DNA from: Desulfolutivibrio sulfoxidireducens
GTDB taxonomy: Bacteria; Desulfobacterota; Desulfovibrionia; Desulfovibrionales; Desulfovibrionaceae
Length of the DNA: 64,000 nucleotides
Assembly: GCF_013376475.1 (NCBI RefSeq)
Contig: NZ_CP045508.1
Location: 372,001-436,000 of the forward strand
Direction: 5' to 3'
Shown: piece after piece, positions 1-64,000 of the stretch
How the letters are laid out: each line of letters starts with the position of its first letter
Position numbering within the stretch: position 1 is the first letter of the stretch
The notes under the pieces: model-generated
Database searches by the model: none
Told to the model about the DNA's origin: nothing
The model's input: only the letters and a program-made list of their open reading frames with translations
Position numbers and translations under genes: made by a program

Positions 1-135
1 GCTTATGGTGAACAGCGCGGCCAGGGCCGTGACCCCGAGGCCCATGAACATCCAGGCGTACACGCCGCGCATGAAGGCGTTGACGACTTCGGCCCGGGTG
101 CGGGTCGTATCCATCACGCGATAGGGTTGGTTCAT
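1..135 (-). CDS. Bax inhibitor-1/YccA-like membrane protein (N-terminal part, cut by window edge)
   Basis: Only the first 45 codons are in the window; the rest lies beyond position 1. The visible protein starts MNQPYRVMDTTRTRAEVVNA and runs into a hydrophobic segment (about residues 25-44). A short polar head followed by 'FMRGVYAWMFMGLGVTALAA' is typical of bacterial BI-1/YccA (UPF0005) inner-membrane proteins, which have about seven helices and act as ion-leak channels or modulators of membrane proteolysis in characterised cases. An aaggag ribosome-binding site sits about nine bases before the ATG, which fixes the start. The family call rests on the N-terminus only. Confidence 0.75.
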   Translation of the reverse strand, partial: MNQPYRVMDTTRTRAEVVNAFMRGVYAWMFMGLGVTALAALFTIS

Positions 136-333
136 GTCGGTGACTCCTTGTTCACATCACGGTTGCTGTATTTATCCCCTATAACGTCGAAGATGCCGGG
201 TGGCAAGGGGAAACGGCGCGGCGAAACAGCGGCCTCGTCCAAAACCGAGGTTCCCGGAGGCCAGGAAAAAGGGGCGTCCCCGAACCGGGAGGGCGTCTTG
301 CCTCCCGGACTCCCCCCTGGTAGCCTCGCCACC

Positions 334-1611
334 ATGCCTCGCAAATCCCCCGCGCCCATCGTCCTTCTGTGGGACCACGCCCACATCTGGGGGCTTTTGC
401 TGCACCGGGCCCTGACCCGCCTGGGCCTGTCGTTTTCCCTCCTGCGCGCCCGGGACGCGGCCCGGGTGCTCCTGGGGGACGCCCCGCCAGGGCTCCTGGT
501 GGTCCCCGGCGGATTCGCCCGGAAAAAACTCGAGGCCCTGGGGGAGGAGGGGGCCGAGGCCGTACGTCGTTTCGTGGCCGAAGGCGGGGCGTATCTGGGG
601 ATATGCGGCGGCGCGGGACTGGCCCTGTCCGACCCCGACGGCCTGTCCCTGTGTCCGTGGCGGCGGGCCGGGTTCACCAACCGCCTCAAGCATTTCATCA
701 GCGGCCACGTCCGGGTCACGCCACGTCGGCCCTCGCCCCTGGTCCCGGACTGGCTGCCGGCCCGGCCCCTGGTCGCGGTGTGGTGGCCGGCCCGGTTCGC
801 GCCGCCGGCGGCCGAGGTCCAGGGCCATGCGCCAGGGGAGGTCCTGGCCGCCTACGCCGCCCCGGGCCCGGATTTCATGCTGGCCGACCTGGATGTGTCC
901 GGCCTGTCCAAGGCCACCCTCGACGCCTGGCGGGAACGCTACGGGCTGGGGCTCGGACCGGAATTTTTGGGCGAGGGACCGTGCATGCTCACCGGGGTTT
1001 TCGGCCGGGGGCGTTACGTCCTGTCCCACGCCCACCTGGAGACCCCGGACTCCCCGCAGGCCAACGCCTGGCTGGCCCACATCCTGGCCGTCCTGACCGC
1101 AGGCTCCCCGCCCCGGACGCCGCCAGCGGCCGTGCCCGCCTGGGACCTGAACGGGGAACCCCGCCTTTTCGCGGACCCGGGACTGGAGAAGGCCCAGGCC
1201 CTGCTGGAGGAGGTCATCGAGCTGGGCGTCGCGCACCGGCTGCTTTTCAGGCGCAACGCCTGGCTTCTGGGCTGGCGGCCGGGGGCTCCGGGATTCGCGG
1301 TCAGCAACCTCAGGGCCATGCTGCGCCAGGCCGGGTCCCTGCCGCCGACCCCGTCGGGCGCGACCTACTGGTGTGAGAACAGCCGGGGGTTTTTGGCGGA
1401 CATGCGCCGCTTCCACGAGGGCGTCAGCGCCTCGTTTCTGGACGAACGCCTGGCCGCCACCCTGTCCCGGTTCGGACGGATGGCCCTGCCCGAGGCGGCC
1501 CTGGCCAGGCAGCGCCTGGAACTCTTCGGCCCGCCGCCGGGGGTGGGCGGGGCCTGCGGCGGACTTGTGGGAACGCTCGACGAACTGGTCTTCCGGATGC
1601 TCGCCGGCTGA
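334..1611 (+). CDS. BPL-N (biotin-protein-ligase N-terminal) domain protein, glutamine-amidotransferase-like
   Basis: Predicted 425-aa soluble protein. Residues about 8-110 have the class-I glutamine-amidotransferase fold seen at the N-terminus of yeast-type biotin protein ligases: a first strand with WDHAHIWG, a VVPGGF turn and the nucleophile-elbow motif YLGICGGAG with Cys91. No biotin-ligase catalytic domain follows; the remainder (about 250-425) is a helical region I cannot assign. The frame is open from 127, but the conserved fold begins at the ATG used here, and the upstream codons are basic, low-complexity and not domain-like. It converges on the ferredoxin gene with only 22 bases between stops. 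The substrate is unknown; a role as an amidase- or hydrolase-type enzyme is inference. Confidence 0.7.
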   Translation: MPRKSPAPIVLLWDHAHIWGLLLHRALTRLGLSFSLLRARDAARVLLGDAPPGLLVVPGGFARKKLEALGEEGAEAVRRFVAEGGAYLGICGGAGLALSDPDGLSLCPWRRAGFTNRLKHFISGHVRVTPRRPSPLVPDWLPARPLVAVWWPARFAPPAAEVQGHAPGEVLAAYAAPGPDFMLADLDVSGLSKATLDAWRERYGLGLGPEFLGEGPCMLTGVFGRGRYVLSHAHLETPDSPQANAWLAHILAVLTAGSPPRTPPAAVPAWDLNGEPRLFADPGLEKAQALLEEVIELGVAHRLLFRRNAWLLGWRPGAPGFAVSNLRAMLRQAGSLPPTPSGATYWCENSRGFLADMRRFHEGVSASFLDERLAATLSRFGRMALPEAALARQRLELFGPPPGVGGACGGLVGTLDELVFRMLAG

Positions 1612-1633
1612 GGGTTCGCCGCCGAAGCGGACG

Positions 1634-1837
1634 TCAGTCCACCTCGATGCAGTCGTGGGGGCAGTAGGCCCTGGCCAGCATGGCCGCGTCCTCGGGACAC
1701 TCGTCGCACGTGACCACGGCCTTCTCGGTCAGGGGATCCATTTTGAAAATCTCCGGGGCCATCTCGGCGCAGGTGCCGCACCCGTTGCAGCACACGGGGT
1801 TGATCGAGACGCTACGCAGGGGACAGTCCTGGGTCAT
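1634..1837 (-). CDS. Single-cluster [4Fe-4S] ferredoxin
   Basis: A 67-aa low-potential electron carrier. Cluster ligands are visible in CCNGCGTCAEMAP near residues 16-28, with a distal Cys in the C-terminal PHDCIEVD. Length and spacing match the short Desulfovibrio-type one-cluster ferredoxins, which shuttle electrons between pyruvate:ferredoxin oxidoreductase, hydrogenases and respiratory complexes in the cytoplasm. Two extra cysteines (TCDEC) lie between the halves. It is monocistronic and divergent from the zinc-ribbon gene. A TTGACA box about 110 bases upstream may drive it. It could donate electrons to the NuoEFG-less complex I encoded later in the window, which is inference. Confidence 0.85.
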   Translation of the reverse strand: MTQDCPLRSVSINPVCCNGCGTCAEMAPEIFKMDPLTEKAVVTCDECPEDAAMLARAYCPHDCIEVD

Positions 1838-1922
1838 GGTTTTTCTCTCCCGCAGGGGTCAAGGCGGCGGATCGGCCGCCGGAAAAAAGAAGAACGCGCC
1901 GGGTGGCGCATCCTGGTGGGAA

Positions 1923-1950
1923 AGAGTATGTTCGCGGTGGAAAATGTCAA
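1923..1950 (-). promoter_or_regulatory. Candidate sigma-70 promoter of the ferredoxin gene
   Basis: Read on the minus strand, a perfect TTGACA (-35) is followed after 16 bases by TACTCT, a poor -10. It lies about 85-110 bases upstream of the ferredoxin start in an otherwise GC-rich divergent intergenic region. Confidence 0.4.
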
Positions 1951-1995
1951 TGCGCTGGCGGGCGGACCCCAAAACCGCGCCGGCCGGGCGGGCTC

Positions 1996-2388
1996 ATGAT
2001 CTGTAACAAGTGCGGCGCGGAAAACGACAACGACCAGCGGTTCTGCGCGGTCTGCGGGCACAAGCTGCGCTCGCGGGAGCGGCTGGCGGAGCCCGATCCG
2101 GCGAAGTCTCCGGACCAGGACGGTTCCGTGTCCGGAGACGGCCCAGGCGCCGGCGGCGCGCGGGAGGCGGGCGAGGGGTCCGGAACGCCCGACGACGCCG
2201 GGGCGGGGGTGTTTTTGGAGCCCCTGGCCATGGGACGTCTTCCGTCCTTCGGCGGCCTGGCCTTTGCCTGGGCCCTGGCCCTGCTCCTTGCCGGGGCTGC
2301 CCTGTGGTCGGCCTTCACCGGCATCTCCTGGCCCCTGTATCCCCTGACGGCGATCGTGGCCCTTCTGGCCTGGTTGCGCGGGCTGTAG
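1996..2388 (+). CDS. Zinc-ribbon membrane-anchored protein
   Basis: A 130-aa protein beginning MICNKCGAENDNDQRFCAVC, a two-knuckle zinc ribbon of the 'zinc_ribbon_2' type (CxxC...CxxC). An acidic, Gly/Ala/Pro-rich linker (residues about 25-80) follows, then two hydrophobic stretches near the C-terminus (about 92-110 and 112-126) that probably form a membrane hairpin. The start is the ATG immediately before the ribbon; the frame continues upstream but without domain content. Such short ribbon-plus-transmembrane proteins are common in Desulfovibrio and have no assigned function. It is followed after about 130 bases by the hybrid kinase on the same strand. Confidence 0.7.
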   Translation: MICNKCGAENDNDQRFCAVCGHKLRSRERLAEPDPAKSPDQDGSVSGDGPGAGGAREAGEGSGTPDDAGAGVFLEPLAMGRLPSFGGLAFAWALALLLAGAALWSAFTGISWPLYPLTAIVALLAWLRGL

Positions 2389-2520
2389 CCTCCGGACCCC
2401 CGTGCCCCCGGCGCGATGAGGGACGTGGAGGGCGGGTTCTTCATTTCCCGCTTGCCGCAAGTCCGTTTTTCGGAATATATCCTATACTGAATCCCTAACC
2501 ACGCTGTGTGGAATCCCGGC

Positions 2521-5214
<2,694 letters not shown>

Positions 5215-5315
5215 GATGGGGATGTCCTCGCCGGGCCGGGCATCTCCGGGCGACGGAGAGGGAGCCTTCGCCGGCCAGCGGCGAAAACACCGGTCCAGGC
5301 CGCCTCGGACGTCCG

Positions 5316-6224
5316 TCACGAACTCTGGGACGCCTTGCGGGGATGGGCGACGGGCATGCGGTCCAGGCGCTTTTTGATCTCCTTGTAATACTCCACCTGG
5401 AACTGGTGCACCAATCGTCCGATATCGTCCACACCACCCTTTTCCACGTTTTTCCAGGCTGGTTTCCGCCCCTGCTGGTGCAGGGCCAGAAACTGCACGC
5501 CCACCTCCACCCTGCCGTTTCCCTCGGCCGGGATCACGTTGCGCACGCAGCAAATGATCCGGAACAGATGGCTCGAGGGGAAGGCCTTGCCGGAAAAGGA
5601 GAGCTCCACCAAAAGGCGCCGGCCCGCTTCCAGATGCCCCTGATGCTCGGCGTACTCGGATTTTTTGAAGGAGAGCCGGATGCCGCCGCTGGAGAGGTTG
5701 CGGATGGTCAGGCCGATGCTCGAATGCCCAGGTCCCATGTCCAGGATGGGCCGGGACATGATCCTGGGCGCGGTCTTGCCGGAGTCGCCTCCGAGCACGG
5801 GCCAGAGGCCGATGCGCGGCATGTGGCGCATCTGCAGGGCGATGCGCACGTTCTGGCGGCGTTCCAGACTTTTGACCGCGTCGGGAAAGTCCAGGCACAG
5901 GCGGTCCCGGCGCGCGTCAATGGAGGCCACCTTGGAGGAGAATTCAAAAAGCTGGGTTCGACCGCATTCCCGCGAGCACAGAATGAACCGGAAGGCGAAG
6001 CGTTGTCCCCGCCAATGGTGCATGCCCTCCAGGCGAAGGCCCCGCGGCTCCAGTTCGAGGCGTCCGGGGCTTATGTCCGCGGCGATGAAATAGCGCCGCG
6101 GCCCTGACCCCTCCCCGGCCTCGATGCGGAATACGGCCCTTTGCGCGGCGGCGTTTTCCAGGAGATCATGAACGGCTGTGGAAACCTGTTTGGGACGAAA
6201 AAGCTGGAGGATTCTTCGTAACAT
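5316..6224 (-). CDS. PilZ domain protein (c-di-GMP receptor candidate)
   Basis: A 302-aa cytoplasmic protein. The PilZ signature is complete: an RRQNVR segment (RxxxR) at about residues 122-130 and NLSSGGIRL (N-x-S-x-x-G) at about 185-193, the two motifs that bind cyclic di-GMP. The first 110 residues form a YcgR-like N-terminal domain. The start is the ATG giving MLRRILQLFRPKQ, preceded by aaggcagg; upstream codons in the same frame are non-conserved, Arg/Pro-rich sequence. At least two diguanylate cyclases are encoded elsewhere in the window, so a c-di-GMP circuit is likely. The output target is unknown. Confidence 0.8.
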   Translation of the reverse strand: MLRRILQLFRPKQVSTAVHDLLENAAAQRAVFRIEAGEGSGPRRYFIAADISPGRLELEPRGLRLEGMHHWRGQRFAFRFILCSRECGRTQLFEFSSKVASIDARRDRLCLDFPDAVKSLERRQNVRIALQMRHMPRIGLWPVLGGDSGKTAPRIMSRPILDMGPGHSSIGLTIRNLSSGGIRLSFKKSEYAEHQGHLEAGRRLLVELSFSGKAFPSSHLFRIICCVRNVIPAEGNGRVEVGVQFLALHQQGRKPAWKNVEKGGVDDIGRLVHQFQVEYYKEIKKRLDRMPVAHPRKASQSS

Positions 6225-6468
6225 GGGGTGAGCCTGCCTTGTGCCACATGGTTCCCGAGAAAAAGACGCCACGGAAGCCCATACCGGTTTCCGGCGCGGA
6301 TGCGGCATCCTGCGGGAAAAAACCGCGAGAACGTCGCCGGATCGGCGTATTGCGCGTGCCTGCCGGGGAGACGCCGGATTCTCGGGGTCTTCGCGGGGCG
6401 GGCGAGCCAACGTGGCGTGGCATCGCCTGTTCTCCGCCGACGGGCGGAAAACGCAAGCCAGGGCCGCG

Positions 6469-7062
6469 TCATTTGAAGCGTATTTGCAGCGTTACGGTCG
6501 TGGAGGCGTCGCCGAAGGACAGATCCTTGAACAGCTTCTGCCGGTCCACATTGTAGGTGTCCAGGGACTGGATGTCCACGCGCATGATTTCCTTGCGGGA
6601 CAAGGGGATGGCCACCTGGGAGGCCCCGATCTTGAAGACGATGCGCTCGCCGTTGTTGTACCAGAAGTTGTAGGTCCGATTCTCGACGAAGTAATGGGCA
6701 GGGGAGAAGTCGATGATGTCGGGCTCGAGCTTTTTGGAAAAGGCCAGGTCCAGACGGTAGATGTCAGCGGTTAGGCGGGTTATGTGGCTCGCGGACAGAA
6801 AATAACGCCCGGAACTCTCCGGGGAGCCGGTTTGTATGTCCGCGAATCCGCCCGCCACCTCGAAGTCGATGGCCGGGGCGGAGACCTTGGCCTCCTGGCC
6901 TTTGAAGAACCGCTGGAGGGAGGAAATGGAATCCGAACCGGTCGCCTGGGCCTCGACCTGATTCCCCGCGCCCGAAACCTGGGCCGCCGCGCCGGGACCA
7001 GTCAAAAACAGGCACGCCGCCGCCAGGACCGCAACCAGAAAAGACGTGGTGCTCCCGGACAT
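6469..7062 (-). CDS. Exported protein of unknown function
   Basis: A 197-aa protein with a clear Sec signal peptide: MSGSTTSFLVAVLAAACLFL then a cleavage-like AAAQ near residue 28. The mature part is mostly beta-rich, with no Cys and no family motif I recognise. A gaggagg ribosome-binding site precedes the ATG used, deciding it over the much longer open frame upstream. It is divergent from mqnE with about 145 bases between starts. It probably acts in the periplasm or outer membrane; nothing more specific is supported. Confidence 0.7.
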   Translation of the reverse strand: MSGSTTSFLVAVLAAACLFLTGPGAAAQVSGAGNQVEAQATGSDSISSLQRFFKGQEAKVSAPAIDFEVAGGFADIQTGSPESSGRYFLSASHITRLTADIYRLDLAFSKKLEPDIIDFSPAHYFVENRTYNFWYNNGERIVFKIGASQVAIPLSRKEIMRVDIQSLDTYNVDRQKLFKDLSFGDASTTVTLQIRFK

Positions 7063-7207
7063 GCCGTGGGGTCCTCCTCGCGCGCCGTACGGCCAAAAAC
7101 GGGGCACCACCGGAAATTCCGGGTGCTGGCGCGGCGCGAAAAAAAACGATAGGCTTACTCCTGATGTCCCGGACCCATAACCCGCCATACAGCGAATTGC
7201 AATCACC

Positions 7208-8290
7208 ATGCATGATACATCCCCGGCCGCGCGCCGCATCCTGGATCGTCCCTCTTCTGTCCGCCTGACCCCGGACGACGCCCTGACCCTGGTCCGCGAG
7301 GCCTCCCCGCACGACCTGTGCGCCCGGGCCATGGACGAGCGGCTCCGCCGACACGGCCACGCCGCCTATTACGTCTTCAACCAGCACATCAACTTCACCA
7401 ACGAGTGCGTCAACGCCTGCCGGTTCTGCGCCTTCAGCAAACGGCCCGGCAGCCCGGACGCCGTGACCCATACCGTGGACGACATCCGGGCGATGATCCG
7501 GCGGCGCCTGGGCCAGCCCGTGCGCGAGATGCACATCGTCGGGGGCCTCAACCCCAAACTGCCCTTCTCCTATTATCTCGAACTGGTGCGGGCGGTGGCG
7601 CGGGAGCGCCCCGAGGCGGCAATCAAGGCCTTCACCGCCGTGGAGGTGGCCCATCTGGCCGACGTGGAGGGCCGGACCGAGGAGGACATCCTGGCCGCGC
7701 TCATGGAGGCCGGACTCATGATGCTGCCCGGCGGCGGGGCCGAGGTCTTCTCCCCGGCGCTGCGGGCCAAGCTGTGCCCCGAAAAGATCTCCGGCGAACG
7801 CTGGCTGCGCGTCCACGCCAAGGCCCATGGCCTGGGCCTGCCCACCAACGCCACCATGCTCTTCGGACACATCGAGGCCTGGGAGGACCGCATCGAACAC
7901 CTGCACGCCCTGCGCGCCCTCCAGGACAAAACCGGCGGCTTTTTGTGCTTCATCCCCCTGCCCTACCAGCCCGGCAACAATCCCCTCTCGGCCCGGGGCC
8001 CGGACGGGGCGGACTATCTGCGCACCATCGCCATCTCCCGGCTCTATCTGGACAATATCCCGAATCTCAAGGCCTACTGGGTCATGGCCGGGATCAAGGC
8101 CGCCCAGATGGCCCTGTGGGCCGGGGCCGACGACTTCGACGGCACGCTCGTGGAGGAACGCGTCGGCCACGCCGCCGGGGCCGATACCCCCAAGGGTCTG
8201 ACCGTGACCGAGCTGCGCCAGGCCATCGCCATGGCCGGGTTCACCCCGGTCGAGCGCGATGCCCGGTTCCGGCCGGTGGAGGGAGGGTAA
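7208..8290 (+). CDS. mqnE: Aminofutalosine synthase MqnE (radical SAM)
   Basis: A 360-aa radical SAM enzyme of the CofH/MqnE/MqnC group. The cluster-binding CVNACRFCAF (Cys67, 71, 74; CxxxCxxC) is preceded by YYVFNQHINFTNEC, which is characteristic of MqnE. Downstream MHIVGGLNP, MLPGGGAEVFS and CFIPLPYQPGNNPL are also family-typical. The reaction joins the enolpyruvyl benzoate derivative to SAM to give aminofutalosine, the second step of the futalosine menaquinone pathway. Length is normal. No other mqn gene is adjacent, so the pathway is scattered. Menaquinone made this way would be the acceptor for the complex I-type enzyme encoded later. Confidence 0.93.
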   Translation: MHDTSPAARRILDRPSSVRLTPDDALTLVREASPHDLCARAMDERLRRHGHAAYYVFNQHINFTNECVNACRFCAFSKRPGSPDAVTHTVDDIRAMIRRRLGQPVREMHIVGGLNPKLPFSYYLELVRAVARERPEAAIKAFTAVEVAHLADVEGRTEEDILAALMEAGLMMLPGGGAEVFSPALRAKLCPEKISGERWLRVHAKAHGLGLPTNATMLFGHIEAWEDRIEHLHALRALQDKTGGFLCFIPLPYQPGNNPLSARGPDGADYLRTIAISRLYLDNIPNLKAYWVMAGIKAAQMALWAGADDFDGTLVEERVGHAAGADTPKGLTVTELRQAIAMAGFTPVERDARFRPVEGG

Positions 8291-8311
8291 GGGAGAAGGG
8301 CAAGGGAAGAT

Positions 8312-8353
8312 GCCTCAGGCGGCCAAAGGGCTTTTGCCCTTTGGAATCCCGCG
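8312..8353 (+). repeat. Dispersed palindromic repeat, copy 1 (CCAAAGGG...CCCTTTGG family)
   Basis: Just downstream of mqnE lies a perfect palindrome, CCAAAGGGCTTTTGCCCTTTGG without its last bases (8323-8344), flanked by GGCGG on the left and AATCCCGC on the right. Closely related elements with the same flanks occur at 10453-10495 (inverted) and 51753-51792. Here it could terminate mqnE transcription. Confidence 0.7.
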
Positions 8354-8434
8354 AAGGGGTTGGGAATATGGGGCAAGGATGAAAAATTGGATCAGGCGGG
8401 GAACTGCCGGGAATGATCAGAGGGGAGACCTCAC

Positions 8435-8581
8435 ATGAAGCAATGGATGCGCCTGGCGGTCATGGCCCTCGTGGCCGCGATCCTCGCGGCCACGCTGGCG
8501 GGATGCGCCGGGGCCAACAGCCCTGGATCGAAACAGGCCCAGATCTTAAAACGCATGCAGACCTCGCACTCCAACCATTAA
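8435..8581 (+). CDS. Small lipoprotein, 48 aa
   Basis: A short gene with a good aggggag ribosome-binding site. The peptide starts MKQWMRLAVMALVAAILAAT and has a lipobox LAGC at residues 21-24, so the mature lipoprotein is only about 25 residues (CAGANSPGSKQ... ending HSNH). It has the form of entericidin-like or orphan small lipoproteins, but I see no sequence match to a named family. It is followed directly by a strong hairpin. Confidence 0.7.
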   Translation: MKQWMRLAVMALVAAILAATLAGCAGANSPGSKQAQILKRMQTSHSNH

Positions 8582-8615
8582 CGCCAAGGGCCGCTCCATG
8601 GCGGTCCCTTGGCGT
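8581..8615. terminator. Hairpin terminator between small lipoprotein and pilin gene 1
   Basis: ACGCCAAGGG/CCCTTGGCGT stem extended by CCGC/GCGG with a six-base loop. It starts inside the lipoprotein stop codon and sits between two convergent genes, so it can serve both. No immediate T-run follows. A near copy is at 9313-9354. Confidence 0.6.
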
Positions 8616-8721
8616 TGTGGGATGTGTCGTTTTTTCCGGTTCGCGGGCCGGGCCGCTTTTCCCTCACGTTCCGCTCGTTTCCCCGCGCGGTCCGAGCGCA
8701 ACCGGATGCGTATGCCGTCGG

Positions 8722-8886
8722 TTAGGGCAGGGCGTTGCTGACGGTGGTGAAGGCGGTGTTCAACTGGGTGCCCAGGGTGGTCACGATGCCCACGATGACG
8801 GCGGCGATCAGAGCGGCCAGAAGCCCGTATTCAACCGCGGAAGCCCCTTCCTCGTCGCGCACGAAGTTCATGATCTTGTTCAACAT
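8722..8886 (-). CDS. Flp family type IVb pilin, copy 1
   Basis: A 54-aa prepilin: a short basic leader (MLNKIMNFVRDEEG) ending in Gly14, then the hydrophobic Flp segment beginning ASAVEYGLLAALIAAVIVG, with the invariant Glu-Tyr pair five residues after the cleavage site. TadV/prepilin peptidase would cleave after Gly14, leaving a ~40-residue pilin for a Tad pilus. aaaggag precedes the ATG. It differs from copies 2 and 3 by at most a residue or two. A sigma-54-type site lies about 60 bases upstream. No tad assembly genes are in the window, so the pilins would act with machinery encoded elsewhere. Confidence 0.92.
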   Translation of the reverse strand: MLNKIMNFVRDEEGASAVEYGLLAALIAAVIVGIVTTLGTQLNTAFTTVSNALP

Positions 8887-8947
8887 GGCCGTATCTCCTT
8901 TTCGTATCGAGTGTTGAAATTTTTCCCCTGCGGATGACTCTCTTAAA

Positions 8948-8962
8948 GCAACCGGCGTGCCG
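8948..8962 (-). promoter_or_regulatory. Sigma-54 promoter candidate of pilin copy 1
   Basis: On the minus strand the sequence reads CGGCAC-GCCGG-TTGC, then TTTA, matching the -24 (GGCAC) and -12 (TTGC) elements with the correct five-base spacer. The predicted start of transcription would be about 50 bases before the pilin ATG. The identical 15-mer occurs before copy 3. Confidence 0.7.
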
Positions 8963-9312
8963 GAATTCCGGAATCACCGCAAAATATGCCTGTGGCCGCG
9001 AATGTCCTGAAAAACATTCGTGACGACAGGGTTTTGTGATTCCTTGGCAGGCAACCGGAAACGGCTCGACGGGTGAGCCTTGGCCCTGGATTTCCACGAA
9101 AAATGGAACGATCCTGGGGCGTGGCCTGAAAATCGGCCCGGGACAAGGTCTTCTCGGGTGTGGACAGGGAATGGATTGTCCCGGCTGGATTCCACGAATG
9201 ATGGAGTCAGGAGCAGGCCGCTTGCGGGCACAGGCTCGTGCGTAGCAGCGGCGAGGGTGGAGAGGCGGGCAGGTCTGCGCTTCAGGCGCAAACGCCCCCC
9301 CGCACAGCGGCC
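8963..9312. other. Upstream region of pilin copy 1, degenerate duplicate of the copy-3 upstream region
   Basis: No coding gene is apparent. Short blocks match the region at 9920-10160 in the same order: TTTCCACG followed by an A-rich stretch, a CGGCC/CGGGACAAGG block, and GGAATCCAC-like sequence. This suggests the promoter and activator region was duplicated together with a pilin gene and has since diverged. Enhancer-binding sites for a sigma-54 activator would be expected here. Confidence 0.45.
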
Positions 9313-9354
9313 AAAACGCCAAAAGACCGCTCCCTGGCGGTCCCTTGGCGTTTT
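9313..9354. terminator. Bidirectional hairpin terminator downstream of pilin copy 2
   Basis: AAAACGCCAA...TTGGCGTTTT outer stem with inner GACCGC/GCGGTC and a short loop. T-runs occur on both strands, fitting termination of the copy 3-copy 2 transcript. It is a near copy of the hairpin at 8581-8615, again showing that a whole pilin module was duplicated. Confidence 0.65.
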
Positions 9355-9456
9355 GCGGGGTGTCGTTTTTCCGGTCCGCGCGCGGGGTCCTCTCCTCCCT
9401 GTCGCTCCGCTCGTTCCCCTGCGGTCCGCGCGCAACCCGGAAGCGTGCGTTGTGCG

Positions 9457-9621
9457 TTAGGGCAGGGCGTTGCTGACGGTGGTGAAGGCCGTGTTCAACT
9501 GGGTGCCCAGGGTGGTCACGATGCCCACGATGACGGCGGCGATCAGAGCGGCCAGAAGTCCGTATTCAACCGCGGAAGCCCCTTCCTCGTCGCGCATGAA
9601 ATTCATGATCTTGTTCAACAT
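9457..9621 (-). CDS. Flp family type IVb pilin, copy 2
   Basis: A 54-aa prepilin almost identical to copies 1 and 3; the visible difference is Met for Val at residue 9 of the leader. The Gly14 processing site and Glu-Tyr motif are intact. The ribosome-binding site aaaggag is present. It lies only 57 bases downstream of copy 3 with no sigma-54 site of its own, so it is probably co-transcribed with copy 3 and ends at the hairpin at 9313-9354. Confidence 0.92.
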   Translation of the reverse strand: MLNKIMNFMRDEEGASAVEYGLLAALIAAVIVGIVTTLGTQLNTAFTTVSNALP

Positions 9622-9678
9622 GGCCGTAGCTCCTTTTCGTATCGAGTATTGAAATTTTTATCGTGCCGGTGTCGCCGG

Positions 9679-9843
9679 TTAGGGCAGGGCGTTGCTGACG
9701 GTGGTGAAGGCCGTGTTGAGCTGGGTGCCCAGGGTGGTCACGATGCCCACGATGACGGCGGCGATCAGAGCGGCCAGAAGTCCGTATTCAACCGCGGAAG
9801 CCCCTTCCTCGTCGCGCACGAAGTTCATGATCTTGTTCAACAT
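9679..9843 (-). CDS. Flp family type IVb pilin, copy 3
   Basis: A 54-aa prepilin with the leader MLNKIMNFVRDEEG, Gly14 cleavage site and an intact Flp hydrophobic segment. It is first in a two-pilin transcription unit behind a sigma-54-type site. At protein level it is essentially identical to copy 1, while the flanking DNA has diverged. That pattern suggests selection or gene conversion keeping the pilin sequence uniform. Confidence 0.92.
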   Translation of the reverse strand: MLNKIMNFVRDEEGASAVEYGLLAALIAAVIVGIVTTLGTQLNTAFTTVSNALP

Positions 9844-9904
9844 GGCCGTATCTCCTTTTCGTATCGAGTGTTGAAATTTTTTCCTTGCGAATGACCCTCA
9901 TAAA

Positions 9905-9919
9905 GCAACCGGCGTGCCG
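9905..9919 (-). promoter_or_regulatory. Sigma-54 promoter candidate of pilin copies 3 and 2
   Basis: The minus-strand sequence CGGCAC-GCCGG-TTGC followed by TTTA is identical to the site before copy 1 and at the same distance (about 60 bases) from the pilin start. The GG and GC doublets essential for sigma-54 recognition are present with canonical spacing. Confidence 0.7.
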
Positions 9920-10450
9920 CACGCCGGAAACAGCCCCAAAAAGATTCGGAGAGACGTCTGTTTTTAAAAACATCCTGGATATCAGGGTATTAAAAAAGGA
10001 TGTCGTCTCCGGGGATAAGCCCCGGGCCCCGCTGTCCGGGCGGGTGTTTCCACGGAAAATAGACCGACCCCGGGATGCCGGCCGGAAACCGGCCTGGGAC
10101 AAGGCTTTTCCGCGCCGGGGGGCACGATGGCCCGTCCGGGCCGGAATCCACAATTCGTAGATTCCGGCCAAAAGCGGCGAGGATTTCTAAAAAGAAAATA
10201 CAACATCATTTATTCTAGACTGTTGCTCTGTCTGGCGTGGCTTGCGGGACGTCCGGAAGGAGGAACGTCCCCTGGCCCGGCGGTCCGGGGGCGGGGATGG
10301 ACCGCGCGGCTGGGCGCGGCGGGTCCACGAATCGTCGAAGGGGATGGTGGCCGGGCGCGTCCGGGAGGATGGGTGAAAAGCCTGGAAGGGCACAAAACGG
10401 ACCTGCCATTGTCGGGATGGGCTTGCCCGATACAACGCCTGGAAATTGCC
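9920..10450. other. Non-coding upstream region of the pilin cluster
   Basis: About 500 bases with no convincing gene on either strand. The part up to about 10160 is related to 8963-9300, as described there. An AT-rich segment near 10187-10220 follows. The rest is GC-rich, ending at repeat copy 2 beyond the SDR stop. Activator-binding sites are the most likely content. Confidence 0.4.
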
Positions 10451-10452
10451 AC

Positions 10453-10495
10453 GGGATTCCAAAGGGCTTTCGCCCGTTGGCCGTCGGAGGCATTC
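10453..10495 (-). repeat. Dispersed palindromic repeat, copy 2 (inverted)
   Basis: The reverse-oriented member of the family at 8312 and 51753, with the imperfect palindrome CCAAAGGGCTTTCGCCCGTT (10459-10478, then GG) and the same GGCNGG and AATCCC flanks. It lies 30 bases downstream of the SDR/DUF2867 stop codon, a terminator position. Confidence 0.65.
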
Positions 10496-10524
10496 CCCCA
10501 TCCACCTGTCCTCCCGCCCCAGGG

Positions 10525-12048
10525 TCACCCCCGCTTCGCCCGGGCCGGGATGGCCGGGGTGAAACGTTCCGGGCGGCCGAGCAGGGGCCTTTCGGCGGCG
10601 TGGGCCAGGCCTTCGAGCAGGCCGGCGAAGACCAGTTGGTGCAGGGGATAGGTGGCGTACCAGTAGGCCAGCCCGCCCAGGCCCCGGGGCAGGAACCGGG
10701 AGTGGGCGGTCAGTTCGGTCACGTTGTCGGCCAGGCGCCGCAGGCGGAATTCCAAAAGGGCCTCGCCCGGCAGCTTCATCTCGGCCAGAAGTATGAGGCG
10801 CTCGTTCTTTGCAACCGTGAGCACCCGCCAGAAATCCAGGGGATCGCCCACCCGCAGGGTGTCGGGGTTGATGCCCACCCGGCGCAGCCCCACCCCGCCG
10901 AGAAGCTTGTCCAGAAAGCCCCGCAGCCGCCACAGGGCGTCTCCGTAATACCAGCCGGTCTCCCCGCCGATGCGGGCCAGGGCGTGCCACAGCTCGCCGG
11001 GCTCGGCGGCGGCCCGGGCCCGGTAGCCGCATTCGAGGACCGTGCCCCCGGCGTAGGGCGCATCGCCCACGGTCAGCCATTCGGGCGGGGTGGCGCAGCC
11101 CGCGTCGGTGCAACTGGTCTCCACGATGTTCTGCCGGATTTTTTCCAGGGCCCGGGCGATGGTCTCCCGACAGGTGCGCAGGTCTTGGGGGATGATCTGC
11201 CTGATGGCGTTTTCCCGGCACACCACCTCGTTGCGCAGGCCTTCGACCAGCGGCACGACCAGGGAGGCCGGGATGGGGCTTACGAGCTGGGCCCAGTATC
11301 CGGAAAGCCTTGGGGACATGACCGGCACGGGGATGATCAGCCGCCGGCCAAGGCCCGCCTCCTCGGCGTAGACCCGGAACAGGTCCTCGTAGCTGAGCAC
11401 GTCCGGACCGCCGATGTCGAAGGTCCGGCCCACGGTCTCGGGCGCGTCCAGGCAGCCGGCCAGATAGCTCAGGACGTTGGTGATGGCGATGGGCTGGCAA
11501 CGGGTGCGCACCCAGGCGGGGGTGACCATGACCGGCAGCCGGTCCACCAGGTAGCGCATGAGCTCGAAGGAGGCGCTGCCCGAGCCCAGGATCATGGCCG
11601 CGCGCAGGTGGGTCAGGGGCGTGCCGCCGTGGGACAGGATCAGCGCCACCTCGTGGCGGGACTTGAGATGGGGGCTTAGGTCCTCGCGGTCCTCGCCGAG
11701 CCCGCCCAGGTAGATGATCCGCGACAGGCCCTCCTCCCGGGCGGCCCGGGCCATGATCAGGGCCGCGTGGCGGTCGGCGGCGGCGAAATCCCGTTTGTGG
11801 GGATGCATGGAGTGCACCAGATAATAGGCCGTCTCGCAGCCGGCCAGGGCGGCGCGGGTGGAGGCCAGGTCCGAGAGGTCGGCCTGAACCAGTTCCACAT
11901 TCGGATGCACGGCCCATGGCCTGGCCAAAAGCTTGTCCAGGGACCGGCCCACGGCCCGGACCCGGCGTCCGGCGTCGAGGAGCTTGGGCACCAGGCGTCC
12001 GCCCACGTAGCCTGTGGCCCCGGTGACCAGGATGGGTTTGTCGGTCAT
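10525..12048 (-). CDS. Atypical SDR NAD(P)-binding protein with C-terminal DUF2867
   Basis: A 507-aa soluble protein. Residues 1-300 form an NmrA/atypical-SDR Rossmann domain with TGATGYVGG (GxxGxxG, residues 9-17), AYYLVHSM and DIGGPDVLSYEDL. Residues about 320-490 match the DUF2867 type, with WYYGDALWRLRG, DFWRV and ELTAHSRFLPRGLGGLAYWY. This two-domain layout is common in bacteria and resembles ubiquinone-biosynthesis or nucleoside-sugar epimerase relatives, but the reaction is unknown. aggaggcgcc precedes the ATG. It follows the receiver gene by 95 bases on the same strand, so co-transcription is possible. Confidence 0.85.
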   Translation of the reverse strand: MTDKPILVTGATGYVGGRLVPKLLDAGRRVRAVGRSLDKLLARPWAVHPNVELVQADLSDLASTRAALAGCETAYYLVHSMHPHKRDFAAADRHAALIMARAAREEGLSRIIYLGGLGEDREDLSPHLKSRHEVALILSHGGTPLTHLRAAMILGSGSASFELMRYLVDRLPVMVTPAWVRTRCQPIAITNVLSYLAGCLDAPETVGRTFDIGGPDVLSYEDLFRVYAEEAGLGRRLIIPVPVMSPRLSGYWAQLVSPIPASLVVPLVEGLRNEVVCRENAIRQIIPQDLRTCRETIARALEKIRQNIVETSCTDAGCATPPEWLTVGDAPYAGGTVLECGYRARAAAEPGELWHALARIGGETGWYYGDALWRLRGFLDKLLGGVGLRRVGINPDTLRVGDPLDFWRVLTVAKNERLILLAEMKLPGEALLEFRLRRLADNVTELTAHSRFLPRGLGGLAYWYATYPLHQLVFAGLLEGLAHAAERPLLGRPERFTPAIPARAKRG

Positions 12049-12143
12049 GGCGCCTCCTGTGAGGATGGATGATCGGTGATGCTAGCAGTCCGGCCCGGAC
12101 GTGGCAATGTCGGGTGGGGGAGGGAGCGCCTGTGGACCCCGGG

Positions 12144-12590
12144 CTACGGCTGTGGGGACGCGTCGGAAGGGATGTGGCCGCAGGTCGAAAGCACATGGCG
12201 GATGCCTTCGATGGTGGCCGGCTTGACCATGTAGCCGGTGAAACCGGAACGCCGGCACATCTCCCGGTGGTCCTGGTCGTCGTGGGCGGTCAGGGCGATG
12301 ACCGGCGTGGGCGGCAGGTTCCGCTGCTTTTCCATGGCCCGGATGCGGGCCGTGGCCTCGTGGCCGTTCATGCCCGGCATCTCCAGGTCCATGAACACCA
12401 TGCCGAAACGGCCCGAGGCGAACAGTTCCAGGGCCTGGTGGCCGTTGCGGGCGCAACGGGGGTCGCATCCGAGATGGCGCAGACACATCTCCATGGCCAA
12501 CCGCGCGCTTTCGCAGTCCTCGGCCAGGAGCACCCGGGGGCCGGGTTGGGCCGGTATCCGAGCCGGCGTGGTGCTGGTGTCCGGATCCAT
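12144..12590 (-). CDS. Single-domain response regulator (CheY-like receiver)
   Basis: A 148-aa protein with an 18-residue Thr/Pro-rich N-terminal tail, then one receiver domain: acidic pair ED (24-25), acceptor Asp68 in VFMDLEMPGMNG, Thr101 in ALTAHDD and Lys123 in YMVKPAT. There is no output domain. The sequence style is that of receivers from hybrid kinases (DLEMPGMNGHEA), so it may take phosphate from an orphan hybrid kinase such as that at 2521-5214; this is inference. The start used has aaagga before it and excludes a basic upstream stretch. Confidence 0.85.
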   Translation of the reverse strand: MDPDTSTTPARIPAQPGPRVLLAEDCESARLAMEMCLRHLGCDPRCARNGHQALELFASGRFGMVFMDLEMPGMNGHEATARIRAMEKQRNLPPTPVIALTAHDDQDHREMCRRSGFTGYMVKPATIEGIRHVLSTCGHIPSDASPQP

Positions 12591-12667
12591 GATGTCCTTT
12601 TGGGCTGGCGTTGCCCGGCTGGCGGGATCAGGGCGGCATGTCCGAAAGCCGCGTCCACGCCATACCG

Positions 12668-12695
12668 AATATATCACGACATTTCGCCAAAACAA
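12668..12695 (-). promoter_or_regulatory. Candidate sigma-70 promoter of the receiver gene
   Basis: In a locally AT-rich stretch the minus strand reads TTGTTT, 16 bases, TATATT, about 80 bases before the receiver start codon. Confidence 0.45.
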
Positions 12696-12837
12696 CACAA
12701 AAGATACTGGCCCGTGAACCGCCTCCGGGTTCTCCGTCGCGGAGAGAGGGCAACGGCTAGGCCAATGGCCGTCACCAGGGATGCGATTCGCATCGGATTG
12801 GGGTGCGACGTAGCAAGAAACGGACCTGGATGGACGA

Positions 12838-12861
12838 CCGCCCCGGAAGGAACCGGGGCGG
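12838..12861 (-). terminator. Hairpin downstream of the DUF2628-like gene
   Basis: A perfect nine-pair stem CCGCCCCGG/CCGGGGCGG with a six-base loop, 30 bases after the stop codon of the minus-strand gene. No strong T-run follows. The rest of 12591-12892 holds only the promoter candidate above. Confidence 0.5.
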
Positions 12862-12892
12862 CCGGGAAGAGAAAAGCGCGGGGTGCGTCAGG

Positions 12893-13339
12893 TTAGTCGT
12901 TGGCCATGGCCCCGATGAATCCAAGGGTGAAGGCCGCGATCAGCAAGAGGATGGTGACCAGGATCCCCACCCAGATCACCCAGCGGTGTACCCCGCCGAG
13001 TTCGGCGCAGGCCTCGGTGACGTCCTTTCCGGGAAAGGCCTCCTTGAGCCGCTCGATATCCTGTCGGGCCTTGCGGTAATACAGGTGGTAGCCGGCCAAG
13101 CCCGAGGCGATCATTACCGCGAAATTGAGGTAGGGCACGAAGGAAGCCACGAAGACCACGCCGGCGAAGAGATAGAGCTTGCGGTACAGAAGCCACCAAA
13201 AAGTGAAAAAAAACGCGGGCCAGTGCCAACCGGCCTTGAAATTGCCGGCCAACTCGTCGAAGCGTTTGAAGCGGGGAAGATACTTGTGTTCCTCAGGGCC
13301 GATGAAGGCCCGGTATTCACCGTCCGTGACGATCCTCAT
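12893..13339 (-). CDS. DUF2628-type small membrane protein
   Basis: A 148-aa protein with a soluble N-terminal third (MRIVTDGEYRAFIGPEEHKY), then FKAGWHWPAFFFTFWWLLYR and two or three hydrophobic helices (about 45-85 and 120-145). The 'W-N/H-WPAFFF-FWWLLYRK' stretch is the hallmark of DUF2628 inner-membrane proteins of unknown function. The start ATG fits the family N-terminus; the ribosome-binding site (gagg) is modest. It is divergent from a 55-aa gene. Confidence 0.7.
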   Translation of the reverse strand: MRIVTDGEYRAFIGPEEHKYLPRFKRFDELAGNFKAGWHWPAFFFTFWWLLYRKLYLFAGVVFVASFVPYLNFAVMIASGLAGYHLYYRKARQDIERLKEAFPGKDVTEACAELGGVHRWVIWVGILVTILLLIAAFTLGFIGAMAND

Positions 13340-13481
13340 GGCAGCCTCGCTTTGTGGTTTTTTTTCGTTTCTGGCATGAATCGACGCACGGGACAACAGG
13401 CCCGTACATGACGCGGGCGCGTCGGGGACTCCCGGAAGGGTCCGGGCATCGTGGAAGAAACAAGAATCCGCCGGAGGAACC

Positions 13482-13649
13482 GTGTACGAGATCAAGATCG
13501 TGGGCGACGTGAACGTGGAGGGTCCGGATATGCCGGATTTCGACGTCAATGTGTTGGAACGCGGGCTGCGCGAGGACGTCCTGAAACGTCTGGAGGAGAT
13601 GGGGCTTATCATCGCGGGCATCGAGATCAAGGTCAAAACCCTGTTCTGA
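13482..13649 (+). CDS. Small conserved-looking protein, 55 aa
   Basis: Starts with GTG behind a ggagg ribosome-binding site and encodes MYEIKIVGDVNVEGPDMPDF, then a charged helix and the ending IKVKTLF. It shows good third-position GC bias and beta-alpha-beta character, but no recognisable motif or family. It ends at a bidirectional hairpin shared with the next gene. The frame, ribosome-binding site and codon use support a real gene; function unknown. Confidence 0.6.
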   Translation: MYEIKIVGDVNVEGPDMPDFDVNVLERGLREDVLKRLEEMGLIIAGIEIKVKTLF

Positions 13650-13666
13650 TCCCCGGGGTCGGCTTT

Positions 13667-13702
13667 TCTGGGCCGCGCCATATCGCCCGGGCGCGGCCCA
13701 GA
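13667..13702. terminator. Bidirectional terminator hairpin between convergent genes
   Basis: A perfect 13-pair stem TCTGGGCCGCGCC/GGCGCGGCCCAGA with a ten-base loop lies exactly between the stops of the 55-aa gene and the following minus-strand gene. A CTTTT precedes it on the plus strand, which gives an A-rich/T-rich side for the minus transcript. Confidence 0.65.
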
Positions 13703-13723
13703 CAACCTCGTGACGGCGGACCG

Positions 13724-14098
13724 TCAGGGCACGGGATGCGTCCGGGTGAATTCCACAAGGTCTTCGTATATCTGTTGCACCTCGGCCACGGGCACGTTCC
13801 CGGACACCATAAGCAGGGGCGATTCCCTGTGGAACCGGGCCGCCCAGGGCTTTTGGGACAGCTTTTCCCACGCCCCCCATTTTCCGTAGGAAATCACCCC
13901 GTGCACGGTCTGCACCGAGACCTCGAAGGCCTCGTAATCCATGGGGCCGGCGGTCTTTCTGGGAATGCTCTCATGGTCCGGGCCGCCCTGGATCGAGAGG
14001 AAAAACCAGTCCCCGATCCGGATGTCCTCGAACCAGCGGTCCTCGTCACCGCCTTGACGGTCCAACTCGCGCAGAAGTGTCCGTACGTCCTGGGTCAT
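13724..14098 (-). CDS. Hypothetical protein, 124 aa
   Basis: A soluble, acidic protein beginning MTQDVRTLLRELDRQGGDED with a good aaggag site. There is no signal peptide, Cys or known motif. It is 111 bases downstream of the phosphatase-YkgJ gene on the same strand and could be the last member of that operon or have its own promoter. It converges on the 55-aa gene. Function not assigned. Confidence 0.6.
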   Translation of the reverse strand: MTQDVRTLLRELDRQGGDEDRWFEDIRIGDWFFLSIQGGPDHESIPRKTAGPMDYEAFEVSVQTVHGVISYGKWGAWEKLSQKPWAARFHRESPLLMVSGNVPVAEVQQIYEDLVEFTRTHPVP

Positions 14099-14209
14099 GG
14101 CCTGCTCCTTGGAAAATGTGTCCGGTTGGCCGGGCGCTTGCCCGTGAAACCGACGGCAGTGGGTTGTAGGGCCTTTGCCGTGGCTCGGTCAATCAGATCC
14201 GGGAGTCTT

Positions 14210-15286
14210 TCATCTGGCGGCGGTGTGGCCCCTGTTCCTTCCGTTTTTCTTCATGAGGTGGTGGAAAAAGACCTGCACGTAGCGCCCGGAAACCACGTCG
14301 GGCAGGCTGAAGCGTGGCGGCGGGCCGTCGTCCATCTCGGAGGTGAAGGCGAAATAGGCCTGGCGGGAAAGGGTCAGAACGGCCGGTTCCAGGGTCTCCC
14401 ACAACTCGGCCTTGGCCTGCGTCGGGGTTTCGAACGTGCGGCATTGCAGGGGCCGGTAGTCGAAAAGCAGGCAGCTTCCGGCCTCGAGCAGGGGACATGC
14501 GGCCCCGGCGTCGGACAGGCAGAAGTCCCCGGACCCGGCCGGACCGCTTTTTGCGGCCTCCCGTTCGCGTCGGGCCGCGTCCATGGCCCGCTCGATGACC
14601 GCGAGCCGCACCCGGCTTTGCAAGGTGCGGCTTAAGGCGTGCCCCAGGTAGACGGCCTCGATGAAGGACAGCCTGATGGGCGTGGCGCAGCAGCGGGTAT
14701 GCTCCCGGCCGCAACGTGCCCCGGATGGGGCGTACTCCTCGGCCAGGGCGCAGATGCCCTCGTAATCGTAAAAAAACGGCCCCAGATCCACCAGATGCCT
14801 GGACTCCAGGGTGGGTTCGCGGATGGTCAGCCGGCCGCTTTCCCGGCCGTATTTGCGGATGGACCACCACTGGTCGAAGTTGGCGGGCTTGGAGCGCAGG
14901 GGCCTTAATATCCTGGCGGCCATGGCGTGCCCCAGGCCCCGGCGCAGCAGGTAGGCGTTTAAGACCGTGCCCGTGCGCCCGATGCCGTGCCGACAGTGGA
15001 TGAGCACCTTTCGGCCCAGATAGACGGCCTCGTCAAGCCAGGCCAGGGCCTTTTCCAACTCCGGCAGGGGCGGGGCCTCCTCGTCCGGGATGGGCAGATA
15101 GTAGACCTCGAACCCGGCCTGGGCCTCGATGTCGTGCAGGTCGCAGAACTCGGCGCACAGGTTCAATATCGCGTCGATGCCCTGGGCCTTGAGGGAGGCG
15201 AGCTGCTCGTGGGTCATGGGCGCGTGTCCCACGGCCAGATGCGGGGTGACGAAGGTCAGTTCGTAGGCGTGGGCGGGCGGGGACAT
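14210..15286 (-). CDS. Dual-specificity protein phosphatase fused to a YkgJ-type metal-binding domain
   Basis: A 358-aa cytoplasmic fusion. Residues 1-150 are a cysteine-dependent phosphatase domain with the P-loop HCRHGIGRTG (97-106; nucleophile Cys98, Arg104) and a likely general acid in PIPDEEAPPLP. Residues 185-290 carry the YkgJ (zinc/iron-chelating) cysteine pattern: CGREHTRCC (192-200), CPLLEAGSC (264-272) and PLQCR. The gene starts only four bases after the stop of the PEP-synthase-like gene, implying tight co-expression. I infer it removes phosphate from a partner made in the same operon, with activity possibly tuned by bound metal or redox state. Which phospho-residue it hydrolyses is unknown. 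Confidence 0.82.
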   Translation of the reverse strand: MSPPAHAYELTFVTPHLAVGHAPMTHEQLASLKAQGIDAILNLCAEFCDLHDIEAQAGFEVYYLPIPDEEAPPLPELEKALAWLDEAVYLGRKVLIHCRHGIGRTGTVLNAYLLRRGLGHAMAARILRPLRSKPANFDQWWSIRKYGRESGRLTIREPTLESRHLVDLGPFFYDYEGICALAEEYAPSGARCGREHTRCCATPIRLSFIEAVYLGHALSRTLQSRVRLAVIERAMDAARREREAAKSGPAGSGDFCLSDAGAACPLLEAGSCLLFDYRPLQCRTFETPTQAKAELWETLEPAVLTLSRQAYFAFTSEMDDGPPPRFSLPDVVSGRYVQVFFHHLMKKNGRNRGHTAAR

Positions 15287-15290
15287 GGGG

Positions 15291-17828
15291 TCACCGGTCG
15301 GTCTTTGCCAGGAAGTCGTTCACCAGGGCGTCGAGATCGGTGGTTTCCGTCAGGGTGATGTCCATGAGCTTGGTCCGGGCCAGGAGATACCCGAGCATGG
15401 CCAGTCGCTTCAGGACGATGACCTCGCCTTCGCGGGCCAGACGGGCGTCGAGCATGTCCCCCTTGACCGTGACCGCAAAGCCGAAGTGGGTCAGCGCCCT
15501 GGAGATGAATTCGATGCGCTCCAGGCGCTGGCCCAGGCTGCCGCCGCCGCCTTTGAAGCGGAAGTTTATGTAGTTGTTTTTGCCATCGGAGCCGCAGACC
15601 GTGTCCAGGACCGAGAAATGGTAGCCGAAGCGGATCATCAGATGGGCGTAGTTGAGGGAAATGACCGCATAGCTGGCCAGAAGCCGGGTGTCCTTCCCGA
15701 AGATGCCGCCGCTTATGCGGTCGAGCTCCTCCCAGTCGGCATGTTGCACGTCGTCGTCCCAACTGGCATCGGGGGAGGTCAGCCCGGACCATACCGCCCA
15801 CATGGGCGTGCTCTTGATTTCCTCCGGGCCAAGCGTCCCCCGAGTCTGGGCGCTTTCAAAAAGGCCTCCGCCCAGGTCCAGGATGTACATGGTCAGCGGC
15901 AGGTGCGTCTTGAGCTTCTTGGCCGAGGCCAGGCCCAGACCGCCCCGGCCCACCAGGGAGAACATCTCGGACACGGCTTTTTCGTGGGCGAAGCGTACGA
16001 TGTCGTGGATCGAGCGCACCTTCGCCGGGGTAAAGTTCGGGGATTCGGGGTCGGTCAAGGTCAGGCGGGCCACCAGGGGGACGAGCTTTTCCAGGCGGCG
16101 CGCGGCCGGAGTGTCCCGGCTGGGGCGGGATTCCCTTGCCCGCCCGAAAAGACCCTCCACCTTGCCCGGCAGCACGGCCCCGGCGTCGGCGTCCACAGTG
16201 ACCACCTGGCCGTCCTTGATCGCGGAAAATATCTCCGGCCCGAACACCAAAACCGGCAGGCCGAACTCCCGGGCCACCGAGGCGAAATGCCCGGCCCGAC
16301 TGCCCGCCGCCGCGACCACGGCGGCCACCCCGCTTGCCAGACGGGCCAGGGCCGGCGACAGGGTGGGGGTGAGAAGCACCGCCCCCCCCGGCACGGCCGC
16401 GACGTCGATGACCGTCTGGGCGTGTACGGCCCGGCCGCAGGCCACGCCGCCGGACACCAGCCGTCCTCCGGAGAGCAGGGCCTTCGAGAGGTCCAACACC
16501 GTGTCGTCGGACGTCCCGTCGTCGACGTAGGCCCCGAACCCGTCCTCGGGTTCGGCCGCAACCGGGGGCGCCGCCGCGTCCGGGGCATTTGCCGCAATGG
16601 GCCGGCTTTGCAGGATGGACAGTTCGCCGTTTTTGGCCACAGCCCATTCCACGTCCTGGGGGCATCCGAAAAGCTTCTCCAGCCGCAGTCCGATTTCTCC
16701 CAGACGCACGGCATTCTCGTCGGACAGGGCCGGTTCCTCCCGGTTGGCGGTCTCCCGGCCCACCGGGTCGCGGGCCAAAACCCGCGGCGGCGACGTTCGG
16801 GTCAGGGTCACGGATTCGGGGATGATGCCGCCGCCCACCACGGCCGTGCCCAGGCCCCTGGCGGCGTAGACGCCCATGGCCTCCCGGCCGTGCACGGGTC
16901 CACCGGGGTCCAGGGTGTAGAGCACCCCGGCCGAGGCGGCGTCGACCATGGGCATGACCAGCACGGCCATGGAGGTTTCCTCGTCGGACAGGCCGTTTAA
17001 GACGCGGTAGGTCAGGGCCTTGGGGCCGTATTTGGAGGCCAGGACCCGCTTGTAGGCCGAGATCACGTCTTCCGGGCCGACGGAGAGCACGCTTTCGTAC
17101 TGTCCGGCGAACGAGGCCTGGCCGTCCTCGGCCAGGGCCGAACTGCGCACGGACAAAAGCCCGCCGCCGCCCCGGGCCAGTTCCGCGGCCTGGCGGCGAA
17201 GCGGTCCACTGATATCCTCGGGCACGTGGGCGGCAAGGATCATCTGGCGCATCTCCGAGGCCAGCCCGGCCACCTCGTCGGGCCGTGAGAGCACCACCCG
17301 GCGCAGTTTGGCGTCGAGCTTGGGCCGAAGCTCCCCGGCCTCCAGGATGTAGCGGAAGGCCCCGGCCGTGACCACCAGACCCGGGGGGACGGGGATGGAC
17401 GCGTCGTCGCCGGCCCGGCCCAGCGCGGCGGCCTTGCCCCCGGCGATTTCCGGCCGCCCGGCGGCCTCGGCCAGGGTCAGCAGATAGGGCGGCGACATGT
17501 CCGGCAGGGGCACGTCCAGGGCCATGCGCATGTAGAAGGCGATCTTTCGGGCGTATTCGGGGAGGTCCAGGTACCTGGCCGGGGACAACAGCGACAGTTG
17601 CCCCGTGAGATGTTCCATGGCGGCGCTCAGGCGTTTGCACAGCCATGCGACGCGGGCCCAATCGGCCTTTTCGTTGCCGTAATGGATGTCCTCGATCTCG
17701 GCGATGATGTCCATGCACAGGTCGTCGTAGCGCAGAAGGTCCTTGAAGGCGTTGTATTTCTCGCGCAAAAGGACGCCCGGGGCGAAGATCTGGTAGGTCC
17801 AGTGGCGGAAAAGCTGGGTGAGGGACAT
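15291..17828 (-). CDS. PEP-synthase-like phosphotransferase with atypical C-terminal domain (paralogue A)
   Basis: An 845-aa protein. Residues 1-110 are a helical domain. Residues about 115-415 form the ATP-binding module of PEP synthase/pyruvate phosphate dikinase (GGKAAALGRAG, LLSVRSSALAEDG, SFAGQYESVLSV, DVEWAVAKNG, LQSRPI). Residues 460-565 form the swivelling phosphohistidine domain with His514 in GSRAGHFASVAREFGLPVLV. The PEP/pyruvate TIM barrel that should follow is absent; in its place is a 250-residue region with HDIVRFAHEKAVSEMFS, RFGYHFSVLD and NYINFRFKGGGG. ATP-driven His phosphorylation is expected from the family, but the acceptor is unknown. It is fourth in an operon with PhnD, kinase, receiver and phosphatase. 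A paralogue is at 47603-50236. Confidence 0.85.
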   Translation of the reverse strand: MSLTQLFRHWTYQIFAPGVLLREKYNAFKDLLRYDDLCMDIIAEIEDIHYGNEKADWARVAWLCKRLSAAMEHLTGQLSLLSPARYLDLPEYARKIAFYMRMALDVPLPDMSPPYLLTLAEAAGRPEIAGGKAAALGRAGDDASIPVPPGLVVTAGAFRYILEAGELRPKLDAKLRRVVLSRPDEVAGLASEMRQMILAAHVPEDISGPLRRQAAELARGGGGLLSVRSSALAEDGQASFAGQYESVLSVGPEDVISAYKRVLASKYGPKALTYRVLNGLSDEETSMAVLVMPMVDAASAGVLYTLDPGGPVHGREAMGVYAARGLGTAVVGGGIIPESVTLTRTSPPRVLARDPVGRETANREEPALSDENAVRLGEIGLRLEKLFGCPQDVEWAVAKNGELSILQSRPIAANAPDAAAPPVAAEPEDGFGAYVDDGTSDDTVLDLSKALLSGGRLVSGGVACGRAVHAQTVIDVAAVPGGAVLLTPTLSPALARLASGVAAVVAAAGSRAGHFASVAREFGLPVLVFGPEIFSAIKDGQVVTVDADAGAVLPGKVEGLFGRARESRPSRDTPAARRLEKLVPLVARLTLTDPESPNFTPAKVRSIHDIVRFAHEKAVSEMFSLVGRGGLGLASAKKLKTHLPLTMYILDLGGGLFESAQTRGTLGPEEIKSTPMWAVWSGLTSPDASWDDDVQHADWEELDRISGGIFGKDTRLLASYAVISLNYAHLMIRFGYHFSVLDTVCGSDGKNNYINFRFKGGGGSLGQRLERIEFISRALTHFGFAVTVKGDMLDARLAREGEVIVLKRLAMLGYLLARTKLMDITLTETTDLDALVNDFLAKTDR

Positions 17829-17850
17829 GGCGCGCCTTCGTGGGTTCCGG

Positions 17851-18213
17851 TTATCCGTTCTCCAATGCCTCGGCCACCTTGCGTTCCAGTTCGTCCTTGT
17901 CGATGGGCTTGACGCAATAGTCGCAGGCCCCCAGGCGCACGGACTCCCTGGCCGTTTCCAGGGTGGGATAGCCCGTGAGCATGATCACCTTGGTGAGGGG
18001 CGAGCGCTTCTTGATTTCCTCCAGGACCTCGACGCCGGTCATCTTCTTGAGCTTGATGTCCAGGATGGCCATGGCCGGTTTGGTCTTGGCGATGTGCGCC
18101 AGGGCATCCTCCTCCTCGGTGAAGACCGTGACCGCGTGGCCTTTTCGTTCCAGGATGCGTTTGATGAGCACGCCGGCGTCGATGACGTCGTCCAGCACGA
18201 TGATGTCGGCCAT
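17851..18213 (-). CDS. Single-domain response regulator of the PhnD-kinase operon
   Basis: A 120-aa receiver: Asp8/Asp9 acidic pocket, acceptor Asp52 (AILDIKLKKMTG), Thr80 (MLTGYP) and Lys102 (CVKPID). No output domain. The start codon abuts the stop of the kinase gene, so the two are almost certainly a cognate pair. Output must be by protein contact. The next gene, 22 bases on, is the PEP-synthase-like protein, which makes it an obvious candidate target, though this is inference. Confidence 0.9.
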   Translation of the reverse strand: MADIIVLDDVIDAGVLIKRILERKGHAVTVFTEEEDALAHIAKTKPAMAILDIKLKKMTGVEVLEEIKKRSPLTKVIMLTGYPTLETARESVRLGACDYCVKPIDKDELERKVAEALENG

Positions 18214-20298
18214 TTATGTCCTTCCTTTGTCGAGACTCGGTTCGGATTCCAATGTTTCCTCGTGATCCAGGGGGAGGTCCACCACGAAGACCGTGCCCGG
18301 CCCCTTGCCCGTTCCCTGGTTCGGGACGGCCGTTCCCTTCTGGAAAAATCCGGGCGGCACCGGACTTTTGGCGGTGATGGATCCGCCGTGGTCCTCGATG
18401 ATGCCGAACGACACCGAGAGCCCAAGGCCCGTGCCCTGGCCCACGGGTTTGGTGGTGAAAAACGGGTCGAAGATCTTTTGCAGGTTCTCGGCGTCGATGC
18501 CCGCGCCCGTGTCCGCGAACCAGGCGGTCACCTTCTGCCCCGGACTGTCCAGGCGCGAACGAACCAAAAGCAGGCCTCCACCCGGGAGCATGGCGTCGCG
18601 GGCGTTGGTCAAAAGATTGATCCACACCTGCTTGAGCTTCTCCGGGTCGCCGTAGATGATGGGCATGCGCTCGTCCATGTCGGTCATGATGTACACCTTG
18701 TCCAGCCCGAAGGTGTGGCGCACCAGGCTTATGGCCTCCATAAGGGAGTTGTTGAAGCACATCTCCAGCTTTGTGCTGCCGGTTTGCCGGGAAAACCCCA
18801 ACAGATCGGCCACGATCTTGCGGCAGACCTTGGCCTGCTTCTCGATAATTTTCAAGTCCTCATATATTTGGCTGGATTTGTCCACGTCCTCCTGCAAAAG
18901 CTGGGCGTAGCCCAAAATCACGCCCAGGGGGGTGTTTATCTCGTGGGCCACGCCGCCGGCCAGCTTGCCCACGGACTCCATCTTCTGGGACTGGATGAGC
19001 TGTTCCTGAAAGAGCTTGAGCTGGGTCACGTCCCGGGCCGTGCGCAAAAACCCCATGACCCGGCCGTCCTTGTCGAAGACCGGGACGCGCACCACATGCA
19101 GCCACATGTCCCTGTGCCCCCGCTTGGACCGGACCTCACGGTCGAAGGGCAGCCCCGTGCGCAGCACCCGCAGGTCCTCCTCGCGGGTGATTTTGGCCTC
19201 GGACTCGGGAAACAGGTCGAATTCCGTCAGCCCCGCGATCTCTTTGGCCGGACGCCCCACATGCTCGGCATAGGCCTTGTTCACCGCAAGATAGACCAGG
19301 TTGTCCCCGACGAGGCACACGAAGTCCGGGGTGGCGTCGAGGATGGTGCGCATGAGCTGTTCCTGGCGGGAAAGCACGCCCTCGGCCCTCTTGAGTTCCT
19401 CCAGGTGGCTTTTGAGGCTTAAGGCCATGGCGTCGAAGGTCTCGGCCAGGTCCTGGATTTCATCGCCCTTGTTGCGGATGTAGACCGGACAGTTTCGACA
19501 GGACTCCTCCTTGTCCTCAATCTCGGGGTCCGCGCAGTCCGGACACAGGGTCCCGGCCAGATACCAGCAACGCCGGCGGGTGTCGCCGTAGGCCGGGCAG
19601 TGGGTCAGGTCGCATTTCATGATCTCCCAGCAGTTTTCGGCCACCACGGGCCCGGTGCGGATATCCAGGTTGCCCTTGACCACCTCCTCGGCATGTGCCC
19701 GCAGCACCCCGATGCGCCGGGTGACCCGGCGGGCGAAGACGGAACTGATCAGCATGGCCGGGATAAGGGCCGCGCCGGACAGGGTGAAGATGTAAAAGAT
19801 CAGTTTGTTGACGGCAATCTGGGTCTGCGTCCGGGACAACCCCACCCGGGCGGTGCCGAAGCGCGCCCCCACGATCATGATCGGCGCGGCGAAGTCGTAG
19901 ATGTAGTCGTGGCCGGTGAAAAGCAGCCGGATGTTGGCCGCTGTCCCGTCGGCGACCTCGTTGGCGGCCAGAAGCTCCACCGGAAATCCCTGGACAAAGG
20001 TATGCACCAGGACGTTGCCGTCGCGGTCGGTGATGAAGGCGTAGACGTTGTCCTGGACGCCCTTGAGTTCGTCGACCATGTTTTTCAGGCGCAACAGGTC
20101 CATGGCCAGCATGGAATCCGAGGCCCGGGAGGCCAGGTTCTCCGAGAGCACAAGTCCGCGCTTCTTGGTTTCCTCGACCAGGGCCTTTGCGGCCATGCGA
20201 CTGACCATGAAGGCCAACGGCAGGGCGATCAGGGCCACGATGAGCGAGGTGCCGAGATTGATCTTGGTGCGGAACTGGAGCTTGGAGAAAAAGCGCAC
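18214..20298 (-). CDS. Membrane sensor histidine kinase with cysteine-rich insert and PAS domain
   Basis: A 694-aa kinase: transmembrane helix at about 17-33, extracytoplasmic sensor of about 125 residues, second helix at about 168-188, HAMP-like segment interrupted by a cysteine-rich insert (223-270: CWEIMKC, HCPAYG, RCWYLAGTLCPDC, SCRNC), PAS (about 310-425), HisKA with His452 in GGVAHEINTPLGV, and HATPase_c with NLLTNARDAM, DTGAGI and GQGTGLGLSV. The insert has the look of the 'two-CW' type metal or redox module. It starts with GTG overlapping the PhnD stop by one base, so the periplasmic lipoprotein probably feeds it a ligand signal. Confidence 0.9.
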   Translation of the reverse strand: MRFFSKLQFRTKINLGTSLIVALIALPLAFMVSRMAAKALVEETKKRGLVLSENLASRASDSMLAMDLLRLKNMVDELKGVQDNVYAFITDRDGNVLVHTFVQGFPVELLAANEVADGTAANIRLLFTGHDYIYDFAAPIMIVGARFGTARVGLSRTQTQIAVNKLIFYIFTLSGAALIPAMLISSVFARRVTRRIGVLRAHAEEVVKGNLDIRTGPVVAENCWEIMKCDLTHCPAYGDTRRRCWYLAGTLCPDCADPEIEDKEESCRNCPVYIRNKGDEIQDLAETFDAMALSLKSHLEELKRAEGVLSRQEQLMRTILDATPDFVCLVGDNLVYLAVNKAYAEHVGRPAKEIAGLTEFDLFPESEAKITREEDLRVLRTGLPFDREVRSKRGHRDMWLHVVRVPVFDKDGRVMGFLRTARDVTQLKLFQEQLIQSQKMESVGKLAGGVAHEINTPLGVILGYAQLLQEDVDKSSQIYEDLKIIEKQAKVCRKIVADLLGFSRQTGSTKLEMCFNNSLMEAISLVRHTFGLDKVYIMTDMDERMPIIYGDPEKLKQVWINLLTNARDAMLPGGGLLLVRSRLDSPGQKVTAWFADTGAGIDAENLQKIFDPFFTTKPVGQGTGLGLSVSFGIIEDHGGSITAKSPVPPGFFQKGTAVPNQGTGKGPGTVFVVDLPLDHEETLESEPSLDKGRT

Positions 20299-21230
20299 TA
20301 GCGTATCGCCTCCATGGTCTCCAACCCAAGCGTGTCGGCCAACTTCCGCACCGGGTCGTAATCGGCGTCCACGGCCGGGATGATCCCGCGCATGCCCGCG
20401 GTCTCAAGGATGACCGCGTCGTCGGGGCGCCCCATGTCCAGGGCGAACATGGCTGTGGCGATCTTTTCCACCACCGCCGGGTCAAGCCCGGGACGGTGGG
20501 CGTAGACCCAGCCCGGATAGCGCCTGGATTCGGCCAAAACGCGGATCTGGGACAGGTCGATCTTGCCCTCGAGCAAGGGCAGGGTCCCGTCGCGCACCGA
20601 ACCTATGTCGTAGGCCCCGGCGTACACGGCCATGATCACCTTCTCCTGCTTGGCTCCCGGCCCCGGGGCAAAGGCGATTTCCGAGAAATCCTTCCGGGTT
20701 ATGCCGTGGTCGTAAAACTCGCCCAGGGCGTACAGATAGCCGCCGGCCGAGGTCGGGTCCACGGCCAGCCAGCGCTTCCCCCGGCAGTCTTCGAGGTTTT
20801 GGATGTCGCGGTTGTTTTTGCGGGTGATGATCAGGCTGTAAAATTCCGGGGTGCCCGAGGGTTCGACGATCCGGGCGAAGGCCCGGGCTCCGGCCGCGGC
20901 CATGCGGATGTACACGAAGGGGTTGGAGAACGAGATGTCGATCTCGCCGCGCTGCACCATCTTCACATGTTCGTCGAAGGTGTCCGGAAAGATCTGGCGG
21001 ATGGGCAGCCCCGTGGCCTTTTGCAGGTATTCCAGCAGAAGCCGGTGGCGTTCGTAGGACACCGTGTGCGAGTATTGGGGCAGATAGGCGTAGGTCACGG
21101 CCCGCTTGGGCACGACCACGGAGGTCTCCACCCGTCGGGTGAGATCGACCGTGAAGGCGGGTTCGTCGTCGCCGCAGGCGGTGACGAGAAGTAGCAGGAG
21201 GGCGGCCACCAGGGCGGCGGCGTGGCGCAT
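20298..21230 (-). CDS. PhnD-like periplasmic solute-binding lipoprotein
   Basis: A 310-aa lipoprotein: signal MRHAAALVAALLLLLVTACG with the lipidated Cys19, then the phosphate/phosphonate-binding PhnD fold (YLPQYSHTVSYERHRLLLEY, GEIDISFSNPFVYIRMA, WLAVDPTSAGGYLYALGEF, GAYDIGSVRDGTLP). No ABC permease or ATPase is nearby. Instead it overlaps a histidine kinase, an arrangement known for PhnD-type sensory proteins in Deltaproteobacteria, so it likely presents an oxyanion ligand to the kinase rather than importing it. The ligand cannot be read from sequence. The start was chosen at the signal-peptide ATG. Confidence 0.85.
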   Translation of the reverse strand: MRHAAALVAALLLLLVTACGDDEPAFTVDLTRRVETSVVVPKRAVTYAYLPQYSHTVSYERHRLLLEYLQKATGLPIRQIFPDTFDEHVKMVQRGEIDISFSNPFVYIRMAAAGARAFARIVEPSGTPEFYSLIITRKNNRDIQNLEDCRGKRWLAVDPTSAGGYLYALGEFYDHGITRKDFSEIAFAPGPGAKQEKVIMAVYAGAYDIGSVRDGTLPLLEGKIDLSQIRVLAESRRYPGWVYAHRPGLDPAVVEKIATAMFALDMGRPDDAVILETAGMRGIIPAVDADYDPVRKLADTLGLETMEAIR

Positions 21231-21299
21231 GGATGCTCCGTGCGGCGTTAGGCCCGGGGCGCAAGCCAAAAGGCCCGGGCAGGGGGCGCGTCCCCGGGT

Positions 21300-21956
21300 T
21301 CAGGCCGCGTTCGGGTCGGTGGACGGGGCCGCCGCGCCCGGGGGCTGTTGTTTGCCGCTCTGGCCCTTTGGCGGCACTGCCTCGCGCAACACCTCGCTCC
21401 AGGGGATGGGCCTCTCCTCGTCGGCGGGAGGCTGGGCCAGGCCCGGGTCCAGACGCCGCAGCACGGCGACGTGCGGCTTCACCCTGGAATAGGCGATGCG
21501 CACCAGGATATACAGGGGGAAGAACACCGTATTGTAGCCCACGGCATGATCCACCACGGGCAAGGGAATGTCCACCCCCTGGAACCTCCCGGCCAACCAG
21601 CCCAGGGCGAAGGGCACGGGCCAGACGGACACGGAGAACAGCGCCGCCCGGGTGAAAAACGCCTTGCCGAAGGTGTCGTTGGCCAGTCGGTTGGCGGCCT
21701 TGTAGCCCTCCTTGTCGCCCTGGCGCAGGGCGGTGATGGACAGGTTGTGCAGATGCACCATGTCCTTGTTCTGCTTCCGGAAATGCGCCAGGTTGATCCG
21801 GTGGGCCAGGGCCTGGCTTATGTCTCCCACGACCACGGCCAGCAGGGCCAGGACCGTGGACCCCAGATAGAAGCCGATCGCCGGATCGTCGACCAGCCGG
21901 AAAAAAAAGATCAGGCCGGCGTCGAGCAGTCGAGAGATTTCGGAAAGAACATCCAT
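21300..21956 (-). CDS. Three-helix membrane protein with cytoplasmic helical segment, unknown function
   Basis: A 218-aa protein. Hydrophobic segments lie at about residues 8-22, 28-45, 110-130 and 140-160; between them is a charged helical stretch (AHRINLAHFRKQNKDMVHLH, then RQGDKEGYKAANRLAND). The tail is Pro/Ala/Gln-rich and disordered. A helix, long amphipathic hairpin, then helices is reminiscent of the DUF106/EMC3 branch of the Oxa1-YidC superfamily, but the resemblance is by eye only. It lies 69 bases upstream of the PhnD gene on the same strand and may head that operon; the TauE/SafE gene is 270 bases further upstream. Confidence 0.65.
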   Translation of the reverse strand: MDVLSEISRLLDAGLIFFFRLVDDPAIGFYLGSTVLALLAVVVGDISQALAHRINLAHFRKQNKDMVHLHNLSITALRQGDKEGYKAANRLANDTFGKAFFTRAALFSVSVWPVPFALGWLAGRFQGVDIPLPVVDHAVGYNTVFFPLYILVRIAYSRVKPHVAVLRRLDPGLAQPPADEERPIPWSEVLREAVPPKGQSGKQQPPGAAAPSTDPNAA

Positions 21957-22140
21957 GACGGCTCCCATGGGATTGAAAGGGTTGGCCGGGGTTTTCTTGC
22001 GCGTTCTCAACGCCAAGACCAGCGACGTTGCAGCGGGAACGCCCGGTGTGAGGGGAATGCCACGGGGCAGGTTCGTTTGTGCCACCCATCATCTACCATA
22101 CGCCAGACGGCGAGAAAAGCTCGGGCCTTGAACCCATATC

Positions 22141-22171
22141 GGCCGGCGACGGAGGGTGGTCGTCGCCGGCC
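22141..22171 (-). terminator. Hairpin downstream of the TauE/SafE gene
   Basis: A perfect 11-pair stem GGCCGGCGACG/CGTCGCCGGCC with a nine-base loop, about 55 bases beyond the stop codon. There is no T-run, so termination efficiency is uncertain. Confidence 0.45.
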
Positions 22172-22226
22172 GGGGATGCCGTTGCCCCGGGAGTCTCATC
22201 GGGACCACGGGTGTGGAAATGCGCGT

Positions 22227-23378
22227 TTAGCCGAACATCTTGATGTTGAAGAAGCCGCGTAGCGTGTAATCGATGCCCACATAAAAGGCCAAGACGATGA
22301 ACAAGCGCTTGAGCCAGACCTCCGGAATGTACTTGGAAGTCCTGGGCCCCACGACGGAGCCGACCACGACACCCACCAGTTCCAGGCCGATCAGGGTCCA
22401 GTCGATGGGAGTGCCGCCGCCCATGAATTTGGCGATGGAGGTGATCATGCTCACGAGTACAGCCAAGGCCGATGTGCCGGCGGCCAGATACATGGGCAGA
22501 CCGGCCACGCTGGTCAAAAACGGGACCAGGATGAAGCCGCCGCCCACGCCCAGAAAGGCCGCGATGGCGGAAATGACGATGCCGCCGATCAGGGGGATAA
22601 TGGGATTGAAGGAAAATTCCACGCCGTAAAAGGTGAACCTTATTCTGGTCAGGCTCCACAACGTGGTTTTCACGCCCAGGGCCTTGGTGTCCACCTTCTC
22701 CCCCGAGCGTTCCTTCTTGACCGTGCTTTCGAAGGCCTTGACCGCCTCCCTGGCCTTCTTCTTGCTCGCCTGGCCAGCCGGGGTGGTCTCCCAGAGCAGA
22801 TAACAGCCCAGCACCAGGACAAACAGTCCGAAGTAGCCCTGGTACGCGGAGAACGACACCTTACCCGCGGTCAGGCTGACCGAAGCGTAGCTGCCTATGA
22901 TCGAACCTATGCCCAGGGCTACGGCCAAAGGAAGCACCAGGCGGCCCATACGGTAGTAGTTCCAAGAGGAGATGAGCGCGGAAAGACCCGCCAGCCACTG
23001 GTTGGAGGTCCGGATGGAGTCCGTCACCAGTTTGTTCAGTTCAGGGGCCGAGGACTTGAAGCCCTTGGCGTAGGCCCCGAAACCGAAGACCGAAATGTGG
23101 CCCACGCCGGCCATGACCCCGCCAAAGGCGCCGACCGTGGAGAATATCCAGCCCACCCACACGGCCCATACAAAGGCCAGGATCATGTTCACCTGGGGCG
23201 CGCCGTGGATGCCCAGAAAACCCGTCGGCTTGGTGGGATCGATCTGCCCGGCCTCGGCGCCCGAGGGGGCCTTGGCGATGGCGTCGGCCAGACGATCGGC
23301 CCAGGCCGGCTCCAGCCACAGGCACATGACCGCGGCCATGACCCCAAGGACCAGGAATACGTTTTTGGAAAGTCGCAC
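22227..23378 (-). CDS. TauE/SafE family sulfite/organosulfonate-type exporter
   Basis: A 383-aa polytopic protein with a cleavable-looking N-terminus (MRLSKNVFLVLGVMAAVMC...PAWA), about eight to nine helices and the family repeats FSTVGAFGGVMAGVGH and AAFLGVGGGFILVPFLTSVAG; a basic cytoplasmic loop (about 210-250) separates the halves. Members move sulfite, sulfoacetate, taurine-derived or thiosulfate-type anions. The start is decided by aaggagg seven bases before a GTG; an in-frame ATG 27 bases earlier has no ribosome-binding site. In a sulfur-metabolising anaerobe, a sulfur-oxyanion role is plausible. A TTGACA-type promoter candidate lies about 430 bases upstream. Confidence 0.87.
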   Translation of the reverse strand: MRLSKNVFLVLGVMAAVMCLWLEPAWADRLADAIAKAPSGAEAGQIDPTKPTGFLGIHGAPQVNMILAFVWAVWVGWIFSTVGAFGGVMAGVGHISVFGFGAYAKGFKSSAPELNKLVTDSIRTSNQWLAGLSALISSWNYYRMGRLVLPLAVALGIGSIIGSYASVSLTAGKVSFSAYQGYFGLFVLVLGCYLLWETTPAGQASKKKAREAVKAFESTVKKERSGEKVDTKALGVKTTLWSLTRIRFTFYGVEFSFNPIIPLIGGIVISAIAAFLGVGGGFILVPFLTSVAGLPMYLAAGTSALAVLVSMITSIAKFMGGGTPIDWTLIGLELVGVVVGSVVGPRTSKYIPEVWLKRLFIVLAFYVGIDYTLRGFFNIKMFG

Positions 23379-23802
23379 GTCGCTCCTCCTTGCTTGCGCA
23401 TTCATCCGATTTTTTCGTTTTTCGACCGCGTCTCCGGGAACCGCTCCCGGATGCCGCATACCCCGAGGCGGGCATTCCTGCCCGGCCCACCTCTCCATAG
23501 CCATCACAGGCGCCGGATACTCGCCCACGACGTCGGACTCTGCCCCGCCCGACGACTCTACCCGTTCCCCCCCATTCCAACCGGCGCGGATTCCCAGCCG
23601 CGCCGTTCGCCAGGGGCGGACGCACCGTCATCCTCGCGTCATGACCGACTCGGGAAAAGAATGCCCTCTTTTCCTGATGTTCATGATACGGAGACAGGCA
23701 TGTGAGACAACTGCAAAAGATTATCAAAACCAGAAAAAACCAGTTTTCGCCATGCGGCATCGCAAACGGTGCAAGGCGAAAGAAACCTTTTGCAGTATCC
23801 CC

Positions 23803-23831
23803 ATAGATCATTCTGGCGGGGAATGTGTCAA
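23803..23831 (-). promoter_or_regulatory. Candidate sigma-70 promoter upstream of the TauE/SafE gene
   Basis: The minus strand has a perfect TTGACA, a 17-base spacer and ATCTAT, within a low-GC stretch (about 23650-23900) that contrasts with the surroundings. It would give a leader of over 400 bases to the exporter gene, so it may serve another transcript. Confidence 0.35.
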
Positions 23832-23950
23832 GCCTGTTTTCCACGTTCTTTATTTCTCAATGAGCGGGAATAAAAGCACCTTTTTTTTCAAAGGAGCTTC
23901 AATGAGATTGTTCATTTTTGCACAAGCGGGCCATCGCCACCCGGAGTGCC

Positions 23951-24131
23951 GGGGCTGCCGCCCCGGACCTGCGAACCGGGGCTGCCGCCCCGGACCTGCG
24001 AACCGGGGCTGCCGCCCCGGACCTGCGAACCGGGGCTGCCGCCCCGGACCTGCGAACCGGGGCTGCCGCCCCGGACCTGCGAACCGGGGCTGCCGCCCCG
24101 GACCTGCGAACCGGGGCTGCCGCCCCAGACC
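23951..24131. repeat. 27-bp direct tandem repeat array (six full units plus a partial seventh)
   Basis: Units begin at 23951, 23978, 24005, 24032, 24059, 24086 and 24113; the last diverges after GGGGCTGCCGCCCC. The first six are identical. Each contains the small palindrome GGGGC-TGCC-GCCCC followed by GGACCTGCGAACC. The period is a multiple of three, so open frames pass through on both strands, but there are no spacers of unique sequence and no gene context. The same core palindrome is repeated in the opposite orientation at 47390-47463. Confidence 0.92.
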
Positions 24132-24367
24132 CCGCCCGGGGGAAATCATTCCCCCCGGACCCCCCGATTCCGTGGCTTTTTTCCGGCGCGTCGCGCCGGA
24201 AAAAAGCCACGGGAATGCGGCGTGTACGGAGGCAATCCTGTCCACCGGGGAGGGTATCGGGCCATGCAAGACTGATTTCGCCGTGGGCGAACGGCCCGGC
24301 GCGAAGCGACGGTCCGTTCGCCACGGCGAGTCAGGGGTGCAGGGGCCTGAGGCCCCTGCTGGGGGGA

Positions 24368-24388
24368 CCGGGGGGCAAAGCCCCCCGG
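24368..24388. terminator. Hairpin after the ferredoxin-like subunit gene
   Basis: CCGGGGGGC-AAA-GCCCCCCGG, a nine-pair GC stem, lies about 20 bases beyond the stop of the minus-strand gene. Another GC hairpin (GCAGGGGCC/GGCCCCTGC) follows. No T-run is present. Confidence 0.5.
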
Positions 24389-24406
24389 TGTGTTGCGGCA
24401 GTCTGG

Positions 24407-24907
24407 TTAGCGGCGCATGAGCATGCGCTTGGCGTAGTCTTCGCGGGTCGTGGCGGAGGCCTCGTTGGGCCTCACGAAGGAGAGGGCGTGGGCGGTGCAG
24501 CCGGACACGCAGGCCGGGTTTTTCCCGGCATCGATGCGGTCGCGGCAGAAGTCGCATTTCATGACCCGGCCGGTGGAATCGTTCCACTGGGGGATCTGCC
24601 AGGGGCAGGCCCGGATGCAGGCCTTGCATCCCACGCACAAATCATCGTTGAGGTAGACGATGCCGTCCTCGCGCCGGATCATGGCCCCGGTGGGGCAGGC
24701 GGCGACGCACCAGGGACGTTCGCAGTGGAAGCAGGGCATGAACAGGTTGAGCATGCGCGGCTTGCCTTTCTGGAGAACGGGGCCCACGGAGACCAGTTTC
24801 CCCAGCCGGGCGTCCGGTGGGGCCTGGTTTTTCATTTGGCAGTGCACCTCACAGGCATGACAGGATATGCAACGTTCTTGATCGAGGACGATATGGTATT
24901 TGCTCAT
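24407..24907 (-). CDS. Four-cluster ferredoxin-type electron-transfer subunit (PsrB/HycB-like)
   Basis: A 166-aa protein with four Cys clusters: CISCHACEVHC (13-23), CFHCERPWCVAACP (about 59-72), CVGCKACIRACP (about 91-102), and CDFCRDRI...CVSGC (about 118-138). This is the pattern of the beta subunits of molybdopterin oxidoreductases (PhsB, PsrB, DmsB, HycB), which wire an active site to a membrane partner or quinone. No membrane anchor or molybdoenzyme directly follows. It is the last gene of the nuoABCDHI operon, 50 bases after nuoI, and a molybdopterin oxidoreductase is encoded divergently at the other end. I infer it bridges that enzyme, or another donor, to the complex I module. Confidence 0.88.
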   Translation of the reverse strand: MSKYHIVLDQERCISCHACEVHCQMKNQAPPDARLGKLVSVGPVLQKGKPRMLNLFMPCFHCERPWCVAACPTGAMIRREDGIVYLNDDLCVGCKACIRACPWQIPQWNDSTGRVMKCDFCRDRIDAGKNPACVSGCTAHALSFVRPNEASATTREDYAKRMLMRR

Positions 24908-24957
24908 GCGGAGGCTCCTGATCGGCGTGTGGGAGCCAGCGCGGATTCACGGAAGCC

Positions 24958-25512
24958 TTATGGCGCGGCTTTGTTGCCCTTTTTTGCAGCCTGGCTTTTG
25001 AGCCGGGCCAGGAGGTCGATCATGAAATCCTCGCGGCTTTCGCCGATGAGATAGACGTTTTGGGAGAACCGCAGGGACTTGGCCGGGCAGGCGCGTTCGC
25101 ACTGACCGCACAGGCTGCACTTGGAATAGTCCAGGAAAAACTGTAACGGGGCCTTGGATTTTTCCGGGGCTGCGGTTTTTTCGGTTTTGGGGATGAGCTT
25201 CCCGGCGACCACACCCGCGGCCGGGGCATCGGCCTTGGGCTTGGGGGTCTTGGGAGGGCCGACCACAGTCAGACAGTTCGACGGGCAGGCGTCGGCGCAG
25301 GCCCCGCAGGCAACGCAGCGGGGGGTGAACGGATCGTCATCCTTGGCCACGAGTTCCACGTGTCCCCGGTAGGTGGACATGTTGTCCACGGACTGCCAGG
25401 GGTAGATCACGGTGATCGTCGGCTTGACGAAATTTTTTCCGGTGATGCCAAGCCCGATGAGCAGGCTTTTGGCGTAATCCCAGACTTCCTTGCAGGACTC
25501 GGAGACGCTCAT
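24958..25512 (-). CDS. nuoI: NADH-quinone oxidoreductase-type subunit I (2x[4Fe-4S])
   Basis: A 184-aa peripheral-arm subunit. The two cluster motifs CVACGACADACP and CSLCGQCERACP supply N6a/N6b-type clusters that pass electrons to subunit B. An Ala/Pro/Lys-rich insertion of about 45 residues separates them, longer than in standard NuoI. The N-terminal part (LLIGLGITGKNFVKPTITVIYP) matches the membrane-contacting stretch of the family. It lies three bases after nuoH and 50 bases before the four-cluster ferredoxin gene. Confidence 0.9.
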   Translation of the reverse strand: MSVSESCKEVWDYAKSLLIGLGITGKNFVKPTITVIYPWQSVDNMSTYRGHVELVAKDDDPFTPRCVACGACADACPSNCLTVVGPPKTPKPKADAPAAGVVAGKLIPKTEKTAAPEKSKAPLQFFLDYSKCSLCGQCERACPAKSLRFSQNVYLIGESREDFMIDLLARLKSQAAKKGNKAAP

Positions 25513-25515
25513 GGA

Positions 25516-26493
25516 CTATCCTCCCAGGCGCACGACCACGGCCGTGCCGGCCAAAACGATCAGGGCAATCGGGGTGAGCCGCTTCCAGCTTAAGTTGAGG
25601 AGTTGGTCGAAGCGGACCCGGGGATAGGTCCAGCGCAACCAGATGATCAAAAGCAGAATGGCGTAGAGCTTCAGCAGAAACCACCAGACGCCGGAGGCGA
25701 TCGGCCCTTGGTAGCCGCCCAGGAACAGGGCGGTGGCCACGCCGCTGACCACGATCATGTTGGCGTATTCGGCCAGAAAGAACAGGCCGAAGCCCATGCC
25801 GGAATATTCGGTGTGGAACCCGGCGGTGAGCTCGGATTCGGCCTCGGGCAGATCGAAGGGGGCGCGGTTGGTCTCGGCCACGGAGCAAATCAAAAAGATG
25901 ATGAAGGCCAAGGGGTTTTGTATGGCGTACCACTGCCACGGCCAGGGGCCCTGGGCCTCGGTCACGGCGTAGAGGTCGAGCGAGCCGGCCATGAAGGCCA
26001 CGGCCAGGACGGACAAAAGAAGCGGGACCTCGTAGGCCACGGACTGGGCCACGGCCCGGGCCGCGCCCAAAACGCCCCACTTGTTGCCCGAGCCCCATCC
26101 GGCCAGACACAGGGCAATGACGTTGACCCCGGAGAAGGCCAGGATGAGCACCAGCCCGAGGTTTATGTCGATGGCCTTGAGGTTGGCGTCGAAGGGCAGG
26201 GGCAGCAGACACAGGGCCACGGGCATGAAGGCGAGCAGGGGTGCGGCCCAGAAAAGGACGCGGTCGCCCTTGAAAGGGGTCAGAAGCTGTTTGCCAACCA
26301 GTTTGAGGGCGTCCACCAGGGGTTGCAGCAGGCCCTGGGGACCGACATGCAGGGGACCGGGACGGCGTTGCACATATCCGGCCACCTTGCGTTCGGCGTA
26401 CACCAAAAGCAGGCCGTTTAAGCCCACGAAGGCGAAGATGGCGGCCAGGGCCAGGATCAGACGCACCAGCGGATCGGCGAGGCTTATGGTCAT
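25516..26493 (-). CDS. nuoH: NADH-quinone oxidoreductase-type subunit H
   Basis: A 325-aa protein with eight predicted helices, normal for NuoH. Family motifs seen are VYAERKVAGYVQRRPGPLHV (residues about 31-50), the acidic quinone-channel loop SVAETNRAPFDLPEAESEL, and FLAEYAN. NuoH forms the quinone chamber entrance and couples redox to proton movement. The stop codon lies three bases before nuoI; its start overlaps the nuoD stop by four bases (ATGA). Confidence 0.95.
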   Translation of the reverse strand: MTISLADPLVRLILALAAIFAFVGLNGLLLVYAERKVAGYVQRRPGPLHVGPQGLLQPLVDALKLVGKQLLTPFKGDRVLFWAAPLLAFMPVALCLLPLPFDANLKAIDINLGLVLILAFSGVNVIALCLAGWGSGNKWGVLGAARAVAQSVAYEVPLLLSVLAVAFMAGSLDLYAVTEAQGPWPWQWYAIQNPLAFIIFLICSVAETNRAPFDLPEAESELTAGFHTEYSGMGFGLFFLAEYANMIVVSGVATALFLGGYQGPIASGVWWFLLKLYAILLLIIWLRWTYPRVRFDQLLNLSWKRLTPIALIVLAGTAVVVRLGG

Positions 26494-27683
26494 CGGTCGA
26501 TCTCCGGAATGACGAGGTCGAGACTGCCCAGGATGGACACGGCGTCGGCCAGAAGGGTTCCCTGGGCCAGTTCCGCGAAAAGGCTCAGGTTGGAGAAGCC
26601 GGGGGCGCGCAGCTTGACCCGGTAGGGAGTGGGGCCGCCGTCGCTGACCACGGTGATCAATATCTTGCCCCGGGCGCCTTCCACGGCGAAGCAGGCCTCG
26701 CCCTTGGGCGGTTTGATTTTGCGCGGCACCTTGCCCAGGTGCGGTCCCTCGGGCAGGGAATCCAGGGCCTGTTCCACGATGGACATGCTCTCCTCGATTT
26801 CGGCCAGCCGGACCAGGTAGCGGGCCATGGCGTCACAGGCGTTTTCCGTGGGGATGCGGAAGTCGAAGCGGTCGTAGACCGAATAGGGTTCGGCCCGGCG
26901 CACGTCATAGGGCTGGCCAGAGCCGCGCACCACCGGGCCGGTGGCCCCGTAGCGCCGGATCATATCCAGGTCCAGGACGCCGATGTCCACGCACCGCCCG
27001 AGCAGGATGCCGTTGTCCGTGACCAGGCCCCGATACATGGGCAGCCGGGAGCGCAGGGTGGCGATGAACTCGCGGGTCTTGGGGGCGAACTCCGGGGGCA
27101 GGTCCATGGTCACGCCGCCGAAGGCGAACGACGAATAGGTCAGCCTGGAGCCGGTGACCATCTGCAGGATGTCCAGGATGCGTTCCCGGTCGTCGAAGGC
27201 GTACATGATGGGGGTGAACGCCCCGAGATCCAGAAGATAGGCCCCCCACCACAAAAGATGGGAGCTTATGCGGTTGAGCTCGCAGGTGATGACCCGGATG
27301 TATTCGGCGCGCTCGGGGACCGCGATCCCGGCCAGGCGTTCCACCGCGCCGACATAGGCCCAGTTCCAGGCCAGGGCGTGCAGGTAGTCCACCCGGCCCA
27401 TGTTGGGGATGAACTGGGCATAGGTGCGGTTTTCGGCCATCCACTCGTGCATGCGGTGGATGTACCCGAGGACCGGCTCGGCCCGGACGATATATTCCCC
27501 GTCGAGTTCCAGGATCACCCGGAGCACCCCGTGGGTGGAGGGGTGCTGGGGGCCCATGTTGATGATCATCCGTTCGCCCGAGGGATCGGGCTCGAACCGG
27601 GAGGAATAGGAATCCCCCCACAGTCCGGGATCGACATGGCCCATGGTCGCGGCGGCCGCGGCGGCGGCGGTGTGTTCGCTCAT
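26490..27683 (-). CDS. nuoD: NADH-quinone oxidoreductase-type subunit D
   Basis: A 397-aa quinone-site subunit. Clear motifs are INMGPQHPSTHGVLRV, GYIHRMHEWMAENRTYAQ and ELNRISSHLLW. The CxxC pairs that bind NiFe in the related hydrogenases are absent, so this is complex I-type rather than hydrogenase. The N-terminus has an extra Ala-rich tail (SEHTAAAAAAATMGHVDPG). The gene follows nuoC by six bases. Confidence 0.96.
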   Translation of the reverse strand: MSEHTAAAAAAATMGHVDPGLWGDSYSSRFEPDPSGERMIINMGPQHPSTHGVLRVILELDGEYIVRAEPVLGYIHRMHEWMAENRTYAQFIPNMGRVDYLHALAWNWAYVGAVERLAGIAVPERAEYIRVITCELNRISSHLLWWGAYLLDLGAFTPIMYAFDDRERILDILQMVTGSRLTYSSFAFGGVTMDLPPEFAPKTREFIATLRSRLPMYRGLVTDNGILLGRCVDIGVLDLDMIRRYGATGPVVRGSGQPYDVRRAEPYSVYDRFDFRIPTENACDAMARYLVRLAEIEESMSIVEQALDSLPEGPHLGKVPRKIKPPKGEACFAVEGARGKILITVVSDGGPTPYRVKLRAPGFSNLSLFAELAQGTLLADAVSILGSLDLVIPEIDR

Positions 27684-27689
27684 GATCGG

Positions 27690-28229
27690 CTACCCCGCGG
27701 CGGCCTCGGTGGCCGTGGTCTTGGTTGGTTTCTCGGCCTTTTCGGCCCCGGGCGCCACGTCGCTGTCCACCAGGTATTCCATGGGCATGACGTCCGTGCG
27801 ACTCTTGCGGGTCTTGTCCGTCTTGACCAGGGGGGGCGGGGTGTCGTCGTCCGGTAAAAGCAGGGCGTTTAAGTTGGGATGGCCGGAGAAGACCACGCCG
27901 TGGAAGTCGTGACACTCGCGCTCATGCCAGTTGGCGCCGGTGAAGACCTCGGAGACCGTGGGGATGACGGCGTCGTCGTGGGCCACGGCCACCCGAAGCG
28001 TAATGCGGCCGGGCTCGACCCAGTGGCCGAAATGGTACTTGACCACGAAGCCCTCGGTCACGTCGCAGGCGGACAGGTCCTCCAGGTGGTATCCCTGGTC
28101 CCACAGGACGTGACAGGCATCCACGATGTGGTCACGCGCCACCAGAAGGCTCAGGACCTGTCCGGTCTTGGCCGGGTCCAGGGGGGTGACGGCCTCGGTC
28201 CGTATCTTGGAAATCCATGCGGGGATCAT
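27690..28229 (-). CDS. nuoC: NADH-quinone oxidoreductase-type subunit C
   Basis: A 179-aa protein with the 30-kDa subunit motif [20 protein letters not shown], followed by a [11 protein letters not shown] tail and a charged C-terminus. The start ATG overlaps the nuoB stop (ATGA) and has ggagg upstream; the longer frame before it lies inside nuoB. C and D are separate genes here, unlike the fused enterobacterial NuoCD. Confidence 0.93.
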
Positions 28230-28774
28230 GCGACCTCCGCCTTTCCCGCGGAAATATCCGCGGGCACGGGCCACCAGCGGCGGCCGCTGATTTTGTGCTG
28301 GATCGCGAACAGGCCTTCCAGGAGTCCTTCCGGGCGGGGGGGGCATCCGGGGACGTAGACGTCCACGGGGATGAGCTTGTCCACGCCTTCCACGACGGCG
28401 TACTGGCCCTCACACTTGAACGGTCCGCCCGAAATGGCGCAGTTGCCAAGGGCCATGACCCACTTGGGCGCGGGCATCTGCTCGTAGAGCCGGACCACGG
28501 CCGGGGCCATCTTGCGGTTCACGGTGCCGGCCACGATCATGAGATCCGCCTGGCGCGGCGAGGGCCGAAACACCTCGGCCCCGAACCGGGCGATGTCGAA
28601 GCGGGCCATGCCCACGACCATCATCTCGATGGCGCAGCAGGCCAGTCCGAAGGTCATGGGCCAGATGGACATGGCTCGGCACACGTCCACGATGCGCTGC
28701 ACCGCGGGGGTGGAGATCGGCGCCGGCTGGATGCCGGTTACCGCCGGGGCGAGATTTGAATCCTGCGGGGCCAT
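28226..28774 (-). CDS. nuoB: NADH-quinone oxidoreductase-type subunit B (N2 cluster)
   Basis: A 182-aa protein with the N2 ligands: the tandem Cys pair in [11 protein letters not shown], the Cys in [12 protein letters not shown] and the Cys in [26 protein letters not shown] is also diagnostic. It transfers electrons to quinone at the D/B/H junction. The start follows aagggag and lies inside the 3' end of nuoA (37-base overlap). Confidence 0.96.
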
Positions 28775-29130
28775 TCGAACACTCCCTTGCGCTGGAAATA
28801 GACAACCGCCAATCCCAGGACGAAAAGAAACACCAGTATCTTCCACACCGGGGCGAAGCCGACAGAGTGATTGAACCAGGAGGCTACGGGAAAGAGGTAG
28901 AGGATGTCCACCTCGAAGGCCAAAAACACGATGGCGTAGAAATAGTAATTGATGCCGAAGTTGGCGAAGGATCCGCCGTGGGTGGGCAAGCCGCATTCGT
29001 ACGGTTCGCCGATGGCCCCGCCGGAATATTTGGGTGCCAGGATGATGGAGCCCAAAAGGGGGCCCGCGGCGAATGCCAGGCCGCCCGCCAGGAAAATGAT
29101 CAGCGCCGCCTGCAACCAGGTGAAAATCAT
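28738..29130 (-). CDS. nuoA: NADH-quinone oxidoreductase-type subunit A
   Basis: A 130-aa membrane subunit with three helices and the diagnostic YECGLPTHG (Cys in the quinone-cavity loop) and [11 protein letters not shown]-like segment ([20 protein letters not shown]). It is first in the nuoABCDHI operon. A 300-base intergenic region separates it from the divergent molybdopterin oxidoreductase. Confidence 0.95.
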
Positions 29131-29204
29131 CGGGCCCTCCCTGTCGCGCGCCAGGCCGCACCGGCCCGGGTTCTCGCCGTTTTCGCGGCGCTCATGGAAA
29201 GTGT

Positions 29205-29234
29205 GTTACAAAAGCATATTTATTGGCATTTCAA
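29205..29234 (-). promoter_or_regulatory. Candidate promoter of the nuoABCDHI operon
   Basis: In the AT-rich divergent region the minus strand reads TTGAAA, 18 bases, TGTAAC, about 75-105 bases upstream of nuoA. Confidence 0.35.
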
Positions 29235-29353
29235 ATCCGTTTTCACCAGGAAAGTCAAGGGAGGTCCCCAAAGTTTTTTCATTCACGTGGAATTGCGAGG
29301 TCCGTCAGTGCCCGTCGTTCCTGAATAGTTCGTTTTTTCACGAAAGTTTTTTC

Positions 29354-29381
29354 TTGTCAGGCAGGGGCGCTGTGATATTTT
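29354..29381 (+). promoter_or_regulatory. Candidate promoter of the molybdopterin oxidoreductase gene
   Basis: TTGTCA, a 16-base spacer and TATTTT, about 50-80 bases before the ATG. This lies within the AT-rich divergent region 29200-29400, which also contains several T-runs that could bind a regulator shared with nuoA. Confidence 0.45.
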
Positions 29382-29432
29382 ACGTATTCTCAGTCCAGGC
29401 GGACAATCGCGCATCTTTCGCAGGGGGACCCC

Positions 29433-31523
29433 ATGAAGAAAACAGTCTACGGAGTATGCGGCATGTGTACCGTGCGTTGCCCGATGATGAGCGTGGTGGA
29501 GGACGGCAAAATCGTCACCATCCACGGCAATCCCCACGCCGGGGGCATCAAGGGCGCCCTGTGCGCCAGGGGCGCGGCGGGCCTGGCCCTGGTCGACGAC
29601 GACGAACGTCCCCAGTTCCCCATGATCCGGACCGGGGCCCGGGGCGAGGGCAAATGGCGCCGGGTCTCCTGGGACGAGGCCCTGACGCATGTGGCCGAAC
29701 GCCTGACCAGGATCAAGGCCGAGCATGGCGCCCGCTCCATCCTGCTCTCCGACCGGGGCGGACCCTTTCGGGAAATCCACCGGGCCTTCATGCGCGGCCT
29801 GGGCTCGCCCAACTACTGCAACCACGACGCGGCCTGCGCCAGAAACGTGCAGCACGCGGCCCTGTCGATCTATGGGTTCGACCGCAAGGGCGTGGGCTAC
29901 GACCTCAAAAACGCCAAGCACGTGGTCCTGCAGACCAGAAACATCTTCGAGGCCATAAATGTCAAGGAGGTCAACGACCTTCTCGACGCCAAGGCCAACG
30001 GCTGCAAGATCACCTGCATCGACGTGCGGGCCTCGGTCACCGCCGGCAAGGCCGACAATTTCCTCCTCATCCGGCCGGGCACGGATTACGCCTTCAACCT
30101 GGCGGTCATCAACGAGCTTTTGAACAAGGAACTGTACGACAAGGAATTCGCGGCCAAGTGGATCAAGGACCTGGACGCCCTGATCGCCTTCGTGGCCCCC
30201 TACACCCCGGCCTGGGCCGAGGCCGAAACCGGGGTCCCGGCGAAATCCATCGAAAAGCTGGCCAAGGAGCTGTCCCAGGCCGCTCCGGCGGTCATCTGGC
30301 ATCCGGGATGGATGACCGCGCGCTACTCCGACTCCTTCCACATGAGCCGCGCCGCCTACATCATCAATGCCCTGCTCGGGGTCATCGGGGCCAAGGGCGG
30401 CCTGCCCCTGGCCAATGGTCCAGGCGAGGTGGGCAAAAAAAACATCAAGGACCTCATGGCCATCTACCCCAAGCCCACGGAACAGCGCGTGGACGGCGTG
30501 GGCTGGATGGAGGAGCGCACCCACTTCGATACCGGACCCGGCCTGGTCAACCTGGCCTACGAGGCCATGGTCACCGGCAAGCCTTATCCCATAAAGGCCT
30601 ATATCGCCCACCGCCACGACCCGCTCATGGCCTTCCCGGACTCCAGGGACGTCAAGTCCAAGTGGGACAACCTGGATCTCCTGGTGGCCGTGACCTTCTC
30701 CTGGTCGGATACGGCCTGGAACGCCGACGTGGTCCTGCCCCTTTCGCCATACCTCGAACGCGAAAGCACCATCGCGTGCAAGAAAGGCTGCGCCCCGTAT
30801 TTCTTCGTGCGCAGACGGACCGCCGAGCCCCGGTTCGACACCCGGGCCGAGTGGGAGATCTACTGCGGCCTGGCCAAAAAGATGGGCCTAACGGAGATGG
30901 CCTTCGAATCCATCGAGGACATCTGGAAGTTCCAGCTCGACGGCACCGGCCTTGGCATCGAGGACTTCGAGGCCACGGGCATGGTGCAGCTCACGGACAA
31001 GGCCTTCTACCGCGAGGTCGATGAAAAGACCTTCAAGACGCCCTCGGGCAAGATAGAAATCATAAACGAAAAGTTGGAGAAGGACGGCGTGCCGTCCCTG
31101 GCCCCCTATGTCTCGCCCGAGCGTCCCCCAAAGGGCCACTACCGCATCACCTTCGGCCGGGTGGGGGTGCACACCCAGGGGCATACCGTCAACAATCCCC
31201 TGCTCAATGCCCAGATGTCCGAGAATCTTTTATGGATCAACGAGGCCGAGGCCCAAAAGCTCGGCATCGCGGACGGGGAGTACGTGGAGGTGACGGCGCC
31301 TGGCCATGGCGGGCGCATCAAGGCCTTTGTGACCCCGTTCATGCATTCCGAGGCTGTGTTCATGGTCCACGGGTTCGGGCACACCCTGCCTGTGGAGAGT
31401 CGGGCCAGGGGCAAGGGCGTGGCCGACAACGAGCTTATGCCCAGGGGCATCGCCAAGTGGGACAAGGGCGGCGGGGCCATCGCCATGCAGGAGCATTTCG
31501 TCACGGTGCGCCGGGCCACCTGA
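29433..31523 (+). CDS. Cytoplasmic molybdopterin-dependent oxidoreductase (DMSO reductase superfamily)
   Basis: A 696-aa catalytic subunit without a Tat signal. The N-terminal [4Fe-4S] motif is Cys9-x2-Cys12-x3-Cys16-x27-Cys44; the likely Mo/W ligand is Cys135 in NHDAACARNVQ. Bis-MGD-binding elements (WHPGWMTARYSDSFHMSRA, NALLGVIGAKGG, VVLPLSPYLERESTI) and the C-terminal dinucleotide-binding domain (HTQGHTVNNPLL, LGIADGEYVEV) are complete. The sequence style is nearest to PhsA/PsrA and related sulfur or formate-type enzymes; the substrate cannot be decided. Its divergent position next to nuoABCDHI, whose last gene is a PsrB-like ferredoxin, suggests one complex. gggga precedes the ATG. Confidence 0.88.
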   Translation: MKKTVYGVCGMCTVRCPMMSVVEDGKIVTIHGNPHAGGIKGALCARGAAGLALVDDDERPQFPMIRTGARGEGKWRRVSWDEALTHVAERLTRIKAEHGARSILLSDRGGPFREIHRAFMRGLGSPNYCNHDAACARNVQHAALSIYGFDRKGVGYDLKNAKHVVLQTRNIFEAINVKEVNDLLDAKANGCKITCIDVRASVTAGKADNFLLIRPGTDYAFNLAVINELLNKELYDKEFAAKWIKDLDALIAFVAPYTPAWAEAETGVPAKSIEKLAKELSQAAPAVIWHPGWMTARYSDSFHMSRAAYIINALLGVIGAKGGLPLANGPGEVGKKNIKDLMAIYPKPTEQRVDGVGWMEERTHFDTGPGLVNLAYEAMVTGKPYPIKAYIAHRHDPLMAFPDSRDVKSKWDNLDLLVAVTFSWSDTAWNADVVLPLSPYLERESTIACKKGCAPYFFVRRRTAEPRFDTRAEWEIYCGLAKKMGLTEMAFESIEDIWKFQLDGTGLGIEDFEATGMVQLTDKAFYREVDEKTFKTPSGKIEIINEKLEKDGVPSLAPYVSPERPPKGHYRITFGRVGVHTQGHTVNNPLLNAQMSENLLWINEAEAQKLGIADGEYVEVTAPGHGGRIKAFVTPFMHSEAVFMVHGFGHTLPVESRARGKGVADNELMPRGIAKWDKGGGAIAMQEHFVTVRRAT

Positions 31524-31592
31524 TGCCGCGACTTTTTTGGCCGCCGGCGGGGGACGGGGCGTTCTTTGAGAAGACGATGTCGAGTTTAATGG

Positions 31593-31643
31593 CCGGCCAG
31601 GCCGGAAACACCCCGTTTGTCGCGGTGTTTCCGGCCTGGCCGG
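31593..31643 (+). terminator. Strong terminator hairpin after the molybdopterin oxidoreductase
   Basis: A perfect 20-pair stem CCGGCCAGGCCGGAAACACC / GGTGTTTCCGGCCTGGCCGG with an 11-base loop; a TTTTTTT run follows shortly downstream at about 31665. It is about 70 bases after the stop codon. Confidence 0.75.
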
Positions 31644-31772
31644 TCCGATGCGGGGCATGCCGGTTTTTTTGTCGGCCGGATGCGCTTTCTGATGTGTGAT
31701 CCGTCTTTTCTCCTGAAAAATTTGAATCGGTGAAAGTCCGGCTGTGCGCGCCGTACGGCCCGGGGAGGGATC

Positions 31773-34187
31773 ATGGGTATTCGCAGAAAGATGTTCCTGC
31801 CTATCGCCGCCGCGTTTGTGCTGCTTGGCGGCGCAAGCCTGGCGATCATGTATTTTCGCCTGGACGGCCTGGAACGCAATTTCATCTCCCAGATCGTGGC
31901 CAACAAGACCCGCGAGGTGGAAAACGCCATCGACACGGCCTCGCGCATGACCCTGGAGCAGGCCGCCCTGTTCGCCAGGCTGCCCGTGGTCGAGGCGGCC
32001 TACGGGACCGCCCTCTCGGGCGACATCCATGACGAAAAAGACCCCATGGCCCAGAAGGCCCGCGAGGAACTGCGCCAGGCCCTGACGCCCTTCGTCAAGG
32101 GGTTCGCCCAGGTCATGGACGGCCGCAAGTTCCAACTCCATTACCACCTGGCGAACGGTCGCAGCCTGGTGCGACTGTGGCGCGACAAGCAGGTCACCCG
32201 CGACGGCAAGGGCCTGGACATCTCCGACGACCTCTCCGCGTTTCGGCCCACGGTCATGGAGGTCAACCGCACCGGCAAGCCGCTTATGGGCATCGAGCTT
32301 GGCGAGGGCGGATTCGTGTTCCGGGGCATCGCGCCGGTGGCCTCCCGCGACGGCAAACACCTGGGGTCTGTGGAGGTTTTAAGCGAGTTCTCGCCTCTTC
32401 TGGCCAAGGTGGCCGGCGAGGGCCAGGACATGGCCCTGTACATGAACGCCGAGTTTCTCAAGATCACCGGGGCCCTTCGCGACCCGGCCAAGAATCCGGT
32501 CCTGGACGGCCGGTTCGTGCAAGTCTCCGGGCCCAGGGGCAAGGAACTGTCGGCCTGGATCACCGCCGACTTCCTGGAGAAGGCCAAAAACGGCACGGTC
32601 ATGGAGCGGGAGGGGAACCGGGCCATGGCGGGCATCCCCATCAACGACTACAAGGGCCAACAGACCGGCATTCTGGTGTTCTCCTTTTCCACCACGGCCG
32701 AAACCTCAGCCATCCGCACCGTGCTTTTCGTGTTCATGGGCCTTCTGCTTGTCCTTTTGGCGGCCTCCTCCGGGGCCGTGCACCTTGTTTTCGTCAAAAG
32801 CGTGGCCCGGCCCATCGAGGTCATGATCGCCAAGATCCGGGACATCACCGAGGACCGGGCCGATCTCACGGACCGGCTCGACGAGTCCCGCCCGGACGAG
32901 ATGGGGCAGCTCGCCGCCTGGTTCAACAGGCTCACCTCCAAGCTCTCGGAGATCATGTGCCTAAGCGACGCGGTCTTAAACGCCATGCCCGATCCCCTTT
33001 TCGTGTCCGATGAGAAAAACCGGATCATCTTTGCCAACCTGGCCATGGCCGAAATGGCCGGGAAAACCGCCTCGGAACTTAAGGGCGCCTTTTGCGGGGA
33101 CGTCTTCAAGACCAAGGTCTGCGGCACACCCGACTGTCCCATCCGATGCGCCGTGGAGGGCCGTCCTTTCGACCCCCACACGTATGTGGAGAGCACCCGG
33201 AACGGCGAACGCATGGTCATACGGCCCCTGGTCCAGGCCATGCGCGACTGTCACGGCAACAACCGCGGCTATCTGGAACTGGCCCAGGACGTGACCCCCA
33301 TCGTGCGCAAGGAGGAGGAACTGGCCGGGAATCTGTCGCGCATCGAGGGCATAAACGCCGAACTGACCGATGTGGCCGCCACTGTGGCCGGGTCGCTTTC
33401 GGAGTTGTCCCACCAGTCCGAGGAGGTCCGCCAGGGCGCCGAGACCCAGCGCCAGCGGATGTCCGAGGTGGTGACGGCCATGGACCAGATGAGTTCGGCG
33501 GTGCTCGAGGTGGCCAAAAACGCGGGCATGGCCGCGCAACTGGCCGGCCAGGCCAGGGAACGGGCGGCGCGGGGCGTGGACGTCGTCGGCCAGGCGGTCA
33601 CGGCCATCGGCGAGGTGCGCGGCCTGACCCTGTCCCTGCGCGACGGCATGGAGGGCCTGGGCCGCCGGGCCGTGGACGTGGGCCAGATCATGAACGTGAT
33701 CTCGGACATCGCCGACCAGACCAACCTCCTGGCCCTCAACGCGGCCATCGAGGCCGCCCGGGCCGGCGAGGCCGGGCGGGGCTTCGCCGTGGTGGCCGAC
33801 GAGGTCAGAAAGCTCGCGGAAAAGACCATGAACGCCACCGGCGAGGTGGCCCGGGTGGTGGCGGCCATCCAGGAGGAGACCAGAAAAAGCGCGGACCTGA
33901 CCCAGAAGGCCGCCGCCTCCGTGGAACGGGCCACGGAGTTGTCCAACGATTCCGGCCGGGTCCTGGACGAGATATCCGGGCTGGTGGGGGACTCGTCCGA
34001 TCAGGTCCAGGCCATCGCCACAGCCGCCGAGCAGCAGTCCGCGGCCAGCGACGAGATCAACAAGGCCATCGGCGATGTGGACCGCATCTCCTCGGAGACC
34101 GCCCAGGGCATGGACCATTCGGCCCAGGCCATTTCCGGGCTCACGGAGATGGCCGGCCATCTGCGGCGCATCGCTTCGTCGGTGTAG
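31773..34187 (+). CDS. Methyl-accepting chemotaxis protein with periplasmic sensor, HAMP and PAS
   Basis: An 804-aa transmembrane receptor: helix at about 8-28, a periplasmic double-Cache-like region of about 280 residues, second helix at about 312-335, HAMP, a cytoplasmic PAS domain (about 375-505) holding [19 protein letters not shown], and a signalling domain whose hairpin tip contains [20 protein letters not shown] and [20 protein letters not shown]. It would control CheA at the receptor array. The cysteine-bearing PAS suggests metal, haem or redox sensing, as inference. No che genes are adjacent. A strong terminator follows. Confidence 0.93.
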
Positions 34188-34200
34188 GCGATTTTTGCGG

Positions 34201-34278
34201 GCGTTCCCGCCCCGGCCCCGGCTTCGCGATCTCCACCATCCGCGAGGCCGGGGCCGGGGCGGGAACGCTATTTTTATT
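34201..34278 (+). terminator. Rho-independent terminator of the chemoreceptor gene
   Basis: A 22-pair perfect GC stem (34201-34222 with 34247-34268), starting GCGTTCCCGCCCCGGCC, followed by TATTTTTATTT. It lies 14 bases after the stop codon. Confidence 0.85.
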
Positions 34279-34358
34279 TCGTCGCCACTTCCCTTTTCTT
34301 GAAAGTTGGGCCAAAGGGAGAAACCCGTCACGCATTTCAGAGCATTGGAGACCTACGC

Positions 34359-35996
34359 ATGAATATCGGCAGCTACACCTTCGACGAATATGTGGTCATG
34401 GCCGCGGCCTTTCACGGGAACCCGGCCCCGGGCCTTCTGATCGGGGGATACATGGTCGAACTGGCCAAAAGCGCCCTGCCCGAGGGCACCATCTTCGACG
34501 CCGTGGTGGAAACCCCCAAGTGTCTTCCCGACGCCGTGCAGCTTCTGACCCTGTGCAGCTACGGCAACGGCTGGATGAAGACCGTCAACCTGGGCCGCTA
34601 CGCTCTGGCTTTGTACGACAAGTACACCGGCGAGGGGGTGCGGGTGTGGATCGACCCGGCCAAGCTCAGCATGTGGCCGGAGATCAGGGATTGGTTCCTC
34701 AAACTCAAGCCCAAGCGGGAGCAGAACCGGGAACGGCTGTTCGACGAGATACGGCGGGCCGGCCCGGGCATCTGCGGCATGGCCCCGGTCAAGGTGGCCG
34801 ATTCCTTTCTCAAGAAGGGCAGCATGGGCGTCATCGCCGTGTGCCCCCTGTGCGGCGAGGCCTATCCCGGGGCCGACGGCGGCATGTGCCGGGGCTGCTC
34901 CGGGGAGCACCCCTACCTGACCGACGCTGTGGCCGCCCGGGACGCCCTGTGCGAGAGCGGCCCCAAACTGCGGGCCGTGCCCACGACCCAGGCCGTGGGC
35001 CGCCGGGCCCTGCACGACATGACCCGGGTGGTGCCCGGGGAGAGCAAGGACCCGGCGTTTCTGGCCGGACAGCTCCTGACCGCCGGGGACGTGTGCCGCC
35101 TGCACACCATGGGCCGGGAGCGGGTGTTCGTCCTGGAGGACGTGGACCCGGACCTGGAATGGATTCACGAGAACGAGGCCGCCGTGGCCTTTGCCCGGGC
35201 CATGGCCGGGGACGGCGTCAGCTTCGAGGAGCCGCCCCGGGAGGGCAAAATCAATTTCCGGGCCGAGAAGGAGGGACTGTTGCTCCTTGATCGGCCCATG
35301 CTGCGGGCCTTCAATCTGGTGGAGGGGGTCATGTGCGCCTCCCGCCAGGGCTTTTTGCCTGTCGAGGGCGGCAAGCGCTTCGCCGCCTGCCGGGCCATCC
35401 CCCTGTATCTGGCCCGGACCGCCTTTGACCGGGCCATGGCCATTCTGGAGGACGGCCCCCTGTTTCGCATCGCGCCCATCGAACCCCTGCCCACAGGCAT
35501 CCTGGTGACCGGCACCGAGGTCTTCAAGGGGCTTGTCCAGGACCGGTTCATCCCCATCGTCAAAAGCAAGGTGGAGAAGTTCGGCTGTCCCGTCTCGGGC
35601 ACGGCCGTGGTCCCGGACGACATGGAGGCCATAGCCAGGGCCGCCGCCGATCTGGTGGCCGACGGGGCCAGGCTTTTGGTGACCACGGCCGGGCTTTCCG
35701 TGGACCCCGACGACGTTACCCGGCGCGGCCTCATGAAGGCCGGGCTGACGGGCGCCCTGTACGGTGCCCCGGTTTTGCCCGGGGCCATGACCCTGATCGG
35801 ACGCATGGGGCCGGCCAGGGTCCTTGGCGTTCCGGCCTGCGCCCTGTATTACCAGATCACGGCCCTGGACCTGCTTCTGCCCAGGCTTCTGGCCGGGGTG
35901 GACATGACCCGGGCGGATCTGGCCGAGATGGCCGAGGGCGGCTATTGCCTGACCTGCAAGACCTGCACCTTCCCCAAGTGCCCCTTCGGCAAGTAG
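34359..35996 (+). CDS. FmdE-domain protein fused to a MoeA-like molybdopterin-binding domain
   Basis: A 545-aa cytoplasmic fusion. Residues 1-155 match FmdE (subunit E of formylmethanofuran dehydrogenase operons): FHGNPAPGLLIGGYMVELA, VVETPKCLPDAVQLLTLCS and GNGWMKTVNLGRYALALYD. A zinc ribbon CPLCGEA...MCRGC follows (about 162-183). Residues about 375-520 are a MoCF/MoeA-like domain with LVTGTEVFKG and TTAGLSVDPDDVTRRGL. The C-terminus is Cys-rich (CLTCKTCTFPKCPFGK). It probably handles molybdenum or tungsten cofactor insertion or sensing, in keeping with a molybdoenzyme gene two genes upstream; the precise role is inference. The ATG follows ggag and discards a short upstream in-frame extension. 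Confidence 0.82.
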   Translation: MNIGSYTFDEYVVMAAAFHGNPAPGLLIGGYMVELAKSALPEGTIFDAVVETPKCLPDAVQLLTLCSYGNGWMKTVNLGRYALALYDKYTGEGVRVWIDPAKLSMWPEIRDWFLKLKPKREQNRERLFDEIRRAGPGICGMAPVKVADSFLKKGSMGVIAVCPLCGEAYPGADGGMCRGCSGEHPYLTDAVAARDALCESGPKLRAVPTTQAVGRRALHDMTRVVPGESKDPAFLAGQLLTAGDVCRLHTMGRERVFVLEDVDPDLEWIHENEAAVAFARAMAGDGVSFEEPPREGKINFRAEKEGLLLLDRPMLRAFNLVEGVMCASRQGFLPVEGGKRFAACRAIPLYLARTAFDRAMAILEDGPLFRIAPIEPLPTGILVTGTEVFKGLVQDRFIPIVKSKVEKFGCPVSGTAVVPDDMEAIARAAADLVADGARLLVTTAGLSVDPDDVTRRGLMKAGLTGALYGAPVLPGAMTLIGRMGPARVLGVPACALYYQITALDLLLPRLLAGVDMTRADLAEMAEGGYCLTCKTCTFPKCPFGK

Positions 35997-36077
35997 GGGC
36001 GCGCAACAAGCCGATCACCCCTTCCCCCGGGGCGCGGCCGGGCGCGGCCAACGGTCCGCCCCGGGGGACGTGAGCGT

Positions 36078-36920
36078 ATGTCGATTCCTTCCACATCGGC
36101 CCGGCCGTCCCGGGCCTTTGGCCTGGTCGCCGTCCTGGTCGTGGCCCTTTGGCCGTGTGCCTCGGCCAAGGCCTATACGCTCTACGGCTTCGAGGACGAA
36201 TTCGGCATCGTGCACCTGTCCGAGACCAGGACCTCCGAACGCGACGTGCTGCTCTTCGAGGGGCCGGCCGATCCGAAACTCGGATTCGTCGAGATCAAAA
36301 GGCGCATCCGGGAAAAGGGCGGAGCCGCAAAGGCGCGCCGCCAGGACTGGATCGCCGACGCCGTCAAACCCTATGGGGCCGCCTTTCAGGGGACGGGAGG
36401 GCCGCACGCCTTCGGGCCGGTGATCACCTCCGGGCCGCTCGTGGACATGATCCGGCGCCACGGCGCGACCCACCGGGTCCCCCTGGAGCTTTTGTACGCG
36501 GTGGTGGAGCAGGAGTCGGGATTCCAGAACGCGGCCGTGTCCCCCAAGGGCGCCCAGGGTCTCATGCAGCTTATGCCCGACACCCAGGCCACGCTGGGCG
36601 TGGCCGATCCCTTTGATCCGGAAAAAAACATCGCGGCCGGGGCCAGGTTCCTGCGCATGATGCTCGACCGCTTTCGTGACACGCCCCTGGCCCTGGCGGC
36701 CTACAACGCCGGACCCGAGGTCGTGGCCCGAAGCGGCGGCGTGCCGCCCATCCCCGAGACCCTGCGCTACGTGGAGCGGGTCATGGCCAGGCAGGCCATG
36801 CTCCAGGGGGTGTTCGATCAGGGGGAAAAAAAGAACGCCAAGCCCGTTTCCCTCACGCCCCGGACTTCAGGCGGGTCGACGCCTCGCCCAGGACCTTCGT
36901 CCGGAAGCCCGCCACGTTGA
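36078..36920 (+). CDS. Exported lytic transglycosylase with N-terminal DUF4124-like domain
   Basis: A 280-aa periplasmic murein enzyme. Signal peptide SRAFGLVAVLVVALWPCASA (about 11-30), then a DUF4124-like segment (YTLYGFEDEFGIVHLSE), then the SLT domain with catalytic Glu146 in VVEQESGFQNAAVSPKGAQG followed by LMQLMPDTQATLG, and AAYNAGPEVVA. It cleaves the MurNAc-GlcNAc bond to give 1,6-anhydro ends. The Pro/Ser/Gly-rich tail overlaps the 3' end of the convergent gene by 68 bases. Confidence 0.9.
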   Translation: MSIPSTSARPSRAFGLVAVLVVALWPCASAKAYTLYGFEDEFGIVHLSETRTSERDVLLFEGPADPKLGFVEIKRRIREKGGAAKARRQDWIADAVKPYGAAFQGTGGPHAFGPVITSGPLVDMIRRHGATHRVPLELLYAVVEQESGFQNAAVSPKGAQGLMQLMPDTQATLGVADPFDPEKNIAAGARFLRMMLDRFRDTPLALAAYNAGPEVVARSGGVPPIPETLRYVERVMARQAMLQGVFDQGEKKNAKPVSLTPRTSGGSTPRPGPSSGSPPR

Positions 36921-37254
36921 CGTAGGTCATGGCCCCGACGAAACGTTCCACGGCGGCGAAATCCGGCAGAACCCGCACGTACTGGTGCTGCCCCGAGATG
37001 TGCTCGTCCTCGGGATAGTCCACAAGATAATAGACCAGGAACCGGCCCTTGCGGGTGCGGAAAAGGGCCAGGGTGACCATGTGGCACACCCCGGGATACT
37101 CCGGGGCGTCTTTTTCGTCGGCGTGGTTGTGGTACGACAGAAGCGTCCCCGTGAACACCAGGCCGCCGTCGCCCCGGGTCAGGCGGTAGCGCCGTGTTTT
37201 TCCCAGATATTTCGGGGCCAGGCATTTTTCCGTCAACGTTCGCATGAAGAGCAT
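36853..37254 (-). CDS. Hypothetical protein, 133 aa
   Basis: A soluble protein beginning MLFMRTLTEKCLAPKYLGKT with ggag eight bases upstream. It contains YHNHADEKDAPEYPGVCHMV and FLVYYLVDYPEDEHISGQHQ, suggesting a compact alpha/beta fold, but no known family comes to mind. Its 3' end overlaps the lytic transglycosylase tail on the opposite strand. Codon bias looks genuine in this frame up to the overlap. Confidence 0.65.
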   Translation of the reverse strand: MLFMRTLTEKCLAPKYLGKTRRYRLTRGDGGLVFTGTLLSYHNHADEKDAPEYPGVCHMVTLALFRTRKGRFLVYYLVDYPEDEHISGQHQYVRVLPDFAAVERFVGAMTYVNVAGFRTKVLGEASTRLKSGA

Positions 37255-37360
37255 GTCGGGCTCCGTCGTTCCAGTCCGGGCCGACGGGGAAAACCGGCCC
37301 TCGCGGTATTTTCGCGCCGCCGTTCATAGCCTCTCCTCGCCCCGGCGTCAAAAGGCGGCC

Positions 37361-37389
37361 ATGACTTTTGCGCCCGAGGCCGGTATATT
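37361..37389 (+). promoter_or_regulatory. Candidate promoter of the PLP-enzyme gene
   Basis: ATGACT, a 17-base spacer and TATATT, 34 bases upstream of the start codon in a short intergenic region. The -10 matches the consensus in five of six positions. Confidence 0.5.
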
Positions 37390-37422
37390 CGTCGCGCGAC
37401 ACAGTAATCACAAGGAGACGCC

Positions 37423-38589
37423 ATGACGATTTCTGCCATGCGGCCCGACACCCTGTGCGCCCGGGCCGGAGAACAACTCGACAGGCGGGTGGGCGGGGTG
37501 ACCACACCCATTCACACGGCCTCGGCCTACATGCGCGCCGATGTCGGCGGCCGGGAGGCCTATCGCTATCCGCGCTACGCCAACATCCCCACCCAGGTCG
37601 CCCCGGCCGAAAAGATCGCCGCCCTGGAAGGGACAAACGACGGCCTGGTGGTCTCCTCGGGCATGGCCGCCGAGGCCGTGGCCCTGCTGGCGGTCCTTCG
37701 GGCCGGGGACCACGTGGTCTTCCAGGCCGACCTCTACGGCGGCACCCATCACTTCCTGTCCGTGGAGCTGCCGCGCCAGGGCATCGCCCGCACCCTGGTG
37801 GAACACGCCGACGCCGCCTCCCTTGAGGACGCGGTGCGCGACGACACCCGGGCGGTATTCGTGGAGACGCCCTCCAATCCGCTGTTCCATGTCGTGGACC
37901 TGGCCGCCGTGGCGGATATGGCCAAACGCCGGGGCATCGTGAGCATCGCGGACAACACCTTCGCCTCGCCCATCAACCAGAACCCCCTGGCCCTGGGCTT
38001 CGATCTGGTGGTCCATAGCGGCACCAAGTATTTAAACGGCCATAGCGACTTAAACTGCGGGGCCGTGGCCGGGGACAGCGCCCTCATGGAGAAGGTCCGG
38101 GAGCGGGCCGTGGACTACGGCGTGACCTTAAACGTCTACGACTGCTTTCTGCTGGAGCGGGGCATGAAGACCCTGGCCCTGCGCATGGCCCGGCACAACG
38201 CCAACGCCATGGCCCTGGCCGAGTTTTTGGCCGGACACGACATGGTCTCCCGGGTCTTCTATCCGGGCCTGCCCGGGCATCCCGGACATGGGATCGCGGC
38301 ACGCCAGATGCGCGGCTTCGGGGGCATGCTCTCCTTCGAACTGGACTGCGAGCCGCGCCGGGCCAGGGCCTTCGTGGCCGGCCTGGGCCTTGTCCTCGAG
38401 GCCGTGAGCCTGGGCGGGGTGGAGTCGCTGATCTGCTTTCCGAGCGAGACCTCCCACGCCAAGATGTCCCCCGGGGACCGCCGCGCCCGGGGCATCTCGG
38501 ACACCCTGATCCGCTTCTCCGCGGGCATCGAGGACGTCGAGGACCTCATGGAGGATATGGAGCGGGGCTTTGCCGCCGCCAGACGCTGA
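37423..38589 (+). CDS. Cys/Met metabolism PLP-dependent enzyme (cystathionine gamma-synthase/beta-lyase family)
   Basis: A 388-aa fold-type I PLP enzyme. Seen are RYANIPTQ near the substrate-binding Tyr/Arg, SSGMAAEAVALLA, the FVETPSNPLFHVVDL acid, DNTFASP and the Schiff-base Lys202 in VVHSGTKYLNGHSD. The family performs transsulfuration or beta/gamma elimination on cystathionine, O-acyl-homoserine or methionine; which one cannot be decided here. aaggaga precedes the ATG. It heads a same-strand run with two thiol-disulfide or peroxide proteins and rubrerythrin. Confidence 0.9.
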   Translation: MTISAMRPDTLCARAGEQLDRRVGGVTTPIHTASAYMRADVGGREAYRYPRYANIPTQVAPAEKIAALEGTNDGLVVSSGMAAEAVALLAVLRAGDHVVFQADLYGGTHHFLSVELPRQGIARTLVEHADAASLEDAVRDDTRAVFVETPSNPLFHVVDLAAVADMAKRRGIVSIADNTFASPINQNPLALGFDLVVHSGTKYLNGHSDLNCGAVAGDSALMEKVRERAVDYGVTLNVYDCFLLERGMKTLALRMARHNANAMALAEFLAGHDMVSRVFYPGLPGHPGHGIAARQMRGFGGMLSFELDCEPRRARAFVAGLGLVLEAVSLGGVESLICFPSETSHAKMSPGDRRARGISDTLIRFSAGIEDVEDLMEDMERGFAAARR

Positions 38590-38697
38590 ATGGAAATCAT
38601 ACCAAAAGACAAGGGAACCCCTGGACCGCGTCGACGCCCATGCTTACCTGAAAAAACACCCGACGAACCCGCCGGGAAAACCCACAGGAGAACGCGC

Positions 38698-39285
38698 ATG
38701 CGAAAGATGGCCTGGTGTCTGGTCCTTTTGGCCGGTGTGCTGTGTCCCTGGACCGCACTGGCCGGGGAGGCGTCGGAATCCTCCGGTTCCGTGCCCCTGG
38801 CCGTCGGAGCGACGTTCCCGGACATCCCCCTGGGATCGGACCTTTCCCCGGAGCATCGGGCCTATCTGGGAATTTCCGGAAAGACCGGGCCGGTCTCGCT
38901 GGCGGACGTGACCGCCCCGGTCGTGGTGGTCGAAATCTTCAGCATGTACTGCCCCCATTGCCAAAAGGAGGCTCCAGCCCTCAACGAGCTGTTCGACCTC
39001 CTGGAAAAGGGCGGCCATGCCGGCAAGGTCACGATGCTCGGGATCGGCGCGGGCAACTCGGCCATGGAGGTGGAGATCTACCGGGCCAAGTTTTCCCCGC
39101 GTTTCCCCCTGGTCCCGGACCAGGACTTCCGCGCGCACGACGCCTGCGGCCGGGTGGGCACGCCGTTTTTCTACGTGCTTGCCAAAAAGCCGGGCGAGAC
39201 GGCATATACAGTGGCCATAAGCCGCCTTGGGCGCATGGATTCACCCGAATCCCTCGCCAGGGATATCCTGGCGGCCGCACCGTGA
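38698..39285 (+). CDS. Exported thioredoxin-fold protein (TlpA/ResA-like)
   Basis: A 195-aa protein with signal peptide MRKMAWCLVLLAGVLCPWTA (cleavage near LAG) and a thioredoxin fold whose active site is Cys85-Pro-His-Cys88 in EIFSMYCPHCQKEAP; the cis-Pro is in VGTPFFYVL. A CPHC motif is typical of oxidants like DsbA but also occurs in TlpA-like reductants. It acts in the periplasm on thiols or peroxide. The ATG used follows aggag; the upstream in-frame sequence is not conserved in character. It is 18 bases before the peroxiredoxin gene. Confidence 0.85.
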   Translation: MRKMAWCLVLLAGVLCPWTALAGEASESSGSVPLAVGATFPDIPLGSDLSPEHRAYLGISGKTGPVSLADVTAPVVVVEIFSMYCPHCQKEAPALNELFDLLEKGGHAGKVTMLGIGAGNSAMEVEIYRAKFSPRFPLVPDQDFRAHDACGRVGTPFFYVLAKKPGETAYTVAISRLGRMDSPESLARDILAAAP

Positions 39286-39303
39286 CCTTGTGAGGAAAAT
39301 CAC

Positions 39304-39975
39304 ATGAGCCATCCCGGTCACCCCGGCCGCCCCGCGCGGCCCGCGTGTCCCCTGCCCGTGGTCCGCCCGGGCCGTATGGCCTTTTTCGTCCTGGCCTCGG
39401 TTCTGGGCATCGTGCTTCTCGGCGCGGTCATGGCCGCCCGAGGCGAGCCGGCCCCGGGTTTCGCGGAGAGCATCTTCCAGTCGCCCGCCCCGCAAAAGCC
39501 CGTGGACAGCGTCCTCGCCGTGGCCCCCGGCGACCCCATGCCCGACTTCGACCTGCCGGCCATCGACGGCGGCCGGGTCCGACTGGCCGACTTCCTGGGC
39601 AAAAAAAAGCTGGTCATCTCTTTTGTCCCGGCGGCCTGGACCCCGGTGTGCTCCGGACAGTGGCCGGGCTACAACATCGCCAAGGAGATCTTCGAGGCCG
39701 AGAACGCCGAACTTATAGGCATAAGCGTGGACAACGTGCCGTCCCTGCACGCCTGGGTGACCCAGATGGGCGGCCTGTGGTTCCCGGTGGCCTCGGATTT
39801 CTGGCCCCACGGCGCCCTGGCCCGAAAACTCGGCATCCTGCGCCCCGAGGGGGTCACCGAGCGGGCCATTTTTATCGTGGACGAGAAAGGCGTCATCCGG
39901 TCCATCGCCGTCAGCGACATCAATATCCGACCCGATCTGGGCGAACTGGTGCGGGCTCTGCGAGACATCCCGTAG
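39304..39975 (+). CDS. Membrane-anchored or exported peroxiredoxin (AhpC/TSA family)
   Basis: A 223-aa protein with one N-terminal helix (about 25-45; MAFFVLASVLGIVLLGAVMA) placing the catalytic domain in the periplasm. The peroxidatic site is PxxxTxxC: Pro109, Thr113, Cys116 in FVPAAWTPVCSGQ. No resolving Cys is obvious, so it may be a one-Cys type reduced by the thioredoxin-like protein encoded 18 bases upstream. It reduces H2O2 or organic peroxides. Confidence 0.88.
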   Translation: MSHPGHPGRPARPACPLPVVRPGRMAFFVLASVLGIVLLGAVMAARGEPAPGFAESIFQSPAPQKPVDSVLAVAPGDPMPDFDLPAIDGGRVRLADFLGKKKLVISFVPAAWTPVCSGQWPGYNIAKEIFEAENAELIGISVDNVPSLHAWVTQMGGLWFPVASDFWPHGALARKLGILRPEGVTERAIFIVDEKGVIRSIAVSDINIRPDLGELVRALRDIP

Positions 39976-40086
39976 GACACCGGGGGCGGGCGTCCTGTTC
40001 GCGGACAAGGGAAAAGCGATTCTTATGAGATGGACATATACCGGCCAGGCAGTCGGCCGTCACGACAACCCGCCAAAGGAGGCTTC

Positions 40087-40662
40087 ATGAAATCCGTCAA
40101 AGGCAGCCAGACCGAAAAAAATCTGCTCACCGCGTTCTCCGGGGAATCCCAGGCCAGAAACCGCTACACCTATTTCGCCAGCGTGGCCAAGAAAGAGGGA
40201 TTCGAGCAGATTTCGTTCATCTTCACCGAGACCGCGGACCAGGAAAAGGAACATGCCAAGCGGCTGTTCAAGTTCCTGGAGGGCGGCGAACTCGAAATCA
40301 CCGCCGCCTTCCCGGCCGGGATCATCGGCTGTACCGTGGACAACCTCAAACACGCCGCCGAGGGCGAACATTACGAACAGACCGTCATGTACCCGGACTT
40401 CGCCACGGTGGCCCGTGAGGAGGGCTACGGCCTGATCGCCTCGGTCTTCGACGCCATTGCCGTGGCCGAACGCTTCCACGAACGCCGCTATGTGGAACTG
40501 GCCGGAAACATCGAGGCCGACCGGGTCTTCAAACGTCCGGAAAAGGCCGTGTGGCGATGTCGCAACTGCGGCTACCTCCACGAGGGAACCCAGGCCCCGG
40601 AAAAATGCCCGGCCTGCGACCACCCCCGGGCCTACTTCGAACTTCTGGCCACCAACTGGTAA
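40087..40662 (+). CDS. rbr: Rubrerythrin
   Basis: A 191-aa diiron/rubredoxin protein. The ferritin-like domain shows AFSGESQARNRYTYFASVA and TADQEKEHAKRLFKFLEGGE, with second-half ligands in AVAERFHERRYVELAGNIE; the C-terminal rubredoxin-type Fe(SCys)4 site is CRNCGYLHEG...CPACDHPR. It reduces peroxide with electrons from NADH-rubredoxin systems in anaerobes. aaaggagg precedes the ATG, overruling a 19-codon longer frame. It is likely regulated with the peroxiredoxin upstream, although a 111-base gap allows its own promoter. Confidence 0.96.
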   Translation: MKSVKGSQTEKNLLTAFSGESQARNRYTYFASVAKKEGFEQISFIFTETADQEKEHAKRLFKFLEGGELEITAAFPAGIIGCTVDNLKHAAEGEHYEQTVMYPDFATVAREEGYGLIASVFDAIAVAERFHERRYVELAGNIEADRVFKRPEKAVWRCRNCGYLHEGTQAPEKCPACDHPRAYFELLATNW

Positions 40663-40670
40663 GGCGACTG

Positions 40671-40735
40671 GGGAGGGGGCGTCGCCCCCTCCCCGAACCC
40701 CTCCCCCGCCCGGGGGAAATCATTCCCCCGGGCGG
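40671..40735. repeat. GC-rich double-hairpin element after rubrerythrin
   Basis: Two adjoining stems: GGGAGGGGGC/GCCCCCTCCC with a three-base loop, then CCGCCCGGGGG/CCCCCGGGCGG with loop AAATCATT. The second stem and its AAATCATT loop recur at 24135-24158 and, inverted, at 47358-47380, so this is a member of a dispersed family. It can terminate rubrerythrin transcription. Confidence 0.7.
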
Positions 40736-40782
40736 AGGAAGGGCGCGGGACGCGAAGCGCGATGAAGTTTTTGAAGAGGGGT

Positions 40783-40820
40783 CCAGGGGGGAAACTTTTT
40801 TCAAAAAGTTTCCCCCCTGG
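40783..40820. terminator. Bidirectional terminator between rubrerythrin and acyltransferase genes
   Basis: Perfect palindrome CCAGGGGGGAAACTTTTT...AAAAAGTTTCCCCCCTGG between convergent genes, with A/T-rich centre giving T-runs inside the stem on either strand. Confidence 0.65.
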
Positions 40821-40843
40821 TCGCCGAAGGCATTCCTGTCCCC

Positions 40844-42037
40844 CTACGGTCCGGTCGGGGCCGGGCCGCGGCGGAAGGGCAAAAGGGCGTTTAATTCGTC
40901 GATGTAGTCGCGTTCCAGGCGGTTGATCTCGGTCAGGTTGGACCGGAAGACGCGGTCGAAGCGGGGATCGCGGTGGCGATGCAGGCTGGTGCTGGGGATG
41001 GACACGAAGCCGCGCCGGGCCTTGTGTTCGCCGCCCATGCCCGGGTCGTAGAGCCGGATGCCCTGGGCGATGGCCCATTCGATGGGGGTGTAGTAGCACA
41101 GTTCGAAGTGCAAAAAATCCACGTGATGCGTCGCGCCCCAGTAGCGGCCGTTCAGGCGGTCGCCCTTGCGCACGAGCATGGCCATGGCCAGGGGATCGGG
41201 GTTTACGTCCTGGAAGGCGGCCACGAAGGCCAGGCGATCCCGGGGGAGCGCGGGAAGGGCCTGGAAGAATTCCGGGGTCAGGTAGTGGCAGCCGTAGTCG
41301 CCGAATTTGTCGTTGGTGGCGGCATAGAAGCGGTACATGGCCTCGAAAAGCCGGGCGGGGATGTCCGGGTTTGAGAAAAGGCGGACCCGGATGCCGCGTT
41401 CGCGCAGGGATCGGCGTTCGCGCAGGATGTTTTTGCGGCCCTGGCTGCCGAAGCGGGCCAGATAGTCGGCAAAGGACCGGTAGCCCGGGTTCTCCCAGAT
41501 ATAACCCTGGTGCAACCAGGAGCTCATGCCCATGTCGCGCATGAGCGCGGCGAAACGCGGGTCGGCGAAGAGAAAGGAGACGCCCGAGAGGCCGTTGACG
41601 GCGCACAGCCGGTCCAGGGCCTCCATGATCACCAGACATATCCTGCGCTCGTCCATGTCCGGGGCGATGAGGAAGCGGTATCCCGTGGCCGGGGTGAACG
41701 GCGAGGCCCCCAGGAGTTTGGGATAGTACGGCACGGCCATGCGCCTGGCCACCTCGGCCCACAGGTGGTCGAAGACGAACTCCCCTTCGCCGTGGCCTTT
41801 GACGTACAGGGGGGCCGCGGCCACCAGCCGCTCCCCGTCCCGGACCTGGACGTGCACCGGGAACCAGCCCGTGCGCATGGACACGCTGCCCGAGGTCTCA
41901 AGCAGGTTGAGCCAGTCCCATTCGAGAAACGGGGTGGCCGCCGGCTTGGCCAGGGCGTTCCACTGGTCCCGGTCGATCTCGGCCATGGCCTTGCGGAAGG
42001 AGACGGCGTAGGTGGAGCGGCCTTCGGGGGTGCTCAT
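40844..42037 (-). CDS. GNAT-type acyltransferase (peptidogalycan biosynthesis/DUF482 family)
   Basis: A 397-aa protein with two GNAT-like halves. Family features: ATPFLEWDWLNLLETSGSVS near the N-terminus, PLYVKGHGEGEFVFDHLWAE, SVSFLFAD-type segment, KNILRERRSLRERGI and HHVDFLHFELCYYTPIEWAI followed by YDPGMGGEHKARRGF. The family resembles FemX-like transferases and is annotated for peptidogalycan or related acyl transfer. It overlaps the upstream methyltransferase stop by four bases, so they are translationally coupled. Confidence 0.85.
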   Translation of the reverse strand: MSTPEGRSTYAVSFRKAMAEIDRDQWNALAKPAATPFLEWDWLNLLETSGSVSMRTGWFPVHVQVRDGERLVAAAPLYVKGHGEGEFVFDHLWAEVARRMAVPYYPKLLGASPFTPATGYRFLIAPDMDERRICLVIMEALDRLCAVNGLSGVSFLFADPRFAALMRDMGMSSWLHQGYIWENPGYRSFADYLARFGSQGRKNILRERRSLRERGIRVRLFSNPDIPARLFEAMYRFYAATNDKFGDYGCHYLTPEFFQALPALPRDRLAFVAAFQDVNPDPLAMAMLVRKGDRLNGRYWGATHHVDFLHFELCYYTPIEWAIAQGIRLYDPGMGGEHKARRGFVSIPSTSLHRHRDPRFDRVFRSNLTEINRLERDYIDELNALLPFRRGPAPTGP

Positions 42038-42756
42038 GGCGCAAGGGGCCTTGGCGGGAACCCGGAACGGGGTGGGTGTCCGGATGGCGCGGCCTGGGCG
42101 ATGGGGGCGGGTTTGAGGAAGATCGTGGTGCGCCACACGCCGTTTTCGAAGTCAAGGCGTTTCCAGGCGGCGACGGCCTGAAAGATGGGGGCGTATTTTT
42201 CCCATTCGCTGTTGTCCAGGATGAGCCAGCCGCCGGGCCTGATCTTGGCCAGGGCGTTTAGGGCGCATTCCACCCTGGCCCGGCCGTCCACCAGCACGAA
42301 GTCGAAGTGTTCGTCGGGGTAGGAAAGGATGTGGTCGAAATAGGCGGCGAACTCGGGCCGGCGCGGCGTGACGCCCAGGGATTCCCAGATGTCCGGCCGG
42401 GGGATGCGGCCTGTGGCCGTGGCCCCGGGGGGGAGAAAGGCCAGGGTGACGTTTTTTGCCTTGAAACGGTGCAGGAGGGCCGCCACCTTTCGCCGCCATT
42501 TGGCGTCATGTTCCACGGTCACCAGGGAGGCCACGCGCCGGGAGAAAAATGCCGTGCTGCGGCCGCCCCCGAACTCGAGGCCGCGCATGTCCGGATGCAG
42601 GCGGGAGCGCAGAAAGCGGACCGCCCCGGCATTGATCCACGGATAGGCCGGGTCAAGAAAAAGGCGGGCCCGGGTGGGCAGGTAGAGCACGGCCCGGACC
42701 AGCCGGCGCAGGCGCTGGTCGGGAGAGGTGGCGCGGGGGATGTAGCGGATGAGCAT
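42034..42756 (-). CDS. Class I SAM-dependent methyltransferase
   Basis: A 240-aa protein with a Rossmann methyltransferase core: motif I GLEFGGGRSTAFFS, VTVEHDAKW (SAM ribose acid), DFVLVDGRARVECALNALA and GGWLILDNSEWEKYAP. The type resembles small methyltransferases acting on sugars or small metabolites. The substrate is unknown. It is coupled to the downstream GNAT-like acyltransferase through an ATGA overlap, so the two probably modify the same product. Confidence 0.82.
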   Translation of the reverse strand: MLIRYIPRATSPDQRLRRLVRAVLYLPTRARLFLDPAYPWINAGAVRFLRSRLHPDMRGLEFGGGRSTAFFSRRVASLVTVEHDAKWRRKVAALLHRFKAKNVTLAFLPPGATATGRIPRPDIWESLGVTPRRPEFAAYFDHILSYPDEHFDFVLVDGRARVECALNALAKIRPGGWLILDNSEWEKYAPIFQAVAAWKRLDFENGVWRTTIFLKPAPIAQAAPSGHPPRSGFPPRPLAP

Positions 42757-42842
42757 GGGGCATCTTCCCTGGCGAGGCTTGCCCCGCCGCCCGATCGGAC
42801 GACGGCATCCTGGTTTGCCAAGGCCGTGGGCCGGTTTTCCGC

Positions 42843-43196
42843 TCAGGAGGGCTTGGCGTCCGAAAGCGCGGCCAGGGCCTCGTCCACGCCGCCGAACAGG
42901 GTGAACACCTTGCGCAGGTCGGTGATTTTGAGGATCTTTTCCAGGTGTTCGCCAATGTCGCACAGGGCCATGGCCCCTTTTTCCTTCATCAGCCGGTTGC
43001 GCAGGGTGATGAGCGTCCCGATGCCGCAACTGTCGAGAAACGTCACGCCGGCGAAGCTGATGACCAGCTTCCCGCCTCCGGAATCCAGGGCCGGGGTGAT
43101 GTGCCGCAGGGCGTCGTTGCACACGGTGTAGTCGAATTTTTCCGGAAGCTGGCCGACCAGGAGCACGCCGTTTTTTTCGGTGATGGAGAGTTTCAT
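42843..43196 (-). CDS. STAS-domain anti-sigma factor antagonist
   Basis: A 117-aa STAS protein (SpoIIAA/RsbV-like). The phosphorylation site is Ser56 in FAGVTFLDSCGIGTLITL, with the following residues matching active antagonists. It should bind an anti-sigma/HPK-like kinase when unphosphorylated. No partner kinase or sigma factor is adjacent. The start ATG gives MKLSITEKNG; an upstream in-frame extension is rejected. A promoter-like site lies about 45 bases before it. Confidence 0.88.
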   Translation of the reverse strand: MKLSITEKNGVLLVGQLPEKFDYTVCNDALRHITPALDSGGGKLVISFAGVTFLDSCGIGTLITLRNRLMKEKGAMALCDIGEHLEKILKITDLRKVFTLFGGVDEALAALSDAKPS

Positions 43197-43240
43197 GTCA
43201 GGTACGGACTCGCTTGTGGGTGTTGGATACGTCAGCATGC

Positions 43241-43269
43241 GAAATAGCACGCCCTATCTTTACAGGCAA
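43241..43269 (-). promoter_or_regulatory. Candidate sigma-70 promoter of the STAS gene
   Basis: Minus strand TTGCCT, 17 bases, TATTTC, placed 45-73 bases before the start codon in the divergent region. Confidence 0.45.
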
Positions 43270-43471
43270 GCCGGCGCCGGCCCCGGCGCCCGCCCCGGCC
43301 GGCATCCTTCCCGGGAGCGCGGGCGCGCTTGCGCCTTGATTCCCCGGCCCCGGACGGATACTGTCCAACAGATGGCGGAGCCCGCGACGCGGCGGGCATG
43401 AAACGGACATGGCGGCCGGTATCTCTCTGTGCCGGGCCTGTGCGCGAAGCGTCCTCGAAAGGGAGCCAGAC

Positions 43472-43930
43472 ATGAAAGCGGCACACATGGCGGACCTCTT
43501 CGACATGACCAGGTGGGGGGAGGAATTCTCCCGTGACGAGGTGGAGATCATCGCCGCCCATTTGAGCCTCGTGAACTTTGCCGACGGGGAATGCATCTTT
43601 CGCGAGGGTGACCGGGAGGATTTCATGGCCTTTATCGTCTCCGGCCAGGTGGACATCGCCAAGGAGAGCGGGGACGACATGGAGGCGGCCATCGTTACCC
43701 TGCACCCCCGGACGCATCTGGGGGAAATGGCCTTCGTGGATGGGGAACCTCGTTCGGCCACGGCCAGGGCCAGGGGCGACGTGACCCTGCTGGTCCTTAC
43801 CAAGGCGCATTTTCAGTCCATTCTTGCGGAAAATCCGGATATCGGGGTGAAGATGCTCATGAAGATCGCCAAACTTTTGAGCCGCAGACTGCGCCAGACC
43901 ACGGGGAAGCTGGTGACCGGGGAGGCGTGA
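43472..43930 (+). CDS. Cyclic-nucleotide-binding domain protein (no output domain)
   Basis: A 152-aa single CNMP-binding beta-roll: FADGECIFREGDREDFMAFI, then the phosphate-binding cassette LGEMAFVDGEPRSATARA with the conserved Glu and Arg. No HTH follows, so it is not a Crp-type regulator; such stand-alone domains act by protein contact. agggag lies before the ATG, which is preferred to an earlier in-frame ATG lacking a site. It is followed by a diguanylate cyclase about 100 bases on. Confidence 0.88.
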   Translation: MKAAHMADLFDMTRWGEEFSRDEVEIIAAHLSLVNFADGECIFREGDREDFMAFIVSGQVDIAKESGDDMEAAIVTLHPRTHLGEMAFVDGEPRSATARARGDVTLLVLTKAHFQSILAENPDIGVKMLMKIAKLLSRRLRQTTGKLVTGEA

Positions 43931-44027
43931 GGCGTCCCGGACCCGGACGTGATCGCGTCTGGCGCGTCCAAAGGGGCGCCGCGTCATTCCCCCCGGCGAA
44001 AAGATCCTCGGAAAAGAGAGCAAGCGG

Positions 44028-45104
44028 ATGAAAAACGATACGCAACCGCCCCGGCCGGCGTCCTGCTCGGAACACCTGTGCGCCACCCTGGATCGTCTGG
44101 GCGTGCCTCGGGAGTCCAAGTGGCGGGGCCTTATCCTCTACATGCGCAGCATCAAGGAATATGACTTCCTCGATGCCGCCCAGAAGGAACTCATCCAGAA
44201 ACTTGTAGTCAGCGTGCTCAAGGGCAAGGATTTTTCCGAGGCCAGGTTCCGTGAACTCGTGCGCCAGAACGAACGTATCCTGCATGATCCCTGGCGCAGG
44301 AAAATGGCCGCCACCCTCAAGGAGACGGCCAAGCTGGTGGGCGAGATGTACCAGCTTTTCGGACGCCGACGCGGCGACGTGGAGGACCTGGAGGCGACCA
44401 CGGTCCAGGCCGTGGAAAGCGGCAAGGAGATCGAGGAGGTCATCGGGAATATCCGGACGGGCTTTCGGGACATGCTTGCGATCATGGAAAAAGACGTGGA
44501 CATCCTCCAGGAACTGAGCCTCACCGATGCCCTGACCGGCATCGGCAACCGTCGAGCCTTTGACCAACTCGCCGGGGAGGCCCTGGAGACGGCCGGACGG
44601 CTCCATGATCCCCTGTCCCTGCTGATGATCGACATCGACCATTTCAAGGTGTTCAACGACGAGCACGGCCACCGCATCGGGGATCAGGCCCTGGCCACAG
44701 TGGGGTCGCTGCTCAAGGATTTTGCTGAGGACTACGCGACGAAAGACGGGGTGAACGTCACGCCGACCCGGTATGGCGGCGAGGAATTCACGGTGGTCCT
44801 GCCCGGGGTGGCCAAGGAGCAGGCCGGGGAGATGGCCGATATCCTGCGCAGCAAGATCGGACGCTATCATTTCGTGATCCGCGACGTGGGCGGACAGATC
44901 GTCAGTTCCGGAATCAAGATCAAGGTGAGCATCGGCGTGGCCGAACTGTTGACCGACTGCGGCATGGCCGCCGATCTGGCCCACCTGGTGGATGCGGCGG
45001 ACAAGGCCCTCTATCAGGCCAAGGCCCAGGGACGGGATCGGGTGTGCCTGTACGATCCCAGCCTGTCTTCCGAGTCCCTGCGCAAGAAGAACGGCCGGGC
45101 CTAA
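44028..45104 (+). CDS. GGDEF diguanylate cyclase (cytoplasmic)
   Basis: A 358-aa protein. Residues 1-165 are helical with coiled-coil character; residues about 165-345 form the GGDEF domain: LTDALTGIGNRRAFD, MIDIDHFKVFNDEHGH, the active-site RYGGEEFTVVLPG and VSIGVAE. GGEEF is a catalytically competent variant making c-di-GMP. No transmembrane helix. Co-directional with the cyclic-nucleotide-binding protein, which may be a partner; the PilZ protein at 5316-6224 is a possible c-di-GMP receptor. Confidence 0.92.
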   Translation: MKNDTQPPRPASCSEHLCATLDRLGVPRESKWRGLILYMRSIKEYDFLDAAQKELIQKLVVSVLKGKDFSEARFRELVRQNERILHDPWRRKMAATLKETAKLVGEMYQLFGRRRGDVEDLEATTVQAVESGKEIEEVIGNIRTGFRDMLAIMEKDVDILQELSLTDALTGIGNRRAFDQLAGEALETAGRLHDPLSLLMIDIDHFKVFNDEHGHRIGDQALATVGSLLKDFAEDYATKDGVNVTPTRYGGEEFTVVLPGVAKEQAGEMADILRSKIGRYHFVIRDVGGQIVSSGIKIKVSIGVAELLTDCGMAADLAHLVDAADKALYQAKAQGRDRVCLYDPSLSSESLRKKNGRA

Positions 45105-45106
45105 AG

Positions 45107-45124
45107 GCGCCTTCGCAAAGGCGC
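45107..45124. terminator. Short hairpin between convergent genes
   Basis: GCGCCTT/AAGGCGC stem with a four-base loop immediately after the cyclase stop, followed by TCTTT. A weak terminator. Confidence 0.4.
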
Positions 45125-45179
45125 GGTCTTTCGCTGGTGCGGCCTGAATCGCCCCCCCTGTCGCGGGGCGGACCCCATA

Positions 45180-45947
45180 TCAGGCCGCCCAGACCTCGCC
45201 GAGGAGGGTCTGGACCTCTTTTTCCCGGGCGCGGTAGAGGCCTTTGCACAGTTCCACAAGCCTGTCGCGGACCTCGGACAGGGGCGGCAGTTCCGGGATA
45301 TGGGGCAGGCCCAGGTCCTCGAAGACGATGGGCACGAAGGCCAGGTCCTTGTCGATCTTATGCGCGTCCCCGAGTGTGGCCCCGGAGATGCGCTCACGCT
45401 GCATGCCTTCCGGATCGAGGCTTTTGGCGAAGGCCAGTACGCTATAGGGCGACTGTCCCTCGTTGACCTCCTTGATCTCAGAGTTGATCTCCCCACACAA
45501 TTCCTTGACTTGCAGGTATCCCGGGATGGCGCGCATCTTGCGAACATCCAGGGGGTCGGGGGCGAAGGTTCCGTTGTTGTAGTCCGCGGCGGCCTGGTGC
45601 AAAAGTTCGTAGAGGCGCTCCACGGTCTTGACGTAGCGGCCGAGACCGGTCAGGGCCAAAGGACGGCGCATGGGGCGCAGTTCGTTGACGTTTTTGCAAT
45701 ACCACAGAATATCCGACGGGGCCGCCCCCATGGACTCGAAGAGGCGTTTGGCCTGTTCGTCGCACAGAAGCAGGCGGAACAGGGTGTGCCATTTGACCAG
45801 GGTCTCCATGCCCACCCGTCTGACCCGGACCACCAGCCGATAAAACTGGTCCAGTCCGTCCTCGAGATTCCGGCGGCGGGAGAAGAAATTCTCGGCCATC
45901 TCGGTCATGATTTCCGCGTGCAGGTCGTTTTGCAGGTCGGCACTCAT
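45180..45947 (-). CDS. Conserved-looking helical protein of unknown function, 255 aa
   Basis: A soluble, mostly helical protein: MSADLQNDLHAEIMTEMAEN, then charged heptad-like stretches through about residue 150 and a segment VLAFAKSLDPEGMQRERISG. No signal peptide, membrane helix, cofactor motif or known family is apparent. The start is the ATG at the beginning of the well-biased frame. It is convergent with one GGDEF gene and divergent from the next, so it could belong to the same c-di-GMP network, but nothing in the sequence demonstrates that. Confidence 0.7.
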   Translation of the reverse strand: MSADLQNDLHAEIMTEMAENFFSRRRNLEDGLDQFYRLVVRVRRVGMETLVKWHTLFRLLLCDEQAKRLFESMGAAPSDILWYCKNVNELRPMRRPLALTGLGRYVKTVERLYELLHQAAADYNNGTFAPDPLDVRKMRAIPGYLQVKELCGEINSEIKEVNEGQSPYSVLAFAKSLDPEGMQRERISGATLGDAHKIDKDLAFVPIVFEDLGLPHIPELPPLSEVRDRLVELCKGLYRAREKEVQTLLGEVWAA

Positions 45948-46215
45948 GGGCGGCTCCAGATGCGGCGAGGACGTTTGCGCCAGCCGCGCGGCGGTATGGA
46001 CGTGCCGGGGACGATCCCGCCCGGAGACGGGTCGTGTCTCGTTGCGTCCGGCGAACCTCTCCGGGTCACACGATTTTTACGGGGGAAACCCGGGGATGGC
46101 AAGCCGGAGGGTGGTCGTCGGGGTGGAATCGTCGCGGAGACAGGCCCTGAAAACGGCCGAGGGATGACAAGCTTTATTGCGTGGGGTATGCACGCGGGCA
46201 AGGGGGATCACGGCC

Positions 46216-47277
46216 ATGGACGATCATTGCATGACCAGGGCCCAACTCCTTGATGAGGTCCGTCTTTTGCGCGACAGGCTGGCCGTCCTGGAAAAAGACG
46301 GGCCGAAGTCCGTTTTCGTCCTGGAGAACGGACATGACGGCGAAAGTCGGTATCGGCGGCTTTTGGAATCGGTCACCGACTACATCTATACGGTCCGGGT
46401 CGAACCCGACGGCGCGTTTTCCACGGTCCACGGCCCGGAATGCCAGCGGGTCACCGGGTATACGCCTTCCGAGTACGAGGCGGATCCCCTGTTGTGGATC
46501 AACATGGTGCCCGAGGAGGACCGGGAGGCCGTGCTGGCCCAGGCCCGGGAGCTTCTTGGCGGCAGGGACGTCCCGCCCTTGGAGCATCGCATCGTGCACA
46601 AGGACGGGTCCGTGCGCTGGGTGCGCAACACCCCTGTGCTGCGCCGGGACATCCTGGGCAAGGTGACGGGATACGACGGCATCATCAACGACATCACGGC
46701 GCGCAAGGAGGCCGAGGAACAGATTCGTCGCCTGTCCATGCACGATGCCCTGACCGGGTTGCCCAACCGCGAGCACTACACCGTGCGCATGAAGCAGGCC
46801 ATATACCGGGCCGACAGGAACGCGGCCAAGGTGGCGGTGTTGTTCGTGGATCTGGACGGCTTCAAGAAGGTCAACGACCTTTATGGCCACGCGGCGGGGG
46901 ACGAGGTGTTGCTTGCCGTGGGGGAGCGACTCTTGCGGTGCGTGCGTAAGTCCGATCTGGTGGCCAGGATTGGCGGTGACGAATTCGTGGTCATGTTGGC
47001 CGATCTGGCCGATGCCTCGGATGCGGCCGGGGTGGCCGAGAAGATCGTGCGGGCGCTTTCGCGGCCGTTTCGGGCGGCGGGGGAGGTGTGCCGCATCGGG
47101 GCCAGCGTGGGCATCAGCGTCTATCCCGAGGATTGCCCGGCGTTAAGCCCGGAAGCGGCCGCGTTCGGGCTTCTGGCCCAGGCCGACGCGGCCATGTATG
47201 CGGTGAAACGGGCCGGTCGCGGCGGTTACCGGTTTCATGGCGCGCAACAAGCATGTTTTTTGTCCCCTCGTCAGTGA
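46216..47277 (+). CDS. PAS-GGDEF diguanylate cyclase
   Basis: A 353-aa soluble protein with an N-terminal coiled coil, a PAS domain (about 45-165; YRRLLESVTDYIYTVRVEPD ... HKDGSVRWVRNTPVLRRDI) and a GGDEF domain (about 178-345) containing MHDALTGLPNREHY, VDLDGFKKVNDLYGHAAGDE, the active site ARIGGDEFVVML and GASVGISVYPED. It should synthesise c-di-GMP in response to a PAS ligand. The ATG used has agggggat upstream; the frame begins 13 codons earlier without a site. A hairpin follows. Confidence 0.93.
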   Translation: MDDHCMTRAQLLDEVRLLRDRLAVLEKDGPKSVFVLENGHDGESRYRRLLESVTDYIYTVRVEPDGAFSTVHGPECQRVTGYTPSEYEADPLLWINMVPEEDREAVLAQARELLGGRDVPPLEHRIVHKDGSVRWVRNTPVLRRDILGKVTGYDGIINDITARKEAEEQIRRLSMHDALTGLPNREHYTVRMKQAIYRADRNAAKVAVLFVDLDGFKKVNDLYGHAAGDEVLLAVGERLLRCVRKSDLVARIGGDEFVVMLADLADASDAAGVAEKIVRALSRPFRAAGEVCRIGASVGISVYPEDCPALSPEAAAFGLLAQADAAMYAVKRAGRGGYRFHGAQQACFLSPRQ

Positions 47278-47303
47278 CTTTTTTCCCCGCACACCACGAT
47301 TTT

Positions 47304-47346
47304 CCGGGCAGGCCCTTTGCCGCCAGGCGGCGAAGGGCCTGCCCGG
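47304..47346 (+). terminator. Terminator-like hairpin after the PAS-GGDEF gene
   Basis: CCGGGCAGGCCCTTTGCCGC pairs with ...GAAGGGCCTGCCCGG, about 20 pairs with one mismatch. It belongs to the composite repeat that continues to 47463. Confidence 0.6.
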
Positions 47347-47357
47347 GGTCGAGGGGT

Positions 47358-47463
47358 CCGGGGGGAATGATTCCCCCCGGGCGGGGTCCGGGGCGGCAGC
47401 CCCGGCACGTCCGGATCCGGGGCGGCAGCCCCGGCTCGTCCGGATCCGGGGCGGCAGCCCCGG
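47358..47463. repeat. Composite GC repeat: AATGATT palindrome plus 29-bp tandem array (three units)
   Basis: CCGGGGGGAATGATTCCCCC(CGG) at 47358-47380 is followed by units starting at 47390, 47419 and 47448 (the last partial), each with GGGGCGGCAGCCCC then GGC(A/T)CGTCCGGATCC. Read on the opposite strand this is the same order of parts as at 23951-24158: core palindrome GGGGCTGCCGCCCC, GGACCCCGCC and the AATCATT palindrome. No gene lies in 47278-47602. Confidence 0.85.
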
Positions 47464-47602
47464 ATTGTCTTTTCGCCCGGTTTGTCTTGCCGCCATTGCA
47501 AAGTGTGTCCCGGAAAGATACAAAGTACCCAGAATCTCACACGGGAAGACGGCTGGGTTGCCGGCCTTGGCGGTGTGCCTGGGCGTTTGAGCGGGGGCGC
47601 GG

Positions 47603-50236
47603 GTGTTTCAAAAGATAACGAGTGTGTTGCGAGGCCTTTTCCGCGACGACGAGGCCGATTCGGCGTCCGAGCTTTCCGAGGAGGAAATCCAGGCCGAATT
47701 CAAGAAACGCTACCATCACTTCAAGCTGCTGCTCACGGCCAACAAAAAGGCCCTGGAGGTCATGTCCCAGATGGAGGAGGCCCTGCACGGCGGGTCCGCC
47801 TTCGGCATGGCCTTTATCCGTTCCCACTCCACAGCCGCCTCGGTCAACGTCTACAAGATCATCGAGCATCTGCACGTCATCGCCCCGGAGAAATACACGG
47901 AGCTTCATGCCCGCCTCAAGGACATCCAGAGGCATGTGGCCGCGATTCTGGAGAACACCGTCCCGCCTGTGGGCACGGAACTGACGTTGCCTCTGCGGGT
48001 CATCAACCGTGATCTGGCCGACCAGGTGGGCGGGAAGATGGCCGGCATCGGGGAGATAGTACACCGCACCGGCCTGCCCGTGCCGCCGGGGTTCGTGATC
48101 ACCACCCTGGCCTATCGCCGGCTTATCGAGCACAACGACCTGCGCGACGAGATAAACCGGCTTTTGCAGTCCGCCGGTCCCGACGATCAGGAAAACCTTC
48201 TGGCCTTAAGCTCGCGCATCCGCAATCTGATCACCATGGCCGAGGTCCCGGACGACGTGGCCCAGGCCATCCGCCAGTCCTACCGGGAGCTTTGCGAGCA
48301 GGCCGGCGAGGACGCCGCCGTGTCGCTTCGCAGCAGCGCGCTTGGAGAGGACGCGGCCGGCCAGACCTTTGCCGGGCAGTTCGCCACCAAGCTCAATGTG
48401 GCCGCCGACGACATGCTCGAGTCCTACAAGGAGGTGGTGGCCAGCAAGTACAGTCCGCAGGCCATGACCTACCGTCTGAACCGGGGCATTCCCGACGAGG
48501 ACATCGCCATGTGCGTGGGCTGCATGGCCATGGTCCGGGCCGAGGCCGGCGGGGTCATCTATTCCCGAAACCCCATCGACATCCGCGACGACTCCATCTT
48601 CATCCATTCCTCCTGGGGACTGCCCAAGACCGTTGTGGACGGGTCCGTGGCCTGCGACGAGTTCGTGGTCTCCCGCAACGGCGGCCTGAACCTGGCGGAC
48701 CGGCGTATCCGGAGCAAGGATCGGGTTTTCGTGTGCCACGCGGGCGAGGGCGTGTGCCTCATGGAGACGCTGACGGACAAGCGCGACGAGCCGAGCCTCC
48801 CCGATGAAACGGTCATGCGCCTGGCCGAGGCGGCCTTGGCCCTGGAGCGGATGTATGGCTCGCCGGTGGACATCGAGTGGGCCGTTGACGCGGCCGGCCG
48901 GCTCTTTTTTCTGCAGTGCCGTCATCTGGTGCAGATGGCGGCCCCGGTCGAGAACCAGGAACCACGACGCAAGGTCGCGGCCGGGGTGCTTGTTTGCGGC
49001 GGAACCACGGCCAGCCCGGGTGTGGCCTGCGGTCCGGTATTCGTGGTCAGGCGCGAGGCCGATCTGCTGCGGTTTCCACCAGGCGCGGTGCTGGCGAGCC
49101 TGGAGGCCCCGCCGCGCTGGGCCTCGGTCATCAACAAGACGGCGGCCATCGTCACCGAGAAGGGCGGCTCGGCCGGGCATCTGGCCAACGTGGCCCGGGA
49201 GTTCCAGGTCCCGGCGCTGATGGCCGTGACCGGGGCGCTTGCGGCCCTGGAGACCGGCATGGAGGTCACGGTGGATGCCGACGGCCGGGCTGTGTATCAG
49301 GGCCGGGTGGAGGAGGTTTTGGCCTATGCCCGCCCGCGCCGGGCCCCCGAGGGGCAGACTCCCATGCACGCCATTTTGCGCAAGGTCATGGACCACATCA
49401 CCCCGCTGCACCTTCTGGACCCGAACGATGCCGTGGAATTTCGTCCGGAGAAGTGCCGCACCCTGCACGACATCACCCGGTTCGCCCACGAGAAGTCCGT
49501 TTTCGAGATGTTCAGCTTTGGCCAGGACTTCCACTTCTCCAAGCGCGCCGCCAAGCAGCTCAAGTACAAGAAGACGGCCATGAAGTGGTGGTTCATCAAC
49601 CTCGACGACGGCTTCGTGCAGGATATCCCGGGCCGGTTCGTGACCCTGGAGGACATCTCCTCGGAGCCGGTGCATGCCTTGTGGACCGGGTTCACGGCCG
49701 TGCCCTGGCAGGGGCCGCCGCCTGTCGACGCCAAGGGGTTCGTGTCCATATTGGTGCGGGCCGCGTCCAATCCGCATCTGGAGGAGTCCGCCCAGTCAGC
49801 CTTCAGTGAGCGAAATTTTTTCATGATTTCAAAGCATTACATGTGTCTGAGTTCCCGCTTCGGGTTTCATTTCTGTACTGTGGAGGCCCTGGTGGACGAG
49901 CGTCCCCAGGAAAACTATGTGAGTTTCCAGTTCAAGGGCGGGGCCGCGGAATTCCTGCGCCGCCGCATGCGGGCCGAATTCGTGGCCGGCATTCTGGAGG
50001 ACCATGGTTTTTCCATCGATATCAACGAGGATTCGGTCTTTGCCAGGCGAAGCGGGGGTGGCCCCGCCGAGATGAACGAGGCCCTGCGTATTGTGGGCTA
50101 TCTTTTGATGCACACCCGCCAGTTGGACATGATCATGCACAACCGGGCCCTGGTGGCCAACTACCGCACGCGCATCGACGGGGAGATCCGCCGGGTTCTG
50201 GCTGAAAAGGCCGGCCCCGTGCCCTCGGCGACCTGA
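47603..50236 (+). CDS. PEP-synthase-like phosphotransferase with atypical C-terminal domain (paralogue B)
   Basis: An 877-aa protein. A helical N-terminal domain (1-120) precedes the ATP-binding module (about 135-445: VGGKMAGIGEIVHRTGLPVP, AVSLRSSALGED, FAGQFATKLNVAADDMLESY, VDIEWAVDAAGRLFFLQCRH), then the phosphohistidine domain (460-570) with His526 in EKGGSAGHLANVAREFQVP. As in the 15291-17828 protein, the PEP/pyruvate barrel is missing and a shared C-terminal domain is present (HDITRFAHEKSVFEMFS, RFGFHFCTVE, NYVSFQFKGGAAEFLRRRMR). It begins with GTG; no strong ribosome-binding site. It is monocistronic, after a repeat region and before a convergent receiver gene. The acceptor is unknown. 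Confidence 0.85.
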   Translation: MFQKITSVLRGLFRDDEADSASELSEEEIQAEFKKRYHHFKLLLTANKKALEVMSQMEEALHGGSAFGMAFIRSHSTAASVNVYKIIEHLHVIAPEKYTELHARLKDIQRHVAAILENTVPPVGTELTLPLRVINRDLADQVGGKMAGIGEIVHRTGLPVPPGFVITTLAYRRLIEHNDLRDEINRLLQSAGPDDQENLLALSSRIRNLITMAEVPDDVAQAIRQSYRELCEQAGEDAAVSLRSSALGEDAAGQTFAGQFATKLNVAADDMLESYKEVVASKYSPQAMTYRLNRGIPDEDIAMCVGCMAMVRAEAGGVIYSRNPIDIRDDSIFIHSSWGLPKTVVDGSVACDEFVVSRNGGLNLADRRIRSKDRVFVCHAGEGVCLMETLTDKRDEPSLPDETVMRLAEAALALERMYGSPVDIEWAVDAAGRLFFLQCRHLVQMAAPVENQEPRRKVAAGVLVCGGTTASPGVACGPVFVVRREADLLRFPPGAVLASLEAPPRWASVINKTAAIVTEKGGSAGHLANVAREFQVPALMAVTGALAALETGMEVTVDADGRAVYQGRVEEVLAYARPRRAPEGQTPMHAILRKVMDHITPLHLLDPNDAVEFRPEKCRTLHDITRFAHEKSVFEMFSFGQDFHFSKRAAKQLKYKKTAMKWWFINLDDGFVQDIPGRFVTLEDISSEPVHALWTGFTAVPWQGPPPVDAKGFVSILVRAASNPHLEESAQSAFSERNFFMISKHYMCLSSRFGFHFCTVEALVDERPQENYVSFQFKGGAAEFLRRRMRAEFVAGILEDHGFSIDINEDSVFARRSGGGPAEMNEALRIVGYLLMHTRQLDMIMHNRALVANYRTRIDGEIRRVLAEKAGPVPSAT

Positions 50237-50324
50237 TCCGGAACCACTTGCGCCGAGGCGAGCGCGCGGGAGACAAAAGCCCGGGGTGGCCCAGGCGGCA
50301 AACCGCCGTGAACGTCGCGACGAA

Positions 50325-50735
50325 TCAGATGTCCTCCGCCTCCACCAAGCCCAGACGGCGCAACACGGCCAGGACGGATTTTTCATCCACGGGCTTTTGC
50401 AGAAACGATGTGGCCTCTCCCAGGTACATGGCGTTATGCGTATCCTCGGCGTCCTCCAGGACCGAGGTGATGATCACCTTGGCCCGGCTGTCCTTGTCCA
50501 CCCCGAAGTCCCGTTCGATCTCGCGAATCTCGCGCAGGGCCTTGGGGCCGTCGATGACCGGCATGAGCAGGTCCATGAACACCAACGAATACGGTCTGTT
50601 TTCCTCCAGGGCCTTCTGGACGGCCATGACCGCCTCCTCGCCGTTCACGACCACATCGCAGAAGGCGTAGGGGTGCAGAATGTATTCCAGAAAGCTCCGG
50701 CTGTAGAAGTCGTCGTCGACGATGAGCGCTCTCAT
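50325..50735 (-). CDS. Single-domain response regulator
   Basis: A 136-aa receiver: acidic triad VDDD (7-9), acceptor Asp55 in LVFMDLLMPVIDGP, IITSV with the conserved Ser/Thr, and Lys in FLQKPVD. No output domain. The ATG is chosen because gggagg lies five bases before it, rather than a GTG two codons earlier. It is convergent with the PEP-synthase-like gene, mirroring the receiver found beside paralogue A, which hints at a functional pairing of receivers with these proteins. Confidence 0.88.
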   Translation of the reverse strand: MRALIVDDDFYSRSFLEYILHPYAFCDVVVNGEEAVMAVQKALEENRPYSLVFMDLLMPVIDGPKALREIREIERDFGVDKDSRAKVIITSVLEDAEDTHNAMYLGEATSFLQKPVDEKSVLAVLRRLGLVEAEDI

Positions 50736-50858
50736 TCGCACCTCCCTGCAAGGTTTCAGGGAAAGTCAAGAAAGACAATATGTTGAATGGGGTATTCCCT
50801 ACAAGGGGAAAAGTGGTTCTGTCAAGACGCGGGACCGGGTATTTTGTGTCGGATATGT

Positions 50859-51881
50859 TTATTGCGGCTCGACGCCCAGGACGATGGTGGCCAGACGACC
50901 CGAACAGTGACATTGGGACTCGTGGCGGCGGCTGTATTCCAGGCGGGTGCGCAGACAGGCCAGCTCACCGTTCTGGAATACCGCCCACACGTCACCGTAG
51001 CCCAGGCACGTGAAGTTCTCCCCGGACGCGCCCTGGGTCCAGGCGCCGGGCTCGCCCAGCAGGCCCCGGACGTCGGTCTGGGACATGCCCAGGCGCAACT
51101 GCCTTTCCGCGAACCTGGCCGTGTCGACCATGGCCCGCCGCGTCTTTGCGGCCTGGGCCTCGGCCGGGTCCCCGGCCGATCTGGCGGCCAGTTCGGCCTC
51201 GGAAAGGGCCGCCCGCCACTGGGCCACGGCCGCGGCCCGGACGTCCTGGTTTTGCGCATAAAAAGGGAGCTTCTGGCGCAGGCCGGCCAGGTCGGCGACA
51301 GCCCGTCCCGTCAACCGGATGACGAATCCGTCCTTTTCGGGCTCGATCTCCTCGCGGTCGGCCTCCACGCGCATCGTGCCCAGGGTGAAGGCGAAAAGCT
51401 CCTCGTCCGAGAGATCAAGTCCCAGCGAGGAGGCCGCGCCGCGCACCTGTTCGGCCATCTTGACGGTCAACCTGGAGCGGGCCTTGAGGAAACATTGCCG
51501 CCTGGCGTCAGCCTCGCTTGTTTTGGGGCCGAAGGCGCAGGTCACCCCCACTGTGGACAGGAGATCGTCGCGAGCGGGCGAGCGCACGGACGACCCCGGG
51601 GCGGGCGTGGTCCCGGAGGTGTCGGTTTGGCTCGGCTGGGGGGTGGGTTCGACGGCGGACTGGGCCAGGCCCGGGCCGGCCGGGAAGGCCGTAAGGAGCA
51701 GGCAGAAAAGGACGGCCGGCGCGAGATGTTTGCGGAAATACGCGGGGGGGAAGCCTCCGGCGGCCAAAGGGCTTCGCCCTTTGGAATCCCGCAAAAGTGG
51801 CGGGATGGTGGTGCGGGAGGCACTTCGGGGGACGAGGTGATGGGGATGACTGGATACGGTGATCACGTCGCGTCGTGACAT
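50859..51881 (-). CDS. Exported protein of unknown function with repeat-disrupted 5' region
   Basis: About 340 aa by this start. A signal-peptide-like segment (HLAPAVLFCLLLTAFPAGPG...AQ) begins about 48 residues in, so the true start is probably later or has been lost: no ATG, GTG or TTG lies between the signal region and a palindromic repeat at 51753-51792 that is translated as RDSKGRSPLAAGG. The mature part has a helical CFLKARSRLTVKMAEQVRG region and a C-terminal domain with LRLGMSQTDVRGLLGEPGAW and TCLGYGDVWAVFQNGEL, similar in style to SmpA/OmlA (BamE-like) modules. Four Cys sit near the C-terminus. The BamE-like reading is tentative. Confidence 0.55.
   Translation of the reverse strand: MSRRDVITVSSHPHHLVPRSASRTTIPPLLRDSKGRSPLAAGGFPPAYFRKHLAPAVLFCLLLTAFPAGPGLAQSAVEPTPQPSQTDTSGTTPAPGSSVRSPARDDLLSTVGVTCAFGPKTSEADARRQCFLKARSRLTVKMAEQVRGAASSLGLDLSDEELFAFTLGTMRVEADREEIEPEKDGFVIRLTGRAVADLAGLRQKLPFYAQNQDVRAAAVAQWRAALSEAELAARSAGDPAEAQAAKTRRAMVDTARFAERQLRLGMSQTDVRGLLGEPGAWTQGASGENFTCLGYGDVWAVFQNGELACLRTRLEYSRRHESQCHCSGRLATIVLGVEPQ
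51753..51792 (+). repeat. Dispersed palindromic repeat, copy 3
   Basis: Palindrome CCAAAGGGCTTCGCCCTTTGG less one base (51764-51784) flanked by GCCTCCGGCGG and AATCCCGC, as in copy 1 at 8312. It lies over the 5' part of the exported-protein reading frame on the other strand. Confidence 0.7.
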
Positions 51882-52056
51882 CCTGGAACCCGAATCTTGA
51901 GGATACGACACGAGGTGGGTCAGGGCGGCGGCCATGGGCATCCTGTCGGGGTTGAGGGTCGGGGAGGATACGGGGATAATGCAATATCGGTTCCAGTCTT
52001 GTTCAGAAGCGGTTTTTCGGAGATCGTGACGGCGGCGTCGGGCGGGCCACGAAAAA

Positions 52057-52086
52057 GCCCCTTCCGGCCAGACAACCGGAAGGGGC
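52057..52086 (-). terminator. Rho-independent terminator of the nuoJ-N operon
   Basis: On the minus strand GCCCCTTCCGG/CCGGAAGGGGC (11 pairs, eight-base loop) is followed by TTTTTC. It lies about 27 bases after the nuoN stop codon. Confidence 0.8.
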
Positions 52087-52112
52087 GTGAACAGTCGCGC
52101 GGCATCCGACCG

Positions 52113-53528
52113 CTAGGGCAAAAGGGCGCGTCCGGCGTTCAGGGCCAGGTTGTAGATGGGCGTGGGCAACACCCCCAGAAGCAGCACGCAGGCCGCCAAA
52201 ATTCCGCCAACAGCCACCTGCGGGGCGGTGATGACCGCCGTCGCCGTCTCCGTGCCGGCATCCTCGGTATAGGCGTGGCGCACCAGGTTCAAGTAGTAGT
52301 AGATGGCGATGGCCGTGTTCAGGACGGCCACGATGACCAGCCAGTTGTAGCCGTGGTCCCAGGCCGAGGCCAGGAGGAAGAGCTTCCCGGCGAACCCGGC
52401 CGTGGGCGGCAGGCCGACCAGGGCGAAGGCCGACACGGCCAGCACCAGGGCCAGACCAGGGCTTCTCTTGTGCAGGCCGTTTAAACCGGTCAGGGTCACG
52501 TTTTCCCCGTTCGAGGAGATGCGGCACAACACATAGAAGCAGGTCAGGTTCATGAGCAGGTACACCAGGGCGTAGAACGTGGCGGCCGACAGGCCCGCCG
52601 CCGTTCCCGAGACCAGGCCGAGCATGACGTACCCGGCATGGGACACGCTGGAATATCCAAGCAGCCGTTTCACGTCGCGCTGCACCAGGGCCGTGAGGTT
52701 GCCGATGGTCATGGACAGGGCGGCCAGGATGGCCAGGATGTTGGTCACCTCCATGCCCGGGGTGAGCACCGAGGACAGCCGCACCAGGACCACCACGGCC
52801 CCGAGCTTGGGCACCGTGGCCACGTAGGCCGCGGTCTCGTTGCTGGTTCCCTCGTAGACGTCCGGGCACCAGAAGTGGAACGGGAACAGGGCCAGCTTGT
52901 AGAAAAAACCGGCCAGAAACAGGGTCAGCCCGACCACGGCCATGGGGTTCTCGGCCATGCTCCAGGACTTGTGCATCAAATCCTGGATATACGTGGTGTG
53001 CTGGGAGGCCATGATGAAGGACAGGCCATACAGGGCCACGGCGGTGACCACGGCGCCGAAGAGGATGTACTTGATGGCCGCCTCGGCCGCGCGCTTGTCC
53101 TTTCCGCGCAGGGGAATAAGGGCATACAGGCTGTAGGAGGACAGCTCCAGGGCCATGTACAGGGTGATGAGTTCGGCGGCCGAGGCCAGAAGCATGAGCC
53201 CCCAGGCCGACAGGCCGAGCATCATGAAGTAGTCGGTGCGCTTTTCCGTCTCCAGGGTGGGCTGGCTTTGGGCGTTGATCACGGTCACGCAAAAGCCGAG
53301 GCTGATGGCCACCTTGAAGAACTGGGACAAGGCGTCCACCCGGTAGGCCGCGTCGAAAAGGGTCCCTTGCAGGCCGAGCTTGGAGGCGGCCACGGCCACG
53401 CCGATGATCGCGGCCACGGGAAGCCAGCGGGGTCCTGTGTCGTTGCGGCCCCTGACCACGCTCTGCACAAACAGCGCGGCCACCACGAGAAGCTGGAACA
53501 GTTCTGGCATCACGAGATCGAGGTTCAC
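52113..53528 (-). CDS. nuoN: NADH-quinone oxidoreductase-type subunit N
   Basis: A 471-aa antiporter-like membrane subunit with about 14 helices. The helix-5 Glu (LYMALELSSYSLYAL), helix-7 Lys (AGFFYKLALFPFHFWCPDVY), helix-8 Lys (ATVPKLGAVVVLVRL) and SVSHAGYVMLG segment are as in NuoN. EGTSNETAAYVATVPK is N-specific. It conducts one of the ion-pumping channels. Last gene of the second nuo operon; its start overlaps the nuoM stop by four bases. A terminator follows. Confidence 0.95.
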   Translation of the reverse strand: MNLDLVMPELFQLLVVAALFVQSVVRGRNDTGPRWLPVAAIIGVAVAASKLGLQGTLFDAAYRVDALSQFFKVAISLGFCVTVINAQSQPTLETEKRTDYFMMLGLSAWGLMLLASAAELITLYMALELSSYSLYALIPLRGKDKRAAEAAIKYILFGAVVTAVALYGLSFIMASQHTTYIQDLMHKSWSMAENPMAVVGLTLFLAGFFYKLALFPFHFWCPDVYEGTSNETAAYVATVPKLGAVVVLVRLSSVLTPGMEVTNILAILAALSMTIGNLTALVQRDVKRLLGYSSVSHAGYVMLGLVSGTAAGLSAATFYALVYLLMNLTCFYVLCRISSNGENVTLTGLNGLHKRSPGLALVLAVSAFALVGLPPTAGFAGKLFLLASAWDHGYNWLVIVAVLNTAIAIYYYLNLVRHAYTEDAGTETATAVITAPQVAVGGILAACVLLLGVLPTPIYNLALNAGRALLP

Positions 53529-55105
53529 AGGCGCTCCTTTCCGGGAAGGGACACGTCAGCCGCCGCGCCGTCGGCGACCCGGGCGGCCGGTTCGAGCTTC
53601 ATGCATTCGGCCAGGGGCATATCCTGGCGAAATCCCAGGGCCTGGTTCTTGTCCTGCACGGTGGTCAGCACGGTGGTGATGGAGGGGCTGATCATGCGCA
53701 GGGCCGGACCGGGCACGAAACCGATGTAGAAGACCAGAAAGGCCATGGGCAACAGATAGATCCACTCCCGGCCATTGAGGTCCAGCCAGGTTTTCTTGTA
53801 CGAGGAGGGCTCGCCCCAGGCCACGAGCTGCAAAAGGCGCAACATGTAGGCGGCGGCCAGCATGGCCCCGGGTATGGCCAGAAATCCGGCCCAGGTATTG
53901 ACCTCGAAGGTGCCGGCCAGGACCAGGACCTCGCCCACGAAGCTGTTGGTGCCGGGGAAGGCCAGGGACGACAGGGAGAAAAGGCCCCAGAAGAACAGGA
54001 AGGCGGGCATGTATTTGCCCAGTCCCTGGTTGGCGACGATGTCGCGGCTGTGGCTGCGCTCGTATACCAGGCCGATGAGCATGAACAGCGCCCCGGTGGT
54101 GATGCCGTGGTTCAACATCTGCAGGATGGCCCCGTCGCCGCCGCGCTGGGTGAAGACGAAGATGCCCAGGGTGACGAAGCCCATGTGGGCCACCGAGGAA
54201 TAGGCCACCAGTTTTTTTATGTCCTTCTGGCCCAGGGCGATAAGACCGCCGTAGAGGATGGAGGCGATGGAGATGGCGATCATCAGGGGCGCGAAGTAGA
54301 CGCTGGCGGCCGGGGCCAGGGGCAGGCAGAAACGCAGGAATCCGTAGGTGCCCATTTTCAGGAGCACGGCGGCCAGGAGCACGGAACCGGCGCTGGGGGC
54401 CTGGACGTGGGCCGCCGGAAGCCAGGTGTGCAGCGGGAACATGGGGACCTTGACGGCAAAGGCCAGGGCCATGGCCAAAAAGGTCCAGAACTGGAACTGG
54501 AAGGAGAAGTTGCCGGCGGTCAGCGTGGGAATGTCGAAGGTGCCGCCCACGGTGCGGAAGGCCACGATGGCCGCCAGAAGCAGGGTGGACCCGGCCAGGG
54601 TGTACAAGAAGAACTTGATGGAGGCGTACTTCCTCTCCGGGCCGCCCCAGACCGCGATCAAGAGGTACATGGGGACCAGCATGGCCTCCCAGAAGATGTA
54701 AAAGAGCACGAAATCAAGGGCGGTGAAGACGCCGGCGCAGGCCGAGGTCATAAGCAACAGACAGAAGTGGAACTCCTTGATCCGGATCTTGATGTAGGTC
54801 CAGGAGCACAGCACGCAAAGCGGCAGCAAAACCGCCGTGAGCATGACCATGAAAAGGCTCAACCCGTCCAGACCCAGGTGGTAGGTGATGTCCCAGGCCG
54901 GAATCCAGGCCGCCTTCTCCACGAACTGGTAGCCGCCGTCCGGCTGGTAACCGAAAAGGGGAAGGGCCAGGAGGCATTCAAGGATGCCCACGACCAGGGT
55001 AAATCCCCTGACGAATCCGTCTTGCCGGATGAAAAAGAGCACCACCGACGCCACAAGGGGCATAAAGATGAGGCTCGTCAGCACCGGATATCCCGCGTCC
55101 GCCAT
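53525..55105 (-). CDS. nuoM: NADH-quinone oxidoreductase-type subunit M
   Basis: A 526-aa antiporter-like subunit. LGLDGLSLFMVMLTAVLLPL, the helix-5 Glu in FYIFWEAMLVPMYLL, the helix-7 Lys in AFAVKVPMFPLHTWLPAAHV, helix-8 Lys in LLKMGTYGFLRF and AYSSVAHMGFVTLG identify NuoM. All channel residues are retained. The C-terminal 40 residues are charged and variable. It is 27 bases downstream of the NuoL-like gene. Confidence 0.95.
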   Translation of the reverse strand: MADAGYPVLTSLIFMPLVASVVLFFIRQDGFVRGFTLVVGILECLLALPLFGYQPDGGYQFVEKAAWIPAWDITYHLGLDGLSLFMVMLTAVLLPLCVLCSWTYIKIRIKEFHFCLLLMTSACAGVFTALDFVLFYIFWEAMLVPMYLLIAVWGGPERKYASIKFFLYTLAGSTLLLAAIVAFRTVGGTFDIPTLTAGNFSFQFQFWTFLAMALAFAVKVPMFPLHTWLPAAHVQAPSAGSVLLAAVLLKMGTYGFLRFCLPLAPAASVYFAPLMIAISIASILYGGLIALGQKDIKKLVAYSSVAHMGFVTLGIFVFTQRGGDGAILQMLNHGITTGALFMLIGLVYERSHSRDIVANQGLGKYMPAFLFFWGLFSLSSLAFPGTNSFVGEVLVLAGTFEVNTWAGFLAIPGAMLAAAYMLRLLQLVAWGEPSSYKKTWLDLNGREWIYLLPMAFLVFYIGFVPGPALRMISPSITTVLTTVQDKNQALGFRQDMPLAECMKLEPAARVADGAAADVSLPGKERL

Positions 55106-55132
55106 GAATCGCTCCCGTGGGGTTTGGTTCGT

Positions 55133-56926
55133 CTACCACAAGGCCCAGACCAGCGCGAAAATAGCCAGCCCCAAGGCCGCCACGCCGGTCAGGTAGTCCT
55201 GGAGGCGGCCGGTCTGCAACTTCCCGGTCACCCCGCCGAAGCCGCGCACGCCGCGCGCCGAACCATCCAGGACACCATCGATGCCCCTGGTGTCGAAAAC
55301 AATGGTCGCCTTGGCCGATTCCCAAAGTCCCCGCAGCCCGATCTTCTCGTAGGCGTCGTTCCACAGGCTGTCCAAAAAGGCCACGGGCACGCTCACCAGC
55401 CGGTAGAAACCCATGGCCACGATCCGGTACAGGGCGTCGAAGTCCAGGTTGCGCCCGGGCTTGGGATGCAGGACGTTGCGCATGAAGTAGAACCCAAGGC
55501 CGGTGAAGCCGAGCAGAAGCGAGGCCTGCAGCACGTGCCAGGGGGTGTAGGGGACGTAATCGGTCGGGAAGGGCAGAAGCGAATACAGGGTCTGCGGGAA
55601 AAGACCGATGAACAGGCACAGGAAGGAGGCGATGCCCATGCCCAGATACATGTTCCAGGGGATGGGCTTAAGCGGCATGTCGTTTTTGGGCCTGGACCAG
55701 AAGGCGAAGTAGGGGAGCTTGATGCCCACGGAAAGGAACGTGCCCACGGCGGCCACCTCCATGCCCAGGGCCAGCCAGGTGCGATGGGCCTCGGCCGCGC
55801 CGGTGATGGTCATGGTCTTGGAGATGAAGCCGTTGAAAAGGGGCATGCCCGAGATGCTCACCGCGCCGACCATGTAGCCGATCATCACCAGGGGCAGGCG
55901 CGAGGCCAGTCCTCCCAGTTCCGAGAGCTTGGCCGTGCCCGCCGAGTAGAGCAGGCAGCCCGCGCCCATGAACAGAAGGCCCTTATACAGGATGTGGGCG
56001 TAGGCGTGGGCGCAGGCCCCGTCGATGGTCATGGAGGTCCCGATGCCGATGCCGGCCACCATGTACCCCACCTGGGAGACGATGTGGTAGGAGAGGATGC
56101 GCCGGGCGTTGTTCTCGATGGTCGCGTAGAAGACGCCCCACAGGCACATGACCACGCCCATGACCGCCAGGATCTCGAACCCGGCGTAGGCCCGGGCCAG
56201 GACATAAACCGCCGTCTTGGTGGTGAACGCGCTCATGAACACCGCGCCGGTGACCGTGGCCTCGGGGTAGGCGTCGGGCAGCCAGGCGTGCAGGGGCACC
56301 ACCGCGGCGTTGACCGCGAACCCGGCCAGGATCATCCAGTCGTAGAACCGCGCGGCGTCCGGGGCCACGGGGATGAAGTCGAAGTTGCCCGTGGCCTGGT
56401 GGCGCAGAAGCAGGCCGCCCAGGAGCAGGAGTCCGCCCAGGACGTGGAACAGGAAGTAGCGGAAGCCGGCCGCCGTGGACCGGGCGTTGTTGTTGAACCA
56501 CACCAGGCAGGTGGAGGCCACGCTCATAAGTTCCCAGAAGATGAAAAGCGTCAGGTAGTCCCCGGCGAACACACACCCGAAGGCCCCGGCGATGTACAGC
56601 GAGGCCGCGATGTGCTGGCGGCGCTCCGGCAGGTGCAGGGCGTAGAGCATGCCGATCAGGGACTGGACGGCGAAGACGTGGGCGAAAATCAGGGACAGGG
56701 CGTCGATGCGGCCGAACTGGAGGTTTAAGCCCAGGTAGCGCACCGGTTCGATCACCCTGGTTCCCGCGGGACCGAAGGTCAACGACACCACCGAGGCGAT
56801 GGCCACTACCGGGGGCAGAAGCAGGAGCCAGCGCCAGGCCGCGTGATTCTCGGCCTTGAGCCACGGCAGGATCAGAGCCAGGGCGACAAAGGCCAGACTT
56901 GGATGAATGAAGCTGACATCAGTCAT
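55133..56926 (-). CDS. NuoL/MrpD-like proton-conducting antiporter subunit with Asn in place of the helix-7 Lys
   Basis: A 597-aa membrane protein in the position where nuoL would lie. The helix-5 Glu is present (FIFWELMSVASTCLVW), but the helix-7 region reads GFAVNAAVVPLHAWLPDAYP, with Asn where canonical NuoL, M, N and MrpA/D have Lys. Helix-8 has a Lys (SAFTTKTAVYVLARA). EATVTGAVFMSAFTTKT is typical of the 'Na+/H+ antiporter subunit D' branch related to Mrp and Mbh/Mbx complexes. After about residue 480 comes an extra C-terminal region ending in a final helix (YLTGVAALGLAIFALVWALW), recalling NuoL's lateral-helix tail. It overlaps the 86-aa gene by eight bases. Confidence 0.85.
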   Translation of the reverse strand: MTDVSFIHPSLAFVALALILPWLKAENHAAWRWLLLLPPVVAIASVVSLTFGPAGTRVIEPVRYLGLNLQFGRIDALSLIFAHVFAVQSLIGMLYALHLPERRQHIAASLYIAGAFGCVFAGDYLTLFIFWELMSVASTCLVWFNNNARSTAAGFRYFLFHVLGGLLLLGGLLLRHQATGNFDFIPVAPDAARFYDWMILAGFAVNAAVVPLHAWLPDAYPEATVTGAVFMSAFTTKTAVYVLARAYAGFEILAVMGVVMCLWGVFYATIENNARRILSYHIVSQVGYMVAGIGIGTSMTIDGACAHAYAHILYKGLLFMGAGCLLYSAGTAKLSELGGLASRLPLVMIGYMVGAVSISGMPLFNGFISKTMTITGAAEAHRTWLALGMEVAAVGTFLSVGIKLPYFAFWSRPKNDMPLKPIPWNMYLGMGIASFLCLFIGLFPQTLYSLLPFPTDYVPYTPWHVLQASLLLGFTGLGFYFMRNVLHPKPGRNLDFDALYRIVAMGFYRLVSVPVAFLDSLWNDAYEKIGLRGLWESAKATIVFDTRGIDGVLDGSARGVRGFGGVTGKLQTGRLQDYLTGVAALGLAIFALVWALW

Positions 56927-57179
56927 TTTCGTCCTCGGGGCGGGTGATGAAGGGGAAGATGATTTTTTTCAGGACAAAGGACATGACCACGGCCAGGATC
57001 AGGGCGAAGGCGGCCCAGAAGCCGGGGATCTCCTCGCCTGGGAAGTGCGGGTGGTGGGGCAGGATGAAGACGTTGAGGACCACCATGGCCGCGAGCACCA
57101 GGAATAAGGCCTTTCTGAAGCCCCCGGCCGCGTCCCGGGCCATATCCAGCAGGCGTCCCAGGGTTTCGTTTTCGCGCAT
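56919..57179 (-). CDS. Small two-helix membrane subunit, 86 aa
   Basis: Starts MRENETLGRLLDMARDAAGG, then a helix AFLVLAAMVVLNVFIL-like at about 24-41 and a second at about 54-72 (GFWAAFALILAVVMSFVLKK), ending in acidic RPEDEND. No family is recognised. It sits between the MrpD-like and NuoL-like genes and overlaps the latter by eight bases, so it is almost surely an accessory subunit or assembly factor of this complex. Confidence 0.75.
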   Translation of the reverse strand: MRENETLGRLLDMARDAAGGFRKALFLVLAAMVVLNVFILPHHPHFPGEEIPGFWAAFALILAVVMSFVLKKIIFPFITRPEDEND

Positions 57180-57267
57180 GTCCCTCTCCCCGCTCTGACG
57201 TTTTGAAAAAAAGGCCGTGTTCCGATGCCTGTTCGTGTCGGTTCGACGCGCGCGGCGTCGCGCCCGG

Positions 57268-58761
57268 TTAGAAGTGTCCGAAGGCCCTGGCGAACTGCAA
57301 AAACGTCTCGGGGAACAGCCCCAGAAACACCGAGATGCCCGCCGTCAGGCACAGCGGAACGACCATGACCAGCGGGGCCTCGCGGTATTCGGCCAGGTTT
57401 ATGCCTTCGGCGGGCTTGTGGAAAAAGGCCCGGATGATGACTGGAGTGAAGTAGGAGGCGTTGAGGATGGTGCTGGCCAAAAGGGTGAGCAGCAGGCCTA
57501 TCTTGCCGATCTCCACCGCGCCGTTGGCCATGTACCATTTGCTGACGAAGCCGCACACCGGGGGCACGCCGATCATGGACAGGGAGGCCACGGTGAAGGC
57601 CCCGAAGGTCCAGGGCATGCGCCGTCCCATGCCGCCCATGAGGCTGATTTTCTTCTTGTGGGTGGCCACGTAGATGGCGCCGGCGGCGAAGAACAGGGTG
57701 ATCTTGGAGAAGGCGTGGTGGGCGATGTGCATGAGCCCGCCCTGGACGGCCAGGGGGGTGAGCATGGCCACGCCGATGATCACGTAGGACAGTTGGCTGA
57801 CCGTGGAATAGGCCAGCCGGGCCTTGAGGTCGTCCTTGGTCAGGGCGATGATGGAGGCGGCCAGGATGGTGAAGGCCGCCAGGTACGCCGTGGCCATGCC
57901 CAGACCCAGGGAATCCAGGATGTTGACCCCGAAGGCCGAGAGCATGACCCGGGCCACGGAGAACACGCCCGCCTTGACCACGGCCACGGCGTGCAGCAGG
58001 GCCGAGACCGGCGTGGGCGCGACCATGGCCGAGGGCAGCCAGTTGTGCAGGGGCATGATGGCCGCCTTGGCCAGTCCGAACAGGAACAGGAAGTAGGTGA
58101 CCGAGACCATGATCGGATTGGCGTCCTTGGGGAACATGCCGTTTTGGACGTCGGTCAGGTTGAAGTCCAGGGTGCCGCAGATGACGTAGGTCAGGATCAT
58201 GGCCGGCAACAAAAAGAGCTTGGAGGAGCCCATGAGGTAGATGAGGTACTTGCGCGCCCCGTGGTAGCCCTCGAGGTCCTGGTGGTGGGCCACCAGGGGG
58301 TAGGTGAAGATGGTGATGATTTCGTAGAACAGGTAGAGGGTGAAGATATTGCCGGATGTGGCCACGCCAACGGCCCCGAAGATGGCCACGGCGAAGCAGA
58401 AATAATAGCGCGTCTGGGCATGCTCCTTGAGGCTGCGCATGTATCCGACGTTGTAGCTGGTGGCGAATACCCACAGAAACGAGGAGACGATGGCGAAAAT
58501 GAGCGCCAGCCCGTCGGCACAGAACTTCACGGATATTCCCGGAAGAAGCTCGGCCAGGGTATAGGTGCGGATCACCCCGGACAGGGCGTCGGGAACCAGC
58601 GACAGGACCGACAGGAAGGTCAGGGCTCCGGCGACGAAGGACACGCCCTCGCGCAGGTTTTCGTTCTTGCGCGCCAGCCAGATGCCGAAGGGCGCGAGAA
58701 AGGTGATGGCCAGGGGCACAAGGAGCAAGGCGCTTTCCGTGAATTCTGGGCTGGCGGTCAT
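57268..58761 (-). CDS. MrpD-like proton-conducting antiporter subunit (fourth antiporter-type subunit)
   Basis: A 497-aa protein with about 14 helices. Channel residues: helix-5 Glu (LYLFYEIITIFTYPLV), helix-7 Lys (FLFGLAKAAIMPLHNWLPSA), helix-8 Lys (HAVAVVKAGVFSVARVM), YSTVSQLSYVIIG and helix-12-type Lys in HHAFSKITLFFAAG. MVAPTPVSALLHAVAVVKAG is typical of Mrp subunit D and the related hydrogenase/complex I antiporter homologues. It begins three bases after nuoK and brings the antiporter-like set in this operon to four, one more than standard complex I. Confidence 0.88.
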   Translation of the reverse strand: MTASPEFTESALLLVPLAITFLAPFGIWLARKNENLREGVSFVAGALTFLSVLSLVPDALSGVIRTYTLAELLPGISVKFCADGLALIFAIVSSFLWVFATSYNVGYMRSLKEHAQTRYYFCFAVAIFGAVGVATSGNIFTLYLFYEIITIFTYPLVAHHQDLEGYHGARKYLIYLMGSSKLFLLPAMILTYVICGTLDFNLTDVQNGMFPKDANPIMVSVTYFLFLFGLAKAAIMPLHNWLPSAMVAPTPVSALLHAVAVVKAGVFSVARVMLSAFGVNILDSLGLGMATAYLAAFTILAASIIALTKDDLKARLAYSTVSQLSYVIIGVAMLTPLAVQGGLMHIAHHAFSKITLFFAAGAIYVATHKKKISLMGGMGRRMPWTFGAFTVASLSMIGVPPVCGFVSKWYMANGAVEIGKIGLLLTLLASTILNASYFTPVIIRAFFHKPAEGINLAEYREAPLVMVVPLCLTAGISVFLGLFPETFLQFARAFGHF

Positions 58762-58764
58762 GTC

Positions 58765-59073
58765 TTATCCCTTCAGTTCCGAGACGGTGTCGCTGCGGGC
58801 GTTGCCCATGCGCCGGGCAACCACCAGGACGATGGCCAAAACCAGGGTGGCCTCGGCGGCGGCCAGCCCCATGACGAAGAGGGCGCCAAGCTGCCCGAGC
58901 ACGCCGTCCATGGGCGTGAGCTGGGCTGCGGAGACCATGGACAGTCCCGCGCCGTTGATCATCAGCTCCACGCCGATGAGCATGCCGATCAGCGTCTTGC
59001 GCGAGACCACGCCGTAGAGCCCGATGCCAAGGAGCAGGGCGGCGACGAGTTGATACCAGGAAAGCGGACTCAT
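58765..59073 (-). CDS. nuoK: NADH-quinone oxidoreductase-type subunit K
   Basis: A 102-aa three-helix membrane subunit. The channel glutamates are present: IGVELMINGAGLSMV and AAAEATLVLAIVLV. Length is normal. Its start overlaps the nuoJ stop by four bases. Confidence 0.95.
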   Translation of the reverse strand: MSPLSWYQLVAALLLGIGLYGVVSRKTLIGMLIGVELMINGAGLSMVSAAQLTPMDGVLGQLGALFVMGLAAAEATLVLAIVLVVARRMGNARSDTVSELKG

Positions 59074-59585
59074 CTGGGCTTCCTCCTCTCGAAGGCTATG
59101 AGCACGGCCCCGGCCATGGCCGCCAGCAGAACCACGGAAATGAGCTCAAAGGCCAGGGTGAAGGGACCAAGCAGTCCCTGGCCCAGGGCCTCGGGCCCGA
59201 TGTTCTTCGGCAGGGGCAGGCTGTCCACGGGAAACACGGTGGCGGTCAGGGCCAGGACGCCCACAGGCACGACGAAAACCAGGCCTGAGCGGGCGTATTC
59301 CCATATGCTGGCCGGGGCGGCCTCGTCGCCGTCCGGGGAGGCGTGGGCGAGCATGATGGCGAAAAAGATGAGCACGCTCACCGCGCCCACGTAGATGAGG
59401 ATCTGCATGAGCGCCACCAGGGTGGCGTCCATGAGCAGGTACATGCCGGCCACCCCGAAAAGGGCCGTGATCAGGCCGACCATGGCCCGGATGAGGCTTG
59501 GGGAGCTGACCGCCAATGCCCCGCCGGCCAGGATGATCACCGCGTAAAGGCCGAAGGCCAGCCGTGCGAGAAGTTCCATGTTCAT
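59070..59585 (-). CDS. nuoJ: NADH-quinone oxidoreductase-type subunit J
   Basis: A 171-aa five-helix membrane subunit with the diagnostic helix-3 stretch ATLVALMQILIYVGAVSVLI and FFAIML. First gene of the nuoJ-K-(MrpD-like)-86aa-(L-like)-M-N operon. The start ATG (MNMELLARLAFG) follows aaggcgg; upstream codons in the same frame are Arg/Pro-rich and not family-like. The partner subunits A-D, H and I are encoded 30 kb away. Confidence 0.93.
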   Translation of the reverse strand: MNMELLARLAFGLYAVIILAGGALAVSSPSLIRAMVGLITALFGVAGMYLLMDATLVALMQILIYVGAVSVLIFFAIMLAHASPDGDEAAPASIWEYARSGLVFVVPVGVLALTATVFPVDSLPLPKNIGPEALGQGLLGPFTLAFELISVVLLAAMAGAVLIAFERRKPR

Positions 59586-60573
59586 GCCGTGACGCCGCCT
59601 TGGAGGGAGGTTTTCGCCGTAACGGGGCCTAAACGGCGGCGGGAGTGCGCCGTGAGAGACGAAACAGGGGGGTGGTTCAGACGACATCGAGAGGCAAGGA
59701 CCACGGGGGATCGTGGACAGCCGGCCCTACAGCCGGCCGGTTTCCCCGCGACGCGGGTTTTTTCGGCGTGTCTGCCGTCCAGTGTGGTGCGCAACCTGGC
59801 CTCCCGACGGAATGAGGTTAACGTGTGAAAAAACTTCCTCGTATCATCCAACATTTCTTTGGGTTGGTTCCGATTTTTTGATCCCTCAGTGGTTTTCCAC
59901 CGAGGAGGTTTTGTGTCAAGGTTTTTCCAAAAAATTTTTTTCACAAAACACTTCGGAAATACAGTCCTTCCCCGTGACAGGGTATCACGGCGCGGGAATC
60001 GGCACCCCGCCCGAGGCCTTGTCCGTATGCCGGTTTCAGGGGAACGGACGCCTGTCCCGACTACGGCAACATCTGGGAGTCTTCCGCACCGGACACGCGC
60101 CGCCCGTTTCTGACCGGGAACGGACCATGGCCCGGATTTCTTTCGGTCACTTTTTTCCATATCCAGTGTATCGGGCAAGATGTCCAGGGGAATTGGAAAA
60201 AAAATCAAGTCTCGCGTCGCAAAACGCGACTGATCCAGGCCAGAAAACGCCCACGAACAGGGCTTTCCCATGCTTTTTGAAGATGCGCGGGCCGTGGGCC
60301 TCCGGGCATGGAAACGCGGGATGGGGGCCGGGCGGGGGCGTCGGCCGGTCTTGTGAAAAATCTGGCATGCGACGTCTTTCGTTGCGGGGCGGCCCGCGTC
60401 GGGGGGCGCGGCGGGCCGTGCGGCGCAAAAGCCAACGCGGCCGGGCCTGGACGAGGGGCCGGGCGAAAGGGGAGCCCGGCCCGCAGCGCCAGACCAGACA
60501 CGCGTCCGTCTTTCCTTCTTCGGGGTTCCCCGGTACCCTGAACCGAACCGCCTGACATTGTGGAGCGCCGACC
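59586..60573. other. Non-coding region upstream of nuoJ and of the lytic transglycosylase gene
   Basis: About 1 kb with no convincing gene; open frames on both strands are low-complexity and change character where base composition shifts. Between 59820 and 59960 the DNA is AT-rich and contains a hairpin CCTCAGTGG/CCACCGAGG (59885-59906, one mismatch) and a minus-strand TTGACA at 59914-59919 with no matching -10. A promoter for nuoJ is expected here. Confidence 0.4.
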
Positions 60574-62829
60574 ATGCCCCGCCAGATTCGCCTGATCCGT
60601 TCGGCCATCCCTCCTGGCCGCCTCCTCTGGGTGGCCGTGTGCGTCTGTCTGGTCCTGGCCGCCCGGGCCGGGGCCGAGCCCTGGGACCCGCCGGCTACGC
60701 CCTCGGCCCTGCCCCTGCCGCGAAGCGCCACCCTGCCCGTGCCCCCGGGGTTCGCGGACTCCCTGGCCGTGGGCGGGGCCATGGCCCCCCTGGCCGCCTT
60801 TTTCCGGGGGCTGTCCCTGCTCGACTCGGGCGCCTTCGCCCAGGCGGCCCAGGAGTTCTCGGGGGTCGCGGCCCATCCCCTGGCCGGATTTCTGGCCCGC
60901 GACGCCTTGCTTCTGGCCGGCTACGCCCGGGAGGCCGCCGGGGACCCGGCCGGGGCGCTTGCGGCCTACGAGGGATGGCTCGCGGCCGGTCCGGAGATGC
61001 TTTTGTCCCAGACGGTCTGGCTGCGGGCCGGGGCCGTGGCCGCCAGGGTCGGGGAGACCCGCAAGGCCGGCGACTTTCTCCGGAAACTCTGCCTGACGCG
61101 GCCCTGGACCGACGAAGCCGGCCACGCGGCGGCCCTGGCCCGGGTCCTTTTCGCCTCGGGCCGCATCGACTGGAACCCGGACGCCCCCCAGGTGCTTCTG
61201 GCCCAGGCCGAGCGGGCCATCGACGCCCGAAGGACCGAGGCCGCAACCCGCATCCTGGACCGGCTGGCCGCCGCGCCAGGCGACAACGACCCGGCCCGGC
61301 TGGACTACCTGCGGGGCAAGATCGATTTCGCCAAACGCCGCACGGACGAGGCCCTGGCCCGGTTTCGGGGCGTGCGCGAACGCTTTCCGGCCTCGACCAT
61401 CGCGCCCTGGGCCGCCTATCACGAGGCCCGGTGTCTGTGGCGGCGGACCGATCCGGAGAGCGCCGTGGCCATGGAGCGGGTGTTGCGCCGGGTGGTGGAG
61501 GACGTCTCGGTGGAGGTCCGGGCCAGGGAGGTCTCGGCCCGGCATCTGATGCTGCTTTTGGCCGAGCAGGGCCGGCTGGCCGAGGCCCTGGAGGCGGCGG
61601 GGATCCTGGCCGATCTCGGCCGGGGCGGGGAGCTGGCCGAACAGGCCCGGGCGCTTTCCGGGGTGTTGTGCTTCGCCCTGGGGCGCTTTCCCGAGGCCGA
61701 GGCCCATCTGGCCGGGTTCGTGAAGGATTTCCCGGAGTCGGATTGGCTGCCCGGGGCGCGGCACTGGCTGGGCCGGACCCTGGCCGCCAGGGGCGACGCC
61801 AGGGGGGCCATGGGCTGGTACCGGGCCAACATGGCCTGGAACACGAACAGTTATTACGGTCTGCGTAGCGCCGCCGAGGCCAGGGTCCTGGCCGCGTCGA
61901 CCGGCCTTGATCCGGCCGCCGCGCCGCCGGCCCGGGTCGCGCCGGAGAGGGCGCGGACGCCCGGGGCCGCCGTGGTCGTGGCCGCGACCAACGCCGCCGG
62001 GGAGTCCGCTGGTCCGGGGAACGCGCCGTCCGCCGGCGTCGCGCCCGTCGGGACGCCCGGGGCCGAACCGCCGCCGGCCATGTGTCCCGGACAGGCGGCC
62101 CCGGCCGTAAGGTCCCCGGAGGTCCGGGCCATGTTCGAGCGGGCCGGATTCCTGGACCGCTCCGGGCTGTCGGAACTGGCCGAACTGGATCTGGCCTGGC
62201 TTGCGGCCGCGCATCCGGACGACGCGGAACTGGCCCTGTCGCACATCCGGCTGGCCACGCGGCTTTTCCGCCTGGGACCGGCCACGGCCACGGCCAGACG
62301 GAGCTTTGGGGACTGCCTGTCGCGCGGCGATCCGGCCCGTTTCGGCCCCCTGGCCGAGGCCTTGTATCCGAGGCGGCATGTGGCGGCCATCCGGGCGGCC
62401 CTGGCCGGATCGGACGTTTCCGAGAACCTGATTCTGGGGCTTATCCGCCAGGAGAGCTTTTTCAACGAGAAGGCCCGGTCGTCGGCCGGTGCCGTGGGGC
62501 TGATGCAGCTTCTGCCGCAGACGGCGGCGAACATGGCGGCGCGGATCGGGCTGAAGCCCTTTGCGGCGACGATGCTCACGGACCCGGCGGTGAACATCCG
62601 GCTGGGGGTGGAATACTACAAGACGCGCCACGCCCAGTACGGCGACGCGGCCCATACGCTGTGCAGCTACAATGCCGGGGCCGGCAAGCTGGCGGTGTGG
62701 CTGCGGGGGATCGGGGGCCTGGAACAGGACCTGTTCGTGGAGCTTATCCCCTACGAGGAGACCCGGGACTACGTGCGCAAGGTCCTGACCAACGCCATGT
62801 TCTACGAGGCGCTGGCGGCGGGGAGGTGA
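60574..62829 (+). CDS. Soluble lytic murein transglycosylase (Slt70-type) with TPR-like superhelix
   Basis: A 751-aa periplasmic enzyme. Signal peptide GRLLWVAVCVCLVLAARAGA (about 15-34); residues about 70-440 are TPR-like helical repeats (VRERFPASTIAPWAAYHEAR, LAGFVKDFPESDWLPGARHW, ARHWLGRTLAARGDARGAMG); an Ala/Pro/Gly linker of about 90 residues; then a second helical part and the SLT catalytic domain with Glu627 in LIRQESFFNEKARSSAGAVG followed by LMQLLPQTAANMA, and CSYNAGAGKLAVWL. It cleaves glycan strands exolytically. The linker is longer than in enterobacterial Slt. ggag precedes the ATG. Confidence 0.93.
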   Translation: MPRQIRLIRSAIPPGRLLWVAVCVCLVLAARAGAEPWDPPATPSALPLPRSATLPVPPGFADSLAVGGAMAPLAAFFRGLSLLDSGAFAQAAQEFSGVAAHPLAGFLARDALLLAGYAREAAGDPAGALAAYEGWLAAGPEMLLSQTVWLRAGAVAARVGETRKAGDFLRKLCLTRPWTDEAGHAAALARVLFASGRIDWNPDAPQVLLAQAERAIDARRTEAATRILDRLAAAPGDNDPARLDYLRGKIDFAKRRTDEALARFRGVRERFPASTIAPWAAYHEARCLWRRTDPESAVAMERVLRRVVEDVSVEVRAREVSARHLMLLLAEQGRLAEALEAAGILADLGRGGELAEQARALSGVLCFALGRFPEAEAHLAGFVKDFPESDWLPGARHWLGRTLAARGDARGAMGWYRANMAWNTNSYYGLRSAAEARVLAASTGLDPAAAPPARVAPERARTPGAAVVVAATNAAGESAGPGNAPSAGVAPVGTPGAEPPPAMCPGQAAPAVRSPEVRAMFERAGFLDRSGLSELAELDLAWLAAAHPDDAELALSHIRLATRLFRLGPATATARRSFGDCLSRGDPARFGPLAEALYPRRHVAAIRAALAGSDVSENLILGLIRQESFFNEKARSSAGAVGLMQLLPQTAANMAARIGLKPFAATMLTDPAVNIRLGVEYYKTRHAQYGDAAHTLCSYNAGAGKLAVWLRGIGGLEQDLFVELIPYEETRDYVRKVLTNAMFYEALAAGR

Positions 62830-62863
62830 GGTGGATCGGGATGCGCGTGAGGCGTAGGCGGGC

Positions 62864-63037
62864 TTATTCGTCAGCCCCGAAAATGGCGTCCACATCCCGC
62901 CCTGTAAGGCGTTTCCGGCCTTCCCGCATGAGTTCTTCCGGGTCCCAGGGCGTGGCCTGGCCACTTGCGATCCCGTCGCGAATATCCCGGCGCAACCGAT
63001 CGAGGCACGGTGCGCTCAGGTGGTCTTGCGTGTCCAT
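62864..63037 (-). CDS. Small antitoxin-like protein, 57 aa
   Basis: Encodes MDTQDHLSAPCLDRLRRDIR, then DGIASGQATPWDPEELMREG and RKRLTGRDVDAIFGADE. The 'GI-SG-ATPWD-EELMREGR-RL' run resembles ParD-type or related ribbon-helix-helix antitoxin C-termini. No toxin gene is adjacent on either side: the neighbours are the transglycosylase (convergent) and the nucleotidase (47 bases upstream, same strand). It may be an orphan antitoxin or simply a small regulator; the call is tentative. Confidence 0.5.
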   Translation of the reverse strand: MDTQDHLSAPCLDRLRRDIRDGIASGQATPWDPEELMREGRKRLTGRDVDAIFGADE

Positions 63038-63084
63038 GCCGGAGTGCCTCCCGCTTTTCCGCCGCACCCGTGTGGCGTCCGTGC

Positions 63085-64000
63085 CTATTCCCCCGGCCCC
63101 TTCCGCTCGATCCTCCCGTCCAGCGCCACCGTGAGCGGCGAGTGCGTCCCGAGATATCCGGCCACGATCTCGTCCATGGTCCGGCCGTCGAACTGGACGT
63201 TTTTCGTCCGGTCCTTGAACGCCCCATACCCGTCCCCGCCGCGCAAAAGATAGTCGCTTATGGCCACGCGATAGGTCGAGGCCGGGTCCACCGGCGTAAA
63301 CTTCCCATCCTCGCCGCGCATCTCGGCCGAAAGCACGCGCGTGCCGGCCTCCCGGGCCGGGTCGAAGGCGAAACGCAGCCCCGCCACCTGCGGAAACCGG
63401 CCCGTGCCCGAGGCCTGGGGATCGCTGGCCAGGCTCACGCCGTGTTCCAGGGCGGCCAAGAGGTCCGCGCCCATGATCTCGCACACGGCCAGGGTGTTGC
63501 CAAAGGGAAACGCGGTCAACAGGTCCCCCATGGTCACCTCGCCGGCGGCCAGCCCGGCCCGGATCGAGCCGCCGTTTAGGATGGCGGCCTGGGTCCCGTA
63601 GCGCGAGGCCGCATCCAGCATGGCGTCGGCCGCCAGATCCCCGATAAGGCATTCCCCGCCCCGGCAGTCGGCCCGGGACAGGCCCAGGTCCGTCTCCAGC
63701 CGGCCCGCCGCGACGGCCCGGAAAGGCCCCAGGCGCTCTTCGTAGGAGGCCACAAGGGCGGCCATCTCCGGGGCTTCCGCGACGCTCGCGTCCATGGGCT
63801 GGGCGTCGCCCGAGGCCTCGACCATCCGGCCCTTTGCGTCGAAGCGCAGCGTAAGCCGGCCCAGGTATTTGCCCCAACAGCCCACCGTGACCACGCAGGC
63901 CGTATCCCCGCCCGGGCCGGAGATGCGCAAGGGATAGGGTCCCACGGCGTTTTTGGCGTCGGTATTGGACAAAAGCAGGTGGCTGTGGCCCCCGACGATG
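63085..64000 (-). CDS. 5'-nucleotidase/UshA-type metallophosphoesterase (C-terminal part, cut by window edge)
   Basis: The visible 305 residues begin IVGGHSHLLLSNTDAKNAVG, the last metal-binding GGHSH motif of the calcineurin-like domain, then the 5'-nucleotidase C-terminal domain: ECLIGDLAADAMLDAASRYG, LNGGSIRAGLAAGEVTMGDL, AFPFGNTLAVCEIMG and VAISDYLLRGGDGYGAFKD. It hydrolyses nucleoside phosphates or related substrates, normally in the periplasm. The N-terminal half with signal peptide and first metal ligands lies beyond the window. Confidence 0.9.
   Translation of the reverse strand, partial: IVGGHSHLLLSNTDAKNAVGPYPLRISGPGGDTACVVTVGCWGKYLGRLTLRFDAKGRMVEASGDAQPMDASVAEAPEMAALVASYEERLGPFRAVAAGRLETDLGLSRADCRGGECLIGDLAADAMLDAASRYGTQAAILNGGSIRAGLAAGEVTMGDLLTAFPFGNTLAVCEIMGADLLAALEHGVSLASDPQASGTGRFPQVAGLRFAFDPAREAGTRVLSAEMRGEDGKFTPVDPASTYRVAISDYLLRGGDGYGAFKDRTKNVQFDGRTMDEIVAGYLGTHSPLTVALDGRIERKGPGE

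Follow-up and report, generated by a model that had tools for sequence, protein, structure and literature searches.

A PEP-synthase-like dikinase and its neighbouring phosphatase in the Desulfovibrio nitrate cluster: a possible switch on a sulfur-oxyanion importer

Introduction

The window analysed here, a stretch of 64,000 nucleotides from Desulfolutivibrio sulfoxidireducens, carries on its minus strand seven consecutive genes for a TSUP/TauE-family transporter, a helical membrane-type protein (p261), a PhnD-type solute-binding protein, a histidine kinase, a stand-alone receiver, a PEP-synthase-like dikinase and a dual-specificity-type phosphatase (Table 1). An earlier note on this DNA had described the last five as an operon packed with a 1-base overlap and gaps of 0, 22 and 4 bases. 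The ORF listing reproduces this spacing exactly and the five genes stand, but the operon reaches further, as p261 and TSUP, just upstream, also belong to it.

Table 1. Features of the seven-gene set, in window positions
Feature	Position	Strand	Evidence
TSUP/TauE-family transporter gene, DVU0251 counterpart, first gene of the set	22227..23528	-	PF01925 2.5e-27
p261, helical membrane-type protein, DVU0250 counterpart	21300..21956 (ORF to 22085)	-	conservation
PhnD-type solute-binding protein, DVU0249 counterpart	20298..21230 (ORF to 21269)	-	PF12974 1.5e-60
Histidine kinase, DVU0248 counterpart	18214..20298, GTG start	-	Pfam domains
Kinase Cys-rich linker, residues 223-270, six conserved cysteines	19489..19632	-	at least 97% of 71 rows
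Stand-alone receiver, DVU0247 counterpart, phospho-acceptor D52	17851..18213	-	PF00072 6.2e-23
PEP-synthase-like dikinase, 845 aa, DVU0246 counterpart	15291..17828	-	PPDK_N 3e-66, PEP-utilizers 2.3e-13
PPDK_N ATP-grasp domain, residues 127-418 of dikinase	16575..17450	-	Pfam
His514 codon, dikinase phospho-acceptor	16287..16289; mobile domain 16179-16391	-	104/104 rows
Dikinase C-terminal domain, no known family, residues ~575-845	15294..16106	-	model pLDDT 86.5
Dual-specificity-type phosphatase with Cys cluster, 358 aa, DVU0245 counterpart	14210..15286	-	DSPc 3.9e-14
Phosphatase P-loop HCRHGIGR, residues 97-104	14975..14998	-	C98 96/97, R104 97/97 rows
Six-cysteine YkgJ-like cluster, C192 C199 C200 C264 C272 C282	14441..14713	-	96-97/97 rows

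The earlier note did not recognise the pathway, yet gene content and order are those of the published Desulfovibrio nitrate cluster, DVU0251-DVU0245 and Dde_0597-Dde_0605 (PMC4001038), a correspondence drawn from annotation and order rather than alignment. A DUF169 gene lies upstream of TSUP in two other loci (L071, L099), as in the nitrate cluster. We also considered the sigma54 TSUP operon DVU2957-DVU2967 as the counterpart and set it aside, since DVU0251-DVU0245 matches gene by gene and DVU2957-DVU2967 holds an enhancer-binding protein that is missing from the window operon. Oil-field operators dose nitrate to halt the formation of sulfide, and sulfate reducers that have lost the cluster can grow despite this treatment (PMC4001038). 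This phenotype has been on record since 2014. The sections of PMC4001038 covered here hold no kinase-phosphatase mechanism and no distribution or fusion evidence, our searches of the open-licence PMC literature yielded no mechanism for the cluster and, in the papers covered, no assay of phosphorylation, and DVU0251 is named in PMC3431258 in a passage that gives nothing more. The near-obligate gene pair, the gene fusions and the transporter-lodged dikinase copies, complete or His-less, described below point to a specific, testable switch.

Data and methods

The 120 loci with a dikinase match comprise the best 80 of 400 together with 40 picked by hand, one to three per genus, two of which were taken as paralogues. 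Seven named loci (paralogues; the best hit of L150 is a paralogue) and duplicates were removed to leave 110, and exclusion of loci with short flanks gave a set of 69. For the alignments, 17 loci and length outliers were dropped and duplicates were kept. Paralogue rows tested numbered 38, among the matches listed.

Results

Pfam matches agree with the assignments first made for the sensory genes (Phosphonate-bd PF12974 in the PhnD protein, HisKA/HATPase_c in the kinase and Response_reg in the receiver). The PhnD ORF opens with a TTG at 21269, the ATG at 21230 being the likelier start, and the protein contains an LVTAC motif that we take to be lipobox-like. The kinase comprises sCache_3_2, HAMP, PAS_4, HisKA and HATPase_c domains, with an H-box (HEINTP) in which H, E, N, T and P are each kept in at least 97% of 71 rows; its Cys-rich linker is presumably of the type called 'two-CW'. 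The receiver, which retains D52 in 87/87 aligned rows and has no output domain in Pfam, is the best conserved of the seven proteins (mean identity to the window 73.8% over 55 loci), and its pairing with the kinase in the window rests on gene adjacency. The tie between PhnD-like periplasmic sensing and a histidine kinase resembles TtrS-type sensors, but the TtrS profile match is weak (22.2 bits against a cut-off of 750), the sensor protein and kinase of the window are separate genes and the receiver lacks an output domain.

The strict chain proposed earlier, from ligand through kinase and receiver to dikinase, is hypothetical. The D. vulgaris kinase DVU0248 carries a pseudogene annotation, though the cluster there continues to confer nitrate sensitivity, and the lone receiver is missing from 14 of the 69 loci, two of which (L039, L054) have a sigma54-type regulator just upstream of the dikinase instead. 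This replacement, together with sigma54-like promoter matches 5′ of TSUP in 4/56 TSUP loci (L104, L105, L106 and L131; a count with no chance control), favours a reading in which the two enzymes adjust the activity of the receiver or of some other regulator, so that mutants become nitrate-resistant because the transporter is no longer expressed. We regard that reading as improbable, given that the window receiver has no output domain, that Pfam reveals no DNA-binding regulator among the seven window genes and that no sigma54-like site occurs within 350 bases 5′ of the window TSUP. Window-wide, the sigma54 pattern count is not above chance, and scans for sigma70 promoters and terminators gave nothing decisive.

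The PEP-synthase-like modules recognised in the 845-aa protein are both present in Pfam, as a PPDK_N ATP-grasp domain and a PEP-utilizers mobile His domain, and H514 is kept in 104/104 aligned rows, window included. The modules are those of PEP synthase (PpsA) and pyruvate phosphate dikinase, but the protein is not itself a PEP synthase, because the PEP/pyruvate TIM barrel is missing (no PEP_utilizers_C match in the Pfam search) and its own N- and C-terminal domains both belong to no known family in Pfam. The C-terminal domain, found at E<=1e-5 in 173/199 genomes, has no Pfam match up to E 10, no PDB sequence relative at a useful score and, for its model, no solved fold at E<=0.001, the top match (2plg, E 0.017) being too weak to count as a fold relative.

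Rifampicin phosphotransferase (RPH) and the PigC/RedH ligases likewise join PPDK_N and a His domain for other substrates; the dikinase falls far below their family cut-offs (190.9 bits against 999 for RPH, for example). That RPH and the prodigiosin ligase PigC, both small-molecule enzymes, score against it at all is one of the points for a metabolic module, in which the dikinase would phosphorylate an imported solute or its metabolite, the phosphatase would dephosphorylate an intermediate and nitrate resistance would be indirect. Two further points are the conservation of the C-terminal domain (16 invariant columns in 77 sequences) and the occurrence of the core without TSUP in some lineages. 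We nevertheless judge a metabolic module unlikely. Dikinase paralogues without the phospho-His domain cluster with TSUP-p261 in six genomes (L048, L185, L186, L187, L192 and L193), which suggests a binding rather than a catalytic role there, and, although nitrate does not usually serve as a phosphoryl acceptor, loss of the dikinase removes inhibition by nitrate (PMC4001038). The His motif is missing in 5/169 dikinase-family ORFs, L150 included; the latter, a 393-aa C-terminal piece beside a phosphatase, is likely a fragment and was rejected as a His-less paralogue.

Dikinase and phosphatase are near-constant partners, as the gene-neighbourhood search proposed in the earlier note now makes clear. 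Among 199 genomes, 112 carry the dikinase, and in 109 of these the phosphatase adjoins it, 3′ and on the same strand (orthologue line E<=1e-58, set by hand at the first repeated genome). The grouping is no accident: a simple estimate gives ~0.08 neighbouring pairs expected in the 112 genomes against the 109 observed, which is not a formal test, the counts not being independent because the genomes are related. The homologues are thus not found mostly apart, and the pair is often accompanied by PhnD (50/69 dikinase loci), kinase (50/69) and receiver (55/69). In three loci (L122, L136 and L137) the two genes are cleanly fused with both active-site motifs present; a further candidate, L107, was left uncounted because of an apparent frame change in its central part. 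A complete dikinase copy directly follows p261 in three genomes (L104-L106), which cannot be taken as a minimal system lacking the phosphatase, since the latter is found elsewhere in 3/3, in two of them (G210, G211) next to another, more distant copy of the dikinase. A good PhnD match also lies elsewhere in two of the three, and in L105 and L106 the cluster has other kinase-like genes nearby.

The phosphatase is of the dual-specificity type, with DSPc and related phosphatase models matching and a P-loop of the HCxxGxxR type, and the catalytic residues of both partners are essentially invariant in the alignments. Its description as a fusion with YkgJ is sound in the phosphatase part and weak in the label, for although the six cysteines are conserved, PF03692 scores 16.4 bits against the C-terminal half (cut-off 23) and the YkgJ profile gives no match at E<=0.01 to the whole protein in Pfam. 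The usual substrates of dual-specificity phosphatases are phosphorylated Ser/Thr/Tyr residues or small molecules, and phospho-His is not among them. The covalent fusions in three loci are what one might expect if the substrate of the phosphatase were not a target linked to the transporter but the receiver or the phosphorylated dikinase, which it would reset. To our knowledge, however, no Cys-based dual-specificity phosphatase is an efficient phospho-His or acyl-phosphate phosphatase, and we hold this reading to be very improbable.

Published mutants lend the pair functional weight. In D. vulgaris, insertions in TSUP, p261, receiver and dikinase allow normal growth in 100 mM nitrate, and insertion and deletion mutants of the phosphatase are still inhibited (PMC4001038), so that the two partners are not only matched in the genome but opposite in phenotype. 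Judged by gene order, the dikinase insertion should be polar solely on the phosphatase, whose loss gives no resistance, and dikinase loss itself therefore appears to relieve the sensitivity; the effects of the receiver and p261 insertions could arise through polarity. The antagonism first proposed for the pair is supported by these D. vulgaris mutants and not by those of G20, where loss of the phosphatase is beneficial under nitrate (fitness +2.08, against -6.04 in D. vulgaris; PMC4001038). In the same source the pooled fitness of DVU0250 in D. vulgaris (-5.82) conflicts with the isolated mutant. Its nitrate-resistance phenotypes are for D. vulgaris and G20, as distinct from the window strain.

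The TSUP transporter and p261 are the likeliest effectors. PF01925 matches residues 119-419 of the 433 of the window TSUP at 96.5 bits. The likely start of p261 is the ATG at 21956, as judged from conservation and an upstream GGGAG. The protein has no Pfam match up to E 10, and its model (pLDDT 91.3) matches no solved fold at E<=0.001; an Oxa1/EMC3-type insertase, suggested by helix order, was not adopted on this evidence, and no Oxa1-superfamily name appears among the best 50 of 298 fold matches at E<=10. In 37/69 loci no more than 9 kb separates TSUP from the dikinase, p261 adjoins TSUP in 18/20 additional TSUP loci, and a TSUP orthologue is present in 109/112 dikinase genomes vs 33/87 others. 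Beyond Desulfovibrionales, 11 genomes reached through named loci yield three good TSUP matches (one of them apparently a class genome seen again), one weak and seven none. The core thus often occurs there without TSUP, which cannot be the sole target. In two loci (L195, L198) a molybdoenzyme follows TSUP-p261, that of L195 matching PhsA best.

Discussion

We take the window locus to be the counterpart of the Desulfovibrio nitrate cluster and tentatively propose, at a little under an even chance, that its dikinase and phosphatase form a switch gating a sulfur-oxyanion importer that leaks nitrate. TSUP and p261 would constitute an inner-membrane importer of thiosulfate or a similar oxyanion that also admits nitrate. 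The PEP-synthase-like enzyme would charge His514 from ATP and hand the phosphoryl group on to a target docked on its C-terminal domain, for which TSUP/p261, or a component attached to them, is the simplest candidate. Phosphorylation of this target would put the importer in its active state, to be undone by the co-encoded phosphatase. Signals from an external ligand would reach the dikinase through the PhnD/sCache kinase and the stand-alone receiver, which would bias it. In this scheme we infer the phosphorylated target, the direction of the effect, the contact between receiver and dikinase, and thiosulfate as substrate. A leaky thiosulfate transporter was itself offered as an idea for the nitrate cluster in PMC4001038, which cites unpublished data on a mild growth defect of G20 mutants with thiosulfate.

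Several observations count against a gating switch, among them the fitness gain of the G20 phosphatase mutant, the conflicting data for DVU0250, the frequent lack of TSUP beyond Desulfovibrionales, the pseudogene kinase of D. vulgaris, the placement of the phosphatase elsewhere in L104-L106, the usual substrates of dual-specificity phosphatases, which exclude phospho-His, and the lack of a fold match for the models of p261 and the C-terminal domain.

The arrangement has partial parallels in known systems. In plants, glucan water dikinase, a PPDK-type dikinase with a carbohydrate substrate, is opposed by the dual-specificity phosphatases SEX4/LSF2. This resembles the present locus in setting a dikinase against a dual-specificity phosphatase, but the plant system has no two-component system. 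PTS enzyme I and the nitrogen PTS control transporters through a PEP-driven phospho-His relay that passes phosphate to HPr/NPr, which are absent from the seven window genes in Pfam. A broader conjecture, and a rather doubtful one, is that a PEP-synthase-type dikinase has turned into an ATP-driven, receiver-steered kinase that gates a transporter and is opposed by a phosphatase, with its dead paralogues serving as transporter-bound adaptors, in an ATP-fed parallel to transporter control by the PTS. If right, the switch proposed here would also offer a way into the PEP-synthase-like proteins of sulfate reducers, which form a large, multi-copy family. In a plasmid search, 16 records matched the dikinase, solely in its ATP-grasp or ATP-grasp/His part.

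Operon composition and match to a published cluster

The five packed minus-strand genes described in the earlier note, encoding a PhnD-type protein, a kinase, a receiver, an 845-aa PEP-synthase-like protein (hereafter dikinase) and a dual-specificity phosphatase, were recovered among the window ORFs with exactly the spacing reported, and Pfam confirmed their broad identities. Upstream of them lie two further members of the set, encoding a TSUP/TauE transporter (TSUP) and a membrane-type helper (p261). By gene order and annotations, the set corresponds one-to-one to the nitrate cluster DVU0251-DVU0245 of D. vulgaris and Dde_0597-0605 of G20, described there as a TauE-like permease, a hypothetical protein, a PhnD-type protein, a kinase, a receiver, a pyruvate-phosphate-dikinase-like protein and a dual-specificity phosphatase (Korte et al. 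2014, PMC4001038). A DUF169 gene, listed in the G20 cluster, sits upstream of TSUP at two related loci (L071, L099). The cluster is already known: from this match, the operon has a published mutant phenotype and is not the unrecognised pathway it had been taken for.

According to the same paper (PMC4001038), isolated D. vulgaris insertion mutants in TSUP, p261, receiver and dikinase are uninhibited by 100 mM nitrate, which inhibits both insertion and deletion mutants of the phosphatase. Pooled scores for phosphatase and p261 are -6.04 and -5.82 in D. vulgaris, and +2.08 and +2.88 in G20. Its authors suggest a leaky thiosulfate transporter and cite unpublished data on thiosulfate sickness of the mutants; no kinase-phosphatase mechanism is given in the sections consulted on the cluster.

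Conservation of the dikinase-phosphatase pair

The class was surveyed in 199 genomes: 112 carried a dikinase orthologue at a hand-set cut-off of E<=1e-58, 120 gave a phosphatase hit at E<=1e-15, and 79 had neither. Every one of the 112 dikinase genomes also had the phosphatase. In 109 of them its gene came after the dikinase in the same orientation, no more than 5 kb away; the distance was at most 351 bases in 108 and 3012 in the other, with a median of 44 bases separating the two matches. A simple estimate puts the neighbouring pairs expected by chance at 0.08. In the remaining three genomes (G030, G061, G183) the phosphatase lay apart from the dikinase. Eight genomes had a phosphatase match and no listed dikinase orthologue, five of these matches being weak (E about 1e-29 to 1e-34). 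Among the dikinase paralogues listed, 2 of 38 had a phosphatase match nearby. At three loci (L122, L136, L137) dikinase and phosphatase are fused in a single reading frame (1252-1255 aa) that preserves the motifs of both. These neighbours and fusions support the pairing proposed in the earlier note, whose interpretation holds in part.

In alignments that include the window and some duplicate strains, dikinase H514 was kept in 104/104 rows, receiver D52 in 87/87, phosphatase C98 in 96/97 and R104 in 97/97, and six phosphatase cysteines in 96-97 of 97. Within the set, conservation is highest for the receiver (mean identity 73.8%; dikinase 44.7%), which suggests a constrained partner surface.

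Pfam places an ATP-grasp and a phospho-His domain in the dikinase and finds no PEP/pyruvate barrel. For residues ~575-845, relaxing the Pfam threshold to E 10 still gave no family, no PDB sequence relative had a useful score, and their fair model (pLDDT 86.5) matched no solved fold at E<=0.001. The source genome encodes four proteins with this C-terminal domain.

Association with the transporter

Among 69 non-redundant dikinase loci with sufficient flank, phosphatase was nearby at 63, receiver at 55, kinase and PhnD at 50 each, TSUP at 37 and p261 at 36; all six partners occurred at 31, and everything except TSUP and p261 at 17. TSUP (E<=1e-100) was found in 109/112 dikinase genomes versus 33 of the 87 others, and elsewhere in the genome for 14 of the 17 class genomes lacking it beside the dikinase. 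Eleven genomes reached through named loci, mostly non-Desulfovibrionales, gave three good TSUP matches, one weak and seven none.

Three lines tie the dikinase family to TSUP/p261, and not to the sensor alone. At L104-L106 (Desulforhopalus, Desulfopila) the gene after TSUP-p261, almost abutting it, encodes a complete dikinase, and the flanks analysed contain no sensor or phosphatase orthologue. A system without phosphatase was rejected, since all three genomes (G210-G212) encode one elsewhere; this dikinase is thus a transporter-linked copy, and G210 and G211 each carry a second, more distant copy beside the phosphatase. Secondly, dikinase paralogues without the His domain occur in TSUP-p261 clusters of six genomes (L048, L185, L186, L187, L192 and, by tblastn only, L193; the weaker L184 is not counted). 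Those compared in detail keep their N- and C-terminal parts; the L185-L187 and L192 proteins also lack much of the ATP-grasp, of which L048 retains more. PhnD and kinase genes intervene between the L048 paralogue and TSUP-p261. Four His-less-paralogue genomes also carry the full dikinase-phosphatase pair (loci L048, L072, L073, L112), and the His-less proteins are possibly dead adaptors. Thirdly, the D. vulgaris dikinase mutant resembles the transporter mutant, a likeness that polarity on the sole downstream gene cannot explain.

A molybdoenzyme directly follows TSUP-p261 in two (L195, L198) of the 11 TSUP regions without the dikinase that were examined (L192-L202). The L195 enzyme best matches thiosulfate reductase PhsA (424 bits, under the 694 cut-off), and that of L198 reads nearly identical. 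Together with the thiosulfate sickness of the mutants, these neighbours hint at thiosulfate as substrate.

Proposed mechanism

Given the TSUP/p261 ties and this hint, we favour a reading in which the dikinase/phosphatase pair would act as a switch on an oxyanion importer, joining two-component sensing to reversible phosphorylation of a transport system, both of known kinds, with the dikinase as the proposed kinase. Several observations do not fit this picture. The phosphatase mutant of G20 gains fitness in nitrate (PMC4001038), and outside Desulfovibrionales the core is often kept without this TSUP. In D. vulgaris the kinase gene carries a pseudogene annotation, so the nitrate phenotype of that species probably does not depend on it; the receiver and p261 mutant phenotypes may be polar effects; and at L039 and L054 a sigma54-type regulator occupies the place of the lone receiver. 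For all these reasons the receiver-to-dikinase step is put forward as hypothetical.

Genomic context

The source genome (4.16 Mb) is a single contig, and its closest named relative among the matches listed is a Desulfovibrionaceae MAG (L078). Further upstream of the TSUP gene, the window encodes ferredoxin-type Fe-S proteins and complex-I-like subunits of the kind that make up Ech/Hyf-type hydrogenase complexes. At L068 and L090, a similar Fe-S protein is encoded immediately upstream of TSUP.

Coordinates of additional features in the window and at related loci
Feature	Location	Coordinates	Strand	Remarks
27-bp unit x6.8	Window	23949-24131		99% match; between TSUP gene and next genes upstream
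Fe-S and complex-I-like genes	Window	24407-28346	-	Two ferredoxin-type Fe-S proteins; NADHdh, 49 kDa and 30 kDa subunits
Second dikinase paralogue	Window	47603-50236	+	877 aa; same C-terminal domain as dikinase
His-less paralogue	L048	15693-17678
PEP-synthase-like gene	L183	5150-8355		Source genome, C1:162362-163270 region; apparently split, two open frames, one in-frame TGA
TSUP-p261, then molybdoenzyme	L195	6578-8752		Genome without dikinase orthologue
TSUP-p261, then molybdoenzyme and Fe-S protein	L198	7405-9582		Genome without dikinase orthologue
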